64,000 nucleotides of DNA from Natronosalvus vescus (GTDB lineage Archaea > Halobacteriota > Halobacteria > Halobacteriales > Natrialbaceae). The stretch is from positions 434,001-498,000 of the forward strand of contig NZ_CP099546.1 of the NCBI RefSeq assembly GCF_023973145.1. Reading direction: 5' to 3'. Of the stretch, positions 1 to 64,000 are shown one piece after another. Below the pieces are notes generated by a model. That model was given only the letters and a program-made list of their open reading frames with translations, had not been told where the DNA came from and did not search any database. Made by a program: the position numbers and the translations under genes. Each line of letters starts with the position of its first letter. Within the stretch, counting starts at the first letter, position 1.

Positions 1-1414
1 TCTCGCCGTCCCTAGACTCGCTGTTCTGCCCCGACCTCTCGTGACCGACTGCGCGGTCGCGACCGGTATTCACTTCGGAAGCCCCGTGCTCGACGCTGTT
101 TCGAAAGACGTTCTCGAGCAACTGTCGAATTCGATCCGGATCGCCGATGATCGTTTGGTGTGTTTCGACGGAAAGGTCGGCGTTTGGGGTCCAGACGTGC
201 ATCCACGCCCGATTCGCCAGCTCCCCCAGATCGACCGGCGACTGGGCCTCGAGCTGTCGACCGGTGTGTGCGAGTTGCACCAGGTCGGTGACGAGTTCGT
301 CGATCCGGTTCGCCGCGCCCAGCACCTGGTCGACGTGCTCGATGTCGCCCGTGTTGATCGCCAGATCTGCGCTCCCTCGAATTTCCATCAGCGGCCCCTG
401 TAGATCGTGGGAGATCATCCCGGTGAAATCCTCGAGTTCCTGGAGCGTGATCAGCGTACTGCCCGACTCGGTGCCCACGCGGCTCGTTCGGATCTCGACG
501 TCGCGGTCGACCCCATCGATCGTGAACGTGTGCTCGGCGACTGTCGAACCGTCCGTGCTGGGGAGCACGTCGGGCGCTTGCTCGCCCAACAGCGCCACTG
601 GCTCCCGGCCGAGGATTCGTGCAGCCGATGGGTTGACGTCGACTACCCGGCCGTCCGCATCGACCACGACCATTCCGAGCTCCATCCGTTCGATGAGTTC
701 CTTCCGGCCGAGCTCGCGCGTCGCCGGGATCAGTCGAACGAAATCGTAGCGAACGATGATGCCGACGGCGATCGCACTCGTGAGCAGGATTCCGAGCGGT
801 GTGATCGCAAAGCCGTTTGGTGGGACTGGCAGGAAGAAGAGCACGTCGGCAACGATGCCGATCGAGATTGCCCCCGCGAGGGTGATTGCCTGCCACCGGT
901 AGACGTGGTCGGCGACCACCGCGTATCGGACGAACGCACCGACGGCGACCACTGAGAGGACGAACGCGTAGGCGATCCAGGGGACGGCGATGAGCCCGTA
1001 CTCGTATGCGACGTGCTGGGGCGTCGACGCTGCCGTCACGTTCGCATAGAAGCGTCCGTGGAGGTCGTCGGTCAGCGCCAACAGGAGTGCCCCGAGCGCC
1101 GGAAGGGAGATCAGGACGCGACGCCCTGGCGTCAGCCACTCGTCGTAGCCGGTGTACTCGAGCGCGAAAAACAGCAGTGCGACGGGGATGATCGTGATCC
1201 CGACGTACCGGATCTGGAGCAACGTCGCCGAGACGGTGAACGACGTCGTCGCGTAGTTGAGCCCTGCGGTGATCATCCAGACGACGTCGCCAACGAGAAC
1301 CACGACGAGCCAGATAATGCCGGGTTGCTCTCGACGACGATAGGCGAACACGGCGAGCCAGATGCCAATCGCCGCACCGAATAACTGGACGAGTGCCAAC
1401 AGCGTTAGCGTCAT
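1..1414 (-). CDS. Sensor histidine kinase with N-terminal 7TM region, C-terminus cut off by the window edge
   Basis: The frame opens at an ATG at 1414 and is still open at base 1. The first ~220 residues are a series of hydrophobic segments starting MTLTLLALVQLFGAAIGIWL, matching the 7TM sensor region of archaeal and bacterial histidine kinases. A PAS-like segment follows (ELGMVVVDADGRVVDVNPSA), then an H-box (FTGMISHDLQGPL; His is the expected phospho-acceptor) and an N-box (LLENVFRNSVEHG). The G-boxes of the ATPase domain lie beyond the edge. It is a membrane-bound two-component sensor; no response regulator is visible. The signal is unknown. A long competing frame on the same strand (12-1433) is Arg-rich and is a shadow. 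Confidence 0.85.
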   Translation of the reverse strand, partial: MTLTLLALVQLFGAAIGIWLAVFAYRRREQPGIIWLVVVLVGDVVWMITAGLNYATTSFTVSATLLQIRYVGITIIPVALLFFALEYTGYDEWLTPGRRVLISLPALGALLLALTDDLHGRFYANVTAASTPQHVAYEYGLIAVPWIAYAFVLSVVAVGAFVRYAVVADHVYRWQAITLAGAISIGIVADVLFFLPVPPNGFAITPLGILLTSAIAVGIIVRYDFVRLIPATRELGRKELIERMELGMVVVDADGRVVDVNPSAARILGREPVALLGEQAPDVLPSTDGSTVAEHTFTIDGVDRDVEIRTSRVGTESGSTLITLQELEDFTGMISHDLQGPLMEIRGSADLAINTGDIEHVDQVLGAANRIDELVTDLVQLAHTGRQLEAQSPVDLGELANRAWMHVWTPNADLSVETHQTIIGDPDRIRQLLENVFRNSVEHGASEVNTGRDRAVGHERSGQNSESRDGE

Positions 1415-1586
1415 TGTTCTGCCACCACCACACCGGTCGTGTGCCTCGAGTAACCGGAGTTATCGTCAGATTGGACTACAGCTAAATGTACGTTCTGCTC
1501 GAACGACTGACGCGTGGCTATCGCTCGGAGACTCAGGCGGACGATTCGGGCAGAAAATTGGTGGGTTGGGTGGGGCCGTTACGGCA

Positions 1587-1895
1587 TCATCGCGTCCGCT
1601 GTCGACTCCAGCCTCGCATCGACAACACGATCAACAGGAGAGCAAACACGGCGACGAGGAGCCACTGGCCGGTCCACGTCTGGGTGAACTCCGCGAACAT
1701 TCCGAGGAGATCCAGCCCAAACGCTTGCCCGAGGGCAAACAGCAGCAGGATGAACCCGACCAGTGCGAGCGCGATCCGGAGGAGACTCCGGGTGATCATT
1801 GTCGCCTCGGACTCGGGCGACTGTGACGCGTTACGCGTGTCTGACTCGGCCTGGTGTGTATCCTGGGCCATGTGCGACTGTTTACTGTCCCCCAT
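1587..1895 (-). CDS. Small haloarchaeal membrane protein, two TM segments
   Basis: This is a 102-residue protein with a polar ~32-residue N-terminus and two hydrophobic stretches, LLRIALALVGFILLLFALGQ and WLLVAVFALLLIVL, ending in a short basic tail. It has no recognisable catalytic motif. Alternative starts exist at 1871 (MAQDTHQ) and at the later Met just before the first TM segment (MITRSLL); the upstream ATG is chosen because it gives the longest frame. It is convergent with nothing obvious and stands alone downstream of the kinase promoter region. Small two-TM proteins of this kind are common and uncharacterised in haloarchaea, and I cannot assign a function. Confidence 0.65.
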   Translation of the reverse strand: MGDSKQSHMAQDTHQAESDTRNASQSPESEATMITRSLLRIALALVGFILLLFALGQAFGLDLLGMFAEFTQTWTGQWLLVAVFALLLIVLSMRGWSRQRTR

Positions 1896-1900
1896 TACTA

Positions 1901-2202
1901 TTATTGGCGCGCTAGCAACTGTTCGAATTCACAAAACAAACCGTGACCATCACGAAACCAGCCAATAACGTCGCTGAAGTGATCTACTCGTTCCGGCGAT
2001 TCTCCCTCGTCTGGGCGGACGTGCAGGATCTGCTCGCCGTCGGCTCTTCGGTCTGCGGTCGTTCGCTTCGCCTTCGGTCTGGATCTCGGAATAGACGCCT
2101 CTCGGGTTCGAACCGGCACAGCATCTCTTCAGAAGCCGTTTCAACTACTTTCTCTGGCACCCGCGGGCGGCCCGGCGGTAGTCCATACTGATCCAACTCC
2201 AA
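1901..2202 (-). pseudogene. Possible decayed gene with two frameshifts
   Basis: Three consecutive protein-like stretches occur on the minus strand, each in a different frame: MELDQYGLPPGRPRVPEK through CRFEPE (frame from 2202), then RGVYSEIQTEGEAND, then DGEQILHVRPDEGESPERVD to the C-terminal CEFEQLLARQ ending at 1901. Each has haloarchaeal composition, while the out-of-frame continuations become Arg/Ser-rich. Two successive +1 shifts would join them into a protein of about 100 residues. I do not recognise the family. This may be a real pseudogene, two sequencing indels, or chance composition. Confidence 0.35.
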
Positions 2203-2323
2203 CTCTGTCCAGCCTCACCGGTACATTCACGCCGTGTCGTGGTGCGGGCGGAACCCGAACCCAGTCACGCGGTGGCTTCCATTTATACCCAGTGGCGAAT
2301 TCAACGATGCCGTCGCCCAGGAA

Positions 2324-2986
2324 TCACTCGAGGTGCGGAAGGATCTCCTCGCGAAGATACTCCAGATACTGGGCCGAGTCGAACGACGATGGCTGATAGA
2401 GTTCCACGTAGCCGCTTCGAGTCGCGGTCATCTTCACATCGGCTCCATCGAATTCGTACGAGAGCCCGACCTGATTCAGTCTCGAGTCCGCCAGAATACT
2501 GTCCATACTGTCCCGGAGATCCTCACCGTGAAAGACGCCGTTCGTCCCGTTCTGTCCGGTTCCGAAGAAGCCCGCTTTCCACGGCGTCGCGTCCGCGTGG
2601 GCGGTGAAGAACGCGTCGACATCGAGCGAAACGCGCTCGATGTCCGTGCCGGTCTCTTTGCCGATCAACTCGAACGCGAAGGCACTATCGCCGCTGTTTA
2701 CGGCGACGAACTCGCCCGGAACGCCGACGAACTCGGCGTAGCGCGTGACGATCTCCTCCTGTTCGGCGACGTGGATGTCGCCGTTTTCGATGCTCGTGAC
2801 GGTTTCGTTCACGATCGCGTCGATAGCGGCCCGCCCCTCGAACGCCATGTCGCCGCCAGGGAGCGAGAACACGCGATCGATCGTGAGGCACTGCTCCAGT
2901 TCGTGGCCATCCTCCGAGATCGTCTCGGTGAACGAGTCGACGACCTTGAACGTCCCGTCGACCAGCCCGAGCACACCTGCTTTCAT
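2324..2986 (-). CDS. Conserved-looking haloarchaeal protein of unknown function
   Basis: The product is a 220-residue acidic soluble protein starting MKAGVLGLVDGTFKVVDSFT. It has no signal peptide, TM segment or recognisable nucleotide-binding or metal motif. Composition and codon use are typical of the window, so it is very probably translated. It begins at an ATG and is followed by an upstream AT-rich stretch (2990-3030) that may carry its promoter. It has no operon partner: its neighbours are a broken gene on one side and ~550 bp of non-coding DNA on the other. I do not recognise the family and assign no function. Confidence 0.75.
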   Translation of the reverse strand: MKAGVLGLVDGTFKVVDSFTETISEDGHELEQCLTIDRVFSLPGGDMAFEGRAAIDAIVNETVTSIENGDIHVAEQEEIVTRYAEFVGVPGEFVAVNSGDSAFAFELIGKETGTDIERVSLDVDAFFTAHADATPWKAGFFGTGQNGTNGVFHGEDLRDSMDSILADSRLNQVGLSYEFDGADVKMTATRSGYVELYQPSSFDSAQYLEYLREEILPHLE

Positions 2987-3534
2987 ACACAGGTATCAAT
3001 TTTCATTCCACTTTAATGATTGATATTCTGCCTTCCGAATCGGTGTCGTATCCGAAGGTGGCGCAGTGTATCGATTTCTGCTGTACACCTGCATCGGCGA
3101 CTCGAGTGTGACAGGGCCGTTACCCCGGAGGACTGATCCGATTGGATGATCCTGCTCGTTCGAACTGCTTCCTGTTTGAAGCTGCCTGATCTGGCTCCCG
3201 TGGATTGGAACCGTTTCGACGACTTACCGACCCTCCGTTGAACAGGTGTAGCGGATTCGAACTCCGAACGATTCACTGCCGTTCGTTTGTATTCTCATTC
3301 GCTTCGCTATCCTCGCACCGTTTCGGCGTGCTCCAGTTGGTCGCTCGGGCATTCCCTACACCTAGTATGAGCGTGGCGCATTCGAGACGTAATGATGGAG
3401 AATCAATCGTTCCAACACTGGTTCCGGGGCACGGACGGGAAGTCGACCGGCCACTCACGTCGTCGATGGTTCTGTCGCCCAAATTCGACTGCGTGATGGT
3501 GTAGGCGATAGCACAGCCGAGAACGATGATGGAC
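2987..3534. other. Intergenic stretch with no supported gene
   Basis: About 550 bases without a credible coding frame. Short frames on both strands are Ser/Arg-rich and carry no motif. The left part (2990-3030) is AT-rich and may hold the promoter of the minus-strand gene ending at 2324. I see no strong repeat or hairpin here. Confidence 0.6.
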
Positions 3535-4238
3535 TCATTCGGTGACGGTCACCGTTCCAATCGACTCTCTGTCACCGGCACTGAGCGACTCATCAACCTC
3601 TATTTGACCCGCCAGGTCGTACTCGCCGGGTTCGTCGAAAGCGCGGGTGAATTCGTACTCTGAACCGCTGAATCCGACGCAGTCCGCACCGCCGTCGATC
3701 GTTCCCTCGCGCGTATCGACCGCCTCACCGTCGACCAACAATCCGGCCGTAAACGCCGCTTCGCCGCCGAAGGTCGCCACCCCGAACGTCACCGACACTG
3801 ACTCGCCGACGGCCACGGTCTCGGGCTCGAGGCTAGCGTCCGCCACGTCGAGATCCGTGTTGTCCAGGTAGTGGTTCACCGAGAGGGATTTTCCGCATGA
3901 ACCTCGCCGTCCGGATCGCGCACTCTGACTGTTCCTTCCCTCACGCTGGAGGGTGCCCGCTCCGTGAGGTCGACGCTCCAGTGTCCGCGTTCGTCCGGCT
4001 CTGTAGGGATTTCCCTGACGACTTCTCCCCCATCGACTATCTCGAGCGTCAACGCTTCGTTGCATTCTTCGGCGCTTCCACTGACTGTGCCCTGACTGAC
4101 CTGGCCGCTGTCGCACCAGTACTCCACGCTCAACCGTGCGCTGGAAATGCTCGCGTCCGTACACGTCTGTTCGGACAGGCAACCGGCGGCAACGAGGAAT
4201 GGGGAACAGGCCAATCCGAGCAAATCACGTCGATTCAT
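3535..4238 (-). pseudogene. Tat lipoprotein gene interrupted by a frameshift (or two overlapping ORFs)
   Basis: The first frame (4238-3876, 120 residues) begins MNRRDLLGLACSPFLVAAGC, a twin-arginine-like signal with lipobox VAAGC, followed by a domain ending in VRDPDGEVHAENPSR. The stop at 3876-3878 overlaps a GTG at 3877-3879 in the -1 frame. From there a 114-residue frame to 3535 reads NHYLDNTDLDVADASLEPET and looks like a CARDB/Ig-like beta domain (VTFGVATFGGEAAFTAGLLV). The second part has no signal peptide of its own, so one ~235-residue secreted lipoprotein split by a single-base indel near 3880-3900 is the simplest reading. A GTGA-coupled gene pair is possible but would leave an unexported beta domain. 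Confidence 0.65.
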
Positions 4239-4426
4239 TTACCTGTCCAGGGTACCGGGGTCGATAATAAATACTTTCTGTCAGCTATTCCGTTCGGAGC
4301 CCGTGACAGTTGTTAAGGCGTGTAACCCAGGTAGGCCGCTTCGTCCGTATTCGTTATCGCTCGAAGGAAATCACTGCCTCCCGATCTGTGCCAGGAAGCG
4401 ACGTCCTCATCGCTCACTTGCGGGAA

Positions 4427-4773
4427 CGGGGACAGCTTGCTCTTCAGTCAAGTGCAGTCGCTTCTCGAGTGAGCATCGCGTAAAAGCCGGATGCCGCCTC
4501 CGTTTATGAACCACACCGAGACAGTCCGGGTGTATGGCTCGCTTCGCTCGCCATTCCGGGCTGTGACTCGTCTGGTTCAAATCCGATCGGATCGCACACT
4601 CACGGCTCGCGAGTTTGCTCGCCGTGAGAAGTCCGCCTCCCGGATTTGAACCACGCGAACACGGTCGCTCGCTCCGCTCGCGCTGCGTGTTCTCTACCTC
4701 AAATCCGATCGTTGGCAGATTTCTCCGCTCAGGGTTCGGTCGCGTCGCTCCCTCACAGGTTCGCGGAGAAATC
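4427..4773 (-). repeat. Chain of partial tRNA-Phe copies and hairpins on the 3' side of tRNA-Phe
   Basis: Positions 4633-4652 (ccgcctcccggatttgaacc) are identical to the tRNA-Phe 3' segment at 4777-4796. Inverted T-arm copies occur at 4573-4586 (tggttcaaatccga) and 4696-4707 (acctcaaatccg), and a decayed sense copy at 4492-4512. Between successive copies lie stem-loops: 4599-4606 with 4621-4628, 4657-4663 with 4686-4692, and a perfect 11-bp stem 4718-4728 with 4763-4773 that abuts the real tRNA. The far end, 4427-4455, matches the tRNA-Phe anticodon-arm region (4796-4824) at 26 of 29 positions. No gene is seen. Confidence 0.8.
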
Positions 4774-4774
4774 A

Positions 4775-4848
4775 TGCCGCCTCCCGGATTTGAACCGGGG
4801 ACAGCTCGATCTTCAGTCGAGTGCTCTCCCAGTCTGAGCTAAGGCGGC
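4775..4848 (-). tRNA. tRNA-Phe (GAA)
   Basis: The minus strand folds as a complete cloverleaf. The acceptor stem is GCCGCCT/AGGCGGC with discriminator A at 4775. The anticodon stem CTCGA/TCGAG encloses loop CTGAAGA, giving anticodon GAA. The T-arm is CCCGG TTCAAAT CCGGG. No intron and no encoded CCA are seen. It decodes UUU/UUC. A TATA-like element lies about 25 bases upstream. Its 3' side carries the repeat chain described at 4427-4773. Confidence 0.96.
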
Positions 4849-4867
4849 TCACCTCAACGTCCGTCGA

Positions 4868-4879
4868 TGATATAAAAAA
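4868..4879 (-). promoter_or_regulatory. TATA box of tRNA-Phe
   Basis: The run tgatataaaaaa on the plus strand reads TTTTTTATATCA towards the tRNA. It is the only strongly AT-rich block near the gene and is centred about 25 bases upstream of the tRNA 5' end at 4848, the usual spacing for an archaeal TATA box. Confidence 0.65.
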
Positions 4880-5066
4880 GGATTTCGAATGCCGTTTTTC
4901 CTCGCTACCATATCCCACTAACGGCTTCCATTACCATCGCCACAACCGTCATTGCTCGAGTCTCACTACACTCATCAGACCCGATAGTGGCTCGTTACGC
5001 CACTGTATGTTGGAATTTCGGATATTCAAGACACCCTTTTCTGGGCAGCACACGAACATACCGTTC

Positions 5067-5504
5067 ATGGAAGCGCTTCCCTCGAGCGAGGCAGACGAGC
5101 AGCTCACCGCTGACGTGATCCTCGAGCTGCTCGCCAACCGCCGTCGCCGATACCTCCTCTACGCGCTTCGTGGCCGAAACGAGCCGATCGAGCTATCGAA
5201 ATTGGCCGAACAGGTTGCCGGCTGGGAGCACGACGTACCGCCCGACGAGGTCGCGAAAAACGAATACAAGAGCGTGTACGTCTCGTCCGTCCAGTGTCAC
5301 GTCCCGAAGCTCGCCGATGCGGGCGTCGTCGACCACGACGCGGACAATCACACGGTCGTCCTCGCCGACCGGTTCGAGCAACTCGAGCCGTATCTGCGCG
5401 TGGTCGTCAAGGACGAACCCGAGAATTCACGCCTCTACGACGCACTCGAGGTCGAAGGTGGCGACGGCTTTTTCGGACAGCTTCGCCAGCGACTTAGCTC
5501 CTGA
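5067..5504 (+). CDS. Haloarchaeal winged-helix protein, DUF7344-like
   Basis: The product is 145 residues, starting MEALPSSEADEQLTADVILE. The pattern DVILELLANRRRRYLLYALR followed by a second helix, then KSVYVSSVQCHVPKLADAGVV and a beta-hairpin wing (DHDADNHTVVLADRF), is that of the small ArsR-like wHTH family common in haloarchaea. It probably acts as a DNA-binding transcription regulator, though targets cannot be read from the sequence. The ATG at 5067 is preferred because a longer frame would run into the tRNA-Phe gene. It stands alone between two tRNA loci. Confidence 0.8.
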   Translation: MEALPSSEADEQLTADVILELLANRRRRYLLYALRGRNEPIELSKLAEQVAGWEHDVPPDEVAKNEYKSVYVSSVQCHVPKLADAGVVDHDADNHTVVLADRFEQLEPYLRVVVKDEPENSRLYDALEVEGGDGFFGQLRQRLSS

Positions 5505-5833
5505 TTTGCGTCCGTTGGGTTGTCCTCGCCTTCGCCCTCCTCCGCTCCGACGTCGCTCTCGCACTCGAGCGCCAGCGTCGGTCGTCACGGACGCGACGTG
5601 ACCCACAATTCGCTGGGACAGGCAGGCGTCGTCGCTATCCCTCGTGGACGGCGCTCGGGCACGCAGACGCTGCCATTGATCCGTCTTCGGCCATGTGGGA
5701 TCATCGAACGTGCGTTTGGTGGCTCGAGCGGCCTGGACTCTCTTGCTACGCCCGGTAATGGTCACGTATCTCGCCCGTCGTCCCGTCGTTCACGGTTCTG
5801 GGTTTTCTTGGTTGTTAGTAACGGTCGTGCGTG
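5505..5833. other. Intergenic stretch, no gene seen
   Basis: GC-rich DNA between the wHTH gene and the tRNA-Val 3' repeat chain. All frames are Arg/Ser/Pro-rich and lack motifs. A weak, decayed copy of the tRNA-Val 3' sequence (ggtggctcgagcgg) may lie near 5718-5731. Nothing else is recognised. Confidence 0.5.
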
Positions 5834-6091
5834 TGGGCTCGAGCGGGTTCGAATCTCTCCCAAACGGTCGCTCTCGCCTTCGCTCAGGCTGCGTTTTGCA
5901 GGGTACGAACCGGCCCCACGTCACGGTACTATCGCTCACGGACGTGTTCGCGACGGCGACAGCGGGCTCGGGCGGGTTCGAACCTCGCCCAGACGGTCGG
6001 CCTCACTTCGTTCGGCCGCTGCGACTGGTCTGGTTCGAACTGCCCTCAAGACAGATTGCTGTCGCTCGCGGGTTGCTCGCGACAGCAATAG
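5834..6091 (-). repeat. Chain of partial tRNA-Val copies and hairpins on the 3' side of tRNA-Val
   Basis: Positions 5964-5984 (gggctcgggcgggttcgaac plus c) are identical to the tRNA-Val 3' segment at 6093-6113, and 5834-5852 is a close second sense copy. Inverted, decayed T-arm copies lie at 5901-5919 (gggtacgaaccggccccac) and 6032-6045 (ggttcgaactgccc). Between 6032-6045 and the real tRNA is a perfect 11-bp stem, attgctgtcgc (6055-6065) with gcgacagcaat (6079-6089). The alternation of sense copy, hairpin, inverted copy and hairpin is the same as at tRNA-Phe. Confidence 0.8.
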
Positions 6092-6165
6092 TGGGCTCGG
6101 GCGGGTTCGAACCACCGACCTCGGCCTTGTAAAGGCCGCGTCATAACCAGCTAGACCACGAGCCC
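6092..6165 (-). tRNA. tRNA-Val (UAC)
   Basis: The minus strand folds as a cloverleaf. The acceptor stem is GGGCTCG/CGAGCCC with discriminator A at 6092. The anticodon stem CGGCC/GGCCG has loop TTTACAA, giving anticodon UAC. The T-arm GCGGG is read with loop TTCGAAC. There is no intron and no encoded CCA. It is transcribed divergently from the DUF192 gene at 6230. Confidence 0.95.
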
Positions 6166-6190
6166 GTATCCGAGCAAAACCGCCCCGTTC

Positions 6191-6203
6191 GAATAACCTT
6201 TAC
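6191..6203. promoter_or_regulatory. Shared divergent promoter region of tRNA-Val and the DUF192 gene
   Basis: The block gaataaccttta lies 26-38 bases upstream of the tRNA 5' end on one strand and about 30 bases upstream of the ATG at 6230 on the other. It is the only AT-rich element in the 64-base gap, so both TATA-like signals must lie in or beside it. The exact elements are inferred. Confidence 0.4.
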
Positions 6204-6229
6204 TTTCTCGTGTCGGAGGTGTCCACGAG

Positions 6230-6736
6230 ATGGTGTCCCTCAGACGCGCTTGGTCGGCCCTCGTCGTTGGGTTCGTCCTCCTCGCCGTCGTCTACGGCCT
6301 GATCCAGCTCTCGATCCTTCCCGTCCCGTGGACGGACGACACCGCCGAAGTCACCGTCGTCGGCGACGACGGAACCACGAAACTCGTCGTCGAGGTCGAG
6401 GTCGCCGACACCTGGGAGGAACGCTACACTGGCCTCAGCGACCACGATTCCCTCGAGCCAGGCACCGGGATGCTGTTCGTCCATCGCAATGAGGACGAAC
6501 GAACGTACGTGATGCGAGACATGGACTTCGACATTGACATCATCTTCATCGGTGCCGACCGCGAAATCACGACGATACATCACGCGCGCGCACCAGAACC
6601 GGGGGAGGACGGCGAGGAACTCCGCTATTCGGGCGACGCACAGTGGGTGCTCGAGGTACCTAGTGGCACGGTCAACGACTCCTCGATCGAGGTCGGTGAT
6701 CGGGTCGAAATCGATGACCTCGACGCCGATGGGTAA
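6230..6736 (+). CDS. DUF192 family protein, membrane-anchored
   Basis: The product is 168 residues. An N-terminal hydrophobic segment (LVVGFVLLAVVYGLIQLSI) acts as a signal anchor and is followed by an extracytoplasmic DUF192 domain. Family hallmarks are EVADTWEERYTGLSDHDSLE, GMLFVHRNEDERTYVMRDM and a conserved core of IIFIGADREI. DUF192 proteins are small beta-barrel domains of unknown function, often exported. The start ATG is about 30 bases downstream of an AT-rich element, consistent with a leaderless transcript. It is followed, after a ~177-base gap, by an ABC exporter in the same direction. Confidence 0.88.
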   Translation: MVSLRRAWSALVVGFVLLAVVYGLIQLSILPVPWTDDTAEVTVVGDDGTTKLVVEVEVADTWEERYTGLSDHDSLEPGTGMLFVHRNEDERTYVMRDMDFDIDIIFIGADREITTIHHARAPEPGEDGEELRYSGDAQWVLEVPSGTVNDSSIEVGDRVEIDDLDADG

Positions 6737-6913
6737 CCGCGCGCCCGAGTAGTTGTGTGGTGTGGAAATTCGGTGTACAACCCAATCTGGTGTCGACGGT
6801 ATCGGTTCGCTAGCCCTGTTGCCGGCAAAGTAACCCGGGTTTACCCACCGACCGTCGTTCATATTTCGATTCGTAGGAAACGTTTATTGCTGACCAACCA
6901 TTCAGCCCGAGCA

Positions 6914-8878
6914 ATGAGTAGTGTCGACTGGGATAAAGATGATCCGTTCGAAGAGCAACGGGACAACATCGAGGATCCGATGCGTCGATTGCTTTTCGAG
7001 TACGGGCGTCCCTACTGGTTTTCGGTGACGGTCGGGATCTTCTCGAGCGTCTTTGCACGAGCGTTAGACCTCCTTCCCGCACTCTTGCTCGGTGTTGCGA
7101 TCGACTCCATTTTCGGCGACGCGGTGTTCGCCGAACAGATACCGCTGGTCGTCTTACCCGAGGCCTGGTTGCCGACGGGCCAGACAGAACAGTTCTGGTT
7201 CGTCGTCATCGCCATCGCGGGGTCGTTCGTCCTCGGGGCACTCTTCCACTGGCTGCGCAACTGGGGCTTCAACTCCTTCTCACAGGACATCCAGCACGAC
7301 GTCCGGACGGCTGCCTACGACAAGATGCAGCGGCTCGACATGGAGTTCTTCAGCAGCAAGCAGACCGGTGAGATGATGTCGGTGCTCTCGAACGACGTCA
7401 ACCAGCTTGAGCGCTTCCTGAACGACGGACTGAACTCGGCGTTCCGGCTGGTCGTGATGGTGCTCGGCATCGGCTTCCTGCTGTTCTGGCTCAATCCGCA
7501 ACTCGCGCTGATCTCGCTCGCACCAGTGCCGTTGATCGCCTTCTTCACGTACATTTTCGTCAAGAAGATCCAGCCGAAGTACGCCGCCGTGCGCTCGAGC
7601 GTCGGGAAGGTCAACTCGCGGCTCGAGAACAACCTCGGCGGTATTCAGGTGATCAAAGCCGACAACACCGAGGAGTACGAGTCAGGCCGGGTCGACGACG
7701 TCTCGCGCAACTACTTCAGTAAGAACTGGGAGGCGATCTGGATCCGGATCAAGTTCTTCCCCGGACTGCAGTTGATCTCGGGGATCGGATTCGTGCTCAC
7801 GTTCATCGTCGGTGGCTACTGGGTGTTCACGCAGACGGCTCCGGGGCCGTTCACCGGAACGCTCCAGACGGGGACGTTCGTCATCTTCATCCTCTACACC
7901 CAGCAGCTCGTCTGGCCGATGGCGCAGTTCGGCCAGATCATCAACATGTACCAGCGCGCGGAGGCGTCGAGCGAGCGCATCTTCGGACTGATGGACGAAG
8001 TGGGTCGGATCGACCGCGAGGAGGACGCCGATCCGATCGACGTTTCGGACGGTCACGTCGAGTACGATCACGTCTCGTTCAGCTACGCCGAAAGCGGTGA
8101 GTTCACCGAGGAGAACACCGAGAAAATCATCGACGACATCTCCTTCGAGGTCGGCGGCGGCGAGACCGTCGCGCTCGTCGGTCCAACTGGGGCTGGAAAG
8201 TCGACGGTCTTGAAACTGCTCTTGCGGCTGTACGACGTCAACGAAGGAGCGATTCGCGTCGACGACCAGGACATCCGTGACGTGTCGCTGGCGAGTCTCC
8301 GCCAGTCGATGGGCTACGTTGGCCAGGAATCGTACCTCTTCTACGGGACGGTCAAGGAGAACATCACCTACGGGACGTTCGAGGCCACCGACGAGGAGAT
8401 CGTCGAGGCCGCCAAAGCTGCCGAGGCACACGACTTCATCCAGAACCTGCCCGAGGGCTACGACACCATGGTCGGCGAACGCGGCGTGAAGCTCTCTGGC
8501 GGTCAGCGCCAGCGGCTGTGTATCGCCCGGGCAATCCTCAAGGATCCCGACATCCTCATCCTCGATGAGGCGACGAGCGACGTCGACACCGAGACCGAGA
8601 TGCTGATCCAGCGGTCGATCGACAAACTCACCGAGGATCGGACGACGTTCGCCATCGCTCACCGCCTCTCGACGATCAAGGACGCCGACCAGATCGTCGT
8701 CCTCGAGGGCGGAGCGATCGTCGAACGCGGCAGTCACGACGACCTGCTGCAAAACGACGGTCTTTACGCACACCTCTGGGGCGTTCAGGCCGGCGAAATC
8801 GACGAACTGCCGGAGGAGTTCATCAAGCGTGCCCAGCAGCGGACGGCACGCACGCAGGCTCGACGCGGGGACGACTGA
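6914..8878 (+). CDS. ABC transporter, fused permease and ATPase (ABCB/exporter type)
   Basis: The product is 654 residues from the ATG at 6914 (MSSVDWDKDDPFEEQRDN). Residues ~25-350 form a six-helix ABC transmembrane domain with the family motif LDMEFFSSKQTGEMMSVLSN. Residues ~380-620 form the ATPase: Walker A GPTGAGKST, Q-loop GYVGQESYLF, signature LSGGQRQRL, Walker B ILILDEATSDVD and H-loop AHRLST. One chain carries one TMD and one NBD, so it should work as a homodimer that exports lipids, peptides or drugs; the substrate is unknown. The frame extends 53 codons upstream, but that extension is Arg/Cys-rich and starts inside intergenic DNA. Confidence 0.93.
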   Translation: MSSVDWDKDDPFEEQRDNIEDPMRRLLFEYGRPYWFSVTVGIFSSVFARALDLLPALLLGVAIDSIFGDAVFAEQIPLVVLPEAWLPTGQTEQFWFVVIAIAGSFVLGALFHWLRNWGFNSFSQDIQHDVRTAAYDKMQRLDMEFFSSKQTGEMMSVLSNDVNQLERFLNDGLNSAFRLVVMVLGIGFLLFWLNPQLALISLAPVPLIAFFTYIFVKKIQPKYAAVRSSVGKVNSRLENNLGGIQVIKADNTEEYESGRVDDVSRNYFSKNWEAIWIRIKFFPGLQLISGIGFVLTFIVGGYWVFTQTAPGPFTGTLQTGTFVIFILYTQQLVWPMAQFGQIINMYQRAEASSERIFGLMDEVGRIDREEDADPIDVSDGHVEYDHVSFSYAESGEFTEENTEKIIDDISFEVGGGETVALVGPTGAGKSTVLKLLLRLYDVNEGAIRVDDQDIRDVSLASLRQSMGYVGQESYLFYGTVKENITYGTFEATDEEIVEAAKAAEAHDFIQNLPEGYDTMVGERGVKLSGGQRQRLCIARAILKDPDILILDEATSDVDTETEMLIQRSIDKLTEDRTTFAIAHRLSTIKDADQIVVLEGGAIVERGSHDDLLQNDGLYAHLWGVQAGEIDELPEEFIKRAQQRTARTQARRGDD

Positions 8879-8889
8879 GCGCTGAGCGG

Positions 8890-9234
8890 TCAGAACGACT
8901 CCTGTTTCCCCTCGAGATCCTCGCCCGATGGACTCTCTTCTTCGCGCTCCTCGCCGGGAGCGGGCGGCGTCCGATCGCTGTAGTGTTTTCGTCCAATCGC
9001 TTCGTCACTGACCATGTTCATCACGGCCTGTTCGATCTCGTCGTAGGAGGCGTACTCGTCCTCGTTGAGCGGGCCGATGAGTTCCTCGAGGGTGGCCGTC
9101 TCCTCGCCCATTTCGAGTTCGACGTCGCCGTGGTTCTCGAGCAGCGTGTCGTGTTCGATCGGGTAGTCGTGATCCTCGAGCGCCGCCTGCAGGTCGCCGA
9201 GTTCGATGCCGAGTTCGCGGCTGTCTTCGCTCAT
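8890..9234 (-). CDS. DUF5789 family protein
   Basis: The product is 114 residues, starting MSEDSRELGIELGDLQAALE. The conserved core is a short acidic alpha-helical domain (EEHDTLLENHGDVELEMGEE-like order, then TLEELIGPLNEDEYASYDEI and VMNMVSDEAIGRKHYSDR). It ends in a disordered, Glu-rich tail. The family is restricted to haloarchaea and has no known function. The ATG at 9234 is chosen over a 60-codon upstream extension that is Gly/Pro-rich and overlaps the promoter of the divergent gene at 9423. It converges with the ABC transporter, whose stop is 12 bases away. Confidence 0.85.
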   Translation of the reverse strand: MSEDSRELGIELGDLQAALEDHDYPIEHDTLLENHGDVELEMGEETATLEELIGPLNEDEYASYDEIEQAVMNMVSDEAIGRKHYSDRTPPAPGEEREEESPSGEDLEGKQESF

Positions 9235-9422
9235 GGGGGCGGATTGAACGACCATCGAGTTACGGTTTGAGCCTGCGTTCGCGTGCCCGGCGTTCATACC
9301 GTCGGGTTCGGCTGCCGGAAACGTTGTTCCCGGTGGGATCGTCTGGTTCCGGCCGCTCGCGATGGGATCACCTGCGTCGTCACGGGCACAGGTACAAGAG
9401 GGGAGACCACTCACGAACCGGT

Positions 9423-10160
9423 ATGGATCTCACTGAGGCCACTTGGGCCGAGGTCGCCGACTGTGACACCGACCTCGCCGTGGTTCCGGTCGGCAGCACC
9501 GAACAGCACGGCCCGCACGCGCCGCTCGGAACGGACGTGCTCGCCGCCGAAGCGGTCGCCGACGCCGCCCTCGAGCGGTTCGAGCGGGAGGTCGTCCGTG
9601 CGCCGGCGATTCCGGTCGGCATCGCCGAGGAACACCGACACTTTCCGGGGACGATGTGGGTCTCGCCGGACACCTTCCGGGCGTATATTAGGGACGTCGT
9701 CGACAGCCTCGCCCACCACGGCTTCGACCGCGTCGTTCTCGTGAACGGCCACGGCGGGAACGTCGATGCCCTCCGGGAGGTGACGGCCACCATCACCCGG
9801 CACGACGACGCCTACGCCGTCCCGTTCACTTGGTTCGAGGCCGTCGGCGAGCACGCGAGCGAGATGGGACACGGCGGGCCGCTCGAGACGGCCCTGCTTC
9901 GCCACTGTTATCCCGACCTGATTCGCGAAGACCGACTCGAGGAGGCACGGGACGGCGGCGCGGAACGCTGGGGCGAGTGGGTAAGTCACGCCAACCTGGC
10001 GGTCGACTCGGTGGAATTTACGGAAAATGGCGTCGTCGGCGACCCGACGGCTGGAGACGCCGATCGCGGGGCGGAGCTGCTCGAGCTGGCGGCGTCCTCA
10101 CTGGAGCGATTGCTCGAGGCGGTGGCGACGCGAGACGTTTCGCGGCCGGAGAGGCGATAG
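9423..10160 (+). CDS. Creatininase family hydrolase, ArfB-like
   Basis: The product is 245 residues. Family metal-binding and active-site signatures are present: VPVGSTEQHGPHAPLGTD (Glu/His ligands), IPVGIAEEHRHFPGTMWVSP, VLVNGHGGNVDAL and MGHGGPLETALLRH. Archaeal creatininase homologues include ArfB, the Fe/Zn-dependent deformylase acting on the formylamino pyrimidine made by GTP cyclohydrolase III in riboflavin and F420 synthesis; that role is inferred from the family and from haloarchaeal need. True creatinine amidohydrolase activity is less likely. The start at 9423 fits the MDLTEATWAEV pattern. Its product could feed the F420 pathway represented here by cofE. Confidence 0.85.
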   Translation: MDLTEATWAEVADCDTDLAVVPVGSTEQHGPHAPLGTDVLAAEAVADAALERFEREVVRAPAIPVGIAEEHRHFPGTMWVSPDTFRAYIRDVVDSLAHHGFDRVVLVNGHGGNVDALREVTATITRHDDAYAVPFTWFEAVGEHASEMGHGGPLETALLRHCYPDLIREDRLEEARDGGAERWGEWVSHANLAVDSVEFTENGVVGDPTAGDADRGAELLELAASSLERLLEAVATRDVSRPERR

Positions 10161-10180
10161 CGAGGAGCTGGTGTGGGGCG

Positions 10181-10597
10181 TTACTCGTCGTCTTCGTCTT
10201 CGTCGTCTCCATCGGCTTCCGCGAGCGTCCCGCGAAGGGCCGGAATCGTCGCCGTGAGGTCGCCGACCTGTTCGCCAGCGCTGGTGATGTCCTCGAGGGC
10301 GGTTTCGATCGCTTCGATCTCTTCCTCGAGGTCGTCGGCGTCGTCGAACGCGTCGGCGCGTTCGCCCATCGTGTACCACTTCTTGGCGTCTCGCAGGTGA
10401 TCCTCGGCGTCACCGACGTCGAGCGCGGATTTGAGCCCGTTGAGGACGCCCAGCACGTTCTCGGCGTCGGTTTCCCAGATGTCGTCGGCCGCCGGGAGCG
10501 CCTCCCAGGCGGCCGCCAGCGAGGCCTCGACGTCCGAGCGCATCTCGCTGGCCGCTTCCCCGAACAGTTCGTCGTCATCCAGTGAGGCTTGACTCAT
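10181..10597 (-). CDS. DUF5790 family protein
   Basis: The product is 138 residues, starting MSQASLDDDELFGEAASEMR. It is entirely helical and very acidic, with an internal conserved stretch LRDAKKWYTMGERADAFDDA and a C-terminal run of Asp/Glu (DGDDEDEDDE). This matches the haloarchaeal DUF5790 family, function unknown. The Met at 10597 is used; a 24-codon upstream extension lies in promoter DNA. It converges with the creatininase-like gene across a 20-base gap. Confidence 0.85.
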   Translation of the reverse strand: MSQASLDDDELFGEAASEMRSDVEASLAAAWEALPAADDIWETDAENVLGVLNGLKSALDVGDAEDHLRDAKKWYTMGERADAFDDADDLEEEIEAIETALEDITSAGEQVGDLTATIPALRGTLAEADGDDEDEDDE

Positions 10598-10825
10598 GTC
10601 ACCACGTTCACTGCCACTCGGGTTAAAAGGTTGCCCGAAAGTGAAAGTGAAAACGCGGTGAATGGCCACTCTCCGTGGGGATCAGCGGCTGTAATTCGAA
10701 ACTGTCTATATCTCTCATAGGGGTCGCTGTAGTTACGTACCGCCGATCGCCCGCCAGAGGGTCGGCGGCGGGCGGTACATTGGTACACCATTCCCTATCA
10801 ATCGCCGGACGACCGGCGACGGCGA

Positions 10826-11446
10826 TCACGTCGCCATCGTTTCGTTGTCTTCGTTCGAGTGCTCACTCCCCTCGCTCGAGCGCTCACCGCCTTCGTTCGA
10901 GGATTCGATGGTGACGTCCGTATCCTCGACCTGATCTGTCTGTCCCGTTCCGAGGAGCTTCGACGTACAGGCCTCTGCCGTCGGCTCGAGGGACGTATAG
11001 AGGACGACAGCGAGGGCGACGAGCAGGGGGAGCGACAGGATGAGGAACACGATGTCGTACGCCCAGGAGACGCTTCCGAGCAAGGGTTGCACCGCGTCGG
11101 CGAGTCCCCGGTGGGCGATCAACACCGCGACGAGCACCGTCGTAATGCGGACGGTTGTTCCGGCCTTTCTGGTGAGACCGGAGGGTTCTCTCAGACTCGA
11201 CCGGACGAGTCGCTCGAGCGCCGGAGCGAGGATCACGAGGAGCGCGACGACGGCGATCGTGGCGACGGCGGTGAGCGCTGCGCCGATGGTCACCGGCGTG
11301 CCGGGGACGAGCCAGTTCGCCCCCGGCAACAGCGAGGCGAAGCTGACGAGCACGATCACGGCCGCCGCTGCGAGCGTCACCGTCGTTATCTGACGGACGG
11401 TGTCCGGTTCGATTGCGGTTGGGGTTGATGCGCCTTCGGTCTGCAT
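10826..11446 (-). CDS. Haloarchaeal integral membrane protein, four TM segments
   Basis: The product is 206 residues. After a polar N-terminus come four hydrophobic segments (ITTVTLAAAAVIVLVSFASL, LTAVATIAVVALLVIL, VRITTVLVAVLIAHRGL, IVFLILSLPLLVALAVVLYT) and a ~55-residue acidic Ser/Glu-rich cytoplasmic tail. No transporter or enzyme signature is visible and I do not recognise the family. It is monocistronic, starting from an ATG at 11446 with ~290 bases of non-coding DNA upstream. Confidence 0.75.
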   Translation of the reverse strand: MQTEGASTPTAIEPDTVRQITTVTLAAAAVIVLVSFASLLPGANWLVPGTPVTIGAALTAVATIAVVALLVILAPALERLVRSSLREPSGLTRKAGTTVRITTVLVAVLIAHRGLADAVQPLLGSVSWAYDIVFLILSLPLLVALAVVLYTSLEPTAEACTSKLLGTGQTDQVEDTDVTIESSNEGGERSSEGSEHSNEDNETMAT

Positions 11447-11741
11447 GGTTAGCAGTGTCGACCAGCAATCGACCCAAAAAAGCGCAGTATCGTTCTTCAG
11501 GTTCGATCCGTTTCCGCTTCGTTCACGACCGTTTCCGTTTTACAACCGTGTCAGTGGATCATAGTGACCGCGAATCTTCTCGTTATCGGCTGATACACCC
11601 TTCAGAGCACCGGATGTCGTCGTTTTCTGCTTGCTCGAGTGGTATCGTCACCCGCGTGTGCCGGCGTTATCGTCCGTATAACCGTCGTGAACGTCGGTAG
11701 CGGGCGTGTGGCTGCCCAGATGGCCCACGTCCGCTACTCGA

Positions 11742-12116
11742 TTAGCGCTGCCGGACGGACTCGAGGCGCATCAACGGGTAGCCGTCGTCCATCGCCATGC
11801 GCGTCACGACTTCGACGTCGTCGTAGTCGACGACGATCTCGACCTCGATGAACCGCCCGGTGAGTTCGGTGTAGTCGGCCGACGACGCCTCGAGCGCTTC
11901 GGTGAGTGCGTCAGTGCGAACGTCGACGGTCACGCTGGCGCAGTGGGGCTGGTTCTCGATGGCTGACTCCATCGCTCGAGCGAGGCTGTCGACGCTTTCG
12001 AGGCTGATGGGGGTGCCCGCAAACTGGTGGTAGAGGGAGCCGAACTTGATGCCTGCCTCGAAACAGGCCTGTTCGGCGGCCCTCGGGCCCTCCTCACCGT
12101 TGTGATCGCTGGTCAT
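11742..12116 (-). CDS. mptD: Dihydroneopterin aldolase, archaeal MptD type
   Basis: The product is 124 residues with the archaeal DHNA signature AEQACFEAGIKFGSLYHQFAGTP and a later VTVDVRTDALTEALEASSADYTEL region. MptD cleaves 7,8-dihydroneopterin to 6-hydroxymethyl-7,8-dihydropterin and glycolaldehyde in the archaeal folate/methanopterin pathway. Its length matches the family (about 120 residues). The protein is soluble and cytosolic. It lies 78 bases upstream of a small zinc-finger gene on the same strand and may be co-transcribed with it. The family assignment comes from sequence resemblance only. Confidence 0.82.
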   Translation of the reverse strand: MTSDHNGEEGPRAAEQACFEAGIKFGSLYHQFAGTPISLESVDSLARAMESAIENQPHCASVTVDVRTDALTEALEASSADYTELTGRFIEVEIVVDYDDVEVVTRMAMDDGYPLMRLESVRQR

Positions 12117-12194
12117 ACGCGTCGTTCGTCCGGCAGCGCCGTGATCGTTGTGATCTCGTCCGGTGATCTCGAGGGTTCGTCACCCGAACTCGCG

Positions 12195-12434
12195 TCACTC
12201 GACCCAGGCTTCGAGACAGTCGTCGGTACAGAAATGATCGTAGGTGGTCTGGCCGTCCTCGACGGCCGTCACGACCCGATGAGTGTGTTTCTTGGTGATC
12301 GCGTCGCCACAGACGCGACAGGTCGTGTCGGTTTCTCCACCATCGGTGTGTAACTCGGCCATGTGTTCCAGCACCTGCTGCAAGTTGAAGGGTGTGACAC
12401 ACTTGAACACGCCTGTTGCGGCGGTATCCGCCAC
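12195..12434 (-). CDS. Small zinc-finger protein, DUF7576-like
   Basis: The product is 79 residues. It contains CRVCGDAITKKHTHRVVTAV and YDHFCTDDCLEAW, giving a CxxC...CxxxC zinc site with interspersed His residues, as in the haloarchaeal DUF7576-type knuckles. Such proteins are thought to mediate protein or nucleic-acid contacts; no function is established. The N-terminal ~30 residues lack a motif. It is downstream of mptD on the same strand. Confidence 0.75.
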   Translation of the reverse strand: MADTAATGVFKCVTPFNLQQVLEHMAELHTDGGETDTTCRVCGDAITKKHTHRVVTAVEDGQTTYDHFCTDDCLEAWVE

Positions 12435-12542
12435 GGCCGGAATTTCAGTGACCAGTTGCTCAGTTCCGAGGCGTCAATCGCCGGACGGCGGGTTCGAAGG
12501 CGGATCGTGGCCACTGATCGTAGCCGCTGTCCTCGAGCGGTC

Positions 12543-13649
12543 TCAACTCCCCCGTGGCGTCCGTGCCAACGCCACCAGCAAGGCCGCGAGGGCGGTGAGA
12601 GCCACCAGCGAGCCAAAGCCGGATAACCCATCCGCGTCAGCGTCGTCGGTCGAGTCGTCCGTGCCGTTCGAGTCGCCCTGACCCGACTCCGTGTCGCTCG
12701 ATCCGTCAGTAGCACTGTCATTCGCATCGTCATCGTCGCCAGTGTTCTCGTTACCGGTTGCATCGTCGTCACCTTCACCGGGCACACCGGAGGTATCGTC
12801 GTCTTCGCCGTCGTCGCTGGAGCTGTCGTCGTCGTTCGTTTCGTCGTCACTGTCAGCGTTAGACCCGGAATCGTCGGCACCGTCGTCAACGGGAGCGTCC
12901 CCGGTCAGTTGTAACACGACGACCACCTGTCCGTGTGAGAGCGGTTCCTGATAGACCCACCCGCCGTCAGCGTCCTCGTAGGGGACGGCCGCCTCGAGCG
13001 GATCGAGGTCGGTGTCCCAGGCCTGGTCGTCCTGCTGGATGTAGCCGATGACCTCGATGTGGTCGGCGTGTGCCCCATCGATGACGGCCTCTCCGTAGGT
13101 GACCTCGTCGCCGTCGTCGTCGAAGCCGTGGAACTCGATGCAGTGACTGTCGAGGTAGCCGTCGCCCTGGGGGACGTGATCTGCGGTGCCGAACTGATCG
13201 GAATCGAGCGGCCGGTCGTAGTGGTCGGTCAGGGGGTACTGCACCGTCATCGGATCGGCACCGGAGTGCCAGTCGAGCGAATCGCCGGTCGGGACGGTGA
13301 CGGTCGTTCCCGGCACCGACTCGCCGACGATCGGATCGCCGGCCTCGTTCAGCAGGGTAACACAGATCTTGCCGGAGCCGTCGCCGAGATACGGGCTTCG
13401 GTACTCATCGCGCGGGTTGATGTAGCTGATCCAGCTGCCGTCGGCGGCCTGGGCTTCGAACCACTCATCCCCGGGTTCGGGTACCTCGAGTTCGGCCGCT
13501 TCCTCCGAGACGGTATCGTTCCCGGGATCGCTGGCAACGGGCGCGAGCGAGCCACTCGAGACGAGGAGTCCGGTTGCGATGGCGGCGATCACGAGGGATG
13601 CGCCGACGGCGAGCAGTACGGTACGCCAGGATCTGGATGGGGTGTCCAT
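12543..13649 (-). CDS. Secreted surface protein with PGF-CTERM-like anchor
   Basis: The product is 368 residues from MDTPSRSWRTVLLAVGASLV. An N-terminal signal/TM segment is followed by an extracellular beta-rich domain (residues ~40-240). Next is a long Asp/Ser/Gly-rich low-complexity stalk (~90 residues), then GLSGFGSLVALTALAALLVA and a short Arg tail (ARTPRGS). This last element matches the PGF-CTERM signal processed by archaeosortase A, which attaches proteins to the membrane lipid. The extracellular domain is not recognised; it carries CVTLLNEAGDPIVGESVPGT and two Cys. A GTG or ATG six codons upstream is an alternative start. Confidence 0.82.
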   Translation of the reverse strand: MDTPSRSWRTVLLAVGASLVIAAIATGLLVSSGSLAPVASDPGNDTVSEEAAELEVPEPGDEWFEAQAADGSWISYINPRDEYRSPYLGDGSGKICVTLLNEAGDPIVGESVPGTTVTVPTGDSLDWHSGADPMTVQYPLTDHYDRPLDSDQFGTADHVPQGDGYLDSHCIEFHGFDDDGDEVTYGEAVIDGAHADHIEVIGYIQQDDQAWDTDLDPLEAAVPYEDADGGWVYQEPLSHGQVVVVLQLTGDAPVDDGADDSGSNADSDDETNDDDSSSDDGEDDDTSGVPGEGDDDATGNENTGDDDDANDSATDGSSDTESGQGDSNGTDDSTDDADADGLSGFGSLVALTALAALLVALARTPRGS

Positions 13650-13841
13650 AGCGATGATCTGCCCCACCCAATGACAATCACGGATTTTGGTATGTCACGA
13701 GTACTACACCGTACGGCCTTCGTACCAGACGGTACGGGGTGCCTTCTCGGCACCGTCGCCGACGACCGTACTGGGTAGCGTGATCGCTCGAGGGGGATGG
13801 GTTACAACAGTGGACTGGTCGCAGTCACGACTCGGTGGGAT

Positions 13842-13923
13842 GTAGTAGCCACTGAAACGATTCACACAGCGATCGCAGATGCGTCTTGCGATCGTGTGTG
13901 CAGTGACTTTCAGTGGCTACTAT
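13842..13923. repeat. MITE-like palindromic element, copy 1
   Basis: An ~82-bp element with perfect 15-bp terminal inverted repeats, tagtagccactgaaa (13843-13857) and tttcagtggctacta (13908-13922). An inner palindrome gcgatcgca/tgcgatcgt lets the whole element fold into one long hairpin. A decayed second copy lies at 62996-63079 in the opposite orientation. It has no coding capacity. It sits in the ~360-base gap between the PGF-CTERM gene and a cold-shock gene; I see nothing else there. Confidence 0.78.
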
Positions 13924-14006
13924 AGCAACCAGCAGTAACGCGAGCTATCGCTCTCGGTCGAGTTGAATAGTAGAATGTGAAACCGAGCTATTGAACGGGT
14001 GCCGTA

Positions 14007-14201
14007 TTACAGGCGGGTGACGTTCGTCGCGCGGGGGCCTTTGGGGGCCTGTTCGATGTCGAATTCAATATCAGTGCCTTCTTCGAGGTCCGGACCGCCG
14101 ACGTCTTCCATGTGGAAGAATACGTCATCGTCCGCGTCGTCCGTCGAAATGAAACCGTAGCCGCCTGTGTCGTTGAAGAAATCAACGTTGCCTTTCGCCA
14201 T
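14007..14201 (-). CDS. Cold-shock domain protein (CspA family), copy 1
   Basis: The product is 64 residues, MAKGNVDFFNDTGGYGFIST, with the CSD RNA-binding motifs KGNVDFFNDTGGYGFI (RNP1-like) and DVFFHMEDV (RNP2-like). It is a single-domain OB-fold protein that binds single-stranded RNA/DNA. A second, almost identical protein is encoded at 34100-34294. A TATA-like cttatc lies 25-30 bases upstream of the ATG, suggesting a leaderless message. The frame upstream of this Met is open but not coding-like. Confidence 0.95.
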   Translation of the reverse strand: MAKGNVDFFNDTGGYGFISTDDADDDVFFHMEDVGGPDLEEGTDIEFDIEQAPKGPRATNVTRL

Positions 14202-14599
14202 TGCGACTAAACACAACGCCGATACGGGGATAAGGCTTGCGTGGGTGGTGTTCACGCGACCACTGCTTACGAATATTCGAATCGGCGCTTTCCGAGAGTC
14301 GTTCCGCTGTATCCCCCATTGTGATCGGAATCGTCCGGTAATACATCCATTCTCGATATGAGGGGCGGAACAATATTTTGAGCTCGATCGCTCGAGGGTC
14401 GAGGCACTGTTGCCCGCGATGCTCGTGATACCGTTCCCCACGGCACGAGTAACGATGGTCGATTACGCAACGACGACCGGCTACGTAGCGTCGACCGACT
14501 CGGCCGGCGAGACGCCATTTTCGACCCGAAACGACCCGACGACACGAACCACCGCCGAATCACTACAGTTTAGCCCCTTCGCTCGAGAATACCCGGATA
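14202..14599. other. Intergenic region between divergent genes
   Basis: About 400 bases between the divergent cold-shock and VUT-transporter genes. It holds the cold-shock promoter at the left (around 14226) and probably that of the transporter at the right. No coding frame, repeat or RNA gene is recognised. Confidence 0.5.
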
Positions 14600-15310
14600 A
14601 TGTCTGAATATGATCGTGGGCCGGGCGTCCCGCAGGTGGCGTTGATTGCGCTGTTCGTGACGGCGCTGATCACGGCGCAGGTGACGGCGGCGAAGGTGCT
14701 GGCGTTCGACCTCCCGTTTTCGCTGCCGGTGACGGGTGCCCAACTCGTCTTGCCCGGGGCCGCGCTCGCCTACGCGCTAACCTTCCTCGCGAGTGACTGC
14801 TACGCCGAACTGTACGGCCGGCGGGCCGCCCAGGTCGTCGTCAACGTCGCGTTCGCGATGAACTTCGTCCTGCTGGTGCTCGTCTGGTCGACCATCGCGG
14901 CTCCCGCATCTCCCGCGAGCGTTGATCCCGATATGTTCGAGACCGTTCTCGGCGCGTCGACGAACATCGTCGTGGGCAGCCTGCTCGCCTACGTCGTCAG
15001 CCAGAACTGGGACGTCTGGGTGTTCCACGAGATTCGCGATCTCACCGATGGCGACGCCCTCTGGCTTCGAAACATCGCCTCGACGGCCAGCAGCCAGGCC
15101 ATCGACACCGTCATCTTCGTCGGCATTGCGTTCGCGCTCGCGCCGCGGGTACTCGGCGTCGGCCCCGTTCTTCCAGGCGGCGAGCTCGCTGCCCTGATCG
15201 TGGGCCAGTATCTCCTCAAACTCGCGATCGCGTTCCTCGATACGCCGATTGTCTACGCTGTCGTGGGCTTCGTTCGCTCGCGGGACGACGGCAAGTCGAC
15301 GCCCGCCTGA
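14600..15310 (+). CDS. VUT/YhhQ family transporter (queuosine/archaeosine precursor type)
   Basis: The product is 236 residues with six hydrophobic segments. Family motifs visible are TAQVTAAKVLAFDLPF, YALTFLASDCYAELYGRRAA (the conserved FLxTDxxxExYG-like motif) and SQAIDTVIFVGIAF in the second half. YhhQ imports 7-deazaguanine precursors such as preQ0 in bacteria. In archaea the same precursor serves archaeosine at tRNA position 15, so preQ0 uptake is a reasonable inference but is not shown. No neighbouring tgt or queC gene is present. Confidence 0.85.
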   Translation: MSEYDRGPGVPQVALIALFVTALITAQVTAAKVLAFDLPFSLPVTGAQLVLPGAALAYALTFLASDCYAELYGRRAAQVVVNVAFAMNFVLLVLVWSTIAAPASPASVDPDMFETVLGASTNIVVGSLLAYVVSQNWDVWVFHEIRDLTDGDALWLRNIASTASSQAIDTVIFVGIAFALAPRVLGVGPVLPGGELAALIVGQYLLKLAIAFLDTPIVYAVVGFVRSRDDGKSTPA

Positions 15311-15529
15311 GGTCTGGGGTGACCGAGTAGTCACCCTGACAGAAACACTATAAAAATAATAGTATATAATTACACCTTCTATATTTTTGGCTCGGCACCT
15401 GACATGGTTACAATGTGATCGTGTACGCCGTTTTGCCGCGACACGGCCAGTGGCTGGGGATCTGGTGTCCGTACTGACATCTCGAGTCAAAACGGGGAGA
15501 TTTAGTGGCTCCCTCGAGACGAGTTAGGT

Positions 15530-16627
15530 ATGGATGAGCGCGTACGCGAACACGCATCGGTACTGGTCGACTGGAGTACCCAGATCGAATCGGGTGACGA
15601 CGTGGTTCTCTCGGTTGGCCCGGACGCCCACGAGCTGGCGGTTGCCGTCGCCGAAAAACTCGGTGAACGGGGGGCCAACCTGCTCGCCACCTACGACTCC
15701 AACGAACTCCAGCGGGCGTACCTGCGCGCTCACGATGGCGAATTCGAGGGGAGTGCCGAACACGAACTGGCCCTGTACGAGGAAGCCGACGTCGTGCTTT
15801 CGATCGGTGGCCAGCGAAACACCGCCGCGAAAGCCGACGTTCCTGGCGAGACGCGCCAGGCCTACCGGAAGGCGAACGCGGCGATGCGCGAAGCGAAGTA
15901 CGACACGCGCTGGATGTCGACGGTGCACCCGACGCGCTCGCTCGCCCAGCAAGCCGGGATGGCCTACGAGGAGTACCAGGACTTCGCATACGACGCTATC
16001 CTGCGGGACTGGAAGTCGCTCGCGGAGGAGATGTCGCGGATGAAGGATCTGCTCGATGACGGGTCGGAAGTTCGCGTGGTCAAAGACGGCACCGACCTGA
16101 CGATGCGCATCGACGGTCGGACGGCGGTCAACAGCGCGGCCTCGGTCACGTACGACTCCCACAACCTGCCGAGCGGCGAGGTCTTCACCGCGCCCTACGC
16201 GACGGCGGGAACCGTCCTCTTCGACGTACCGATGACGATCAACGGCGAGGCGGTTCGTGACGTCCGCCTCGAGTTCGAGGACGGCGAAGTCGTCTCGCAC
16301 GAAGCCAGTCAGGGGGAGGGGGTGCTGACCGACATCCTCGAGACCGACGCTGGTGCCCGACGGCTGGGCGAACTCGGCATCGGGATGAACCGAGGCATCG
16401 ACCGTTTCACGAACAGCATCCTCTTCGACGAGAAGATGGGCGATACGATCCACCTGGCGGTCGGTCGGGCCTACGACGCGTGTCTGCCCGAGGGCGAGAC
16501 GGGGAACGATTCGGCCGTCCACGTCGATATGATCACGGATATGAGCGAGGACTCGTGGCTCGAGGTGGATGGCGAGGTCGTTCAGCGGAATGGTCGGTTC
16601 CGATGGGAAGCTGGGTTCGAGGGGTAG
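15530..16627 (+). CDS. M29 family aminopeptidase
   Basis: The product is 365 residues, the normal size for M29 (AmpS/AmpT/AP-T). The C-terminal metallo-domain shows the family pattern: YDSHNLPSGEVFTAPYATAG, GELGIGMNRGIDRFTNSILF with DEKMGDTIHLAVGRAY, and a final AVHVDMITDM. The Glu, His and Asp residues in these motifs are the expected dinuclear metal ligands. It removes N-terminal residues from peptides in the cytosol. No signal peptide. The ATG at 15530 follows an AT-rich tract (15345-15400). T-runs downstream (16633-16651) may terminate transcription. Confidence 0.93.
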   Translation: MDERVREHASVLVDWSTQIESGDDVVLSVGPDAHELAVAVAEKLGERGANLLATYDSNELQRAYLRAHDGEFEGSAEHELALYEEADVVLSIGGQRNTAAKADVPGETRQAYRKANAAMREAKYDTRWMSTVHPTRSLAQQAGMAYEEYQDFAYDAILRDWKSLAEEMSRMKDLLDDGSEVRVVKDGTDLTMRIDGRTAVNSAASVTYDSHNLPSGEVFTAPYATAGTVLFDVPMTINGEAVRDVRLEFEDGEVVSHEASQGEGVLTDILETDAGARRLGELGIGMNRGIDRFTNSILFDEKMGDTIHLAVGRAYDACLPEGETGNDSAVHVDMITDMSEDSWLEVDGEVVQRNGRFRWEAGFEG

Positions 16628-17194
16628 TCCGTGTTTTTGGTGCAGATTTTTGCCGGGCGAGCGTGTGAGCCCGCTCTCCACTTGTTCAGGCGCTGCTCGA
16701 GCGGTGCTCTCCCACTTTGCTCGAGCGACTGCGATCACGACCGGTACTCCCGCTGCTCGAGCGAACCGATCCACCGGTAACGACTCCCTACGATTCTGTG
16801 TCCGGGCGTCGTCCTCATCATCCAGTGCATACTCTTATTCGGTGCCGACGTCCGATCGAGTGCCGCCGAGATCAGCGGCGGCGTCCTGTCCGAACCGCTG
16901 TGTGATCGACGCGCACTGCTCCAGCGGCGGTCGGGTGCCGATTCGCCGGCGTATCGTCGGCGGCGCCGGTGTCGATGGCTCCCGTCCGTCCCAGCGTACC
17001 AATGGCGGCTGCCCGCCCTGCCGGAGGCGGCACGTATCCGGCTTTTTTACTGTCGAGTCCGGATCAACACGGAGTCAGGGAGCCAGCGAAGCGTGAGTAC
17101 TGAGCGAGCCGCGAGTCTCGAGAGCGTGAGGCGTGAGGACTGCGCGGTCGTGTGAGCACCGAGAGTTATACCTCCGAGCCGCCTACCCCCTCCC
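16628..17194. other. Intergenic stretch, ~570 bases, no gene
   Basis: No frame with coding character is seen on either strand. Close to the aminopeptidase stop are two T-runs (around 16633-16651) that could end its transcript. At 17087-17160 there is degenerate repetitive DNA of the gcgtgag/gagcgagccgcgag type. The promoter of the DUF309 gene (ttata at 17166-17170) is at the right end. Confidence 0.5.
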
Positions 17195-17815
17195 ATGCGC
17201 GAGGCGCTCCGTGCCGGTATCGCCATCTACAACGAGGGCTACTACCACGCCGCCCACGACGCCTGGGAGGCCCACTGGCTCGAGCTCGAGGCCGGAACCG
17301 ACGACGAGCGACTGCTTCACGGGTTGATCCAGTTCACGGCGGCGATCTATCACGCCCGGAATCGTAACTGGGCGGGCGCGGTCGGACTGGCCTCGAGCGC
17401 GGGTGCGTACCTCGATGGGCTGCCGGCGGCGTATCGCGGCGTCAACGTCGCCGCCGTCCGGCGAGCGCTCGAGACGCTCGCGACTGACCCGGCGGTGATC
17501 GAACGCCGGTCGGCCCCACCGCTCACCCACGACGGTGAACGCCTCCACCTCGCGAATCTCGACCTCGAGGCGACGTTCCTGGCGGCCGGGGTACTCGCCG
17601 AGGAACTGGGCTACGACGAGGGCGTGATCGACGACGGCGTCGCCTACGCCCGCACCGACCTCGAGGCGGGATACGAGACGAGCCCGTTCCTGACACTGGT
17701 GGCCGATTTCGTTCGCGAACCGGGCGACAGGGCGCTGGTGTTCGACCGACTCGCGGGACACGTCGAACGACGGCGTGCAGAGGCGGCGGACGTCGAGGGG
17801 CTGTTCGACCCGTAA
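17195..17815 (+). CDS. DUF309 domain protein
   Basis: The product is 206 residues. The N-terminal half carries the DUF309 signature: AIYNEGYYHAAHDAWEAHWL followed by DERLLHGLIQFTAAIYHARN, with conserved His and Glu residues of a helical bundle. The remainder is an acidic helical extension. DUF309 function is unknown, although the E...H pattern suggests a metal-binding helical hydrolase. A ttata box about 25 bases upstream of the ATG supports the start and a leaderless transcript. It lies 50 bases upstream of the dUTPase gene in the same direction. Confidence 0.88.
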   Translation: MREALRAGIAIYNEGYYHAAHDAWEAHWLELEAGTDDERLLHGLIQFTAAIYHARNRNWAGAVGLASSAGAYLDGLPAAYRGVNVAAVRRALETLATDPAVIERRSAPPLTHDGERLHLANLDLEATFLAAGVLAEELGYDEGVIDDGVAYARTDLEAGYETSPFLTLVADFVREPGDRALVFDRLAGHVERRRAEAADVEGLFDP

Positions 17816-17865
17816 CGCCCGGCGAACGCGATACGTTTTTCCCGCCGCCACGTACTTGTCCACGC

Positions 17866-18345
17866 ATGTATCGTTCCGGTGCGTTCGTCGCCGAACACGT
17901 CTCGCCGACGACCGACGAGCAGGTACAGCCAAACGGCGTCGACCTCACCGTCGACGTCGTCTTCGAACAACTCGAGCCGGGGCGGATCACCCGCGACGAC
18001 AAGGAGATCGGGGATCGCGTCGCCCGACCGCTCGAAGAACTCGACCGCAAGCAGCCCGACAGATACTACCTGCCGGTCGGCTCCTATGTCGTTCGCTACG
18101 GCGAGCGCATCCGCATCCCCGAGGACCACGTCGGCTTCGTCTACCCGCGCTCGTCGCTCATGCGTAACTCCTGTATGCTCAACACGGCGGTCTGGGACGC
18201 CGGCTACGAAGGCCGCGGTGAGGGGCTGTTGCAGGTACACCACGACATCGAACTCGAGCGCGGCTCGCGGGTTGCACAGCTCGTCTTCGCACAGGCCGAT
18301 CACGAAGAGACCTACGACGGGAGCTACCAGAACGAAAATCTCTGA
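17866..18345 (+). CDS. dut: dUTP diphosphatase (dUTPase, trimeric type)
   Basis: The product is 159 residues. dUTPase/dCTP deaminase family motifs appear in order: VQPNGVDLTVD (motif 1), VYPRSSLMRNSCML (motif 2, conserved Ser), LNTAVWDAGYEGRGEGLL (motif 3), and a final AQLVFAQ segment (motif 4). It hydrolyses dUTP to dUMP and PPi and so keeps uracil out of DNA. dCTP deaminase proper is related, but the archaeal Dut-type length and motif 3 favour dUTPase. The ATG at 17866 is ~30 bases downstream of a TATA-like tacgttttt. Confidence 0.88.
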   Translation: MYRSGAFVAEHVSPTTDEQVQPNGVDLTVDVVFEQLEPGRITRDDKEIGDRVARPLEELDRKQPDRYYLPVGSYVVRYGERIRIPEDHVGFVYPRSSLMRNSCMLNTAVWDAGYEGRGEGLLQVHHDIELERGSRVAQLVFAQADHEETYDGSYQNENL

Positions 18346-18487
18346 AACGGTCGGTTGTCGTCTCTTGCCGGTGAGACCCGACACCGTGTGTGGTCTTACC
18401 CGTAAACAGTTACAACCGACCGTGTGAGCGGATGCGGGTTGGCGCAACCGGATCGGTCGCGAAAATGCTGGCTTCGAACGTACGCCG

Positions 18488-19369
18488 TCACCGATCTCGC
18501 GGCGTCATCCCGAGGACGTTTTTGGACATCGCCACCGGCTGGCTCACCGCCCGAACCGCTTCGCTGGCGGTCGACCGAACGCGTCCCCGCGCCCGGTGGA
18601 GCGGCACCACAGCTCGTTTTCCGGCTTCAGCGGCGACGTCCCAGCTCACCCGCTCGACGAACTCCCCGCGCGAGCGCGCCCACCGGCTCGGGTGCGCGAG
18701 GACGTACAGTCGCGGACAGGCACCCGACTCGAGCAGTTCGATGAGGTCTTCAGTCGTGTCGATCCGGCCGGCGGTCGGATCGACGACCCCCCAGTGACGA
18801 CCGGTATCGGAAACGTACGTTGGCTTCTGCGGATCCGCGTCGTCCGTTTCGATCGAGCCGTAGGCGATTCCGGTGAGTCCGTACCGTTCGGGTGGTCGCG
18901 CGTCGTCCCACATATCGGTGTTGAGATGGGGCGAGAGCGGACTCCCGTGTGAGCACGCCGTCGTCACCTCGACGTGCTCGCGAAATCGATCGAGGTTCCG
19001 CTCGAACTCCTCGTAGGCGAGTTCCCGATTGCCCTTCGCCCGGGCGAGGTCTTCGTAATGGTACCCGACCTCGTGGCCGAGATCCACCAGGGTGCGAGCG
19101 AACTCGGGACTGAACGTCGAGGTGCGGAGGTAGTAGGTCGCCTCGACGTCGTACTCGGCCTCGAGGTGGGCCATCGATTGGGCGATGCTCGGTCGCCGGT
19201 CGACGTCGTGGCGAACGATTACGTACCGTTCGGGGAGCGTCTCGGTCTCGAGGAACGAGGCCACGGAGTACGTCTCGTAGCCGTACTCGGTCAACGTCTC
19301 GAGTACCTGCTCGTATACCTCGAACGTGAAGTCTCGAACGACGAACTGTCCGTCTCCGATGAGAGCCAT
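18488..19369 (-). CDS. Polysaccharide deacetylase-like (NodB-fold) protein
   Basis: The product is 293 residues from MALIGDGQFVVRDFTFEVYE. It contains the CE4-like RYVIVRHDVDRRPSIAQSMA (the Asp-containing motif with HDVD), LGHEVGYHYEDL (conserved His-based metal site) and TTACSHGSPLSPHL. These match haloarchaeal proteins annotated as polysaccharide deacetylases, which could modify surface glycans; the substrate is unknown. A longer frame (to 19726) is not used because its first ~118 codons are Arg-rich and overlap the divergent gene at 19507. Confidence 0.8.
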   Translation of the reverse strand: MALIGDGQFVVRDFTFEVYEQVLETLTEYGYETYSVASFLETETLPERYVIVRHDVDRRPSIAQSMAHLEAEYDVEATYYLRTSTFSPEFARTLVDLGHEVGYHYEDLARAKGNRELAYEEFERNLDRFREHVEVTTACSHGSPLSPHLNTDMWDDARPPERYGLTGIAYGSIETDDADPQKPTYVSDTGRHWGVVDPTAGRIDTTEDLIELLESGACPRLYVLAHPSRWARSRGEFVERVSWDVAAEAGKRAVVPLHRARGRVRSTASEAVRAVSQPVAMSKNVLGMTPRDR

Positions 19370-19506
19370 GTGCGACTGATACTCGCCCTCCGTGATAATT
19401 ATCGAGTGGCTACCATTGGGCTGGGCGACGGTACGGCCACCGTTCTGGCCACGCGAGCGAGTCGACGAGGTTGGTCTTTTTATCGACCGAACCCCTCGGT
19501 CAGCGC

Positions 19507-20061
19507 ATGATGGCCACGACGCACGTCTTCGTCGGTCTCGTGCTCGTGGCTCCCGTGGCCGTCGCCGCTCCGGATCTCGCGACGCCGCTCGCCGTCGGGG
19601 CAATCGTCGGCGGCCTCCTGCCGGACGTCGACCTCGTGTTGACCCACCGGAAGACGTTTCATTTCCCCGTTCTCGGCGCGGCTGGTGCCGTTTCGGCGGC
19701 CACCCTCGCGGCGGTCGCACCGTCACCGTTCACTGCGGGAATCGCCGCGTGCGCAGCGAGCGCCTGGATTCACGCCGCCAGCGACGCCCTAGGCGGCGGC
19801 CCGGAAATGGATCCCTGGACGAACCCGAGCGACCGCGCCGTCTACGATCACGCCCGAGGCCGATGGATCCGTCCCCGTCGATGGATTCGCTACGACGGTG
19901 CGCCCGAGGACGCCCTACTGGCATCCGCGCTGGCCGTTCCGGCGTTCGTGGTGTTTTCCGGGCCGATTCGGACGGTCGTCGCCGTCGCGCTGGCGGTTTC
20001 ACTCGGGTACACGCTCGTTCGCCGTCGATTGGTCGAGTGGACGCCGGAGTGGCTCGAGTGA
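19507..20061 (+). CDS. Membrane-bound metal-dependent hydrolase family protein (DUF457/YdjM-like)
   Basis: The product is 184 residues, starting MMATTHVFVGLVLVAPVAVA. The pattern of N-terminal THVFVGL, a TM segment, GGLLPDVDLVLTHR (conserved DxD) and ASAWIHAASDALGG (conserved His and Asp) is that of the YdjM/DUF457 family. Predicted TM segments are four. The catalytic activity has not been shown. A TATA-like tttttat at 19477-19483 is 24-30 bases upstream of the start, and the divergent deacetylase promoter shares this gap. Confidence 0.8.
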   Translation: MMATTHVFVGLVLVAPVAVAAPDLATPLAVGAIVGGLLPDVDLVLTHRKTFHFPVLGAAGAVSAATLAAVAPSPFTAGIAACAASAWIHAASDALGGGPEMDPWTNPSDRAVYDHARGRWIRPRRWIRYDGAPEDALLASALAVPAFVVFSGPIRTVVAVALAVSLGYTLVRRRLVEWTPEWLE

Positions 20062-20148
20062 CCCTCGCCATCCACGTTCCGTTCGAATGACTGTCACCCC
20101 CGGCGACGAGTCGCAACGCTGATACGGTTCGTCTTCGAGGGGCCGAGT

Positions 20149-20628
20149 ATGCCGATCGATATCGCCTCCAGGCTCGCCCACCTGGTATTTGCCGCCGTCT
20201 GGGCCGGCAGCGTCTTCTACGTCGCGTTCGTGATCTTGCCGCTGGCTCGAGATGGGGCGTTCAACACGACCAAACCGCTCGAGACGATCTCGACGAAGCT
20301 CACGACGATTTCGCGTGTGAGCGCGCTGGTGTTGTTGTTGACGGGAGGGCACCTCGCTGGCACCGGATACAGCTTCGATGGTGACGGCGCGCCCGGGCTC
20401 TTCACCTCCGCCAACGGCCAGCTGGTCGCCCTAATGGTCGTCCTCTGGTTGGCGCTGGCCGCTCTCGTCGAAATCGGTGCCAAGCGCTTCGAGTCGGGAC
20501 TGAACGGGAAGAAGCTGCGCGAACCTGCCCACCGGGCACTGCCTCTGTTTCGTGCGGCGGCCGTCGTGGCAGTCCTGTTACTCGTCGTGGGTGGAATTAT
20601 CACGACAGGGGCTGTACACCGCCTGTAG
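20149..20628 (+). CDS. CopD-like integral membrane protein
   Basis: The product is 159 residues with four hydrophobic segments and the pattern SRLAHLVFAAVWAGSVFYVA at the N-terminus, resembling the His-bearing first helix of CopD/heme-associated 4TM proteins. It may bind heme or copper, but no second His cluster is obvious in this reading, so the role is uncertain. It is monocistronic, 88 bases downstream of the DUF457 gene on the same strand. Confidence 0.72.
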   Translation: MPIDIASRLAHLVFAAVWAGSVFYVAFVILPLARDGAFNTTKPLETISTKLTTISRVSALVLLLTGGHLAGTGYSFDGDGAPGLFTSANGQLVALMVVLWLALAALVEIGAKRFESGLNGKKLREPAHRALPLFRAAAVVAVLLLVVGGIITTGAVHRL

Positions 20629-20730
20629 CGCCTCTCGAGTCCGATATCTGTGCTCCTAGTGGTCTCGAAATCATGTCACTGTGATATATTCTTACGAAAG
20701 ATACTTAGTCAATTGCTGTTAGATAGCGCT

Positions 20731-21174
20731 ATGATGATCAGGGGTAAGGACATTGCCGTGTCGATGCTCGTAGTGGGCACCGCGGCCGCGGCTGGCTATC
20801 TCATACGGTCGCGCGAGCGGCCTACCGCCCGCGCCCGATCGAAGGCCGACGTTGGCGCTCGAATCGTCGAGGAAATCCCGGAGAACGTGACGGTCGTCGA
20901 TAGCTCGAGCCGTCGACTGCGGGCGCTCCCCGGTGTCGGGCGAGCCATCTCCCGCGCGATTCGTAACGACGCCCGTGAGGAGTGGGAGCACGTCACCCTC
21001 GAGCGGGAGGGCTCCTGGGAAATCGTCGATGCGCTTCGCCGGTCGCTACCGTACTACGAGAGCGACGGCGACGGCGACGGCTACAACGGCGTCTACGTCC
21101 GCCACGAGGGGCGGATCGTCGTCCTCGACGCGATCGGGTGGGCGCGTATCGAAGAGGAAGAGCAGGTACAGTAA
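20731..21174 (+). CDS. Haloarchaeal protein with N-terminal membrane anchor, unknown function
   Basis: The product is 147 residues from MMIRGKDIAVSMLVVGTAAA. An N-terminal hydrophobic segment (AVSMLVVGTAAAAGYLI) is followed by a soluble domain with ALPGVGRAISRAIRNDAREEW and a repeated EREGSWEIVDALRRSLPYYE region. The segment DGDGDGYNGVYVRHEGRIVV suggests a beta-hairpin domain. No family is recognised. The Met at 20731 follows an AT-rich tract with tgatatatt near 20689-20697. It converges with the DUF7118 gene across a 17-base gap. Confidence 0.7.
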   Translation: MMIRGKDIAVSMLVVGTAAAAGYLIRSRERPTARARSKADVGARIVEEIPENVTVVDSSSRRLRALPGVGRAISRAIRNDAREEWEHVTLEREGSWEIVDALRRSLPYYESDGDGDGYNGVYVRHEGRIVVLDAIGWARIEEEEQVQ

Positions 21175-21178
21175 GCGC

Positions 21179-21191
21179 GGTTTTTGTTTAT
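21179..21191 (+). terminator. T-rich convergent terminator
   Basis: The 17-base gap between two convergent stop codons is gcgcggtttttgtttattt, almost entirely T on the plus strand. Archaeal transcription ends at such T-runs without needing a hairpin, so this is the likely end of the 20731-21174 transcript. The assignment rests on base composition only. Confidence 0.4.
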
Positions 21192-22343
21192 TTACGCGTT
21201 CGAGTCGTCCTTGAGCATCGCCTGCAACCGTTCGCGCTCCGCACGAAAGGACTCGAGGTCGGCCTCGACGTCTCCGTTCGCGAGTTTCTGCCGTTCGGTC
21301 GCCGAGAGCTGATCACGTGCAGTGGCGGCGACCTGAAGCCGGTCGAAGTCCTCGTCGCGGGTGAGCGCTCGCACTTCACACAGGCGGTCGACGACGTCCT
21401 GGCCGCCGATACGTTCGGCCAGCGGACGGCTGTCACGAATCGCGTAGCGTAGCGTAACCGCGTCGCTGGGCGGCCACTCGAGACACAGTGGGGTGGCGTC
21501 GATCCGCTCGAGGTACGTTTGCCGGGTGGCGACGCGGCGCTTGAGTTGGTCGGGGTCGTCGACGTAGTGGCTGAGCTTCGAGCGCGAGTGGTCGGCGTAC
21601 TCGAGTAGCGTGGGGATCGGATACTCGCCGGCGTCGGTTTCGGCGACGTACTCGCGTAGCTCTGCCGGCGGTCGCTCGAACGGGACGAAGGGGTGCCAGC
21701 GACTGCGCTCGAGACAGTCGAAGACGGTGCGTGCGGACTCGTCGTACAGATACGTTTCGAAGGACTCCTGGATCGCCTCGTTGTACACATCGATCGGCTC
21801 GTGGAGGCGCTCGACGGGCGCGTCGATGTCGACGTCGGCGAGCGTGAGGAGTCGCTCGTGGTTATCGATTTCGTCATCGAGGTCGGACAGGCGATCGCTT
21901 ACCGCTTTCCGCGCGGCGACCAGTTCCTCCCGTGCCCGCTCGCGTTCCTCGAGGAGGTCGGCGACCGCTTCGGCTGGCTCCAGGGCACCCTGTGCCCGGT
22001 CGAAGTCCGACTCGGTGAGGCGGCGTTTGTCGATCGCGTCGAACGCTGCCTCGAAGGCGTCCCGGTGTGGGAGTTCCGCGGGTAGCCCTTCGACGAGGGT
22101 CGAAAACTGGCCCTCGAGCTGGATGTAGTGTTTGAACGTCTCCCGGCCGGAGCCGCTGGCCCGGTCGACGTAGTTCTCGAGGAGTGTGGTGGCGTTGCGA
22201 TAGGCTTCGGCACCCGTTTCGACGGTCTCGAGGCCACCGGCGTCGTCGATCTCGCGTTCGATCGCGTCGACTCGCTCGCGGGCGCGCTCGAGTCGGCTGG
22301 CTGGGTCGTCCTCCGTCGCTGGGTCGGTGGCAGCGTGTGACAT
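21192..22343 (-). CDS. DUF7118-like coiled-coil protein
   Basis: The product is 383 residues, acidic and largely helical, with heptad-like segments RLERARERVDAIEREIDD and VADLLEERERAREELVAARK. It matches the haloarchaeal DUF7118 family in length and composition. No enzymatic motif is present. Function is unknown; a structural or nucleic-acid-associated role can only be guessed. The start at 22343 is followed by MSHAATDPATEDDPASR. It lies 27 bases downstream of hisI on the same strand and could be co-transcribed. Confidence 0.8.
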   Translation of the reverse strand: MSHAATDPATEDDPASRLERARERVDAIEREIDDAGGLETVETGAEAYRNATTLLENYVDRASGSGRETFKHYIQLEGQFSTLVEGLPAELPHRDAFEAAFDAIDKRRLTESDFDRAQGALEPAEAVADLLEERERAREELVAARKAVSDRLSDLDDEIDNHERLLTLADVDIDAPVERLHEPIDVYNEAIQESFETYLYDESARTVFDCLERSRWHPFVPFERPPAELREYVAETDAGEYPIPTLLEYADHSRSKLSHYVDDPDQLKRRVATRQTYLERIDATPLCLEWPPSDAVTLRYAIRDSRPLAERIGGQDVVDRLCEVRALTRDEDFDRLQVAATARDQLSATERQKLANGDVEADLESFRAERERLQAMLKDDSNA

Positions 22344-22370
22344 AGAGTGCGTTGATATCGGTCGCAGCAG

Positions 22371-22805
22371 TTACTCGTCGTAGACGGCGTCGGGATCGAA
22401 CACTCGTTCGCTGACGTTCTCGCCGTCGATCGTTCGATAGAAGCACGAGCGGTGGCCGGTGTGACAGGCACCGCCGGCCTGCTCGACGCGGTACAACAGC
22501 GCGTCGGCGTCGCAGTCGACGCGCACCTCCCTGATGGCCTGGGTGTGGCCGCTCGTCTTCCCCTTCTGCCAGAGTTCCTCGCGGCTCCGGGAGTAGTAGT
22601 GGGCGACGCCGGTCTCGAGGGTCTCCTCGAGCGCCTCGGGGGAGACGTAGGCGAGCATCAACACGGTACCGGAGTCGGCGTCCTGGGCGATGGCGGGTAC
22701 GAGGCCGTCCTCGCCGAAGTCGACGTCAACCGTGTCGACCGTGTCGACAGCGGCCGTCCCACCGTCGGTCACGGCGGGATCGTTCCCGGCAACATCGTCG
22801 GTCAT
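22371..22805 (-). CDS. hisI: Phosphoribosyl-AMP cyclohydrolase
   Basis: The product is 144 residues. The HisI signatures are clear: [60 protein letters not shown] and TGHRSCFY, with the Cys and His residues that bind Zn and Mg. It opens the ring of phosphoribosyl-AMP, the third step of histidine biosynthesis. There is no fused HisE domain, as usual in archaea. The start at 22805 is chosen because the upstream 41 codons (Val/Ser-rich) are not part of the family. The N-terminal ~25 residues are a variable acidic extension. Confidence 0.95.
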
Positions 22806-23019
22806 ATCCGAGTGAAAGACCGTCAGGGCTATGGGTCTTTTGCTGGCCTCGATTTCTACCGATCCGTCGACGCACACTCGAGGCAACGCGCTCAGGAGGA
22901 TACGTCGATGGACGTCCTGAACGGCCACAACTCGAGGGTTCCGTAACAGTTCACAGGCTCAACGGGATACGACCTTCCCCACGGCAAACACCATTACCCC
23001 CGTGGCCCTTCCTAGGACT

Positions 23020-23394
23020 ATGAGTTCATCCGACAGAACCACCGTCGAAGACGTCATGTCCTCGCCTCTGGAGACGATTTCGAAGGACGCGACGGTCATG
23101 GAAGCCGCACAGCGCATGCGCGAGAAGGACATCAACGCACTGGTCGTCCCGACCACGCCGCGAGCGATCATCAGCAGCACGGACGTCCTCGAGGCCGTCG
23201 CCGACGGCAAGGACGTGTCGACGTTGACGGTGGCCGACGTAATGACGACCGACGTCGAGACCGTCACGCCGGATCTCTACATGGAGGAGGTCGCCGCGAT
23301 GATGACCACCTACGGCATCAAACACCTCCCGGTCGTCGACGACGACTACGTCGGGATGGTCTCTTCGACGGACGTCACCGCCCACCTGTCGTGA
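23020..23394 (+). CDS. CBS-domain pair protein
   Basis: The product is 124 residues, made almost entirely of two CBS domains. The first (residues ~8-60) has VEDVMSSPLETISKDATVME, the second (~70-124) has VADVMTTDVETVTPDLYMEE and ends in IKHLPVVDDDYVGMVSSTDV. Stand-alone CBS pairs bind adenosine nucleotides and act as energy or signal sensors. The partner is not evident. The ATG at 23020 fits a short leader; an upstream Met is less likely. Confidence 0.92.
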   Translation: MSSSDRTTVEDVMSSPLETISKDATVMEAAQRMREKDINALVVPTTPRAIISSTDVLEAVADGKDVSTLTVADVMTTDVETVTPDLYMEEVAAMMTTYGIKHLPVVDDDYVGMVSSTDVTAHLS

Positions 23395-23527
23395 GCGGTC
23401 GATAGTCCGCCTCGCTTCGCCTTAGCGATTCGTAGAAGTCAGGGTCGTCACAGCAATTCCTGGAAGTCTCGAACCACTCGAGCGGGGGCGTTGGCGTTCG
23501 AGTGTCCCGATTGTCTCTGGAATCGGT

Positions 23528-25402
23528 TCAGTTCCCGCCGACGCGCCGCTCGAGGAAGTCCGCGAGCAGCTCGAACATCCGCAGTTTCTGTTCCTGGTCG
23601 GAGGAGGCGTGACCCTCCTCGCCCAGTTCCTCGTACTCGAAGTCCTCGCCCTCCTCGTAGCCGGCCTCGAGCATGGCGTCACGGAAGATTCGCGCCTGGG
23701 AGACGGGCACGCGGCGGTCGTTGACCCCGTGGACGAGGAAGATGGGGGCAGCGACGTTCTCGACGTGGGTCACCGGGCTTCGCTCTCGGTAGAGGTCGGG
23801 ATTCTCCTCAGGCGTGCCGAGGTAGGTCTCCATCAGCTCCGTCCGGAAGTGAGGCATCGTGTTCTCGAACATGTCCTCGAGGTCGGTGAGGCCGATCCAG
23901 GCGACGCCGGCCTCGTAGAGCTCGGGGTACTGTACCATCTGCCAGTAGGCCGAGTAGCCGCCGTAGGAACCGCCGAAGACGACGATGTGCTCGTCGTCGA
24001 GCCAGTCGTTCTCCGCGAGGACGTGTTCGGTGGCGACGGCGACGTCGCCCTGTTCGGCGCCGGCCCAGTCGTCGTGCAGTTCCCGGACGAACTCGCGGCC
24101 ACGACCGGTCGAGCCGCGGTAGTTGATCTGCAGGACGGAGTAGCCCAGCGCGGTCAGCACCTGCGTGTAGAGGTTGAACGCTTTCGTACTCCGGGCTCGC
24201 GGCCCGCCGTGGGGGTTGACGATCAGCGGTGAGGGGCGCTCACCCGAATCGTAAAACAGCGCGCCGATCTCGAGTTCGTCGTACGGTTCGTACTCGACGG
24301 CTGCCTGCGTCGTTTCGGGTACCCCGTCGGAGTCGACCCGAAGGTACTCGGCGTCGGCGAAGTCCTCGGGATCGAACGGGCCGTACTCGGCCTCGAGCAG
24401 CGTCTCGTAGCTGTCGGTTTCGAGGTCGTAGACGAGCAATTCGGGTCGCCGCGTCGGCGTCGTGTGCTGGATGAGAACGCGGTCGTCGTCGATGACGACG
24501 TTGCCGGGGCCGTACCCCCCGAGCGAGGCGACGCCATCGGGGACGTCGAGTTCGCGGCCCTCGCCGGTCTCGAGGTCGTAGACGACCGGAACGGCGATGG
24601 CGTCGCGGCTCCGGGTGACGAGGATTCGCTCGCCGTCGGGGAGGAACGTGCTCCCGCTCTCTTCGAACTCGCCGGTTCCGTACCACTCGATCGTGTCTGT
24701 CTTGAGGTCGTAGACGCCCGCCCGACCGAGATCCTCGCTGTTGTCGCTCACGAGCAGTCGGGTGCCGTCGGGGCTCCAGTCGTTCGCCCCTGCTTCGGCG
24801 CCGTCGTCACCGATCTCGAGGTTGCGCGGGTTCGAGCCGTCGACGTCCATCACGTAGACGTCCTTGTTGTTGTAGTCGTCAGACTCGTTGGTCGTAAATG
24901 CCACTCGATCGCAGTCGGGCGACAGCGTCGCACCACCTGCGGCCCGCTCGTACTCGGTGACCTTCGTGGTCTCGCCGGTCTCGAGGTCGTGGCGATACAG
25001 GTTCATCTGACCGTCCCGGGAGGAGCCTAACACGAGCGTTCGGCCGTCGTCGCCGACGTCCTGGATCGCGACCTGCCCGTCCATCTGTACGATCGGTTCG
25101 ACCGACCCGTCTCGCGAGAGGGCGTGGATGTCGTTTTGCTCGTTGCCGCCTTCGTCGAGGTGAAAGAACACGCGGTCGCCGTCGGTACCCCAGGAGACGT
25201 ACCACCTGGCGTTTCGGGGAACTTCGCCAGCGGACCACTGCTCGAGGTCGCCGCTCTCGACGTCGAGTACGTGGAGTTCGTTCCGGCCGGAGATGTCGTA
25301 GTAGAGGGCGATTTCGTCACCGTCGGGGGACACCGTCGGATGGGCCATCGTCGGGAGCCGTGCCAGTTCTTCGAGCACGTCAGTCTCGGTAGCGTGTGCC
25401 AT
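23528..25402 (-). CDS. S9 family (prolyl oligopeptidase-like) peptidase
   Basis: The product is 624 residues. Residues ~20-370 are WD40-like beta-propeller repeats (e.g. PTVSPDGDEIALYYDISGRN, ANDWSPDGTRLLVSDNSEDL). The C-terminal alpha/beta-hydrolase domain has the nucleophile motif VVFGGSYGGYSAYW (Ser at about residue 481), Asp in VHGVNDRRVP (~562) and His in GEEGHASSD (~599). It cleaves short peptides or acyl-peptides in the cytosol; there is no signal peptide. Length matches acylaminoacyl-peptidase types. It ends 134 bases from the CBS gene, to which it is convergent. Confidence 0.93.
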   Translation of the reverse strand: MAHATETDVLEELARLPTMAHPTVSPDGDEIALYYDISGRNELHVLDVESGDLEQWSAGEVPRNARWYVSWGTDGDRVFFHLDEGGNEQNDIHALSRDGSVEPIVQMDGQVAIQDVGDDGRTLVLGSSRDGQMNLYRHDLETGETTKVTEYERAAGGATLSPDCDRVAFTTNESDDYNNKDVYVMDVDGSNPRNLEIGDDGAEAGANDWSPDGTRLLVSDNSEDLGRAGVYDLKTDTIEWYGTGEFEESGSTFLPDGERILVTRSRDAIAVPVVYDLETGEGRELDVPDGVASLGGYGPGNVVIDDDRVLIQHTTPTRRPELLVYDLETDSYETLLEAEYGPFDPEDFADAEYLRVDSDGVPETTQAAVEYEPYDELEIGALFYDSGERPSPLIVNPHGGPRARSTKAFNLYTQVLTALGYSVLQINYRGSTGRGREFVRELHDDWAGAEQGDVAVATEHVLAENDWLDDEHIVVFGGSYGGYSAYWQMVQYPELYEAGVAWIGLTDLEDMFENTMPHFRTELMETYLGTPEENPDLYRERSPVTHVENVAAPIFLVHGVNDRRVPVSQARIFRDAMLEAGYEEGEDFEYEELGEEGHASSDQEQKLRMFELLADFLERRVGGN

Positions 25403-25649
25403 AGACGGTGGTCTCGCGGCACCCTCTTTAGAACTTGGAAATCCGTCACGTTTCGCCGGTTACGGCCGGTCTCGTCACTGATTTTCGAGCGCGTCGCCAT
25501 CGCGACGGAACCTGGGCTCGAAAACGAATCTCGATCCCTCGAGCGTCTTCGTCGACGAATCACCTTCGACAGCTGTCCGTTCCGATCCGATGATCGTACT
25601 GATCCACGCGAAGCGACGACTTTTTGCGTCACGACGGCAGCCTCGATCC

Positions 25650-26516
25650 ATGGACGACGAGACGGTCGGCATCGCGCTCGTGCTGACCTCGGCCATCGGC
25701 TTCGGTACGCTGGGCATCTTCGGCGTGCTCGCTGCCGATGAAGGGCTCTCGATTCCGACCGTGCTCGCGCTTCGCTTCTCGCTCGCGGCGGTCGCCGTCT
25801 GGGCGGTGCTGTGGTATCGTGGCCGGTTTCGCCTCCTCCGTGGTCGTCTGCTGGCTGTGGCCTTCGCCCTCGGAGCCGTCGGCTACGCCACCCAGAGTGG
25901 GCTCTACTTCCTCGGGCTCGAGTTCATGACCGCGGGAATGGTCGCCATCGTCCTCTACACCTACCCGGCGTTCGTCGTCTGTCTCGTCGCGCTCACGAAT
26001 CCCGATCGAGTGACGAAGATCGTTCTCTTCGCGCTCGGACTGTCGATCGGCGGCGTGGCCCTCATCACCGGTGTCGACCCGGCTGGGGCCGATCCGCGGG
26101 GGATCGTGGTCGTGCTGGGCGCGGCGCTCGCGTACTCGCTGTACATCGTGGTGAGTCAGCGGGCGCTCACGTCGGTCGACGCCGAGACGTTGACGGCGTT
26201 CGTCCTCCCCGCAGCGGCGATCAGCTTCGTCGTCTTCGGGATCGGGACGAACACGCTCGCGTTGCCAGGGAGTGTGACTGGCTGGGGGGTCGTCCTCGCG
26301 ATTGCACTCGTCGCGACGGTCGTTCCCGTCCTCACGTTCTTCGCCGGCCTCTCGAGAGTCGGAGCGAGTAGAGCGAGCATCATCAGCACCGCCGAACCGG
26401 GCGTTACCGTCGCCCTCGGTGCCCTCGTCTTGCACGAACCGGTCACGGGGGTCACGGTTCTCGGTGGAACCCTCGTGATTACCGGCGTCGTTCTCATCCA
26501 CCTCGAGGGAGCGTGA
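25650..26516 (+). CDS. EamA/DMT family exporter
   Basis: The product is 288 residues with ten hydrophobic segments in two EamA halves. The first has GIALVLTSAIGFGTLGIFGV and the second LGAALAYSLYIVVSQRALTS, with the conserved ALVLHEPVTGVTVLGGTLVI at the end. DMT exporters remove amino acids, metabolites or drugs; the substrate is unknown. The Met at 25650 gives the normal family length; an upstream 20-codon extension is Arg-rich. It is 101 bases upstream of engB in the same direction. Confidence 0.9.
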   Translation: MDDETVGIALVLTSAIGFGTLGIFGVLAADEGLSIPTVLALRFSLAAVAVWAVLWYRGRFRLLRGRLLAVAFALGAVGYATQSGLYFLGLEFMTAGMVAIVLYTYPAFVVCLVALTNPDRVTKIVLFALGLSIGGVALITGVDPAGADPRGIVVVLGAALAYSLYIVVSQRALTSVDAETLTAFVLPAAAISFVVFGIGTNTLALPGSVTGWGVVLAIALVATVVPVLTFFAGLSRVGASRASIISTAEPGVTVALGALVLHEPVTGVTVLGGTLVITGVVLIHLEGA

Positions 26517-26583
26517 CGAGAGGCGTTCCTCGAGCGATTTATGATCGACCTTCACCGTGTTCGTCGGTGATCGCGCCTCGCCG

Positions 26584-26590
26584 TGCTTAT
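26584..26590 (+). promoter_or_regulatory. TATA box of engB
   Basis: The sequence cttatac lies 27-33 bases upstream of the engB ATG at 26617, the usual haloarchaeal spacing for a leaderless transcript. It is the only AT-rich element in the 100-base gap after the EamA gene. Confidence 0.55.
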
Positions 26591-26616
26591 ACCGCTCGCC
26601 GGCCAAGAGCGCTGAT

Positions 26617-27240
26617 ATGGATCCGTTCGAGACGCGACCCACTCGCGAGGCCGAAATCGTCCTCGTGGGCCGGTCGAACGTCGGCAAATCGACGCTGATG
26701 CGCGAGATTACCGGTCATCGCTTCGACACCGGTGGCAAACCGGGCGTCACCCGTTCTCCCAACCACTACGACTGGGCGTCCGAGGACTTCGTCATCACGG
26801 ATTTACCCGGCTTCGGCTTCATGAGCGGCGTCGAAGCGGAACGACAGGAACAGATCAAGACCGACATCGTCCAGTACCTCGAGACGTACGCCGACTCGAT
26901 TCTCGTCGGTATCCTCGTCGTGGACGGCAAGAGTGCCGTCGACATCATCGACCGCCACTCCGGCCCCGACGAAATCCCCTACGACGTCGAGATGTTTCAC
27001 TTCCTGCGCGAACTCGGCGTCCCGACCGTCGTCGCGGTGAACAAGATGGACAAAGTCGACGACCGGGACGAACGCCTCGACGAACTCTGTGACCGCCTGG
27101 GGTTGCACCCGCCGTGGAAACAGTGGCAGGACACGATCGCCCCAATTACGGCCAAACGCGGGCAGATCGATGCGCTCAACGAAGCCGTTCGAACGCACGT
27201 GCACGAACAGAATCGGGACGACCTCTTCAAGTTTTTCTGA
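26617..27240 (+). CDS. engB: GTP-binding protein EngB (YsxC/YihA type)
   Basis: The product is 207 residues. GTPase motifs: G1 [13 protein letters not shown]2 region [14 protein letters not shown] (the conserved Thr), G3 TDLPGFG, G4 [11 protein letters not shown] and a G5-like ITAKRG. The order and spacing are those of the EngB family, which takes part in large ribosomal subunit assembly. The Met at 26617 ([15 protein letters not shown]) is supported by the TATA element about 30 bases upstream. Cytosolic. Confidence 0.94.
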
Positions 27241-27341
27241 TTCTTCGTCGAACGGTTGTTTTCACACTCGATACACGTCGTCGAGAACGGGATAAAAAAG
27301 CCAGCAGTGTCCGATGATCGGGGAGAACTGACCGGGTTCGT

Positions 27342-27884
27342 TTACTCGTCGTCGCGCTCGCTGTCACCGATTGCGTCGATGACGAACTCGAGTTCCGCGT
27401 CCGCTTCGAGCGTGACTTCCTCTTCCTGGGTTTCGAAGTCGTTCTCGCTGTACTCGTCGGCTTCGACTGTGACGAGGTAATCAGCGGGTTCGAAGGTGTC
27501 CTCGATCGTTCCTTCGGCAATCTCCGAGCTAAAGTACTTGTCGGAGCCGATGTCGTCGACGAGTTCGACCGTCACGATGACGCCCTCGGAAACAGTGTCG
27601 CCATCTTCGTTCTCGAGACGGATCGTCAACGTGTACTCCTCGGTTTCGTCGCCGTCGCCGTTGCCGTTGCCGTTGTCGTCGCCGTTGCCGTTGTCGTCGC
27701 CGTCGCCGTTGTCATCGTCGTCGCCGTTACCGTTGCCGTTGTCGTCGCCGTTTCCGTCCATGTCGTCCGTATCGTCAGTGTCGTCGCCATTGTCGTCGTC
27801 ATCGCCCATACACCCTGCGAGCGGCAGGGTAACGGCTGTGGCGAGACCAAGTCCGAACGTCCGGCGGCTAAGTTTTCGTGACAT
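27342..27884 (-). CDS. Tat-exported lipoprotein with low-complexity linker
   Basis: The product is 180 residues from MSRKLSRRTFGLGLATAVTL. The twin-arginine SRRTFGLGLA and lipobox LAGC (PLAGCMG) define a Tat lipoprotein anchored outside the cytoplasmic membrane. About 60 residues of Asp/Asn/Gly low complexity follow, encoded by a gccgttgccgttgtcgtc repeat tract, and then a ~95-residue beta-rich domain (YTLTIRLENEDGDTVSEGVI to DAELEFVIDAIG). This C-terminal domain resembles carboxypeptidase-regulatory or PEGA-like folds and may bind carbohydrate or protein. Function unknown. Confidence 0.85.
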   Translation of the reverse strand: MSRKLSRRTFGLGLATAVTLPLAGCMGDDDDNGDDTDDTDDMDGNGDDNGNGNGDDDDNGDGDDNGNGDDNGNGNGDGDETEEYTLTIRLENEDGDTVSEGVIVTVELVDDIGSDKYFSSEIAEGTIEDTFEPADYLVTVEADEYSENDFETQEEEVTLEADAELEFVIDAIGDSERDDE

Positions 27885-28070
27885 ATCGAAACGAAACACC
27901 ATTGTTGCAATAAGTCTTTATATCTAAATTCTGAGAACTAATGACTAGCATAGGCTGGATGCAGTGTGTTATTCATGGCAATAATATTGGAACGTGTGTG
28001 ATGGTGACACGATTGATGGTGTCATTACGCATCGTTTCCGTTCGGTTTGTGCGGGTAACTGACGTTCAAC

Positions 28071-28550
28071 TCACGCTTCGTGGCCGAGTGCTTTCGTCAT
28101 CCGCAGGCACTCGAGGACGACACCACCCGTCGATTCGTGGTCGACCCACTCGAGGCCCCGCCAGCCGTGGCGTTCGTAAAAGTCGACGGCGTTTTTCGAG
28201 GACAACAGGGTCAGCCGCTCGAGGTCGTCGGCTCTGGCCGTCGCCTCCAGGTGCTCGAGAAGCGCGCTTCCGCAGCCTGCTCGTGCGTGATCGGGGTGGA
28301 CGTAGACGGCTTGCACCTCCCGGTGCTCGGAGGCGAGGTGACCGAACCCGACGACGGCCCCCTCGTGGGTGGCGACCACGAAGTGGTCGTCCTCGCTCTC
28401 GACCGGATAGCCGTCGGGATCCTTGTTTGCGGCCCAGGCGTCCACCTGGTCGGGATCGTATGCAGTCGCCCCCAGTTCGCGGATCGCAGCGAGATGAACG
28501 GCGACCAGTGCCTCGCTATCCTCAGGGCGTGCGGGTCGAACGGTGACCAT
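28071..28550 (-). CDS. GNAT family N-acetyltransferase
   Basis: The product is 159 residues, starting MVTVRPARPEDSEALVAVHL. GNAT motif A is YVHPDHARAGCGSALLEHLE (acetyl-CoA binding; the R/Q-x-x-G-x-G/A pattern appears as ARAGCG), and motif B includes LSSKNAVDFYERHGWRGLEW. It transfers an acetyl group from acetyl-CoA to an amine; the acceptor is unknown. The Met at 28550 is chosen because the 23 upstream codons are not GNAT-like. It lies 83 bases downstream of the 2-hydroxyacid dehydrogenase gene on the same strand. Confidence 0.9.
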   Translation of the reverse strand: MVTVRPARPEDSEALVAVHLAAIRELGATAYDPDQVDAWAANKDPDGYPVESEDDHFVVATHEGAVVGFGHLASEHREVQAVYVHPDHARAGCGSALLEHLEATARADDLERLTLLSSKNAVDFYERHGWRGLEWVDHESTGGVVLECLRMTKALGHEA

Positions 28551-28633
28551 GCTGCGATGGATGGTCGCTACGGTACAATCGGTGTCGATCGGGCAGGTAG
28601 ATCTGTCAGACCGGCCCAACCGACGCGACCGGG

Positions 28634-29581
28634 TTAGACGACCCGGTTCGTAAACGCTTCGCCTGCCTCGAGTCGACGGACGTTCTCACGGACGAGGTCG
28701 CCGATGTCGTGGGCGTAGTCCCTGGTGTACGCGCCACAGTGGGGCGTGACGATCACCTCGTCCATCTCCCACAGCGGCGAGTCTGCGGGCAACGGCTCGG
28801 TCTCGAAGACGTCCAGTGCCGCCCCAGCGATGGCACCGGTCTCGAGCGCCTCGATCAGCGCCGATTCGTCGACGACGGGGCCGCGACCGACGTTGACGAC
28901 GTAGGCGGTTTCGTCCATCGCCTCGAAGACGGCGGCGTCGAACAGGTGATGAGTCTCGTCGGTCAGCGGCAGCGTGGAGACGACGAAGTCGACCCCGGAG
29001 ACGGCCCCGTACAGCGCCGACACCGGTTCGATCTCCTCGAATCCCGGCACTGGTTTGGGGGTGCGACGAACGCCACGCATCGACACCCCGAGCGCGCCGG
29101 CGACCTCGGCGACGCCCTGTCCGAGCGTCCCGGTGCCGACGACGCAGGCACTCGTCCCGGGGAGGGTGAACGCCTCGTCCCAGTCGGGACGCTCCCAGGT
29201 CTTCGACTGCTGGTGGGCGACGTGGCGGTGGAGCCGACGGGAAAACGCGAGGAAGAACCCGGCGACCGTCTCGCCGATCGTCCGGTCGTGGATACCCGTG
29301 CTATTGGTGAGAACCACGCCTCGATCGTCGAACGTCTCCGCCGGGAAGCGGTCGACCCCGGCCTGAATCGAGTGCACCCACGCGAGGTCGGCGAACGCCT
29401 CCCGATGCTCGAGCGTGACGATGGCGTCGCAGTCGTCGACGTCGTCGTCGCCCACGACCGAGACTGCTACGGACAGTTCCTCGAGGTCGCCAGCCAGCAC
29501 CTCGGGCGGGAAGACGGCGTCGACGGAGTCGTGAATGCCGAGGTGCTCGAGCTCGATAGCTGGGGCGTCATCGTGTGACAT
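28634..29581 (-). CDS. D-2-hydroxyacid dehydrogenase
   Basis: The product is 315 residues. The NAD(P)-binding Rossmann motif is ACVVGTGTLGQGVAEVAGAL. Catalytic residues fit the family: Arg in YVVNVGRGPVVDE, Glu in the ALDVFETEPLP segment and His in VIVTPHCGAYTR. A catalytic-domain Asn/Ser motif (VLTNSTGIHDRTIGETVAGF) is present. It reversibly oxidises D-2-hydroxyacids to 2-oxoacids in the cytosol. Haloferax mediterranei Ddh is a close family relative. The residue after the glycine-rich loop (R in VRRTPK) suggests NADP(H) preference, an inference. Confidence 0.92.
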   Translation of the reverse strand: MSHDDAPAIELEHLGIHDSVDAVFPPEVLAGDLEELSVAVSVVGDDDVDDCDAIVTLEHREAFADLAWVHSIQAGVDRFPAETFDDRGVVLTNSTGIHDRTIGETVAGFFLAFSRRLHRHVAHQQSKTWERPDWDEAFTLPGTSACVVGTGTLGQGVAEVAGALGVSMRGVRRTPKPVPGFEEIEPVSALYGAVSGVDFVVSTLPLTDETHHLFDAAVFEAMDETAYVVNVGRGPVVDESALIEALETGAIAGAALDVFETEPLPADSPLWEMDEVIVTPHCGAYTRDYAHDIGDLVRENVRRLEAGEAFTNRVV

Positions 29582-29782
29582 ATCGGTCGGTACGGGCGTC
29601 GACTAATTCAACCTTCGTCCGAACGAGAACACGCCGGTTAGAGCGTGGGCGGCTCGGGTTTAATTCCCTCGTCACACGGGGCTCGGTGGGGGTAACTCTT
29701 CGTCACCGCCGCCCATCTCCCCTTCGCCCCGGAACGGTTTCGGTCTATCGCTTCCCGCCGCGGGCGGCGCCGACGTCGACAC

Positions 29783-31123
29783 TTATGCGAGCCAGCCCTC
29801 GAGCTCGCGCAGTTCCTCGACCAGCGAGTCGACGTCCGCCGGCTCCAGGGCTCCCCGTTCGGTGACCACTTCGGTGACGCAGTCGGCGGGCGTGACGTCG
29901 AACGTCGGATTCGCGACGTCGACGGGGGCGTCGCCGTCGTAAACCGTTGACCGTGAGCCGGACTCGAGGGGTACCTTCTCCCGGGTGGTAACCTTGTCGC
30001 TGGCGGTAACGACGGTGACGGGGACGTCCTCACGGTCGGCGGCGACGGCCAGTCCGCGGGTACCGGTCTTGTTGATGACTGCCCCGCCGGCGTGGATCGT
30101 GTCGGCGCCGACGACCACCCTATCGATCTCTTCGCGCGCGAGGAGCGACGCGGCTGCGGCATCGGTGTGTACGGTGACGGGGTGGTCGTCGACGAGCGAC
30201 TCTGCAACGGCAACGCCCTCGAGCCCGGGCCTGGACTCGGCGACGTAGATCCTGCGCACGTCACTCGTTCGGAGGGCCTCGAGAACGGTGCCCGAGCGCG
30301 AGAGCGTCATCACGGTTCCCTCGAGACGGTCGCTCGCCTCCCGTGCGGCATCGGTGTCGGCGGTGGCTGCACGGTCAATTCCCTCGATGGTTTCCTCGAG
30401 AACGGCGTCGGCGCAAGGAACGGGATCTTCAGTCGCGCCGTCGGCCCCCTCGCCACCACGGGTCTCGGTAGCGTCCGAGAGCGCCGCCGCCATTGCCCGA
30501 TTGATCCGGTTGCGCAGGACGGCCATCGACGGCCGAACTTCGAGAACGCGCTCGGCCAGCGCCGTCAGTTCGTCCCACTCCTCGACTGGGTCGGATGCGC
30601 CGCCTTCGCGTTCGTCGACGAGGATTGCCGCCCGGTCGCGCACTACCTCGAGCCCTCGCAGTGAGAGCCAGGCCGCGCCGTGGTCGTCGTCCGCGGCGAT
30701 CGAGCGAACGGTTGGGGCGACCCGCTCGTAGGCGTTCCAGAGGCCGGGAACGGTGTTCCCGTTCACCTCGTCGTCGACGAGCATCGCCGTCGGTGACACC
30801 CACTTGACCGCGTCGTGTTCCTCGCTCAGGTCGACTTCGCGCGTCTCACAGTCGAACAGGTACGGATGGACGACCCACGTCCGACCGTACTCGGCGTCCT
30901 CGACCTCAAGTTGCCGCCCCGATCGGACGAGCGTCGACGTGTCGGACTCGAGCCCGGTCTCTTCGGTAATCTCGACTCGCACCTGTTCGTCGGGGTTCCC
31001 CTCGGCGAAGCCGGAGACGCCGCCCCACTGGCCGGTGTAGGTACCGACCGCGTCGCTCCGACGCGCCAGGAGTATCTCACCGTCGTGTCGCAGGAAGGCG
31101 GTCACCACGTGGTCTTCGATCAT
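29783..31123 (-). CDS. Fusion of a Nudix-like domain with an eIF-2B/ribose-1,5-bisphosphate isomerase-like domain
   Basis: The product is 446 residues. Residues 1-130 form a Nudix fold with GFAEGNPDEQVRVEITEETGL; the Nudix box is degenerate, with Val where Arg of the RE-U-x-EE-x-GU core is expected. Residues ~150-446 match the eIF-2B alpha/beta/delta family and ribose-1,5-bisphosphate isomerase: VLEALRTSDVRRIYVAESRP, VVGADTIHAGGAVINKTGT and a C-terminal NPTFDVTPADCVTEVVTERG. Haloarchaea use such isomerases in nucleoside catabolism, so a role in nucleotide-sugar salvage is plausible. Translation initiation is less likely. It is transcribed divergently from cofE. Confidence 0.85.
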   Translation of the reverse strand: MIEDHVVTAFLRHDGEILLARRSDAVGTYTGQWGGVSGFAEGNPDEQVRVEITEETGLESDTSTLVRSGRQLEVEDAEYGRTWVVHPYLFDCETREVDLSEEHDAVKWVSPTAMLVDDEVNGNTVPGLWNAYERVAPTVRSIAADDDHGAAWLSLRGLEVVRDRAAILVDEREGGASDPVEEWDELTALAERVLEVRPSMAVLRNRINRAMAAALSDATETRGGEGADGATEDPVPCADAVLEETIEGIDRAATADTDAAREASDRLEGTVMTLSRSGTVLEALRTSDVRRIYVAESRPGLEGVAVAESLVDDHPVTVHTDAAAASLLAREEIDRVVVGADTIHAGGAVINKTGTRGLAVAADREDVPVTVVTASDKVTTREKVPLESGSRSTVYDGDAPVDVANPTFDVTPADCVTEVVTERGALEPADVDSLVEELRELEGWLA

Positions 31124-31507
31124 ACTCGGGTCGAGGGGCGAGTGGCAGGAAGTGGTTTCGGACGGCTGTGGAACGTGGCGACAATAGAAGTGGACGACGA
31201 TGGACGACGATAGAAGCGGTCAACGATGGTGACGACTATTACACTACACTTTCTATAGCAAATGCTATCCTTTATGTAGTATTTACTATCTATTCTGTAG
31301 CATTGTGATTGGGCCTGCAGCATCGACACGACGCTACGGTTCCTCCCTCGATCGAGCAGTAACCACCGGGAATCGGCGGTCGACAGTCGAGTGACACTCG
31401 AGGAAGCGGCGAGTCCCTCCCCGGCAACGAAGGCACTCCGGAGACCGATGTCGGTGCCTGTCTCCGGTGACGGTGCGTTTTTCACCCCGCTCGCCCACCA
31501 CCTCCGT
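31124..31507. other. Divergent intergenic region with AT-rich core
   Basis: A ~380-base gap between the divergent Nudix/eIF2B-like gene and cofE. Positions 31235-31310 are unusually AT-rich and hold two operator-like palindromes (31255-31268 and 31277-31288). A short repeat, tggacgacgat, occurs twice near 31190-31212. The right third is GC-rich and featureless. No gene is seen. Confidence 0.55.
31255..31288. promoter_or_regulatory. Pair of operator-like palindromes between the Nudix/eIF2B-like gene and cofE
   Basis: Positions 31255-31268 read atagca-aa-tgctat, and 31277-31288 read tagta-tt-tacta. They share the pattern TAGNA-NN-TNCTA. Their centres are 21 bp apart, two helical turns, as expected for two dimers bound on one face of the DNA. 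They lie about 140 bp upstream of the minus-strand gene and 220 bp upstream of cofE. The regulator is unknown. Confidence 0.4.
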
Positions 31508-32278
31508 ATGGAACTGCACGCAGTCCCGGATCTCCCCGAGATCCGACCCGGCGACGACCTCGCCGCCCTCATCGCCGAACGGGCGAACCTCGAGCCCGGG
31601 AACGTGCTCACGGTCGCGAGCACGGTCGTCTCGAAAGCCGAGGGGCGCGCCGCCGACCTCTCGGAGTTTCCGGCCGGCCCCCGCGCCCGCGAGATCGCGA
31701 GTCGGCTCGAGGAACTCACCGGCGAGGAGAAGGATCCCCGATTCGCCCAGGCGGTGCTCGAGGAGAGCACGGAGCTGGCGATGGATGCGCCGTTTTTACT
31801 CACCGAAACGCGCTTTGGCCACGTCTGCGTCAACGCGGGGATCGATCGGTCGAACGTGCCCGATCACGACCTGCTGTTGTTACCGAAACGGCCGACGGAA
31901 AGCGCCCAACGGATTCGTCGAGGGCTCGAGACCCGCGGTATCGAGGACGTCGCCGTGATCGTCACCGACACCTGCGGACGACCGTTTCGTCACGGCCAGC
32001 GCGGGGTAGCTCTCGGTTGGGCCGGAATCTCCGCCAGCCGCGACTGGCGCGGCGAACACGACCGGGATGGCCGCGAACTGGGAGTTACCGTCCAGTCCGT
32101 CGTCGACGAACTCGCGTCGGCGGCAAACCTCGTCACTGGCGAGGGAGCGGATGGTACCCCCGCTGTCGTCGTCCGTGGCTGGTCGTTCGGCGACCTCGAG
32201 GGGAGCGACAACCTGTTTCGCGACCTCGAGGGCGATTTCGTCCGCCAGGCGCTGCGCGAGTGGAGGTTCGAGGGCTGA
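31508..32278 (+). CDS. cofE: Coenzyme F420-0:L-glutamate ligase
   Basis: The product is 256 residues, starting MELHAVPDLPEIRPGDDLAA. CofE hallmarks are VLTVASTVVSKAEGR, VCVNAGIDRSNVPDHDLLLL, VIVTDTCGRPFRHGQRGVAL and a final GWSFGDLEGSDNLFRD. It adds L-glutamate residues to F420-0 to make F420-1 and longer forms, using GTP. The Met at 31508 fits the family; the frame extends upstream but is Ser/Pro-rich there. Its stop TGA overlaps the ATG of the next gene (gatga type), so the two are translationally coupled. Confidence 0.93.
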   Translation: MELHAVPDLPEIRPGDDLAALIAERANLEPGNVLTVASTVVSKAEGRAADLSEFPAGPRAREIASRLEELTGEEKDPRFAQAVLEESTELAMDAPFLLTETRFGHVCVNAGIDRSNVPDHDLLLLPKRPTESAQRIRRGLETRGIEDVAVIVTDTCGRPFRHGQRGVALGWAGISASRDWRGEHDRDGRELGVTVQSVVDELASAANLVTGEGADGTPAVVVRGWSFGDLEGSDNLFRDLEGDFVRQALREWRFEG

Positions 32279-33282
32279 TGGACGGGGACACTCGAAAGCC
32301 GACCTGGGGGATCGAACTTACGCCCGAACACCCACCCGCCCGACTCGCGAGTCTCGCCGCTCGCGCCGAGGACGAGGGGTTCGACGTCGCGTTCGCGAGC
32401 AGCCACTACTTCAACCGCGATCCGTTCGCGACGCTTTCGCTGATGGCCGAGGCGACCGACTCGATTCGACTCGGCCCCGGCGTCGTCAACCCGTTCCAGG
32501 ATCACCCGGTTCCGCTGGCGGCCCGGGTGGCCACCATCGACGAGGTGAGTGACGGCCGCGGCGTCTACGGCATCGGTGCTGGCGACCGCTCCGCGCTTTC
32601 GAACCTCGGCATCGAACACGAGCGCCCACTTCGGCGCGTCCTCGAGTCGTTCTCGGTGGCCCGCGACCTCTGGGCCGGCGATACCATCACTCACGAGGGC
32701 ACGTTCACCGCTCGCGACGCGTCGCTCAACCTCGAGCCCCGCGACATCCCGGTGTACGTCGGCGCGCAGGGGCCGCACATGCTACGGATGAGCGCGAAAC
32801 ACGCCGACGGGGTGCTGATCAACGCCTCCCACCCGCGCGACCTCGAGTGGGCGGCCGAGCAGGTCGAAATCGGCCTCGCAGATCGGCCGGACGACCGCGG
32901 TGCGTTCGAGTCACTTGCGTTCGCCAGCGTCAGCGTGGCCGACACGGACGACGCCGCCAGGGAGGCCGCTCGACCCCCTGTTGCGTTCATCGCCGGCGGG
33001 GCGGCTCCACCGGTGATCGAACGCCACGGCCTCGACGTCGAGGCCGTCGAGACCGTCCGCGGACACCTCGAGGCGGGCGACCTCTCGGACGCGTTCGCGG
33101 CCGTGACGCCACCAATGATCGACGCGTTTGCCATCGCGGGGACGACCGAGACGGTGGCCGATCAGTTCGCGGACGCACTGTCCTTCGTCGACGGGATCGT
33201 CGTGGGCTCGCCGCTGGGGCCGGATCTCGAGGCGGCGATCGAGAAAGCGAGTCGGGCGCTCAGGGTCGCACAACGGGTGTGA
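32278..33282 (+). CDS. F420-dependent LLM-class oxidoreductase, Mer-like
   Basis: The product is 334 residues. It has the luciferase-like monooxygenase TIM-barrel pattern: GIELTPEHPPARLASLAARA, AFASSHYFNRDPFATLSLMA, IRLGPGVVNPFQDHPVPLAA and YVGAQGPHMLRMSAKHADGV. These match the 5,10-methylene-H4MPT reductase (Mer) branch, which uses reduced F420. In haloarchaea without methanogenesis the real substrate may be a folate or another carbon-carbon double bond, so only the class is certain. Start ATG overlaps the cofE stop at 32276-32278, linking F420 synthesis with its use. Confidence 0.9.
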   Translation: MDGDTRKPTWGIELTPEHPPARLASLAARAEDEGFDVAFASSHYFNRDPFATLSLMAEATDSIRLGPGVVNPFQDHPVPLAARVATIDEVSDGRGVYGIGAGDRSALSNLGIEHERPLRRVLESFSVARDLWAGDTITHEGTFTARDASLNLEPRDIPVYVGAQGPHMLRMSAKHADGVLINASHPRDLEWAAEQVEIGLADRPDDRGAFESLAFASVSVADTDDAAREAARPPVAFIAGGAAPPVIERHGLDVEAVETVRGHLEAGDLSDAFAAVTPPMIDAFAIAGTTETVADQFADALSFVDGIVVGSPLGPDLEAAIEKASRALRVAQRV

Positions 33283-33304
33283 AAAGATCGTTCCGGCGGT
33301 TCTC

Positions 33305-33499
33305 TCAGTCGAGCGAGAAGAGACTGGCGATCCCACCGAGGGTCAGGACGCCGAATACGCCCATAGAGACGGCGATGATGACGGTACCTGCGAGCACGAG
33401 CAACGGTGCGACGCCCTCGCCCATCGCGACGTCCGCGAAGTACTCGTTCATCTCGATGAGGTTGTCGATGATCGTGTTCAGTAGCGCGACGGTAGCCAT
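33305..33499 (-). CDS. Small hydrophobic membrane protein
   Basis: The product is 64 residues with one or two TM segments: VALLNTIIDNLIEMNEYFAD followed by VAPLLVLAGTVIIAVSMGVF and GVLTLGGIASLFSLD. There is no charged C-terminal tail. It converges with the Mer-like gene across a 22-base gap. Composition is clearly protein-like, but no family is recognised, so the function is unknown. Confidence 0.65.
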   Translation of the reverse strand: MATVALLNTIIDNLIEMNEYFADVAMGEGVAPLLVLAGTVIIAVSMGVFGVLTLGGIASLFSLD

Positions 33500-33659
33500 A
33501 CGTGATCGTTCTCACCGGTGGTACTTGGCGATACCGATCGCTGGTGCTTGGCGGGAGTCTCGAGGTCAGGGAGAGCGGTGACGTGGAAGCGGGCGCTCGA
33601 GGTCGGAGGCGGGCGGGTGCGTGGAAACCCCTAAGCACCCGCCGTCCGTAGCCGCCCAC

Positions 33660-33971
33660 GTGACCGAGGATCGCTCGCTTTCGGATTTCGTGAACGCAAC
33701 CGGTGCCAAAGATAGTTCGGGCGGTTCAGGCGGTTCGGACAGGTCGGACGAAGACTCCGGTGGCGACCTCGAAGGCGCCTCCCCCGATGCGGAGCCCGAA
33801 ACGGACGATCACGCCACATCCACCGATCCAGGGCCTGGAACCTCCGACGCCGACTCGGGTCTCTCGACGTACGCGTGGGGGACGTACACCTGCCGCTCGT
33901 GTGGCGAGACGGTCGACCACGTCTGGCGGGTCGAGGACGACCTCGTCTGCTCGAGGTGCGTGCAGTGGTGA
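33660..33971 (+). CDS. DUF7573-like zinc-ribbon protein
   Basis: The product is 103 residues from a GTG at 33660 (VTEDRSLSDFVNATGA). The N-terminal motif RSLSDFVNAT leads into a long Ser/Gly/Asp-rich disordered linker and a C-terminal zinc ribbon, WGTYTCRSCGETVDHVWRVE and LVCSRCVQW, with two CxxC pairs. It is probably a small nucleic-acid or protein adaptor. The alternative ATG 13 codons upstream (METPKHPP) is less likely because the DRSLSDF motif normally lies right at the start of this family. Family name is tentative. Confidence 0.7.
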   Translation: MTEDRSLSDFVNATGAKDSSGGSGGSDRSDEDSGGDLEGASPDAEPETDDHATSTDPGPGTSDADSGLSTYAWGTYTCRSCGETVDHVWRVEDDLVCSRCVQW

Positions 33972-34064
33972 GCGGTAGTCTCGACTCGGCAACCCACCGC
34001 TGACTGGTCGGACGCTATCGATAACGAAATCTGACCGTCTCGTTGCCTACCAGCACCTCCAGAA

Positions 34065-34073
34065 GGTTTATGT
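34065..34073 (+). promoter_or_regulatory. TATA box of the second cold-shock gene
   Basis: The sequence ggtttatgt lies 27-35 bases upstream of the ATG at 34100. It has the haloarchaeal TTTAT core and spacing for a leaderless message. No competing AT-rich block lies nearby. Confidence 0.55.
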
Positions 34074-34099
34074 CTTCATCGTGAGTGTGTACAGACGCA

Positions 34100-34294
34100 A
34101 TGGCGAAAGGTACGGTCGCATTCTTCAACGACACTGGCGGTTACGGATTCATCGAAACTGACGACGCGGACGACGACGTGTTCTTCCACATGGAGGACGT
34201 CGGCGGCCCTGATCTCGAGGAGGGACAGGAGGTCGAGTTCGACATCGAGCAGGCCGACAAAGGCCCGCGCGCGACGAATCTCGAGCGACTCTAA
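34100..34294 (+). CDS. Cold-shock domain protein (CspA family), copy 2
   Basis: The product is 64 residues, MAKGTVAFFNDTGGYGFIET, with the same CSD motifs (KGTVAFFNDTGGYGFI, DVFFHMEDVGGPDLEEG) as the gene at 14007-14201. The two proteins differ at only a handful of positions, mostly conservative. It binds single-stranded nucleic acid and probably modulates RNA structure. The Met at 34100 is chosen over one five codons upstream because it matches the start of the paralogue. It precedes the moxR operon by ~280 bases. Confidence 0.95.
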   Translation: MAKGTVAFFNDTGGYGFIETDDADDDVFFHMEDVGGPDLEEGQEVEFDIEQADKGPRATNLERL

Positions 34295-34576
34295 GTCGAT
34301 CCGAGCCAGACGGAGGTATCGTTTTCTGATCGCTACGTGGTGAGTGCCGACAGTCGTTTTCACTGACCGAACGCAGGTACAGCTATTTCCCGCTGGAGCC
34401 CCGAGAGTGAGTCACACGAATCTCCGAACCCCAGCCGGCGTGTGACCCAGCCGGCGTCCTCGTTGAATCAGTCACAAATTGAAAGGCACAAAACATATGT
34501 TGCCCAATCCCAGAACAGGGAGTAACGAGCAGACGTCCAGGGTGTCCCCGCGCCGCTGGCGTCACGACATGGAGCT

Positions 34577-35572
34577 ATGACCGACGCCAACCTTCCACCG
34601 CAAACAGAAGCCTCGAACCGCCCCGGAGCCACCGATCCGTTGCCCGTCGAGACGGTCGCCGAACTGATCGAGACCGTTCACAACAACGTTACCCGTGTTA
34701 TAGTGGGTCACGACGAAGAGGTCGAACACGTCATCACGGCGCTGCTAGCGCGCGGTCACGTCCTCCTCGACGACGTTCCCGGCGTCGGCAAAACGATGCT
34801 TGCCCGGTCGATCGCCCGGTCGATCGACTGCCGATTCCGCCGAATCCAGTTTACGCCTGACCTCCTCCCCTCGGACATCACCGGCGTCAACGTGTTCAAC
34901 CAGAAGACCCGTGAGTTCGAGTTTCAGGCCGGTCCGATCTTCGCGAACGTCGTCCTCGGCGACGAGATCAACCGCGCACCGCCGAAGACCCAGTCGGCGC
35001 TGCTCGAGGCTATGGAGGAACTGCAGGTGACCGTCGACGGCGAGACCCGTTCGTTGCCGTCGCCGTTCGTCGTCATCGCCACCCAGAACGCCGTCGAACC
35101 AAATCGCACGTACGACCTGCCGTTCGCCGAAATCGACCGGTTCATGAAGAAGCTCACGCTCGGCTATCCGGACACGGAAGAGGAGACGGAGATGCTCGGG
35201 CGAACCGTCGGGAACCATCCGATCGAGGCACTCGAGCCCGTTGTCGACCTCGAGTCGATCGTCCGTGCCAGAGCGACCGTCGCCGGGGTCGCCGTCGAAG
35301 CCCCCGTTCGAACGTACGCGAGCGAACTGGCCGGCTACACCCGTGAACACGCCCAGATCGGCGCGAGTCCGCGTGGAACCATCGCCCTCCTGCGGGCCGC
35401 CCAGGCGCGAGCGATTCTCGACGACCGGGAGTACGTCATCCCCGACGACGTGCAGCACGAGGCTCCGTACTGTTTCGCCCACCGGATCAAACCGGCCTCG
35501 AGTTCGGGCAACCAGGAGCGAGACGGCGTCGCCATCGTCGAGGACGCCCTCGAGCGCGTCCGAGTGCCATGA
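34577..35572 (+). CDS. MoxR-family AAA+ ATPase
   Basis: The product is 331 residues. AAA+ motifs are: Walker A LLDDVPGVGKTMLARSIA, Walker B VVLGDEINRAPPKTQSALLE, sensor-1 VVIATQNAVEPN, and the C-terminal lid with GASPRGTIALLRAAQ. MoxR ATPases work as chaperones that insert metal or assemble complexes, usually with VWA/DUF58 proteins. Its TGA overlaps the ATG of the DUF58 gene (ATGA), and that gene in turn overlaps the transglutaminase gene. This three-gene order is a known conserved module. Confidence 0.95.
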   Translation: MTDANLPPQTEASNRPGATDPLPVETVAELIETVHNNVTRVIVGHDEEVEHVITALLARGHVLLDDVPGVGKTMLARSIARSIDCRFRRIQFTPDLLPSDITGVNVFNQKTREFEFQAGPIFANVVLGDEINRAPPKTQSALLEAMEELQVTVDGETRSLPSPFVVIATQNAVEPNRTYDLPFAEIDRFMKKLTLGYPDTEEETEMLGRTVGNHPIEALEPVVDLESIVRARATVAGVAVEAPVRTYASELAGYTREHAQIGASPRGTIALLRAAQARAILDDREYVIPDDVQHEAPYCFAHRIKPASSSGNQERDGVAIVEDALERVRVP

Positions 35573-36669
35573 GGTTGTCCAGGCGCGGCTGGGCTGCTCT
35601 CGGCGTGATCGCGTTCTGTCTCCTCATGGGGGCGCAGTTCGGGTCGCGGGCACTCGACGCCGTTGTCGCACCGCTGGTGCTCATCCTCGCAGCGGGCGTC
35701 GTCACCGCTTACCGCACGACTCGTCCAGAGATCGATCGACTTCCGATCGAGGAGGGCTATCCCAACGAACGCCGGACGGTCGAACTCGCCGTCGAGGTCG
35801 AAACGCCGCTGTCGGCGACCGTCGTCGACGCCCTTCCCGACGGTGTCTCGGCCGTCGACGGACGGAACGCAGTCGAGACCACGTTGCTCGACGGCGAGCC
35901 CATTCGCTACGAGATCGACCTCGAGTCCCGCGGTCAGCACGCGGTCGGCCCACTGACGGTGACCATCACCGATCTGTTCGGCCTGGTCGAACGCCGGTTC
36001 AGGTACGCCCAGACGAGCGACGTCCTCGTCTACCCGCGGGTGTACGATCTTCGAGGCGGCGCGAAACACGACCTCCAGTTACTTCGGGACGCCGTCGGAC
36101 GGTACGACCGCGAGGAGTTCGATCACCTCCGGGAGTACGAGCGCGGTGACTCGCTCCGTGACATTCACTGGAAATCCGCCGCCAAGCGCGCCGACGGCGA
36201 ACTCGTCGTCAAGGAGTTCGTCGCAGATGGCCGCGTCGGCTCGGTGGAACTCACCGCCGAGTGTACCCCCGGCTACGCCGACGACCTCGCGACGGCCGTC
36301 GCCAGCGTGGCGACCTACCTCCTCCGGGAGGAGGTCGCCGTTGGGGTCGCACTTCCGGAGGCAACGCTCGAGGCCGAAACCGGGGAGCGCCACCAGCTCG
36401 AGATGCTCCGACGGTTGGCCGTTCTCGAGCCTGGCGAGGCCGACGACCGAGCGCGAACCGGCGCGGACGTGTTGATCCAGGCGGATACGACCGGTGTGGT
36501 CGTGATCGTCGAGGGCCACGAGATTCCGTTCGAGCGACTCAGCGGGCGTATTGACCCGGATACGGTTGCGGGACGGGGTGCGGACGAATCGGCGACCAGC
36601 CGGGAACCTGGCTCGAGCGACGATCGATCGAACGCGGGAACGGGAACGGGGGTGTCGGCACACGCATGA
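35569..36669 (+). CDS. DUF58 domain protein
   Basis: The product is 366 residues. Two N-terminal hydrophobic segments (AALGVIAFCLLMGAQF and LDAVVAPLVLILAAGVV) anchor it, followed by a beta-sandwich region. The DUF58 signature ERGDSLRDIHWKSAAKRADG occurs at about residue 187. DUF58 is a degenerate VWA-like domain found next to MoxR. The protein is probably membrane-bound, facing the cytosol, and a partner of the ATPase. It starts on the ATGA overlap with moxR and ends on another ATGA overlap with the downstream gene. Confidence 0.93.
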   Translation: MRLSRRGWAALGVIAFCLLMGAQFGSRALDAVVAPLVLILAAGVVTAYRTTRPEIDRLPIEEGYPNERRTVELAVEVETPLSATVVDALPDGVSAVDGRNAVETTLLDGEPIRYEIDLESRGQHAVGPLTVTITDLFGLVERRFRYAQTSDVLVYPRVYDLRGGAKHDLQLLRDAVGRYDREEFDHLREYERGDSLRDIHWKSAAKRADGELVVKEFVADGRVGSVELTAECTPGYADDLATAVASVATYLLREEVAVGVALPEATLEAETGERHQLEMLRRLAVLEPGEADDRARTGADVLIQADTTGVVVIVEGHEIPFERLSGRIDPDTVAGRGADESATSREPGSSDDRSNAGTGTGVSAHA

Positions 36670-38990
36670 GTACCGACTCCCGAACCGTCCCCCGAACGGT
36701 ATCGACGTCGCTCGAGGAGACGGTCGACGCGTCGGTGTTCAGAACGCTGGCACTGGCCGGCATGATCGTGTTGACGGGCGCGTACGTGCACGTGCTGGCG
36801 GACATCACGCGAACGGTCGGTGGTACCCAGTCGCTGTACCTCCTCGTCCTGACGATGGCCGTCACGGCGACGGTGCTCGCCCACGCGATCCAGCCGCGAA
36901 CCGCTCTCGCGATCGGGCTCGGTGCTGGAGCGATCGGCTTTCTGTACTACCTCGAGGCGACCGGTCACGGGGCTGGTGCGATGATCTTGCAGGCGGACAC
37001 GTTCCTCTCGGATACGATTACGCTGGCGACCGGGATGTCGATTCTCCAGATGGTCGAAGCAGGAATATGGACGCTCGGGTTCGCTCCGGGGCCGGTGTTT
37101 CTGTCGTGGTATCTCGTCATGCGCGAGCGCTACGCGTTGAGCGTCGTTCCGGGTGGAATCGCGCTGGTCTTCCTGGTGTTGACGACGGACGCGACGACCG
37201 GGGTGACGGTCGTCGGCGTCGTCGGCGGCATCGCCGCAGTCGGTTTCGGTGAACTCGACCACCGTGGCGGGACGATCGCCCAGGCGGACGTGCTGGCGAT
37301 TCTGTTCGCGGTGATCGTCGTCCTCTCGATGACGATCACGTTCGTCCCCGGTGGGGCAGCAAGTCCGACGTTCCTGGTCGACAGTGGCCCGAGCACGCTC
37401 GACGGCGCGATCGACAGCGACCCGGATCGGACGTCGATCAGCGGGTCGGTCGATCTCTCCCCAGAGGTTCACTTCACGGTCGTGAGCGAGGAACCGACCT
37501 ACTGGCGAACGGGGGTGTACGACCGCTATACGGGCGACGCCTGGGTCAGAAGCGGGCCAGACGATAGCTACAACACTGCTGGACTACCCACACCGGAGGG
37601 CGAATACGACACCGTCAGACAGACGGTCACGATCGAACGCCAACTCCACGTGATGCCCGTTTCGCCCCACCCGACGGCGATCGAGGGCGACATCGCCGAG
37701 CACGTCAGCGTCACCGATCACGGCCAGCCGATGCCCGACGGCCCGGTCATCGAGGGCGACACCTACAACGTCGAGAGCGCCGTCATCCGGGCCGACCCCG
37801 AGGAACTCACGAACGCGGGCACCGACTACCCCGAGCACGTCACCGACTACTACCTCCAGACGCCGGAGACGCTCTCCTCGGAGTTCGAGACGGCAACCGC
37901 CGACATCGTCGGCGACGCCGAGACGCCCTATGAAAAGGCCGTGGCCATCGAGCAGCACTTCCACGACGAGTACGACTACTCCCTCGAGGTCGACCGCCCA
38001 GGCGGCAACGCCGCGGAGGAGTTCCTCTTCGAGATGGACGAGGGTTACTGCGTCTACTTCGCGACGACGATGGCCCAGATGCTCCGTGCAGAGGAGATCC
38101 CTGCCCGGTACGTCACGGGATACACGTCGGGTCAGCAGGTCGACGATCACGAGTACGTCGTCCGCGGCCTCGATGCCCACGCCTGGGTCGAGGTGTACTT
38201 CCCCGAGCACGGCTGGGTCGCTTTCGAGCCGACCCCGTCGTCCGAGCGCGACACCACCCACCAGGAGCGCCTCGAGCAGGCTCGCGAGGACGGCGAAGCG
38301 AACGTCGACACCGATACCAGCGAGGACGTCCCGGCTGACGGTATCGAGGACGAAGAGCCCGACATTCCGGAGCCTGACGACGACTTCGAAGACATCATCG
38401 ATCAAAACGACTCCGACAGCAATCAGTCGTCTCCGGGCATGACGCCTGGATACGAAGGACTCGATCCGGGTGGCGAAGGCGGGACGACGGACGGGAGCGA
38501 TCTGCTCGAGCCAAGCGACCCCGGATCGGGGCTCCCTGATTCCGATGCGGGCACCGACGGGGCAGAGGAGGAGGACGAGGGTATCCCCGTCGCCCCCGGT
38601 GACCTCCTCCTCGGCGTCGCGCTCTTCATCGGCGTCGCTGCCGGCGTTCGCCGCTCGGGAGTTCCCTCCCTGGTCAACCGGGAGGTACGGCTGTACTGGC
38701 ACGGGTTCCGCGCGGATCCGGTCGCCGACACCGAGCGGGCGTACGACCGTCTCGAGGTACTCCTGGCCCGGCGGTACCGCCCGCGAAAACGGGGGGAATC
38801 ACCGCGACAATATCTGGAATCGCTGCGCCTGTTCGGCACCGTCGATCCCCGCGCCCGACGGGTCACCAAACTGTACGAACAGGCCCGATACGGTGGCGGC
38901 GTCGACCGCGAGGCGGCCGACGAAGCCGTCTCACTGGTCTCCGAACTCGCGCGTGAACAGACGCCAGTCGTGGGACGGCTGTGGCGGTGA
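36666..38990 (+). CDS. Membrane transglutaminase-like protein (TgpA type, with DUF4129-like tail)
   Basis: The product is 774 residues. Residues ~25-235 contain about six TM segments, followed by an extracellular transglutaminase-like domain with catalytic Cys in MDEGYCVYFATTMAQMLRAE and His in GLDAHAWVEVYFPEHGWVAF. The third acid position reads WVAFEPTPS, that is Glu instead of the usual Asp of DPT. A Ser/Asp/Glu-rich linker, a further TM segment (LLLGVALFIGVAAGV) and a cytoplasmic DUF4129-like tail (RAYDRLEVLLARRYRP) follow. It is the third gene of the moxR-DUF58-tgpA operon. The substrate is unknown. Confidence 0.92.
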   Translation: MSTDSRTVPRTVSTSLEETVDASVFRTLALAGMIVLTGAYVHVLADITRTVGGTQSLYLLVLTMAVTATVLAHAIQPRTALAIGLGAGAIGFLYYLEATGHGAGAMILQADTFLSDTITLATGMSILQMVEAGIWTLGFAPGPVFLSWYLVMRERYALSVVPGGIALVFLVLTTDATTGVTVVGVVGGIAAVGFGELDHRGGTIAQADVLAILFAVIVVLSMTITFVPGGAASPTFLVDSGPSTLDGAIDSDPDRTSISGSVDLSPEVHFTVVSEEPTYWRTGVYDRYTGDAWVRSGPDDSYNTAGLPTPEGEYDTVRQTVTIERQLHVMPVSPHPTAIEGDIAEHVSVTDHGQPMPDGPVIEGDTYNVESAVIRADPEELTNAGTDYPEHVTDYYLQTPETLSSEFETATADIVGDAETPYEKAVAIEQHFHDEYDYSLEVDRPGGNAAEEFLFEMDEGYCVYFATTMAQMLRAEEIPARYVTGYTSGQQVDDHEYVVRGLDAHAWVEVYFPEHGWVAFEPTPSSERDTTHQERLEQAREDGEANVDTDTSEDVPADGIEDEEPDIPEPDDDFEDIIDQNDSDSNQSSPGMTPGYEGLDPGGEGGTTDGSDLLEPSDPGSGLPDSDAGTDGAEEEDEGIPVAPGDLLLGVALFIGVAAGVRRSGVPSLVNREVRLYWHGFRADPVADTERAYDRLEVLLARRYRPRKRGESPRQYLESLRLFGTVDPRARRVTKLYEQARYGGGVDREAADEAVSLVSELAREQTPVVGRLWR

Positions 38991-39196
38991 TTGGTTCGGG
39001 TGGCCAATCGAGTCCGTGGGTGTGCTGGAGTCGACTCCTCCGAGCAGTAACCGGTTACTCATCGCCGACTCGAGTTGGCTTTGACTCGAGTCTCGATGCG
39101 TGCGCCTCGAGCGTGATCTGGATGCCACTCGCGGCGTGTCGATTTCGTCGGTCGTGAATTTCTCGCGTGGAGCGTGCCGAAGCGTCTGTCGCCCGC

Positions 39197-39355
39197 TTAC
39201 CAGAGCTGTGCCTGTGGCGTTCCACACTCCTCACAGAGTGCCGCCAGGTTACCTTTGTACCGGTCGCGAACCAGCGATCCCGCTCGACAGCTCGGACAGC
39301 GTCTCCCTTCGAGCGCGCTGAGTAACTGTCGGCCGTCGCCATTGGTTGCTGCCAT
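39197..39355 (-). CDS. Zinc-finger micro-protein
   Basis: The product is 52 residues, starting MAATNGDGRQLLSALEGRRC. Two zinc-binding pairs, CPSC and CEEC, are spaced by RAGSLVRDRYKGNLAAL, as in the haloarchaeal small zinc-ribbon proteins (HVO_A0556-like group, a tentative match). It is probably an adaptor for RNA or protein binding. A Met 50 codons upstream opens a longer frame that is Ser/Arg-rich and overlaps the trmY promoter, so it is not used. It is divergent from trmY. Confidence 0.72.
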   Translation of the reverse strand: MAATNGDGRQLLSALEGRRCPSCRAGSLVRDRYKGNLAALCEECGTPQAQLW

Positions 39356-39478
39356 TACACGATGGACAGTGCGTTCCCGAGAAGTCCTTGGCCTTGCCAG
39401 TGCCGGCCCTGGGCTGCTAATCGACACCCGTGAGGCACTGATCGATACCCGTAAACTCGAGGGGGCTCGAGTAACCCT

Positions 39479-40081
39479 ATGCGCCACTTCGTGTTGCTGG
39501 CACATGACGTCCCCATCGACGGCGAGTTCTCCCTCGACGACCTCGCGGGCGGAGCGGGTCGACTCGATGCCATCGCTCGCTCGATCACCGCGTCGTTCGT
39601 CACCTCACACGGCATTCGAACCGACGTTCGAGTACACGTCGTCGTCCGGGATCAGTTCACGATCACGTTCGACGGCGCTGAACTCCGGCGGCTCAACCCA
39701 GACGAACGAAGCACGGCGGCGCTGGTCAGAAACGCCCTCGAGCAGCGCGAGGAAGCGATCGGCGCACTGCCAGCCGAACCAGGCCCGGGGATCGAACTCT
39801 ATCGACGCGGGTTCGAGGCGACACTCGAGCAGGTCGGATCGGCGGGAACGGTCGTCCAGCTTTACGAGGATGGGGAGGCAATCGTCGACGTGTCCCCGGA
39901 GACGCTCGTCGATCCCGTGTTCGTCCTCTCGGATCATCACGACTTCACCGACGAGGAGGCGAACGTGCTCGAGACAGCGGTCGACCGGCGACTCCGACTC
40001 GGCCCGACGGTGCTCCACGCCGATCAGGCGATCACGGTTGCTCACCACTATCTCGACACGGACGGCTACGCGCAGTTTTGA
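39479..40081 (+). CDS. trmY: tRNA pseudouridine(54)-N1-methyltransferase
   Basis: The product is 200 residues. SPOUT-type motifs: MRHFVLLAHDVPIDGEFSLD at the N-terminus, DVRVHVVVRDQFTITFDGAE in the middle and DPVFVLSDHHDFTDEEANVL, then VLHADQAITVAHHYLD at the trefoil knot. TrmY methylates N1 of pseudouridine 54 in the T-loop of archaeal tRNAs using SAM. Length and motif order fit the family. It lies ~700 bases upstream of tRNA-Pro, whose T-loop is the type of substrate it acts on. Confidence 0.93.
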   Translation: MRHFVLLAHDVPIDGEFSLDDLAGGAGRLDAIARSITASFVTSHGIRTDVRVHVVVRDQFTITFDGAELRRLNPDERSTAALVRNALEQREEAIGALPAEPGPGIELYRRGFEATLEQVGSAGTVVQLYEDGEAIVDVSPETLVDPVFVLSDHHDFTDEEANVLETAVDRRLRLGPTVLHADQAITVAHHYLDTDGYAQF

Positions 40082-40186
40082 GGTTTCAGCGTGATTTTTT
40101 GAACTTGGTCACGCACCCGATTCGCGAACGTGAGACGAAGCGCAAAGCCCTAAACCCCACCAGCGAATGTACTCATCGAACCCGAC

Positions 40187-40711
40187 ATGTCCACACGGAA
40201 GCGCCTCGTCGTCGTCTGTGGTCTCCCCGGCACCGGAAAAACCACCGTCGCGGGCGAACTCACCGACCGACTCGAGGCCGACCTCGTCCGTACCGACGTC
40301 GTCCGCAAGGATTGTTTTCCGGATCCCGACTACACCCCCGAGGAGACGCGTGCGACCTACGAGGAGACGCTTTCGCGGGCCGCCACGACGCTCGAGCAGG
40401 CGGGAGTCGCGGTCGTGGATGGCACGTTCCGGCGGGAGTCCCTACGCGAGCAGGCACGCGCGGTTGCCGAGGCTGCCGACGCCCGGTTCGATCTGGTTCG
40501 GGTGACGTGTGAGACGGACGTCGTCCGGGAACGGATCGCCGAACGGGAGGGTGATGCGAGCGATGCGGACTTCTCGGTCTACACGCTTCTCGAGTCCGAG
40601 TTCGAGCCGCCCGAAGAATCGCATCATAGCATCGATAATTCGGGCTCGCTCGAGACGACCCTCGAACAATTGTCGGCGATCTGTGCGACGCTCGAGGCTC
40701 GTGCGCCCTGA
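40187..40711 (+). CDS. AAA/P-loop kinase family protein
   Basis: The product is 174 residues, starting MSTRKRLVVVCGLPGTGKTT. Walker A is GLPGTGKTT, a DVVRKD segment near residue 37 and a Walker-B-like VAVVDGTFRRESL follow, with a lid Arg pair (RERIAERE). It resembles small P-loop kinases related to polynucleotide or aminoglycoside-type kinases. The substrate cannot be read from the sequence. It is 105 bases downstream of trmY in the same direction and could be co-transcribed. Confidence 0.82.
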   Translation: MSTRKRLVVVCGLPGTGKTTVAGELTDRLEADLVRTDVVRKDCFPDPDYTPEETRATYEETLSRAATTLEQAGVAVVDGTFRRESLREQARAVAEAADARFDLVRVTCETDVVRERIAEREGDASDADFSVYTLLESEFEPPEESHHSIDNSGSLETTLEQLSAICATLEARAP

Positions 40712-40773
40712 TTAGTATCGAAATCGCCACTATTCGCAAACGTTAAACTGCCAGCTAGCCTGCCCTCGAGTGC

Positions 40774-40846
40774 GGGCCGGTGGGGTAGCTTGGCATCCTT
40801 CGGCCTTCGGGTGGCCGTAACCGCAGTTCGAATCTGCGCCGGCCCA
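40774..40846 (+). tRNA. tRNA-Pro (CGG)
   Basis: The cloverleaf has acceptor stem GGGCCGG/CCGGCCC with discriminator A at 40846, anticodon stem CGGCC/GGCCG with loop TTCGGGT giving anticodon CGG, and T-arm CGCAG TTCGAAT CTGCG. No intron and no encoded CCA. It decodes CCG. The TATA-like acgttaaac is about 27-35 bases upstream. Its 3' side carries the repeat chain at 40847-41000. Confidence 0.95.
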
Positions 40847-41000
40847 TCATTCTTTCCGCATTTCACGACGACGAGCGGAGCGAGGAGTTCGAAATGCGGG
40901 CGATGATGACGTCGTGCAGATTCGAGCAGGGAAGTCGCAAGCGCTCGAGCGTAGCGAGAGCGACCGTCTTCCCGTGTTCGATATCTGCGCCGGCCCCTCG
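40847..41000 (+). repeat. Chain of partial tRNA-Pro copies and hairpins on the 3' side of tRNA-Pro
   Basis: Positions 40976-40996 (gttcgatatctgcgccggcc plus c) repeat the tRNA-Pro T-arm/acceptor 3' segment at 40826-40845. An inverted, decayed T-arm copy lies at 40914-40931 (gtgcagattcgagcaggg). Two hairpins separate them: ccgcatttc (40856-40864) with gaaatgcgg (40891-40899), flanked by atcat/atgat; and gggaag (40929-40934) with cttccc (40968-40973). The order is tRNA end, hairpin, inverted copy, hairpin, sense copy. It then runs into AT-rich non-coding DNA to 41271. Confidence 0.75.
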
Positions 41001-41102
41001 TCTCGGTATATAACTGAAAAATAGGTAGTGACCCAAACGACGAAGCTGGCAATTGGGCTCTCGAGGAGCGTTCCGATACGCGTCGTTGACGTGTGCGATA
41101 TG

Positions 41103-41139
41103 CTTCGATTTATGTAGCTATTTGATATACAAATCGAAG
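41103..41139. repeat. Inverted repeat upstream of the LVIVD-type gene
   Basis: The arms cttcgattt (41103-41111) and aaatcgaag (41131-41139) are perfect over 9 bp with a 19-base AT-rich loop. The element lies 133-169 bases upstream of the ATG at 41272, in a tract clearly richer in A+T than its surroundings. It could be an operator, a terminator or part of a promoter. Confidence 0.5.
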
Positions 41140-41271
41140 TAATTGTGGTGTGTTGTGAGCTCTTCTCTTCGAAGCCAGTCGCCTTCGAGCAGCCGATCGT
41201 GCCAGTTCCTTTTGATGGGTTTGTCAGAACGCCCTAATGGTGACTACTGGTATCACGGAACGGAGCCACTG

Positions 41272-43338
41272 ATGCCAGCACGCGAGTCACTCGAGTCACG
41301 AACCAGACGAGCCGTTCTGCAGGCCGCTGCGGGCGCGTTGGGCGTCGCAGCCATCGGCAGTACGGCGGTAGCGCACAAGGAATCGACCAACGGCGGAACC
41401 GGCGATCAGTTCGACGGAGAGCGGCGAGACGCCGCGGCGAACACCGAAGTCGTCGGCTACCACAGCGCCGGCGGCGTCGGCTCCGCCTCCCTCGCCGGGC
41501 GACCGGAGGATCCCCACTACGGCGGGTTCAGCGAACTCCGGATCCACGACGACCTGGCGTTCGCGTCCGTCTTCTCCTCGCGTGACGAGACGCCGGACAG
41601 GGGGTTAGCGATCTTCGACGTGAGCGACTTCACGCGAGCCGAGTCCCGGAGCGAACTCGAGTCGGTCGACATCAACTGTCTCTCCTTTTTCCGGAACGAG
41701 AACGACGCCGCGGCGGTGATGGACGTGAAAGTGAGCGACGACGGGCAGTACGCGTTTCTCTCGAAGCAGCCGCTCACGGCGCTGTTCGGGGAGGTCGACG
41801 GCTCGAGCGGGACGGACGACCACGACGGCGGTGCCGACGCGGCGGCACTCGAGGTCGTCGACGTCTCCGATCCGGGGAACCCCGAGTTCGTCACCCAGAC
41901 GACGCTCTCGGTGTGGACGCTCGGGCCGCACAACGCCTGGTACCACCAGATCGGTGGCCGCGAGTACGTCTTCACCGCCCACGGCGAGGACGGCGTCACC
42001 GGCGGGATCAACGTCTTCGCGTTCGACCGCGAATTGGGGACGCTCGAGCACGTCAACTGGTGGAACTACGACAGCGAACTCGCCGAGCCGGAAGTCGGCA
42101 CCGAGGGCGGCTCGACCTACGTCCACGACGTCGTCGTCCAGGACGACCCCCGGTACGGGATTCCGATCCTGTACGACGCCAACTGGGACGCTGGCACGCG
42201 GCTTCTCGACGTGAGCGATCCGACGGACATCGAGGAACTGGGGGTCTTCGAGATGGAGCGCGCCCACCACACCGTCCCCGTACCGACGCTCCTCGGGGGC
42301 AAGCGCGTGTTCGTCGCAGGTCACGAGACGCCCGCGAGCCACGCGGATCAGGGGCACGTCCGCACCGACGGCGAGTCCGGTCACTACTACCTGGTTGACG
42401 CTGACCCGCTCGACGCGGTGATCGAAGGCGAGGCCGACCCTACCTATCTCGGCATCTCCTCGACGCTCCTCGAGGACGGCGTCGAACCGGCGAGTCGAGA
42501 GGCGTTTGAGATGTACGATCCGGAGGCGAAACCGGCGACCGAACTCGACCACTGGATCCTCCTCGAGTCGACCGATCAGACGTTCGACGAAACGCCCGGC
42601 TTCGAACACGAAGCCGCGGACGACGACTGGGAGTACGAGGGCTTCGACGACTTCAACCTGAGTGCACACAACCTCGATATCGACACGGACGGCACCGTCG
42701 TCGCGGGCCACTACCACGCCGGCACGCGGTTCCTGCGGATCACCGACGACTTCGACCTCGAGGAGACCGGCTACTCCCGCGTCGGCCCCGACGTGCCCGA
42801 GGACGCGACGCTCGGGGAACTCACGACCGGAACCCCGTTTCACTGGTCGGCCGTGATCCGGAACGGCGTCACCGTCTCGAGTGGGATCAACGGGGGGCCA
42901 CAGACGATCGCTCACGACGAGATCGAGGTGGGTACCGACACGCCGGTCGACCTCGAGATCGAACGCGAGGCGGACGCCTCGCTGTTCACCGCCGGCCAGA
43001 CGAGCCAGGTTCGCGTCCACGTGGACGCTGACGAACCCGTCCGCGTCCGGGATCGGATTCCCGTCGACTGGGAGGTCGTTGCCGGGGACGTCACCGTCGA
43101 GGAGCTCGAGGGGTACCGCACGGTCGTGACCTTCGACCACGAAGTCGAGGAAGGGACGCTCCGGTACTACGTGGAGGTTCCCGACGACGCCACGGGCCAG
43201 TACGCCGTTGGCCCCCTCGAGTACGCCCGCCCGGATGTCGACGCGCCGTACGGTGGGGGCGTCTCGGTGAACAACCGACTCTGGCGCAAGGAAAACGGCG
43301 AAGTCGACGAGGCGACCGTGCTCGGACTGGATCTGTGA
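41272..43338 (+). CDS. Tat-exported LVIVD-repeat (beta-propeller) protein
   Basis: The product is 688 residues. The N-terminal signal is twin-arginine, RTRRAVLQAAAGALGVAAIG followed by AHKEST. The mature part has repeated LVIVD-type blades (e.g. RGLAIFDVSDFTRAESRSEL, AALEVVDVSDPGNPEFVTQT, GTRLLDVSDPTDIEELGVFE), forming a beta-propeller. A C-terminal ~120-residue domain is beta-sandwich-like (VDLEIEREADASLFTAGQTS). Such proteins are extracellular and of unknown binding partner. The start at 41272 gives a normal Tat n-region; 43 upstream codons look non-coding. Confidence 0.85.
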   Translation: MPARESLESRTRRAVLQAAAGALGVAAIGSTAVAHKESTNGGTGDQFDGERRDAAANTEVVGYHSAGGVGSASLAGRPEDPHYGGFSELRIHDDLAFASVFSSRDETPDRGLAIFDVSDFTRAESRSELESVDINCLSFFRNENDAAAVMDVKVSDDGQYAFLSKQPLTALFGEVDGSSGTDDHDGGADAAALEVVDVSDPGNPEFVTQTTLSVWTLGPHNAWYHQIGGREYVFTAHGEDGVTGGINVFAFDRELGTLEHVNWWNYDSELAEPEVGTEGGSTYVHDVVVQDDPRYGIPILYDANWDAGTRLLDVSDPTDIEELGVFEMERAHHTVPVPTLLGGKRVFVAGHETPASHADQGHVRTDGESGHYYLVDADPLDAVIEGEADPTYLGISSTLLEDGVEPASREAFEMYDPEAKPATELDHWILLESTDQTFDETPGFEHEAADDDWEYEGFDDFNLSAHNLDIDTDGTVVAGHYHAGTRFLRITDDFDLEETGYSRVGPDVPEDATLGELTTGTPFHWSAVIRNGVTVSSGINGGPQTIAHDEIEVGTDTPVDLEIEREADASLFTAGQTSQVRVHVDADEPVRVRDRIPVDWEVVAGDVTVEELEGYRTVVTFDHEVEEGTLRYYVEVPDDATGQYAVGPLEYARPDVDAPYGGGVSVNNRLWRKENGEVDEATVLGLDL

Positions 43339-43426
43339 TGATCTCGGGGAGTGCGAATCGGCACCGCTCCTCGGTGTGATCGTCGAGGCTACTCGCTACT
43401 GTCGCTCCGTACGTCTGCTCTTTCAC

Positions 43427-44119
43427 CTACTCCAGCCACTTACTCCTCGAGGCCACCGTATCGACACCGGGACTATACAGATAGCGGGGCTCGCCATCGG
43501 GTTTCGTGAATCCGTTCGCCTCGAAGAGCGTGTTCTCCTCGAGGACGACGTCGACGTCGTAGAGCGGCCACTGTTCGTGGTCGATTTCGGCGTATCGAAG
43601 CGTGCCATCCTGGGCTTCGGTGTAGTACCGTCTCCGGTCAGTCAGAAAGCTCGCGAGGGTTCCAGGGGCAGCGTGGAACGCGGTTCCCGTGGGCTCGTAG
43701 CTCGCCCGAAAGTGAACCGGTCTGGAACCGGGGTGTCGTCTGCGACTCCGGAACCTGATGCGACCGCTGCTTGCACGGATATCGATACTGGCGTAGTAGT
43801 ACGGCAGGTGATGGAAGAGCCTGGCGCCGAGGACGGCCAGCAACCCGTCCGCATCGAGGCTGAAAAAGTAGACACCAGGGTTGGCGCCGTAGCGAACGTA
43901 GGTGCGAAGGTTGAGTTCGGGGAGGCCGATCCCGATGCCGGCCGGGGCGACTCGAGGGCGGACGTCGACGTTCGTAAAGGGAACGACCGAGAGCCAGGCC
44001 GCCCCGTCGAACGCCTCGAGGGTGAGGGCGTCGGGGACGGCCGGTTCGACGAGAGCAGGGTCGACTGGCCAGTTGGCAAAGAGCAGGTGACGCCAGCCCA
44101 TGTGGAGGGAGACGACCAT
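43427..44119 (-). CDS. DUF2071 (YqjF) family protein
   Basis: The product is 230 residues from MVVSLHMGWRHLLFANWPVD. Family motifs: MGWRHLLFANWPVDPALVEP, WLSVVPFTNVDVRPRVAP, LPELNLRTYVRYGANPGVYF and FFSLDADGLLAVLGARLFHH. The fold is that of acetoacetate decarboxylase, but the catalytic Lys is not evident here and function is unknown. A TTG ten codons upstream is an alternative start, but the MGWRHLLF signature normally lies near the N-terminus, so the ATG is preferred. It is convergent with the LVIVD-type gene. Confidence 0.88.
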   Translation of the reverse strand: MVVSLHMGWRHLLFANWPVDPALVEPAVPDALTLEAFDGAAWLSVVPFTNVDVRPRVAPAGIGIGLPELNLRTYVRYGANPGVYFFSLDADGLLAVLGARLFHHLPYYYASIDIRASSGRIRFRSRRRHPGSRPVHFRASYEPTGTAFHAAPGTLASFLTDRRRYYTEAQDGTLRYAEIDHEQWPLYDVDVVLEENTLFEANGFTKPDGEPRYLYSPGVDTVASRSKWLE

Positions 44120-44388
44120 CGTCTGTAGGTCTTCCACGCCAGGGGACAAGATGGTGTCACCAATTTTCGGGAATCACGACCGTCGTCTGTGGTCGATACA
44201 GCCGAAGTCGGCGTCGCTGAGACTCGAGTCACAGCCAAGGGACGTTACTCGAGTCACTTTCGCGATTTTCCTGTCCACCCGACAGAAGCTGTACGAATCG
44301 TCTCGAGCCCGACTGATAAACTATCTTTGTTATAAATTAGTAGATTTACTAGGCGAAAAACGGAATATAATGTCACTCGGATATTATC

Positions 44389-44417
44389 CTATGTTTACAA
44401 ACATAGAATTTTATATA
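44389..44417 (+). promoter_or_regulatory. 18-bp palindrome and TATA box of the M23 peptidase gene
   Basis: Positions 44389-44406 read ctatgttt-ac-aaacatag, a perfect 8-bp inverted repeat with a 2-bp spacer. It is followed at once by attttatata (44408-44417), which lies 28-37 bases upstream of the ATG at 44445. The palindrome therefore covers the BRE position directly upstream of the TATA box. Sequence 44300-44440 as a whole is AT-rich. Confidence 0.6.
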
Positions 44418-44444
44418 CTGTGATGTTGGATGTTACCTCGAACC

Positions 44445-45389
44445 ATGGCAGAATATCACGCACATGGCTGTACCGACACGGAACACACCGGTAGCTGCGG
44501 GCAACCGGCTGATATGGACTGGGTGGAGACGAAGATCGATCGACGAAAGCTGACGCTCACGCCTGAGGAGTTCGAGGAACGGGCTCGAGAACACGCCAGA
44601 GTACCGGAAGACGAGAACCCTGGCGGTGACGGACTCAGCCGACGATCGGTACTCGGCAAGGCGGCCGGAGTCGCGGCCGCCGGCCTCGCCGCTCCGGTCG
44701 TGCTCTCGGGGAACGTCGCCGCCCACGGTACCGACGAGCCGATTTACACGACCTCCAACCTGAACATCCGCGATCACCCCAGCCTCGGCGGAAACGTCGT
44801 CAAAACCGCTGAGGAGGGGACGGGCATGATCATCGATGGTGGCCCATGGGACAACGACGGCTACCGCTGGTGGCAGGTGCGGATCAACGGCTGTGGCAAC
44901 GATAACAGTCGCGTGACGGGCTACTGTGCCGAGGACTGGACGGCCCATCCCAACTTCTCGTACGGAACCTGGGGGTACGTCTCCTCGATCTGGGGCGACG
45001 ACCGCTCCCACGGCTACCACCGGGGAATCGACATCGCGAACGATTCTGGAACGGCGATCTTCTCCAGTCGTCAGGGTACCGTCACCTACGCCGGCTGGGC
45101 GAGTGGCTACGGGAACGTCATTTACATCGACCACGGCGGCGGGTTCGAAACACGGTACGCGCACCTCTCGAACTTCCACGTCAACCAGGGCGACTGGGTG
45201 AGCGCTGGTCAGCGTATCGGGGACATGGGGTGTACGGGGAACTGTTCCGGCCCGCATCTCCACTTCGAGGTTCGCGTGAACGGATCGGATCAGAACTGGC
45301 CACAGGTTCGACACGCCCAGCAGTGGCTCAATACGGCTATCCCGCGAGATTGGGGACTCGGTGCCGTCTATCCGGGGTATCCGTACTGA
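44445..45389 (+). CDS. Secreted M23 family metallopeptidase with SH3-like domain
   Basis: The product is 314 residues, starting MAEYHAHGCTDTEHTGSCGQ. A Tat signal, SRRSVLGKAAGVAAAGLAAP, begins at residue ~66, after an unusually long polar n-region. The mature protein has an SH3b-like domain (TTSNLNIRDHPSLGGNVVKT) and a C-terminal M23 domain with zinc ligands His192/Asp196 in HRGIDIANDSG and His271/His273 in SGPHLHFEVRV. M23 enzymes are normally peptidoglycan endopeptidases, although haloarchaea lack peptidoglycan, so the target may be a bacterial wall or another peptide. Promoter and palindrome are described separately. Confidence 0.92.
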   Translation: MAEYHAHGCTDTEHTGSCGQPADMDWVETKIDRRKLTLTPEEFEERAREHARVPEDENPGGDGLSRRSVLGKAAGVAAAGLAAPVVLSGNVAAHGTDEPIYTTSNLNIRDHPSLGGNVVKTAEEGTGMIIDGGPWDNDGYRWWQVRINGCGNDNSRVTGYCAEDWTAHPNFSYGTWGYVSSIWGDDRSHGYHRGIDIANDSGTAIFSSRQGTVTYAGWASGYGNVIYIDHGGGFETRYAHLSNFHVNQGDWVSAGQRIGDMGCTGNCSGPHLHFEVRVNGSDQNWPQVRHAQQWLNTAIPRDWGLGAVYPGYPY

Positions 45390-45504
45390 CAGCTCGAGTT
45401 CGAACACGAACGGCACAACCCCGTCAACGCCCGCCATAACGGCGGCTGCTGACGCTATTCGCGTGTCAAAGGTTACTTACCCACGGCTCCGCTCTAGAGA
45501 GACA

Positions 45505-46764
45505 ATGAGTCAGGAGGGCGACCAGGAGGGATCCGACCGGAAGAAATACGAGTTCCGGAAGGTCATCGAAGATCTCAACAATTTCGAAGGGTCGGGCACG
45601 CAACTCGTGACGATCTACGTCCCCGAAGACCGACAGATCAGCGACGTGGTCGCACACGTCACCCAGGAACACAGCGAAGCCGCGAACATCAAGTCCAAAC
45701 AGACCCGGACGAACGTCCAGGACGCGCTGACGAGCATCAAGGATCGACTGCGCTACTACGACAACTTCCCGCCGGAAAAGGGGATGGTACTCTTTTCGGG
45801 TGCCGTCGACTCCGGTGGCGGCCAGACCGAGATGGTCACCCGCGTCCTCGAGAGCCCACCCCAGCCCGTCGAGTCCTTCCGCTATCACTGCGACTCGGAC
45901 TTCCTGACTGACCCCCTCGAGTACATGCTCGAGGATCACGGATTGTACGGTCTGATCGTGCTCGACCGGCGCGAGGCGAACGTCGGCTGGCTCAAAGGAA
46001 AGCGCATCGAGCCCGTTAAATCCGCCTCCTCGCTCGTTCCCGGCAAGCAGCGAAAAGGTGGCCAGTCCGCCCAGCGGTTCGCCCGCCTGCGACTCGAGGC
46101 GATCGACAACTTCTATCAGGAGGTGGCGGGAATGGCGAACGACCTGTTCGTCCCGAAGCGCCACGAACTCGACGGCGTCCTCGTTGGCGGACCCTCCCCG
46201 ACGAAAGACGAGTTCCTCGACGGTGACTACCTCCACCACGAAATCCAGGACACGGTGCTCGGAAAGTTCGACGTCTCCTACACCGACGAGTCGGGACTCA
46301 AGGATCTCGTCGACAACGCAGGCGAGGCCCTCGCCGACGCCGAGGTGATGAAGGACAAAACGCAGATGGAGCGCTTTTTCAAGGAGCTTCACAGCGGGGA
46401 ACTCGCCACGTACGGGTTCGAGCAGACTCGCACCAACCTCGTGATGGGGTCGGTGGAGAACCTGCTGATCAGCGAGGATCTGCGCAAGGACGTCGTCACC
46501 TTCGACTGTGGTGACTGTGGCAACACCGACTACGAACTCATCGACCGACGAAAGGCGACGCCGTCTCACAGCTGTAGCGAGTGTGGGAGCGACGTCGAGG
46601 CGACCGAGGACGACCGCGAGGACGCGATCGAGCACCTGATTAACATCGCCGAACAGCGCGGCACCGAGACGAAATTCATCTCGACTGACTTCGAGAAGGG
46701 CGAACAGCTCTACAACGCCTTTGGCGGGGTTGCGGGTATTCTGCGGTACAATACGGGCGTCTAA
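45505..46764 (+). CDS. prf1: Peptide chain release factor aRF1
   Basis: The product is 419 residues. The stop-codon recognition motif ANIKSKQTR (NIKS), the YxCxxxF element FRYHCDSDFL and the catalytic GGQ in KQRKGGQSAQRFARLR are all present. The C-terminal domain contains zinc-ribbon-like pairs CGDCGN and CSECGS. It recognises all three stop codons and triggers peptide release at the ribosome. Length matches archaeal aRF1. The Met at 45505 (MSQEGDQEGSDRK) is used; upstream codons are not conserved in this family. Confidence 0.95.
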   Translation: MSQEGDQEGSDRKKYEFRKVIEDLNNFEGSGTQLVTIYVPEDRQISDVVAHVTQEHSEAANIKSKQTRTNVQDALTSIKDRLRYYDNFPPEKGMVLFSGAVDSGGGQTEMVTRVLESPPQPVESFRYHCDSDFLTDPLEYMLEDHGLYGLIVLDRREANVGWLKGKRIEPVKSASSLVPGKQRKGGQSAQRFARLRLEAIDNFYQEVAGMANDLFVPKRHELDGVLVGGPSPTKDEFLDGDYLHHEIQDTVLGKFDVSYTDESGLKDLVDNAGEALADAEVMKDKTQMERFFKELHSGELATYGFEQTRTNLVMGSVENLLISEDLRKDVVTFDCGDCGNTDYELIDRRKATPSHSCSECGSDVEATEDDREDAIEHLINIAEQRGTETKFISTDFEKGEQLYNAFGGVAGILRYNTGV

Positions 46765-46919
46765 CAGACTCCTCACTCGTCGGTGGGCGTCTGAGTCGTC
46801 GCCTTCGGCTACACGATACTACCGTCTCGGTTACACCGCACTCGAGTCGCTCGCCGACCATCTGCTCGCAGGTCACGTGACCGAGACCTTTTCCTCACGG
46901 CCACTCGTGGCCCTACTAG

Positions 46920-47708
46920 ATGGCGTCTCCATCACGCTCCAATCCGCTCGAGACGATTTCCCGCCGGTACGATCTGTTAGCGGCACTCGAAGCCGACCCG
47001 GGGACGAAAGCCGACCTCGAGGCAACGACCGACTCGTCGAGATCGACGGTCGATCGGGGCGTTCGCGAACTCATGACGTTCGGCTTACTCGAGCGAGACG
47101 AGGGGCGACTCCGGTTGACTATGGCCGGCCGACTGGCACTCTCGGCGTTTCGGGACGCCAGAAACGCACTCGAGTCGGTCGTCGACGTCAGTCACCTTCT
47201 GGCGGCCGTTCCAACTGATGCGCCGCTGTCGATGGCGTTGCTCGAGGGAGCGACGATCCACGAACCCTCCCGTCTGACTCCGAACCAGCCGCTCGAGACG
47301 ATCGCAAACCGGTTACAGGATGCCGTTCGATTTCGCGGCATTGCGGCGACGGAGCCGATTCCACAGTTTCGACGGATTTTGACCGAACGAACGATCGCTG
47401 GCCACCTCGACGCGGAGGTCGTCTTTACCGACGAGTTGCTCTCGTTCGTGCTGGACGACCACGGCGCGTCACTCGAGCGAGTATTTCAGACGGGTCGATT
47501 CCACGGTCACGTCGTCGAGTCGATCCCGTACGGACTCGTGCTGCTGGAGACGACGACAACCGCCTACACGTTCGTCGTGGTAACCGACGACGGCGAGACG
47601 GTGGGCGTTATCGAGAACGATTCGGAGGCAGCCTACGAGTGGGGGAGCGACGTGTTCCGACGGTTTCAGGCGGCAGGGGTTCGACTGCCGTCCGGTGGGG
47701 AGACGTAG
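46920..47708 (+). CDS. HTH transcription regulator with C-terminal sensor-like domain
   Basis: The product is 262 residues. Residues ~10-85 form a winged helix: RRYDLLAALEADPGTKADLE, SRSTVDRGVRELMTFGLLER and a wing RLRLTMAGRLALSAF. The C-terminal ~170 residues match the sensor half of the haloarchaeal two-domain HTH family, in which a ligand-like pocket is proposed (HLLAAVPTDAPLSMALLEGA, VFQTGRFHGHVVESIPYGLV). It probably regulates a nearby promoter, but no target is clear. Soluble. Confidence 0.82.
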   Translation: MASPSRSNPLETISRRYDLLAALEADPGTKADLEATTDSSRSTVDRGVRELMTFGLLERDEGRLRLTMAGRLALSAFRDARNALESVVDVSHLLAAVPTDAPLSMALLEGATIHEPSRLTPNQPLETIANRLQDAVRFRGIAATEPIPQFRRILTERTIAGHLDAEVVFTDELLSFVLDDHGASLERVFQTGRFHGHVVESIPYGLVLLETTTTAYTFVVVTDDGETVGVIENDSEAAYEWGSDVFRRFQAAGVRLPSGGET

Positions 47709-47836
47709 CGAGTCGGGTGTCCTGGGCCGACGCGCTCGAGGATCGGGGCCTCGAGATCAGCATGCCCGAATCAGCATGCCATAGGAAGAACGACCCGTCG
47801 GGTGATTTTTCACTATAGGCTGTGAACGACTCGGCA

Positions 47837-48409
47837 ATGAGTGCACAGGCATCTGCCTGGGACGTGTATCGACAGGCGCTTCCGGTGATTCTCGTCAGTC
47901 TCGTTGCCGGCCTGTTTGCCGGCACGATCCTGGGTAGTGAAACGATGCGAAACGGGATCGAACGCGTCCCGGGAATTCTCGTTCTGTTGCCCGCGTTTCT
48001 GGCGACTCGAGGCGGCGTCTACGGCTCGCTCGGTGCCCGACTCTCGAGCGGACTCCACCAGGGACTGATCGAACCCCGGTTCACCCTCGATACTCGCCTC
48101 TCGAACGCCATCGTCGCCTCGTTCATCAACGGCATGGTCGTCTCCGTGTTCATCGCGGTCGTCGCGTTTTTCGTTCTCGTCCTCTTCGGTAGCGGCGGGA
48201 GCCTGCTCCAGCTCGTCGGCATCATGGTCGTCGCCGGGTTCCTCTCCGCGATACTCATGCTGTCGACCCTCGTTACCGTCGTCTTCGTTGGCTACCGATA
48301 CGGACACGATCCCGACAACATCGTCGGGCCGCTCGTCACGACACTCGGCGACGTCTTCGGCATCGCCTTCTTGCTCATCGCCATTTACCTCGTCGGGTTG
48401 TTCCTATGA
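47837..48409 (+). CDS. MgtE/SLC41-type divalent cation transporter, half 1
   Basis: The product is 190 residues with about five TM segments. The MgtE channel motif PAFLATRGGVYGSLGARLSS and the pore-associated GHDPDNIVGPLVTTLGDVFG are present. There is no N-terminal Mg-sensing or CBS region. It overlaps the next gene by ATGA, and both products carry one copy of the same membrane module. A GTG five codons upstream is an alternative start. It most likely assembles with the downstream half to import or export Mg2+. Confidence 0.88.
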   Translation: MSAQASAWDVYRQALPVILVSLVAGLFAGTILGSETMRNGIERVPGILVLLPAFLATRGGVYGSLGARLSSGLHQGLIEPRFTLDTRLSNAIVASFINGMVVSVFIAVVAFFVLVLFGSGGSLLQLVGIMVVAGFLSAILMLSTLVTVVFVGYRYGHDPDNIVGPLVTTLGDVFGIAFLLIAIYLVGLFL

Positions 48410-49065
48410 GAGACGAGTACGCCGGGGACGACCTCACCGGAATGAGCGAGTCGCTGGGCGACCTCTACGAAGAGGTCACCGGCGCGGACGATGACGACGA
48501 TCAGTTCGGGCTGGGGGACGACTGGCGGATCGGAACGATGGTGTTCACGATGGTGCCGTTGCTTGCAGCACTATCGCTCCTCCAGATGGTTTCGGGAACC
48601 GTCCTCGACACGTTCGAGGAGGTTTTGCTCACCAACCCCGCGCTCTTGATTCTGGTTCCGGTACAGATCGGGACGGCGGGTAACCTCGGATCGATTATGT
48701 GTTCTCGCCTGTCGACGCAGTTGCATCTCGGGACGTTCGAACTCTCGCTCGACAACCCGGGCGTTCGAGCGAACGCCGGGGCGGTGCTCGGACTCGGGTT
48801 CACTGTGTTCGTGCTCGTCGGCATCGCTGCCTGGGCGATTGGACGAGTGCTCGGCGGCACGCTCTCGCTGGCGGCAGTGCTCACGATTTCGCTGGTGAGC
48901 GGGATGCTCCTTTCGGTGTTCGTGGTCGTCGTCAGTGTCGTTTCGGTTTCGACGTCCTACCGGTTGGGGTACGATCCGGACGATACGACGATTCCGGTCG
49001 TCACGAACGTGTGTGACATCACCGGCGTGCTCATCCTCTTCACCGTCGTCACGATCGTCCTCTAA
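48406..49065 (+). CDS. MgtE/SLC41-type divalent cation transporter, half 2
   Basis: The product is 219 residues. After a polar N-terminus rich in Asp (SLGDLYEEVTGADDDDDQFG) come about five TM segments with LVPVQIGTAGNLGSIMCSRL and GYDPDDTTIPVVTNVCDITG, the counterparts of the motifs in the preceding gene. The ATG lies in the stop codon overlap of half 1, so translation is coupled. Together the two ORFs make one MgtE-like channel in the SLC41 arrangement, without regulatory domains. Confidence 0.88.
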   Translation: MRDEYAGDDLTGMSESLGDLYEEVTGADDDDDQFGLGDDWRIGTMVFTMVPLLAALSLLQMVSGTVLDTFEEVLLTNPALLILVPVQIGTAGNLGSIMCSRLSTQLHLGTFELSLDNPGVRANAGAVLGLGFTVFVLVGIAAWAIGRVLGGTLSLAAVLTISLVSGMLLSVFVVVVSVVSVSTSYRLGYDPDDTTIPVVTNVCDITGVLILFTVVTIVL

Positions 49066-49119
49066 TACCGATTCGTGGACGTCGTGAGACACTCGAGCGG
49101 AGACGTTGGCGTTGGTGTT

Positions 49120-49521
49120 CTAGCCGTACAGCAATTGCTCGAGCTGGTGGCGTCGACGCTCGAGGTCGATCGCCGGCTCGACCGACGGCTCTGCGAGCAG
49201 CCGATCGAGGGCCAGTAAGGGGTCGGCCCCGGCCCGTTCGACGGCCTCGAGTGCGTCCTCGAGGGCCGAGCGGTTCGTCGCCAGCGACGCACACAGGCCG
49301 ATCGCGAGCGCGAGCGCCACGCCGGCCTCGCCGGTTGGGAACGACGAACTCAGCCGATCGAAGGCCACATCGTCCGTCGTGTCGGTGTCGGCGACCGGTT
49401 CGACGCGGAGACAGCGCGGACAGATCGCCGCCGCGTCGGCTTCGTCGGGCGCATATGCTCGAAGCGACGTGGGGACGGCGAACGAAATCGGGGTGGTGTC
49501 ACAGTCACAAGAATACATCAT
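49120..49521 (-). CDS. DUF6276 family protein
   Basis: The product is 133 residues. The N-terminus has C-rich segments (MYSCDCDTTPISFAVPTSLR and ICPRCLRVEP), consistent with a small zinc site, followed by a helical domain (AGVALALAIGLCASLATNRS, ALDRLLAEPSVEPAIDLERR). It matches the haloarchaeal DUF6276 family, function unknown. It lies directly downstream of atpD on the same strand (41-base gap), so it may be co-transcribed with the ATP synthase. Two adjacent ATGs at 49521/49518 are possible starts. Confidence 0.82.
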   Translation of the reverse strand: MMYSCDCDTTPISFAVPTSLRAYAPDEADAAAICPRCLRVEPVADTDTTDDVAFDRLSSSFPTGEAGVALALAIGLCASLATNRSALEDALEAVERAGADPLLALDRLLAEPSVEPAIDLERRRHQLEQLLYG

Positions 49522-49562
49522 CGAGAGAAAAACGGTGTTTCGCGGAGGTATTCGGTTGGGCG

Positions 49563-50273
49563 TCAGTTGGTTCCCGGGACGCCGCTCGCGGTTGCGGGTT
49601 CGCGCTCCTCGGCGTCGCGGAGGGCCTGGGCGGCTTCTTCCTCTTCTTCGGCTTCTTTCTTCTCTTTGATCTTCTTCAGCCGGAAGATCTCCTCGCGCTC
49701 TTGTTCCTCGAGTTTCTGCTCGATGAACTCCTTGTTCTCGTAGAGTTCCGGGAGGAGTTTGAACTCGAGGGCGTTGACGCGCCGTTTGGTGGTTTCGATC
49801 TCCCGGAGCATCTTCTTCATCGCTGTCTCGACCTCGGCGGCGAGGATGATGCTCTGGAGGAGCTCCTCGTAGGCCTCGGCGGCCTCGTCGATGCGGGCAG
49901 AGGTGCCCATGATCCCGTAGCCCCGCTGGTCGAGGCTCTTGGTCACTTTCGAGGACTCGATCTGGGGGACGACGACGCCCATGATGTTCTTCGACTCGGT
50001 CGTGATCTCGGGGTGTTCCTGCAGGGCCGCCGCCGCGCCACGAACGGCGACGTCACCCTCCATGGCCCGGGCCATGTTGATCGTCTTCTGGGCGCGCTCG
50101 TAGTCGTCCGAAAGCTCCCCGCGGACGTCCTGGGCCTGATCCAGAATGTCCATGAACTCCATGATGAGCCCGTCACGTTTCTTCTCGAGGGTTCCGTGCC
50201 CGCGCTCGGAGAGGTCGATGCGATCTTCGATCTGCATCAACTCTTTCCGGGTCGGTTTGACGTCCTTGGCCAT
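49563..50273 (-). CDS. atpD: A-type ATP synthase subunit D
   Basis: The product is 236 residues with the subunit D pattern [40 protein letters not shown] and, near the C-terminus, [20 protein letters not shown]. It forms the central rotor stalk with subunit F, transmitting rotation between the membrane and catalytic sectors. The final ~50 residues are an extra Glu/Lys-rich tail ([20 protein letters not shown]). No other atp gene lies within the window, so the operon either lies elsewhere or is split. Confidence 0.95.
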
Positions 50274-50430
50274 CTTGTGGGGTGGTTGCGCCCGCAGTCG
50301 GATAACTGTTTACAGTTGTGTTCGCCGACTCACCGGCGGGCTACCCCGATTCATGCGAGTACTATCGTGGTCCTGCACGTCAGTGTACATCTGCTTGTCA
50401 GGCGTATCGACGATCAGTGTGTACATCGTT

Positions 50431-50883
50431 TCAGTTGGTACTATTGTCGTCTTCGGCCGTGAGCGCACGCTCTCGTAGCTCCCGTCCCCGTTCTGAATCT
50501 ACCTCGAGGTCGGGAACCGGTGTCGGCCGTCCATCGGTATCGATCGCGACGTACGTGAAACTCGATTCCGTCGTCTTCTCGGTCGCCCCCGTCCGGGGCT
50601 CTTCGCGCCAGGCACGGATGCGAACACGGACGCTCGAGGTACCGGCGGCGTACACGTAGGCCTCGACGAGCGCCGTGTCGCCGATCCCGATCGGTCGCTC
50701 GAAGTCGAGTTCGTTCACCTGGGCGGTCACGCATGTTTCGCCGGCAAAACGCATCGCACTCATCGCGCCGACCTCGTCGATCCACTTCATCAGGTTGCCG
50801 CCGTGGAGGGTCTCGTTGTTGTTCGCGTGGTTGGGCTGGACGCGAAATCGGTTCCGGATGTGGGTGTCGAGCACCGTTGGCAT
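50431..50883 (-). CDS. Acyl-CoA thioesterase (hotdog fold)
   Basis: The product is 150 residues, MPTVLDTHIRNRFRVQPNHA. Hotdog-family motifs: PNHANNNETLHGGNLMKWID, then ARFAGETCVTAQVNELDFER-like order and VRVRIRAWREEPRTGATEKT. It hydrolyses fatty acyl-CoA esters in the cytosol. The Met at 50883 is chosen because the open frame upstream is made only of the 51-bp tandem repeat (His/Thr/Tyr-rich) and is not coding. The repeat lies in its promoter region. Confidence 0.9.
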   Translation of the reverse strand: MPTVLDTHIRNRFRVQPNHANNNETLHGGNLMKWIDEVGAMSAMRFAGETCVTAQVNELDFERPIGIGDTALVEAYVYAAGTSSVRVRIRAWREEPRTGATEKTTESSFTYVAIDTDGRPTPVPDLEVDSERGRELRERALTAEDDNSTN

Positions 50884-50920
50884 GCCTTTCGATACCACGG
50901 CGTTGATAGTGAGCGTGTGG

Positions 50921-51022
50921 GTGTGGTGTGTAGATGCGGTATGTGGTGTGAGGGTGTAGATGTAGTGTGCAGTGTGGTGTGTAGATGCAGTATGCAGTGT
51001 GAGGGTGTGGATGCGGTATGCG
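50921..51022. repeat. 51-bp imperfect tandem repeat, two copies
   Basis: Unit 1 is 50921-50971 and unit 2 is 50972-51022, each beginning gtgtggtgtgtagatgc. The units differ at several positions. The repeat is GT-rich on the plus strand and lies 38 bases upstream of the thioesterase start. Because 51 is a multiple of three, it opens an artefactual coding frame. It could be a promoter-associated minisatellite. Confidence 0.7.
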
Positions 51023-51111
51023 GGTGACAAACCGGTACTCGAGCGATGGCACGGCTCGGAACGACACCGCGGCTCGAGCTAACGGATTTCTCGACTCCCC
51101 GTACCGAGTCC

Positions 51112-52170
51112 TCAGCTATCCCGACCCAACTCAGCCAGCAGATGGCCGACGTGAATCCGGTCGCTCGCTCCTTCGGTCATCTCGAATTCGATGTCGGCGA
51201 CCAGCCGGTGGATACGCGCCAGTTCCCGACCCTGGTAGCGCTTTCTCGCCACCGACAGCACCTCCTCGAGCACCTCACCGCCGTCGAGGCCCTCGTCCAC
51301 GAGGAGGTCGTCGAGGGTCGAGCGGGCGTCGGTGAACGCCCCAGTTTCGGCGTCCTCGAGCATCGACTCGATTTCGTCGGCGTAGCCGACCGTCCCGATC
51401 GTCTCGTAGGCCGTCGTCATCGTGATCTCGCCTTCGGTCTCGGCGGTCGTCTGGGCGGCCAAGATCGCCTGTCGGAGGTTCCCGTCGGCGTAGCCGGCGA
51501 CGAACTCGAGGCCATCTCGTTCGTAGTCGACGTCTTCGGCCTCGACGATGCGCTTCAGGACGGTCACGGTCTCTTCGCTCGTGGGCGCGCGCATCGAGAC
51601 GGGGAAACACCGCGAGCGGATCGGCGGGATGAGTTTCGTGGGCTGGCGGGTGGCGATCACGAACTGGGTCGTCCGGTGGTGTTGCTCCATGATCCGGCGC
51701 AACGCCTGCTGGAAGTCCTCGCGGACGTCCTCGGCGTTGTCGAGTAGGACTGTCTTGTAGGTGCCCGACACGGGGGCGTAGCTCGCGGACTCCTTGAGGA
51801 CGTGGTTGATCATGTCGCGTTTGGACATCGCGGAACGGCCGGTCAGAAAGCTCGCAAAGCGGGGATCGTTCTTGATCTCGGTTTTCGTCCGGCCGAAGAA
51901 GTCGGCGACGTTGATGATGATCAGGTCGTTGTCCGGATTACCGCCGGACGGGGTCTGGCGCTCCCCGGAGTCGTCCACGGACGACTCCGGAACTCCGTGG
52001 GCTGCCGCCGCGAGTGCCTTCGCCGCCGCCGTCTTCCCGCTTCCCGGCGGGCCCTGGAGGATGAGGTTGATCGGCTCCTCGACAGCTCGTTCGAGATAGC
52101 GTCGGGCGTCGTCCTGTGGCAACTCCTCGAGGGTCGGCGCGTAGGTCTCCGTCCACAGCGGCGCGTCCAT
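51112..52170 (-). CDS. rfcC: Replication factor C small-subunit-like clamp loader ATPase
   Basis: The product is 352 residues. Walker A is QGPPGSGKTAAAKAL, sensor-1 region VIATRQPTKLIPPIRSRCFP and the SRC motif (RSRC) fit the RFC small subunit family. Walker B reads VLLDNAEDVREDFQ, that is DNAE instead of the usual DEAD/DEAE. Residues ~60-80 carry a Ser/Gly-rich insertion. It loads the PCNA clamp on DNA together with other RFC subunits. The name rfcC is by analogy to the second small subunit of haloarchaea and is tentative. Confidence 0.8.
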   Translation of the reverse strand: MDAPLWTETYAPTLEELPQDDARRYLERAVEEPINLILQGPPGSGKTAAAKALAAAAHGVPESSVDDSGERQTPSGGNPDNDLIIINVADFFGRTKTEIKNDPRFASFLTGRSAMSKRDMINHVLKESASYAPVSGTYKTVLLDNAEDVREDFQQALRRIMEQHHRTTQFVIATRQPTKLIPPIRSRCFPVSMRAPTSEETVTVLKRIVEAEDVDYERDGLEFVAGYADGNLRQAILAAQTTAETEGEITMTTAYETIGTVGYADEIESMLEDAETGAFTDARSTLDDLLVDEGLDGGEVLEEVLSVARKRYQGRELARIHRLVADIEFEMTEGASDRIHVGHLLAELGRDS

Positions 52171-52308
52171 CGAACTGGCGTAGGGTCGGTGGCGGTAAGA
52201 ATCGGTCGGTTACCGCTGGATGTCGTAGGTGTTGTTCCAGGCGTGGCCTGCAGCGCGAAATCGGACGCAACCGCCTGTTTTCGCCATCAGTTCGGGCCTA
52301 GAACGCCA

Positions 52309-53415
52309 CTAGTCTTCGGACAGTTCGTCGTCGCTCGAGGTGATCGCCGCTTCGATCCGGTCGCCTTCGATGGTGATCGGATCGGCGTCCGGGAAGCCAG
52401 TTTCCTCGTCGTACCCGCCGGGTTCGCCGGCATAGAGGACAACGTACAGCGTCTCGTCGCCGGCCTCGGCGTCGAACTCGATGGTGACGTTCTCGTTGTC
52501 GCCGGCCGAGAGATTCTCGCTCGTTCCACGCAATGCGTTATCTTCGTTTTCGACGGTCAGGAACCCGTCTTCGGGGAGCGACGCGTTGACGACGGCAGCC
52601 GATTCGTTCGCTTCGAGTATCTCGAGTGACGGTTCGATGTCGTACGCCACTGCGAGGACGCTCAGCGCGCCGTGGCCGGTCGTGTAGACGCCGATGGTTC
52701 GGTCGCCGGGTTCGAGGTCGGCAGTGTCGATCTCGAAGACGACGGTGCTGGTCTCCTCGGCCTCGAGTTCGACGATACTTCGCTCGCGAACCTCGCCGTC
52801 GACGCGCAGGTCGACGTGTTGGCGGGTCTCGACGTCGGTTGGGTTCCGAATTTCGGCACGGATCTCGACCGTCTCGTTGGTCGTTGCCGTCGAGGGAACG
52901 TCGATTGATTCGACGTGGAAGGAGTCCGTGGCGATGTCGGTGTCGTTGCTGGTGAGGGTCACGCTCGCCCGATCGCTTACGGGATAGCCGTTTTCGATGT
53001 AGGGGCGGTCTTCCTCGCCGTCGCTCGTTTCGAACGCGTAGGTGCCATCACCCGTCGTATCCTGGTGAACAGTTGCCGTCAACTGTCCGAGCAAGTCACC
53101 TGAATCGTCCTCGTTTTGCTCGATTGTGACGTTCTCGTGGCTTCCAGCCCCGAGATGTTCGGAGACGGCGACGCGCTCGCCGGCGCTGTTCGTGATCACC
53201 ACGAATCCGCCGTCCGAGAGCGACACTGATTCGATTTCGACATTGGTGCCGTTGGTGGTCTGATCCTCGAACGTGATCGTCGCTTCGGGTTGGTCGTCGA
53301 CGCCCATGATCGCTGGTGCCTGTCCGATGACGACGACGGCCGCGACGACGACGGCGACTGTACCCAGTATCGCGACGAGGAGTTTGAGGGTGCTGAATGT
53401 AACGCTCGGACTCAT
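52309..53415 (-). CDS. Secreted DUF7282/CARDB-domain surface protein
   Basis: The product is 368 residues with an N-terminal signal anchor (LKLLVAILGTVAVVVAAVVV). Three beta domains follow: a DUF7282-type domain (VEIESVSLSDGGFVVITNSA), a CARDB-like central domain (SIDVPSTATTNETVEIRAEI) and a second DUF7282-like domain (NASLPEDGFLTVENEDNALR). It ends in an acidic tail without a PGF-CTERM signal. It is probably attached to or held near the S-layer; its partner is unknown. Divergent from rnz. Confidence 0.85.
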   Translation of the reverse strand: MSPSVTFSTLKLLVAILGTVAVVVAAVVVIGQAPAIMGVDDQPEATITFEDQTTNGTNVEIESVSLSDGGFVVITNSAGERVAVSEHLGAGSHENVTIEQNEDDSGDLLGQLTATVHQDTTGDGTYAFETSDGEEDRPYIENGYPVSDRASVTLTSNDTDIATDSFHVESIDVPSTATTNETVEIRAEIRNPTDVETRQHVDLRVDGEVRERSIVELEAEETSTVVFEIDTADLEPGDRTIGVYTTGHGALSVLAVAYDIEPSLEILEANESAAVVNASLPEDGFLTVENEDNALRGTSENLSAGDNENVTIEFDAEAGDETLYVVLYAGEPGGYDEETGFPDADPITIEGDRIEAAITSSDDELSED

Positions 53416-53719
53416 CGGGTGTGACAGTTATGGTACCGTACAACGGCATCCGGGTAAAGTGATTCGTTCGTTCCACTGGTGAACGCTCGAGTAGTTGTCA
53501 GTTACTGGTCGTCGGACGATTCGAACACACTCCGGTGATCGAGGGTGTGTCACTCGTGGTCTGGCGTCGGTTCTCCCTGGTCGCCACCTGGAATCAGTTG
53601 TATGCTGCTCCTGTGCGCACCTGCGGTTCAGCAGGCGTACGCGACACGTGGTTTCCCGGGGCGTCCTCGAGACGAGTCCTGATCCGAAGCGGGTTTAATC
53701 GACGCGGACAGAGACGGTG
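53416..53719. other. Divergent intergenic region between the surface protein and rnz
   Basis: About 300 bases without a coding frame of its own. TATA-like gggtttaatc (53691-53700) lies about 25 bases upstream of rnz. The minus-strand promoter of the DUF7282 gene should lie near 53430-53450. No repeats are recognised. Confidence 0.5.
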
Positions 53720-54646
53720 ATGATGCAACTGTCAGTCACCTTTCTGGGGACGAGTGGCGCGATTCCGACCACGACGCGGAATCCGAGCAGTCTCTTCGTC
53801 GCCCGCGAGGGTGACCAGTTGTTGTTCGACGCCGGGGAGGGAACCCAGCGACAGATGATGCGCTGTGGAACCGGCTTTGCCATCTCCCACGTGTTCGTCA
53901 CCCACTGCCACGGCGATCACGTCCTGGGCATCCCTGGCTTGCTCCAGACGATGGACTTCAACGACCGGGAAGACCCCCTGTCGATCCACTGTCCGCATGG
54001 CACCCGCCGCCAGATTCGCTCGCTCGTCTCGCTACTCGGCAATCGCCCGTCGTTCCCGGTTCGAATCAACGAAGTGAGTGGCGGCGACCTCGCCTACCGC
54101 GGCGACGACTACGAGGTTCGGACGTTCGACACCGATCACGACACCAGGTCGATCGGTTACGCGCTGATCGAGGACGAGCGAAAGGGTCGGTTCGACCGCG
54201 AGCGCGCCGAAGAGCTGGGCGTCCCCGTTGGGCCGGCCTTCTCCCGGCTCCACGAAGGCAAGTCGGTCGAGCTCGAGAACGGTACCGTCGTCGAACCCGA
54301 GCAGGTCGTCGGCGACCCGCGACCGGGCCGAACGGTGGTTTACACCGGCGACACTCGTCCCACGGAGGCGACCGTCGACGTCGCAGACGAACCGGATCTC
54401 CTGATCCACGACGCGACGTTCGCCGACGACCGGGTCGACCGGGCGGCGGACACCGCCCACTCGACGGCTCGTCAGGCCGCCAGAATCGCAAATCGAGCCG
54501 GTGCGAAACGCCTCGCCCTCGTCCACCTCTCCTCGCGGTACGCTGGCCGTTCGAGCGCCCACCTCGAGGAAGCCCGTGAGGTGTTCGAGCGCGAGGTATT
54601 GATCCCCGACGACGGCGACCACCTCGAGATTCCACACCAGGACTGA
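53720..54646 (+). CDS. rnz: Ribonuclease Z
   Basis: The product is 308 residues. The metallo-beta-lactamase motif THCHGDHVLGIPGLLQTMDF (HxHxDH) binds two Zn ions, with further ligands in TFDTDHDTRSIGYAL and VVYTGDTRPTEATVD. LGTSGAIPTTTRNPSS is the tRNase Z N-terminal signature. It cleaves the 3' trailer of tRNA precursors; such cleavage would free the three tRNAs in this window from their repeat-bearing 3' flanks. Starts at 53717 (GTG), 53720 and 53723 are all possible. Confidence 0.95.
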   Translation: MMQLSVTFLGTSGAIPTTTRNPSSLFVAREGDQLLFDAGEGTQRQMMRCGTGFAISHVFVTHCHGDHVLGIPGLLQTMDFNDREDPLSIHCPHGTRRQIRSLVSLLGNRPSFPVRINEVSGGDLAYRGDDYEVRTFDTDHDTRSIGYALIEDERKGRFDRERAEELGVPVGPAFSRLHEGKSVELENGTVVEPEQVVGDPRPGRTVVYTGDTRPTEATVDVADEPDLLIHDATFADDRVDRAADTAHSTARQAARIANRAGAKRLALVHLSSRYAGRSSAHLEEAREVFEREVLIPDDGDHLEIPHQD

Positions 54647-54867
54647 TCCAGTACCGGTGCTCTCGCCCTCTCGAGTAGCCATCGGGATCGCTCGAACTCG
54701 ATGGGGACGAATGCACCAACTCGAGGCCTGGCACGGACGTGGTGAACGGTTTCATTGTGTGAAACGGTCTTATTCCCGGGATAGGCACAGTTTCATACTG
54801 TCGTATTCTCATTTCAAACCATAGTTATGTAACACAACGTGCTTCGAGAAGCCATGGTGAGTCTTTC

Positions 54868-55515
54868 GTGCTCGAATTCCTGAGTCAGTTCACCGACATC
54901 ATCTTTCCAGCCGTATACATTCTGTTCTTCATCGGAACGCTTGGCGTGCTCGCGCTCGCCCACTGGGGAGTGGCTCGGCAGGTCTGGCTGGCGGGCTTCT
55001 TTGCCACCCTGATCGCGGTAACGCTGGTTGGGATGCCGCTGTTGCCCGTCGTCGAGATGCACAAATTCGCCCAGCCCTCCGACGAGGAGGAAACGTACTA
55101 CGAAATCCGCGTCGTCGACGCTGCGGGCAACGAGATCGAACTCGACGACCGTGCAACGCCGCCGATGACTGGAACGCGAACGTCGACGGTGGCTGGCGAG
55201 ATGGCCAACGATTACACCGACGAGGAACGCCTCGAGTTGGGTGGATTCTACCTCGAGGCGATACAGGAGTATCGGGGGATGATCGAGGCGGGCGGGCCGC
55301 CGGCCTACGAGCGCCTGCAGCCGCCACGGTACGTCGACGACCACCAGTGGACGGCTGACGAACTCGAGGACTACGAGGAGTTCGAAGCCATTCACATCTA
55401 CGAGCGAACCGTGATCTACACGGACGACAACACGGCCGTTGCATCGAACGAGGAACGCCACCGCGTCACGATCGACGTGGCAAACGAGACCGTTACGGAG
55501 CCTGAACAGACATGA
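54868..55515 (+). CDS. Membrane protein with two TM segments, partner of the HTTM-DCC protein
   Basis: The product is 215 residues from a GTG at 54868. Two N-terminal TM segments (IIFPAVYILFFIGTLGVLAL and WLAGFFATLIAVTLVGMPLL) precede an extracytoplasmic domain of ~145 residues (AQPSDEEETYYEIRVVDAAG to HRVTIDVANETVTEPEQT) with many Tyr, Glu and Asp and no Cys. No family is recognised. It overlaps the next gene by 4 bases (ATGA), so the two proteins are made together and probably form a complex. Confidence 0.75.
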   Translation: MLEFLSQFTDIIFPAVYILFFIGTLGVLALAHWGVARQVWLAGFFATLIAVTLVGMPLLPVVEMHKFAQPSDEEETYYEIRVVDAAGNEIELDDRATPPMTGTRTSTVAGEMANDYTDEERLELGGFYLEAIQEYRGMIEAGGPPAYERLQPPRYVDDHQWTADELEDYEEFEAIHIYERTVIYTDDNTAVASNEERHRVTIDVANETVTEPEQT

Positions 55516-56774
55516 GCGCGTTCATCAACTATTTTGCCGACGAGACCCGATCATCCCCAATCAACCTCGCCGTCGTTCGCGTCCTCGTGGGTGCGTACGT
55601 GCTGTGGCGGGTCGTTTCGCTCGACTGGGGGTTCTACCAGGAGTGGCCCCGTCACTTCAACCCACCAATTGACTTTCTGCACCAGGATCTCTTCCTGACG
55701 ATGTTGGGCTACCAGCAGTGGGTCGTCGCCGCGTTGCTGATCGGGTTCATCGTCGGGTACCGAACCCGTTGGACGGGCGGACTTTCGAGTCTGCTGTTGA
55801 TGCACATGCTGTCGGTCAAGTCGACGCTCTATCTGGCTGGCACCGTCGAATCGCTGTTCGTCTGTGCGTACATCATCCTCATGTTCGCCCTGTTCCACGA
55901 CACCGACGACGACGTCCTCTCGGTCGACGCGATTCGTCGAACGGGGGAACAGTCTCTCGAGGAGTTAAACGCGTTCCTCAAGAGCGATCCTGAGCGGACG
56001 TACCGCGTGCGCGTGCTCAAGTGGAGCCTTCTCGCCGTCGCCATCATCTACGTCGGGTCGGCGTGGGGGAAGTTCCTGAACGGCCCAATCGACATCTGGC
56101 TGTCGGGTGCTAACCTCCAGCGTGACATCCTGTTCAACCGGGAACTGACCGGTATCGAACGGCCGCTCGCCGTACCGTTCGTCGAGAACGAACTGTTGGC
56201 GTGGATCGGTTTCGTCGGCACCGCGCTGGTACAGGTGTCGCTGCTCGTCGCGGTCGTACTTGGGGTATCGATCACGCTGCCCGTACTCGGCCTGATCGGC
56301 TTCCATCTCTCCGTCATCGCGATGCTCGGGCTCTACTTTATCGACATGATCCTCGTCCTCTCGCTGTTTGCTGCCTGGGACGTCGCTTATCGACGGCTCG
56401 CCGCGAGCGAAGACGACACCGTCCAGGTGGTGTACGACGAGCGCTGTTACTTCTGTGCTCGCAGCCTCTACCCGTTCAAACACCTCGACGTCAACGACTC
56501 GGTGCAGTTTTACTCCCAGTCCGACGTCCCCCGTGAACTGATCGATCGGGACGACGTCGACCTCGAAAAAGAGCTGTACCTGTTCCACGACGGCGAGGCC
56601 TACGGCGGCTACGAGGCGTTTCGACAGCTGTTCGCGCAGTTCCGGGTCTTCCTCCCGCTGACGCTCCTGATGGCGTTGCCGCCGGTCAGAATGGTTGGAA
56701 ACCGCGTGTACGCCTACATCGCCCGCAACCGAAGTCGCCACTTCGTCTGTAGTATCGACGCAGAGCAGTCCTGA
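55512..56774 (+). CDS. HTTM-domain membrane protein fused to a DCC (DUF393) thiol domain
   Basis: The product is 420 residues. Residues ~15-290 contain an HTTM-type membrane domain (vitamin K carboxylase/SdpB-like), with NLAVVRVLVGAYVLWRVVSL and many further TM segments. Residues ~300-400 are a DCC-family domain: VQVVYDERCYFCARSLYPFK has a CxxC pair (Cys312, Cys315), the thioredoxin-like active site of this family. Membrane thiol redox chemistry is inferred; no biochemical role is established. It is coupled by an ATGA overlap to the preceding membrane protein gene. Confidence 0.88.
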   Translation: MSAFINYFADETRSSPINLAVVRVLVGAYVLWRVVSLDWGFYQEWPRHFNPPIDFLHQDLFLTMLGYQQWVVAALLIGFIVGYRTRWTGGLSSLLLMHMLSVKSTLYLAGTVESLFVCAYIILMFALFHDTDDDVLSVDAIRRTGEQSLEELNAFLKSDPERTYRVRVLKWSLLAVAIIYVGSAWGKFLNGPIDIWLSGANLQRDILFNRELTGIERPLAVPFVENELLAWIGFVGTALVQVSLLVAVVLGVSITLPVLGLIGFHLSVIAMLGLYFIDMILVLSLFAAWDVAYRRLAASEDDTVQVVYDERCYFCARSLYPFKHLDVNDSVQFYSQSDVPRELIDRDDVDLEKELYLFHDGEAYGGYEAFRQLFAQFRVFLPLTLLMALPPVRMVGNRVYAYIARNRSRHFVCSIDAEQS

Positions 56775-56794
56775 TCGAGTCGACCCGCGTCGGA

Positions 56795-56800
56795 TTTATA
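56795..56800 (+). promoter_or_regulatory. TATA box of the DUF460 gene
   Basis: The sequence tttata lies 25-30 bases upstream of the GTG at 56825. It is the only AT-rich block in the gap after the HTTM-DCC gene. Confidence 0.55.
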
Positions 56801-56824
56801 CCTCGTTCGCCCCTATGGCCTTCC

Positions 56825-58804
56825 GTGAGCACGCGAACGAGTGCACTCGACGCGGTCGTCTTCGGCGTCGACATTCAAAGCGGCGACGTCCGCGGCGATG
56901 CCCCTTCCTATGCACTGGTCGTCTACGACGGCGACGAGGAGAACCTCGAGCGGGACGTGGTCTCCCATCGAAAACTCAGACGGTTGATCGCCGACGAGGA
57001 ACCGGCGATCGTCGCGACCGACAACATGTACGAACTCGCCGCCGACAAGGATCAGTTGATCCACTTTCTGGGGTCGCTCCCGACTGGCACGAAACTCGTC
57101 CAGGTGACCGGCGACGAGCGTCCCGAATCGCTCTCACGTGTCGCCAAACGCCACGGCATTCCCTACGCCAAAGAGCCGATGAAGGAAGCGGAGGCGGCCG
57201 CCAGGCTGGCCGCCCACAACGTCGGCTACGAGGTCTCGGCGTTCACGAACACGACCGAGGTCAAAGTGTCCCGAGGGCGCTCGACCGGCAAGGGCGGCTG
57301 GAGCGCCGACCGCTTCACCCGACGTATCCACGGCTCGGTCAAACGCCGCGCCCGAGAGGTCGAAAACTCCCTCGAGGAGGCCGATCTCGACTTCGAACGC
57401 GAGGTCAGGGAGGCCTACGGCGGGTTCGCCAACGCGGTGTTCACCGTCGAGGGACGGCCCGCGGAGATTCCCGTGTCGACCGAACGATCCGGTGACGTTC
57501 GGATCGAGATCGAACGCGAACGCCGCGACGGGATCGAGTTCCGCCCGCTCGCGAAGCGTCGCGATCACGTCGTCGTCGGCGTCGACCCCGGTACGACCAC
57601 CGCCGTCGCCATCGTCAGCCTCGAGGGGGAGGTACTCGACGTCTGGAGTTCGCGCACGAACACCACCGCGGAGGTCATCGAGTGGATCGTCGAGCGCGGT
57701 CGGCCGATCATCGTGGCCGCGGACGTGACGCCAATGCCCGAAACTGTCGAAAAGATCCGTCGGAGTTTCGATGCGGCGGGGTGGACGCCCGATCGGGATC
57801 TGCCGATCGACGAGAAACAACACCGCACGCGGGACGACCCCTACGACGACGACCACCAGCGGGATTCGATGGCTGCGGCCCTCTACGCGGTCGACGATCA
57901 CGCCGATCAGTTCGACCGAATCGACCGAAAGCTCCCGCCCGGGATCGATCGCGGGCCGGTCATCGCACGGGTGGTTGCCGGCGGTGAAACCGTCGAAACC
58001 GTTCTCGAGGATCTCAGCGAGGACGACGACCCGGACGAGGAGGACCCCGAGCACCAGCCCCGAGAGCTTACCCCTGAGGAGCGCCGAATCCGAGATCTCG
58101 AGCGCCAGGTCGAGCGCCTGGAGGGCCACGTCGACACCCTCGAGGGTCGCATCGACGACCGCGACGAACAGATCGAAGACCTCGAGGCCGAACTGGCGGT
58201 CACGCGTCGAGAAGAGCGCCGCAAAATTCGGAAGGAACGCGAGGTGTCACGGCTCGAGCGAAAAGCCGACCGTCTCGAGACTGAACGCGACGACGCTCGA
58301 GAAGAAGTCGAGGCGTTAAAACGGAAGGTCGAGCGGATGAAAGCGTTGTGGAAACTCGATCACTCGAACTTCGCTGACGTCTCCGAAAAACAGGCCGGGT
58401 TGGTGCCAGTGAAGGTGGTCGAGAAGTTCACCAAGGGGGCGATTCGGGAGGCCAACGACGCCTACGGCATCGCGGCGGGCGACGTGGTCTACGTGCGCGA
58501 TGCGAGCGGCGCTGGTCGCTCGACTGCGGAGCTCCTGGCGAACTTCGAACCGCGCGTCATTCTGAAAGACGGCGGTCTCTCCGACATCGCGGAGGCGATT
58601 CTGTTCGACCTCGAGATACCGATCGGCCCCGCGGACGACGTGGCGATGCAGGAAGTCGACGAACTCGCGGTGGCTCGCGACGCCGACGTCGAGGACGTCA
58701 TCGCCGACTGGCACGAGCGGGCACTCGAGCGCGAGCGCGACCAAAAGGCACAGCTCGTCGATCAGCTCATAAGCGAGCACCGGGCCGGCGACAACGAGGT
58801 TTGA
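56825..58804 (+). CDS. DUF460 protein with RNase H-like fold and coiled coil
   Basis: The product is 659 residues from a GTG at 56825. An RNase H-like core lies near residues 240-370 with HVVVGVDPGTTTAVAIVSLE and an Asp-rich IIVAADVTPMPETVEKIRRS. A long coiled-coil of ~150 residues (ERRIRDLERQVERLEGHVDT to ALKRKVERMKALWKLD) follows. The C-terminal domain (LVPVKVVEKFTKGAIREAND) completes the archaeal DUF460 pattern. Function is unknown; the fold suggests nucleic-acid binding or cleavage. The TATA box 25-30 bases upstream supports the GTG start. Confidence 0.9.
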   Translation: MSTRTSALDAVVFGVDIQSGDVRGDAPSYALVVYDGDEENLERDVVSHRKLRRLIADEEPAIVATDNMYELAADKDQLIHFLGSLPTGTKLVQVTGDERPESLSRVAKRHGIPYAKEPMKEAEAAARLAAHNVGYEVSAFTNTTEVKVSRGRSTGKGGWSADRFTRRIHGSVKRRAREVENSLEEADLDFEREVREAYGGFANAVFTVEGRPAEIPVSTERSGDVRIEIERERRDGIEFRPLAKRRDHVVVGVDPGTTTAVAIVSLEGEVLDVWSSRTNTTAEVIEWIVERGRPIIVAADVTPMPETVEKIRRSFDAAGWTPDRDLPIDEKQHRTRDDPYDDDHQRDSMAAALYAVDDHADQFDRIDRKLPPGIDRGPVIARVVAGGETVETVLEDLSEDDDPDEEDPEHQPRELTPEERRIRDLERQVERLEGHVDTLEGRIDDRDEQIEDLEAELAVTRREERRKIRKEREVSRLERKADRLETERDDAREEVEALKRKVERMKALWKLDHSNFADVSEKQAGLVPVKVVEKFTKGAIREANDAYGIAAGDVVYVRDASGAGRSTAELLANFEPRVILKDGGLSDIAEAILFDLEIPIGPADDVAMQEVDELAVARDADVEDVIADWHERALERERDQKAQLVDQLISEHRAGDNEV

Positions 58805-58850
58805 GTGATCCGACCGCCGCCGGTCGTCCCTCGAGGTGGTCTCACACAGG

Positions 58851-59030
58851 TTAGGCCATTCCCCAGGACGAGAGCATGCCCGTCACGATCGATTTAATGA
58901 GGAGGCCGACACCGGCGAGCATGAGTGCGATGCCGACGGCGATCAGGATGTTTTGCGATCCGATCAGGGCGATGCCGCCACCGACGAGCAGGATGCCGAG
59001 GATGCCGAGCGGACTGAGGTTGTTGCGCAT
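58851..59030 (-). CDS. Small membrane protein, DUF7470-like
   Basis: The product is 59 residues, MRNNLSPLGILGILLVGGGI, made of two hydrophobic stretches (GILGILLVGGGIALIGSQNI and LIAVGIALMLAGVGLLIKSI) with a short C-terminal tail. The frame is short but starts with ATG at 59030, ends at a TAA at 58851, and its repeated glycine pattern is typical of the haloarchaeal DUF7470 family. Function unknown. It converges with the DUF460 gene. Confidence 0.75.
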   Translation of the reverse strand: MRNNLSPLGILGILLVGGGIALIGSQNILIAVGIALMLAGVGLLIKSIVTGMLSSWGMA

Positions 59031-59087
59031 ATCCGTGCTGATCAGCCGATCATCTTAATGACGATGGTTTCGCTGCCGCTCGAGAGG

Positions 59088-59159
59088 GCGTGAGACGGGT
59101 CGTGGTCAAAAGCGTGAGATGAATCGTGGTCGAAAGCGTGAGACGGATTGCGGTCGATA
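59088..59159. repeat. 24-bp tandem repeat, three units
   Basis: Units at 59088-59111, 59112-59135 and 59136-59159 each begin gcgtgaga and share the pattern tcg(t/c)ggtc(a/g)a. The copies differ at a few bases each. The tract lies in the gap between two minus-strand genes, about 60 bases upstream of the small membrane protein start at 59030 and about 105 bases beyond the stop of the DSD-repeat gene. Confidence 0.7.
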
Positions 59160-59263
59160 AACCGAGGACGGAATCAGAATGTAGTCCCCTTTCAGGCGTC
59201 GACTGACGAGTGAAATCGGATGACTGACATCGATTCACTCATCTGTTCAGGCTTGGAACGCCA

Positions 59264-60151
59264 CTAGCCGGAGTCGTCGGCCTCGTCACTATCGCTGTCG
59301 TCGCTGTCGTCGGCATCCGAGTCGTCGGAGTCGTCATCGTCGAAGTCGTCGTCATCGTCCGTCGACTCGAGTTCGAAGAGGACGAGCTCGTCTTCGCCAT
59401 CGATTTCGATGGTCGTTTCGGCGTCTTCATAGCCGTCGGCGGAGACGCTCACGCTGTACTCGCTATCCTCGAGCGTGAACTGGACGACGCCGTTGTCGTC
59501 CGTGGTGCCCTCTTCGCTGTGTCCGAACAGTGCTGCGTCCTCCTCGATTTCGATGGTGGCGTCCTCGATGGGATCGCCGTTGTCGTCCTCGACGATCACG
59601 GTCAGTGTGGATTCGTCGTTGGAGTCGTCGGAGTCGTCGCTGTCGTCGCTGTCATCGCTGTCGTCGGAGTCGTCGCTGTCGTCGGAGTCGTCGCTGTCAT
59701 CGGAGTCGTCGCTGTCATCGCTGTCATCGCTGTCATCGGAGTCGTCGCTGTCATCGCTGTCATCGCTGTCGTCGCTATCGTCAGAGTCATCGGATTCATC
59801 CGAGTCGTCGTCAGGCTGCTCACCATCGTCGGCACCGTCGTCTGCGTCATCAGTCTCGTCGCCGTCATCTGCATCACCGCCGGCGTCGTCATCGACGTCT
59901 GATTCGTCGCCGCTGCTATCGTCGGTCGGCTCCGTTGACTCGCCGTCGTCGTTGTCGTCGTCTCCAGGTGACGATGCCCACGGCGGTAATTCGTCGCCGA
60001 TACTGCTACCGGCACCGGCGATTCCCGACCCACCGGCTGCGAGTACGAGCCCGGCGAGGAGAAACACGACGCCGACGGAGACCAGCAACAGCTGTACGCC
60101 GGTCTGTATCGATCGCGTCTCGGATTGTTGTTTGGTGTCGTGGTGAGACAT
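59264..60151 (-). CDS. Surface protein with Asp-Ser-Asp repeats
   Basis: The product is 295 residues. An N-terminal signal anchor (VQLLLVSVGVVFLLAGLVLA) is followed by an acidic linker. Next come ~21 tandem DDS-type repeats encoded between about 59615 and 59800. A ~70-residue beta domain (TLTVIVEDDNGDPIEDATIE to YEDAETTIEIDGEDELVLFE) of the carboxypeptidase-regulatory/PEGA-like type closes the folded part, and an acidic Asp/Ser tail ends the protein. It is most likely exposed outside the cytoplasmic membrane. The Asp-rich stretch could bind cations or act as an extended spacer. Function unknown. Confidence 0.82.
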   Translation of the reverse strand: MSHHDTKQQSETRSIQTGVQLLLVSVGVVFLLAGLVLAAGGSGIAGAGSSIGDELPPWASSPGDDDNDDGESTEPTDDSSGDESDVDDDAGGDADDGDETDDADDGADDGEQPDDDSDESDDSDDSDDSDDSDDSDDSDDSDDSDDSDDSDDSDDSDDSDDSDDSDDSDDSDDSDDSNDESTLTVIVEDDNGDPIEDATIEIEEDAALFGHSEEGTTDDNGVVQFTLEDSEYSVSVSADGYEDAETTIEIDGEDELVLFELESTDDDDDFDDDDSDDSDADDSDDSDSDEADDSG

Positions 60152-60381
60152 GGTTATGGGAGGTGTCGTCTCGTTTCAGTCGTAACCGACTGTCGCGCTC
60201 GGACGCTAGATCGGATGCTCGAGCCGGTCGCTGTCATCAGTAGAGTTACTACCGTCTGAGGGTTTCATTATACGGCTGATAAGGTCGTTTGTGAGGCAGA
60301 ATAGGGCTGTTTAGCCATCACTTAGGGGGACGGAGGTCAGCGGGAACCGTGCCCGTGTCCTCCTGGCTGGTGACGCAATGC

Positions 60382-62190
60382 TCACTCGACGGTCACGCTC
60401 TTGGCCAGGTTGCGGGGCTTGTCGATCGGCCGCTCGAGCAGGTCGGCAGCGTGGTAGGACACGAGCTGGAGCTGGACGTTCGCGAGCAGCCCCGCCCAGA
60501 CGGGGTGGGTGTCCGGTATCTCGAGGGTGGTCTCAGCCACGTCCGCGATCGGGTTGTCCGCGGAGCCAACGGCGATGATGGGTGCGCCACGACTCTGGGC
60601 TTCGATGGCGTTCGTCTTGGTCTTTCCGTCGGCGTTGCCCGTACAGATCGCGAAGATGGGCGACTCCTCGGTGACGAGCGCGAGCGGGCCGTGTTTGAGC
60701 TGTCCGGCCGCGAACCCTTCGGCGTGCTCGTAGGTGATCTCCTTGAACTTCAACGCGCCCTCGAGCGAGACGGGGTGGCCGAGTCCGCTTCCGATGAAGA
60801 AGTACGACTCGCTTCCGAGGTACTCGCGGGCGAGCTCCTCAGCGTGGGTCGACTCGAGGATCGTCTCGACGTGTGCTGGCAGGTCGGCCAGCGTCTCGAG
60901 CATCTCGGCCTGGTCGCCGGGCGGGCTCGCTTCCGGAACGTCCTCGGCCAGGCGCTGGGTGAGCAACGCGAGGGTGACCGCCTGGGAGGAGAACGTCTTC
61001 GTCGCGGCGACGCCAACCTCCGGTCCGGCGCGGATGTAGAGCGCATCGTCCGATTCGCGGGCGATGGTCGAGCCGACGACGTTGGTGACCGCGAGCGTAC
61101 GACCCCCGCGGTCGGCCCCTTTTCTGACGGCGTCGAGGGTGTCTGCGGTCTCGCCACTCTGGGTGACCGCGACGACCAGCGTGTTCTCGTCGACCGGCCC
61201 GGTGGCCGTCTCGTACTCACTCGCCCGGATGACGTCGGTTCGAACACCGGCCGACCGAAGCAGCTGGGAGCCGTACAGCGCGGCGTGATAGGAGGTGCCA
61301 CAGGCGACGAACTGGACGGTGTCCACGTCGGCGAACGTTCCCGGCGGGAACTCCTCGAGGGAAATCTCGCCGTCGTCGACGCGGCCGTCGATCGTGTTCG
61401 CGAGCGACGACGGCTGATTGTGGATCTCCTTGAGCATGTAGTGATCGTACTCGCCTTTTCCAGCGTCTTCGGGATCCCAGTCGACGGTCTCGACTGATCG
61501 CTCGACGGGCGTCCCCTCGGCGTCGGTGAGTCGGTAGGAGTCGGGCTCGAGGACGACGACGTCACCGTCTTCGAGGTAGATTACCTCGTCGGTGTGATCG
61601 AGGAACGCCGGCACGTCACTCGCCAGGTACCACTCGTCGGCACCCAGACCGAGGACGAGCGGCGACCCCTTTCGGACGGCGTACACCGCCTCTTCTCCGT
61701 CGACGATTGCAGCGATCGCGTAGCTGCCCTCGAGGGTATCGACGGCGCGTCGCACTGCGGTTTCGGTGTCGTCGGTCTCCGAGCGGTACTCGTCGATGAG
61801 GTGTGGAATGACCTCGGTGTCGGTATCGCTCTCGAACTCGTGACCGTTCTCCTGGAGTTCGGCCTTGAGCTCGTCGTAGTTCTCGATGACACCGTTGTGG
61901 ACGACGGCGACGTCACCCGCCGAGTCGGTGTGGGGATGGGCGTTCTCGTCCGTTGGCGGCCCGTGGGTACTCCATCGGGTATGCCCGATCCCCATGTTTC
62001 CGTGGGGTTCGTGATCGAGGGACGATTTGAGGTCGGAGACCTCGCCCGAACATTTGTGGACTTTTACGCCGGATCCGTTCTGGACGGCGATTCCGGCGGA
62101 GTCGTAGCCACGGTACTCGAGGCTCTCGAGCGATGAGAGCAGCGTTTCCGTCGCGTTGCCGCGACCGATGCGGGCGACGATCCCACACAT
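60382..62190 (-). CDS. glmS: Glutamine-fructose-6-phosphate aminotransferase (isomerizing)
   Basis: The product is 602 residues. The N-terminal Ntn glutaminase domain begins MCGIVARIGRGNATETLLSS with catalytic Cys2 and contains GIGHTRWSTHGPPTDENAHP. Two SIS domains follow (e.g. VQFVACGTSYHAALYGSQLL and SYFFIGSGLGHPVSLEGALK), and the C-terminus is KPRNLAKSVTVE, as in the family. It makes glucosamine-6-phosphate for UDP-GlcNAc and N-glycans. The Met at 62190 leaves the required Cys in position 2; a 13-codon upstream extension would hide it. Confidence 0.96.
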   Translation of the reverse strand: MCGIVARIGRGNATETLLSSLESLEYRGYDSAGIAVQNGSGVKVHKCSGEVSDLKSSLDHEPHGNMGIGHTRWSTHGPPTDENAHPHTDSAGDVAVVHNGVIENYDELKAELQENGHEFESDTDTEVIPHLIDEYRSETDDTETAVRRAVDTLEGSYAIAAIVDGEEAVYAVRKGSPLVLGLGADEWYLASDVPAFLDHTDEVIYLEDGDVVVLEPDSYRLTDAEGTPVERSVETVDWDPEDAGKGEYDHYMLKEIHNQPSSLANTIDGRVDDGEISLEEFPPGTFADVDTVQFVACGTSYHAALYGSQLLRSAGVRTDVIRASEYETATGPVDENTLVVAVTQSGETADTLDAVRKGADRGGRTLAVTNVVGSTIARESDDALYIRAGPEVGVAATKTFSSQAVTLALLTQRLAEDVPEASPPGDQAEMLETLADLPAHVETILESTHAEELAREYLGSESYFFIGSGLGHPVSLEGALKFKEITYEHAEGFAAGQLKHGPLALVTEESPIFAICTGNADGKTKTNAIEAQSRGAPIIAVGSADNPIADVAETTLEIPDTHPVWAGLLANVQLQLVSYHAADLLERPIDKPRNLAKSVTVE

Positions 62191-62995
62191 CAGTGGGTCA
62201 CCTCCACGCGGGCGGACGCGACATCCCATGACGTTACACCAGAGAGACGACTCGCGGCTGGGTTGGCCACGGGGCTCGTGGGCGCAGTCGGTGCGAATCG
62301 ATTCGACACAGCGGTCTGGGTTTCGGTGCTGGAGTGTGTCATGGTTGGCTACTACCCATCCATCTTGCCCGGTATCGGGCGGTTGGGTATCTATTCATGC
62401 CAACACGGACAGCACCCTTTACTATAAGACGGATAAGGATCTGCCACTCTGTTTTATACCGTCGTTAGCACCTCAGTGGCCCGATTACCGGCGTCTTCGT
62501 ATCCGGTGTAGCAGCTATCAGGTGTTCCGAGGCGTGATCACTCGACAGACGCATCGTTTCTATTCAGGAATAGTTGCAGTGAGCACGACGGTCGGTATTT
62601 CCGACCGAAACTGGCAGTTTCTGGATCGCTGTGCATGCAGGAGGTGATCGTCGGCGACCTTGCACGATGCGGTGTGTCGATTCCGCTCGGATCTGGGAGT
62701 CGAGTCGAGATGGTTGCGCCCAACCAGTACTGGGTGTACCGAGGGGGTGTTGCTGGCGATGGACGGGTGGTGTCGACCCTGGTGGGACGACGTCGGTCAC
62801 GACTGTGTATCGTAACCGCGATCATCTCGACGACACTGTTGTCTGTAGCTGGTGGCTCTCCGGGTCGATTTCAGCCTCACCCGGCACGCGACGGTGGGCG
62901 CTCGAACGGATCTGGCCCTGTGGTGGCGAGGTCGACGCACACCAGCTCGCTCGAGTCAGTCAGCGCTCGGATCCTGACTCTGCGCTTTGGTGTAT

Positions 62996-63079
62996 TATAG
63001 TAGCCACTGAACGTCACTGCACACCCGATCGCAAGACGTGTCTGCGATGGGTGGATAAATCGCTTCAGGTGGTACTATA
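62996..63079. repeat. MITE-like palindromic element, copy 2 (decayed)
   Basis: The sequence begins tatagtagccactgaacgtc and ends ttcaggtggtactata. It aligns along its whole length with the reverse complement of the element at 13842-13923, including the shared internal cccgatcgcaagacg. The terminal repeats carry mismatches. It has no coding capacity and lies in the gene-poor tract after glmS. Confidence 0.75.
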
Positions 63080-63269
63080 GCGGTAGCTCTCCGCTGTTTG
63101 TTGTGTTAACGACAGTCTTCGCGGCTGACCGTACTCTGTACGGTCGTAGCTGGTCTCCGATGCCAAACCGTGTTCGGACGCGCCGGCACGAACGTCTACT
63201 CGAGGGATCGAGTACGCAAAAAATAGGGGTCGGTGGTGGTGGAAGTGGTCGTAGCGTGTCACACGGTCT

Positions 63270-63330
63270 GTTGTAGTCGTTTACCGGTGGTTGCCGACAC
63301 TACTGGCAAGCATCGGTAAACCGGTACAAC
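63270..63330. repeat. Inverted repeat near the membrane-anchored HTH gene
   Basis: Arms gttgtagtcgtttaccg (63270-63286) and cggtaaaccggtacaac (63314-63330) pair over 17 bp with about three mismatches; the inner 8 bp are perfect. The loop is 27 bases. It lies 160 bases beyond the stop of the HTH gene and could be a terminator, an operator or a remnant mobile-element end. Confidence 0.5.
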
Positions 63331-63490
63331 GACCCGTATCAAGGGTCGGTGGTGTGACAGGGGTGGTGTGTCGAGACTGTCGTTCCCCTGGGGACTGAAG
63401 ATGGGAGGACACCTCGACGCTCGAGGTGGCCCCCGTGACGGTGGATGGTGAGTGTGGGTTGGTGCGATGTACCCACGGTGTCAACGTGGC

Positions 63491-64000
63491 CTACGGGAGC
63501 GGCTTCTCGACGTTGAGTGGTGTGTCGTCTGTCGGCTGATCCGCGAGCGAGATGACGTTCTCCCGTCCTGCGGACATTTTGTCGATCATCCCATCTTCGT
63601 GCATCTGCGAGACGATCCGGCTCACTTTCGATTTCGACCAACCGGTCTCGGTGGTGATCTGGTTTTGCCGGATCTGGCCCTCGTTCTCGACGAGGAGCCT
63701 GATTACTTCCCCTTCGTCGCTCAGGAGCTTCGACGGTGTCGAAGCCGAGACGACGTGCTGAAACGAGTGATTGGTACTGATCTGGTGGTCGTCGGGGTCG
63801 TCATCCGATCCCGTCGAAAACGACACCGGAACGGAGATGTCGAGATCGAATCGGGACAGGACGTGCGCGAGACGAATGCCGACGAGGCCGCCGATCAGCA
63901 GGGACAACACCGTAACCAGGACGACATCCCAGACCGATGCGACGGGGCTCGCGAGGAGCCATTGCATCGCTCCGTCCGATCCCAGCGGCTCGAGGAGCCA
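63491..64000 (-). CDS. Membrane-anchored HTH transcription regulator, N-terminus possibly cut off by the window edge
   Basis: The open frame runs to base 64000. From the first internal Met (63967) it reads MQWLLASPVASVWDVVLVTV, with a TM segment VWDVVLVTVLSLLIGGLVGI and then a polar linker. A C-terminal winged helix of the DUF7343/MarR-like type (KLLSDEGEVIRLLVENEGQI, QITTETGWSKSKVSRIVSQM, a wing MSAGRENVISLADQ) follows. Haloarchaeal proteins with this domain order often carry an extracellular sensor domain before the TM segment, so the gene probably continues beyond the edge. The upstream in-frame WLLEPLGSDGA supports this. Confidence 0.78.
   Translation of the reverse strand, partial: WLLEPLGSDGAMQWLLASPVASVWDVVLVTVLSLLIGGLVGIRLAHVLSRFDLDISVPVSFSTGSDDDPDDHQISTNHSFQHVVSASTPSKLLSDEGEVIRLLVENEGQIRQNQITTETGWSKSKVSRIVSQMHEDGMIDKMSAGRENVISLADQPTDDTPLNVEKPLP

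Follow-up and report, generated by a model that had tools for sequence, protein, structure and literature searches.

Roughly half of the sampled haloarchaeal tRNA genes are followed at their 3' ends by ordered, gene-free hairpin units bounded by copies of the tRNA's own 3' half, and whole units have been gained or lost within a genus. These structures look like miniature insertion arrays, linked to tRNA genes, of a type not reported before. A literature search, within whose reach few subscription papers lay, found no description of them. All three tRNA genes (Phe, Val, and Pro) of the window, the 64,000-nucleotide stretch of the Natronosalvus vescus genome analyzed here (NZ_CP099546.1, positions 434,001 to 498,000), carry such an array (Table 1). 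Mobile elements classically land at tRNA 3' ends, and the arrays copy the landing site itself. We give about an even chance to the reading that hairpin cassettes pile up at tRNA attachment sites via site-specific recombination at a 22-nt core. Recombination of the units as folded single strands would amount to an integron-like process at tRNA genes, whereas their transcription would make them a large class of unannotated tRNA trailers. On either reading, the arrays matter for the annotation of tRNA flanks and integration sites.

Arrays in the window

A first-pass annotation, made from the letters of the window, had described direct and inverted copies of the tRNA-Phe 3' half downstream of the gene, and most of its components were recovered. 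The 20-base 3' segment it placed at 4633-4652 is identical to 4777-4796 (20/20), its inverted copy at 4573-4586 contains a perfect 12-nt inverse (4574-4585) of 4785-4796, and its decayed sense copy at 4492-4512 corresponds to a repeat of 4774-4784 at 4491-4501. The copy of the anticodon arm (4427-4455 versus 4796-4824) agrees at 26 of 29 positions, and the innermost stem (4718-4728 with 4763-4773) is indeed a perfect one of 11 bp. The second inverted copy, at 4696-4707, is present but weaker than described, with about 9 clean bases, and the array, although its parts between 4427 and 4773 stand, goes on past 4427 to a decayed copy at 4374-4392. The tRNA 3' end had been taken as the last unit of the array; it is instead the young end, the proximal copies being more intact. 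The anticodon-arm copy may be an old element end inside the tRNA-Phe array, a reading drawn from its likeness to the longer copies made by integrative elements and from the tRNA-Phe arrangement in G002 and at two further relatives' loci (L085 and L090). An Rfam search of the window returned matches only to tRNAs, and the array matched no structured RNA family.

Table 1 Features of the tRNA-Phe, tRNA-Val, and tRNA-Pro arrays, in positions of the window
Feature	Position	Strand	Remarks
tRNA-Phe(GAA), parent gene	4775-4848	minus	ARAGORN and Rfam agree
Repeated core, last 22 nt of tRNA-Phe	within 4775-4848	minus	GGTTCAAATCCGGGAGGCGGCA
tRNA-Phe unit 1, hairpin 1	4718-4773	minus	perfect 11-bp stem, arms 4718-4728 and 4763-4773
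tRNA-Phe unit 1, antisense T-arm	4696-4707	minus	partly decayed
tRNA-Phe unit 1, hairpin 2, family E/D-like	4653-4695	minus	GAACACGC...GAGCGGAGCGAGC...GTGTTC
tRNA-Phe unit 1, sense copy of 3' half	4633-4652	minus	20/20
tRNA-Phe unit 2, hairpin 1	4587-4632	minus	CTTCTCACGGCGAGCAAACTCGCGAGCCGTGAG
tRNA-Phe unit 2, antisense T-arm	4573-4586	minus	12/12
tRNA-Phe unit 2, hairpin 2, family C	4513-4572	minus	CCAGACGAG...GTCTCGG
tRNA-Phe unit 2, sense copy of 3' half	4492-4512	minus	decayed
Copy of anticodon arm to 5' side of T-stem	4427-4455	minus	26/29; then a hairpin, as in relatives L085, L090, and G002
Third 3'-half copy, outer end of array	4374-4392	minus	strongly decayed; GGCACAGATCGGGAGGCAG, by eye
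tRNA-Val(TAC), parent of second array	6092-6165	minus	ARAGORN and Rfam
tRNA-Val unit 1, hairpin 1	6055-6089	minus	11-bp stem
tRNA-Val unit 1, antisense T-arm	6027-6040	minus	
tRNA-Val unit 1, hairpin 2, family C	5985-6026	minus	CCAGACCAGTCGC...GTCTGGGCGAGG
tRNA-Val unit 1, sense copy	5964-5984	minus	21/22
tRNA-Val unit 2, sense copy	5834-5853	minus	20/22; antisense T-arm of unit 2 at 5902-5916
tRNA-Pro(CGG), parent of third array	40774-40846	plus	ARAGORN only; below Rfam tRNA cut-off
tRNA-Pro unit, antisense T-arm	40916-40925	plus	
tRNA-Pro unit, sense copy of 3' half	40976-40996	plus	

Unit anatomy and hairpin families

Read outward from the tRNA, a unit comprises the discriminator base, hairpin 1, an antisense T-arm, hairpin 2, and a sense copy. 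Units are approximately 80-160 nt long, consist of hairpins only, and encode no protein. Hairpin 1 often starts with CTTTT; GGGATTTGAA exemplifies the antisense T-arm; and the sense copy consists of GGTTCRAATCCC and the acceptor strand, ending at the discriminator. The bounding copies are, in the best cases, exact direct repeats of the tRNA 3' end (up to 22/22), and the core GTTCRAAY comes from the tRNA sequence. Hairpin 2 falls into several families with fixed basal motifs, namely family A (AGACCGAGGTTCTGC-loop-GCAGGTTCTCGGGCGTNG), family B (CAGGGAG-stem-CGACCGTGG), and families C, D, and E, named by eye, at tRNA-Phe, -Val, and -Met. Together, the antisense T-arm, hairpin 2, and the sense copy form an attC-like imperfect palindrome adjoining each core.

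Pairing within these structures covaries. The apical stem of the family-B hairpin 2 shows 23 double-changed cells versus 7.8 in shuffles, and the antisense and sense T-arms show 35 across tRNAs versus 14.2 (none of 500 shuffles as high in either case), with shuffle controls that leave shared ancestry in. The invariant flanks of the family-B alignment are a product of the search pattern and have no evidential value. Excess folding stability relative to dinucleotide shuffles, which the first-pass annotation had expected of 4427-4848, was confirmed (z -4.74); the array alone gives -4.47, its opposite strand -3.31, and folding as DNA -3.11. In the arms, G-U outnumbers A-C by 27:10, an asymmetry that leans toward folding of the sense strand but carries little weight, as GC-biased substitution could give the same.

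These properties bear on the alternative that the array is a structured 3' trailer, cotranscribed with the tRNA, whose hairpins and antisense or decoy T-arms act in processing, or mimic or sequester a processing enzyme, with selection keeping the pairing. The constant position of the arrays downstream of the tRNA and in sense, the strong covariation of hairpin-2 stem and T-arms, the better folding of the sense strand, and, subject to the same substitution bias, the excess of G-U all agree with such a role. It is harder to reconcile with the presence of arrays at only about half of tRNAs, their differing occupancy at orthologous tRNAs within a genus (8/27), the decay of distal copies, the T-run that directly follows many tRNA genes, and the lack of a match to any Rfam family, and we consider it unlikely.

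Family-B hairpin 2 at all loci has recurrent tandem G-A/A-G mismatches (5'-GGGAG...CGACC-3') and GNA triloops (GCGNAGC), both of which are very stable in DNA and RNA alike. The tandem G-A pairs (AGGGAG...CGACC) brought K-turn or box C/D RNA into consideration, but no Rfam model matched. A primer-binding site of a retroelement was rejected since the antisense copy spans the T-arm, not the acceptor end. The idea that the shared core GAGCGNAGCGAGC recurs throughout the genome was rejected too, with 17 matches versus 27 for a backwards control.

Distribution of the arrays

Similar arrays had been anticipated at other tRNA genes, and they occur not only at tRNA-Val and tRNA-Pro of the window but at many further tRNAs. 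Within the 800-nt flanks of 44 tRNA genes of this genome (43 Rfam matches and tRNA-Pro), matches to the tRNA's own 3' half numbered 29 sense and 22 antisense downstream, compared with 4 and 4 upstream. A wider count covered 140 loci, comprising the tRNAs of four genomes of one genus and tRNA-Phe of 27 other relatives, before short and duplicate loci were removed. Copies matching at least 16 of the 22 positions were present within 700 nt downstream at 73 of these loci (91 copies) and upstream at none. The own tRNA was the best fit for all 16 copies tested against every other tRNA of the genome. Copies decay with distance from the gene: in 11 arrays the first is better preserved than the second, in none is it worse, and 5 are ties (p=0.001).

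The hairpin families are likewise restricted to tRNA 3' ends, 62 of the 66 family-A and family-B loci lying downstream of a same-strand tRNA. Of the 61 genomes of the order searched with a pattern, 42 contained family B (backwards control, 0), and 33 of the 36 loci read follow a same-strand tRNA at a distance of 50-400 nt. The remaining three are L059, L056, which is the end of an 18.2-kb element integrated at tRNA-Arg, and L072, which carries tRNA-Pro 3'-end sequence. Family A lies at most 400 nt downstream of a tRNA at 29 of 30 loci, again with a backwards-pattern control of 0. A stricter family-B pattern matched 26 of 53 Halobacteriales genomes versus 0 of 242 other genomes of the phylum, and in a loose family-B scan of this genome, the real stem-loops, with stems judged by eye, were all at tRNA loci. 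Unit-bearing viruses were considered and rejected, the 15 pattern matches in viral contigs being chance matches that have no T-arms; blastn of a unit against phages and plasmids gave no match.

Gain, loss, and exchange of units

Four genomes of one genus (G000, G002, G006, and G007) were compared at their orthologous tRNAs, with the G000 tRNA-Met entry left out of the occupancy table owing to mismatching of two tRNA-Met genes. Between G002 and G007, occupancy differs at 8 of 27 tRNAs and is common at 8. Differences of unit size were found at tRNA-Ser(GGA) (162 nt, present in G006 and absent from G002; flank identity 0.89), tRNA-Ile (139 nt, G007 versus G002; 0.86), and tRNA-Met (120 nt, G006 versus G002; 0.76), the 99.9% point of unrelated flanks being 0.69. 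Relatives have empty sites at these three tRNAs, and the preserved flank resumes exactly after the copy. The G006 tRNA-Ser(GGA) unit ends in a 22/22 copy, whereupon the sequence rejoins that immediately downstream of the tRNA in G002.

Parts of units change as well. Hairpins 1 and 2 have been swapped independently, with their neighbors conserved, at tRNA-Met, -Lys, and -Gly(TCC); for instance, G000 and G006 have hairpin 1 of tRNA-Met in common and differ in hairpin 2, and G002 and G007 have hairpin 2 of tRNA-Gly(TCC) in common and differ in hairpin 1. Identical units recur in tandem, approximately 100-130 nt apart, in G008, G011, and G023. At tRNA-Arg(CCT), G006 (L159) and G007 (L114) have opposite orientations of the hairpin-1 loop that follows the first copy (TCAACGGCCTCGCGTCGCTCGGCACGTTGA versus TCAACCTGCCGAGTGACGCGAGGCCGTTGA).

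An explanation that dispenses with dedicated mobility would attribute the arrays to template switching, unequal recombination, or gene conversion at the palindromic T-arm, the hairpins spreading by ordinary homologous recombination. The identical tandem units, the independent exchange of the two hairpins, the inverted loop, and the antisense T-arm that always fits its own tRNA are in line with it. Conserved basal motifs, however, recur at unrelated tRNAs over many genera and nowhere else in the genome, so that some spread specific to tRNA 3' ends is needed; the arrays are also confined to haloarchaea, although palindromic T-arms occur in every genome. We regard this explanation as rather unlikely.

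Relation to integrative elements

A Haloquadratum prophage at tRNA-Ala is delimited at its end by a duplicated tRNA stretch of 22 nt (PMC3119063), equal in length to the array core. Three elements of the relatives have array-like hairpins at their distal copies. The G031 element (18.2 kb; L185, G031:C12:206700-226600, 572-18880) encodes a PF00589 tyrosine integrase and lies between an intact tRNA-Arg(TCT) and a 22/22 copy, with a family-A-like hairpin just before the distal 22-nt copy. The two G002 elements are located at tRNA-Phe and tRNA-Val(CAC) and measure about 5.6 kb and about 1.9 kb, respectively; each has a PF00589 match, either internal or close to the distal end, and the GAGCGCAGCGAGC hairpin beside the distal copy. 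In the elements at tRNA-Thr (30.5 kb, G007) and tRNA-Glu (39.3 kb, G002), the duplicated stretch exceeds 40 nt and takes in the anticodon arm, and no such hairpin adjoins the copy; the hairpin is therefore not a general feature of integrases. With three elements having the hairpin and two lacking it, hairpins accompany some, not all, tRNA-integrated elements. For one array within an integrase element, capture of host sequence may be the origin.

Serial integration at the tRNA 3' end, suggested by the first-pass annotation, fared unevenly. The unit-sized presence and absence between relatives, the younger proximal copies, and the 22-nt copy length speak for it, but the arrays are not ordinary large-element scars, since their spacers are conserved, covarying hairpin families shared across tRNAs and genera. 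This disfavors a reading as attR scars left by large elements that integrated serially and then lost their bodies by deletion. The anticodon-arm copy at the far end (4427-4455) does resemble the longer attR copies of real elements; the spacers, however, are short, regular, hairpin-forming, homologous across tRNAs and genera, and free of remnant genes, which makes the scar reading highly improbable. As for attL/attR-type structure, the direct repeat and empty sites are present, and integrase or other genes are absent from the units.

Comparison with known systems

Integron cassette arrays, with attI and attC sites and the IntI tyrosine recombinase, are a close formal parallel to the proposed recombination at the core. 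Both are anchored at one fixed site, have a direct core repeat at each boundary and an imperfect palindrome beside each core, and apparently have their younger units at the anchored end. Unlike integron cassettes, array units lack genes and are anchored at many different tRNA genes, the core is the tRNA sequence GTTCRAAY rather than GTTRRRY, and the antisense arm matches each tRNA. The integrase search used PF00589 in general, in which IntI is not singled out.

The tyrT repeats of E. coli, 178-bp units with the last 19 bp of tRNA-Tyr, resemble the arrays in repeating the 3' end of the tRNA in tandem behind the gene, but they occupy one tRNA locus and lack antisense copies and hairpin families shared across tRNAs. 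REP/BIME sequences, associated with RAYT (Y1) transposases, are short extragenic hairpins dispersed over the genome. Their alternating orientation and extragenic location are common to the arrays, whose units are instead located at tRNA loci and bounded by tRNA 3'-end copies.

The SMR, PATE, and MITE repeats of Haloquadratum (PMC3119063) are likewise short (about 110 bp), palindromic, gene-free, and tied to a particular target; SMRs and PATEs target IS605 palindromes without target duplication (PMC3119063), whereas array units are placed at the 3' ends of tRNAs and have a copy of 22 nt. Movement of the hairpins by a Y1 (IS200/IS605-type) transposase, as for REP/BIME or PATE/SMR, would fit the BIME-like alternation of hairpins, the five Y1_Tnp matches in this genome, and the insertion of the approximately 110-bp SMR-A repeats in palindromes (PMC3119063). 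We consider it improbable: the units end in a 22-nt direct repeat, which PATEs and SMR-As lack, REP-type repeats are dispersed rather than placed at tRNAs, and the transposases present in the genome showed no link to the arrays.

The attR copies of haloarchaeal proviruses and plasmids (PMC3119063) are also partial copies of the tRNA 3' end lying downstream, 22 nt in length; array spacers differ in being 80-160-nt hairpins that are gene-free, repeated, alternating in orientation, and present at about half of tRNA genes. We group the arrays with short palindromic repeats at mobile-element attachment sites, a known kind, since a mechanism that would set them apart is not proven.

Proposed mechanism

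Under the preferred reading, an array would be a stack of miniature DNA cassettes of approximately 80-160 nt at the 3' end of a tRNA gene, each bounded by a 22-nt direct repeat comprising the T-arm and the acceptor 3' strand up to the discriminator base. In favor of this reading are the uniform anatomy at many tRNAs, the placement at tRNA 3' ends, the fit of copies to their own tRNA, the covariation, the unit-sized differences between relatives, the decay with distance, the core length shared with the prophage duplication, and the hairpins of the three integrase-bearing elements; the lack of matches in viruses, phages, and plasmids, the two elements that have no hairpin, and the possible host origin of one array count against it. 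The antisense T-arm, hairpin 2, and sense copy are predicted to fold as one long imperfect hairpin, which may act as the partner in recombination, in formal analogy to the attC site of integrons. Site-specific recombination at the 22-nt core, which serves tRNA-targeting integrative elements for attachment as well, would bring each new unit in beside the tRNA, through a putative tyrosine integrase probably acting in trans. Units would be lost by recombination between direct repeats; as such loss leaves the same empty sites as insertion, the direction of change is not proven. The fit of the antisense T-arm to each tRNA argues against a cassette moving between tRNAs, unless it is converted afterwards, and the independent exchange of hairpins 1 and 2 makes simple insertion of whole cassettes insufficient. 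A fuller version, possible yet doubtful, is an integron-like haloarchaeal system in which folded single-stranded hairpins, each bearing a copy of the 3' half of a tRNA, would recombine into the attachment site of that tRNA. Hairpins 1 and 2 would then be modules open to exchange, and the outcome would be gene-free cassette arrays at half of all tRNA genes.

Further observations

In six tRNA-Phe arrays (L081, L084, L089, L096, L097, and L106), the distal copy has one extra T-loop base, reading GTTCACAATCC or GTTCATAATCC. These copies span several genera and adjoin a nearly identical family-A hairpin, reflecting either strong constraint or transfer between genera.

At tRNA-Pro(GGG) (G000:C1:3450341-3450510; L041), the second unit repeats GCGGTTCCATTTTCAC and has an antisense copy of it. 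Since this junction merely resembles a T-arm (GGTTCCA), the process seems to act on GGTTCNA-like DNA, true T-arms not being required.
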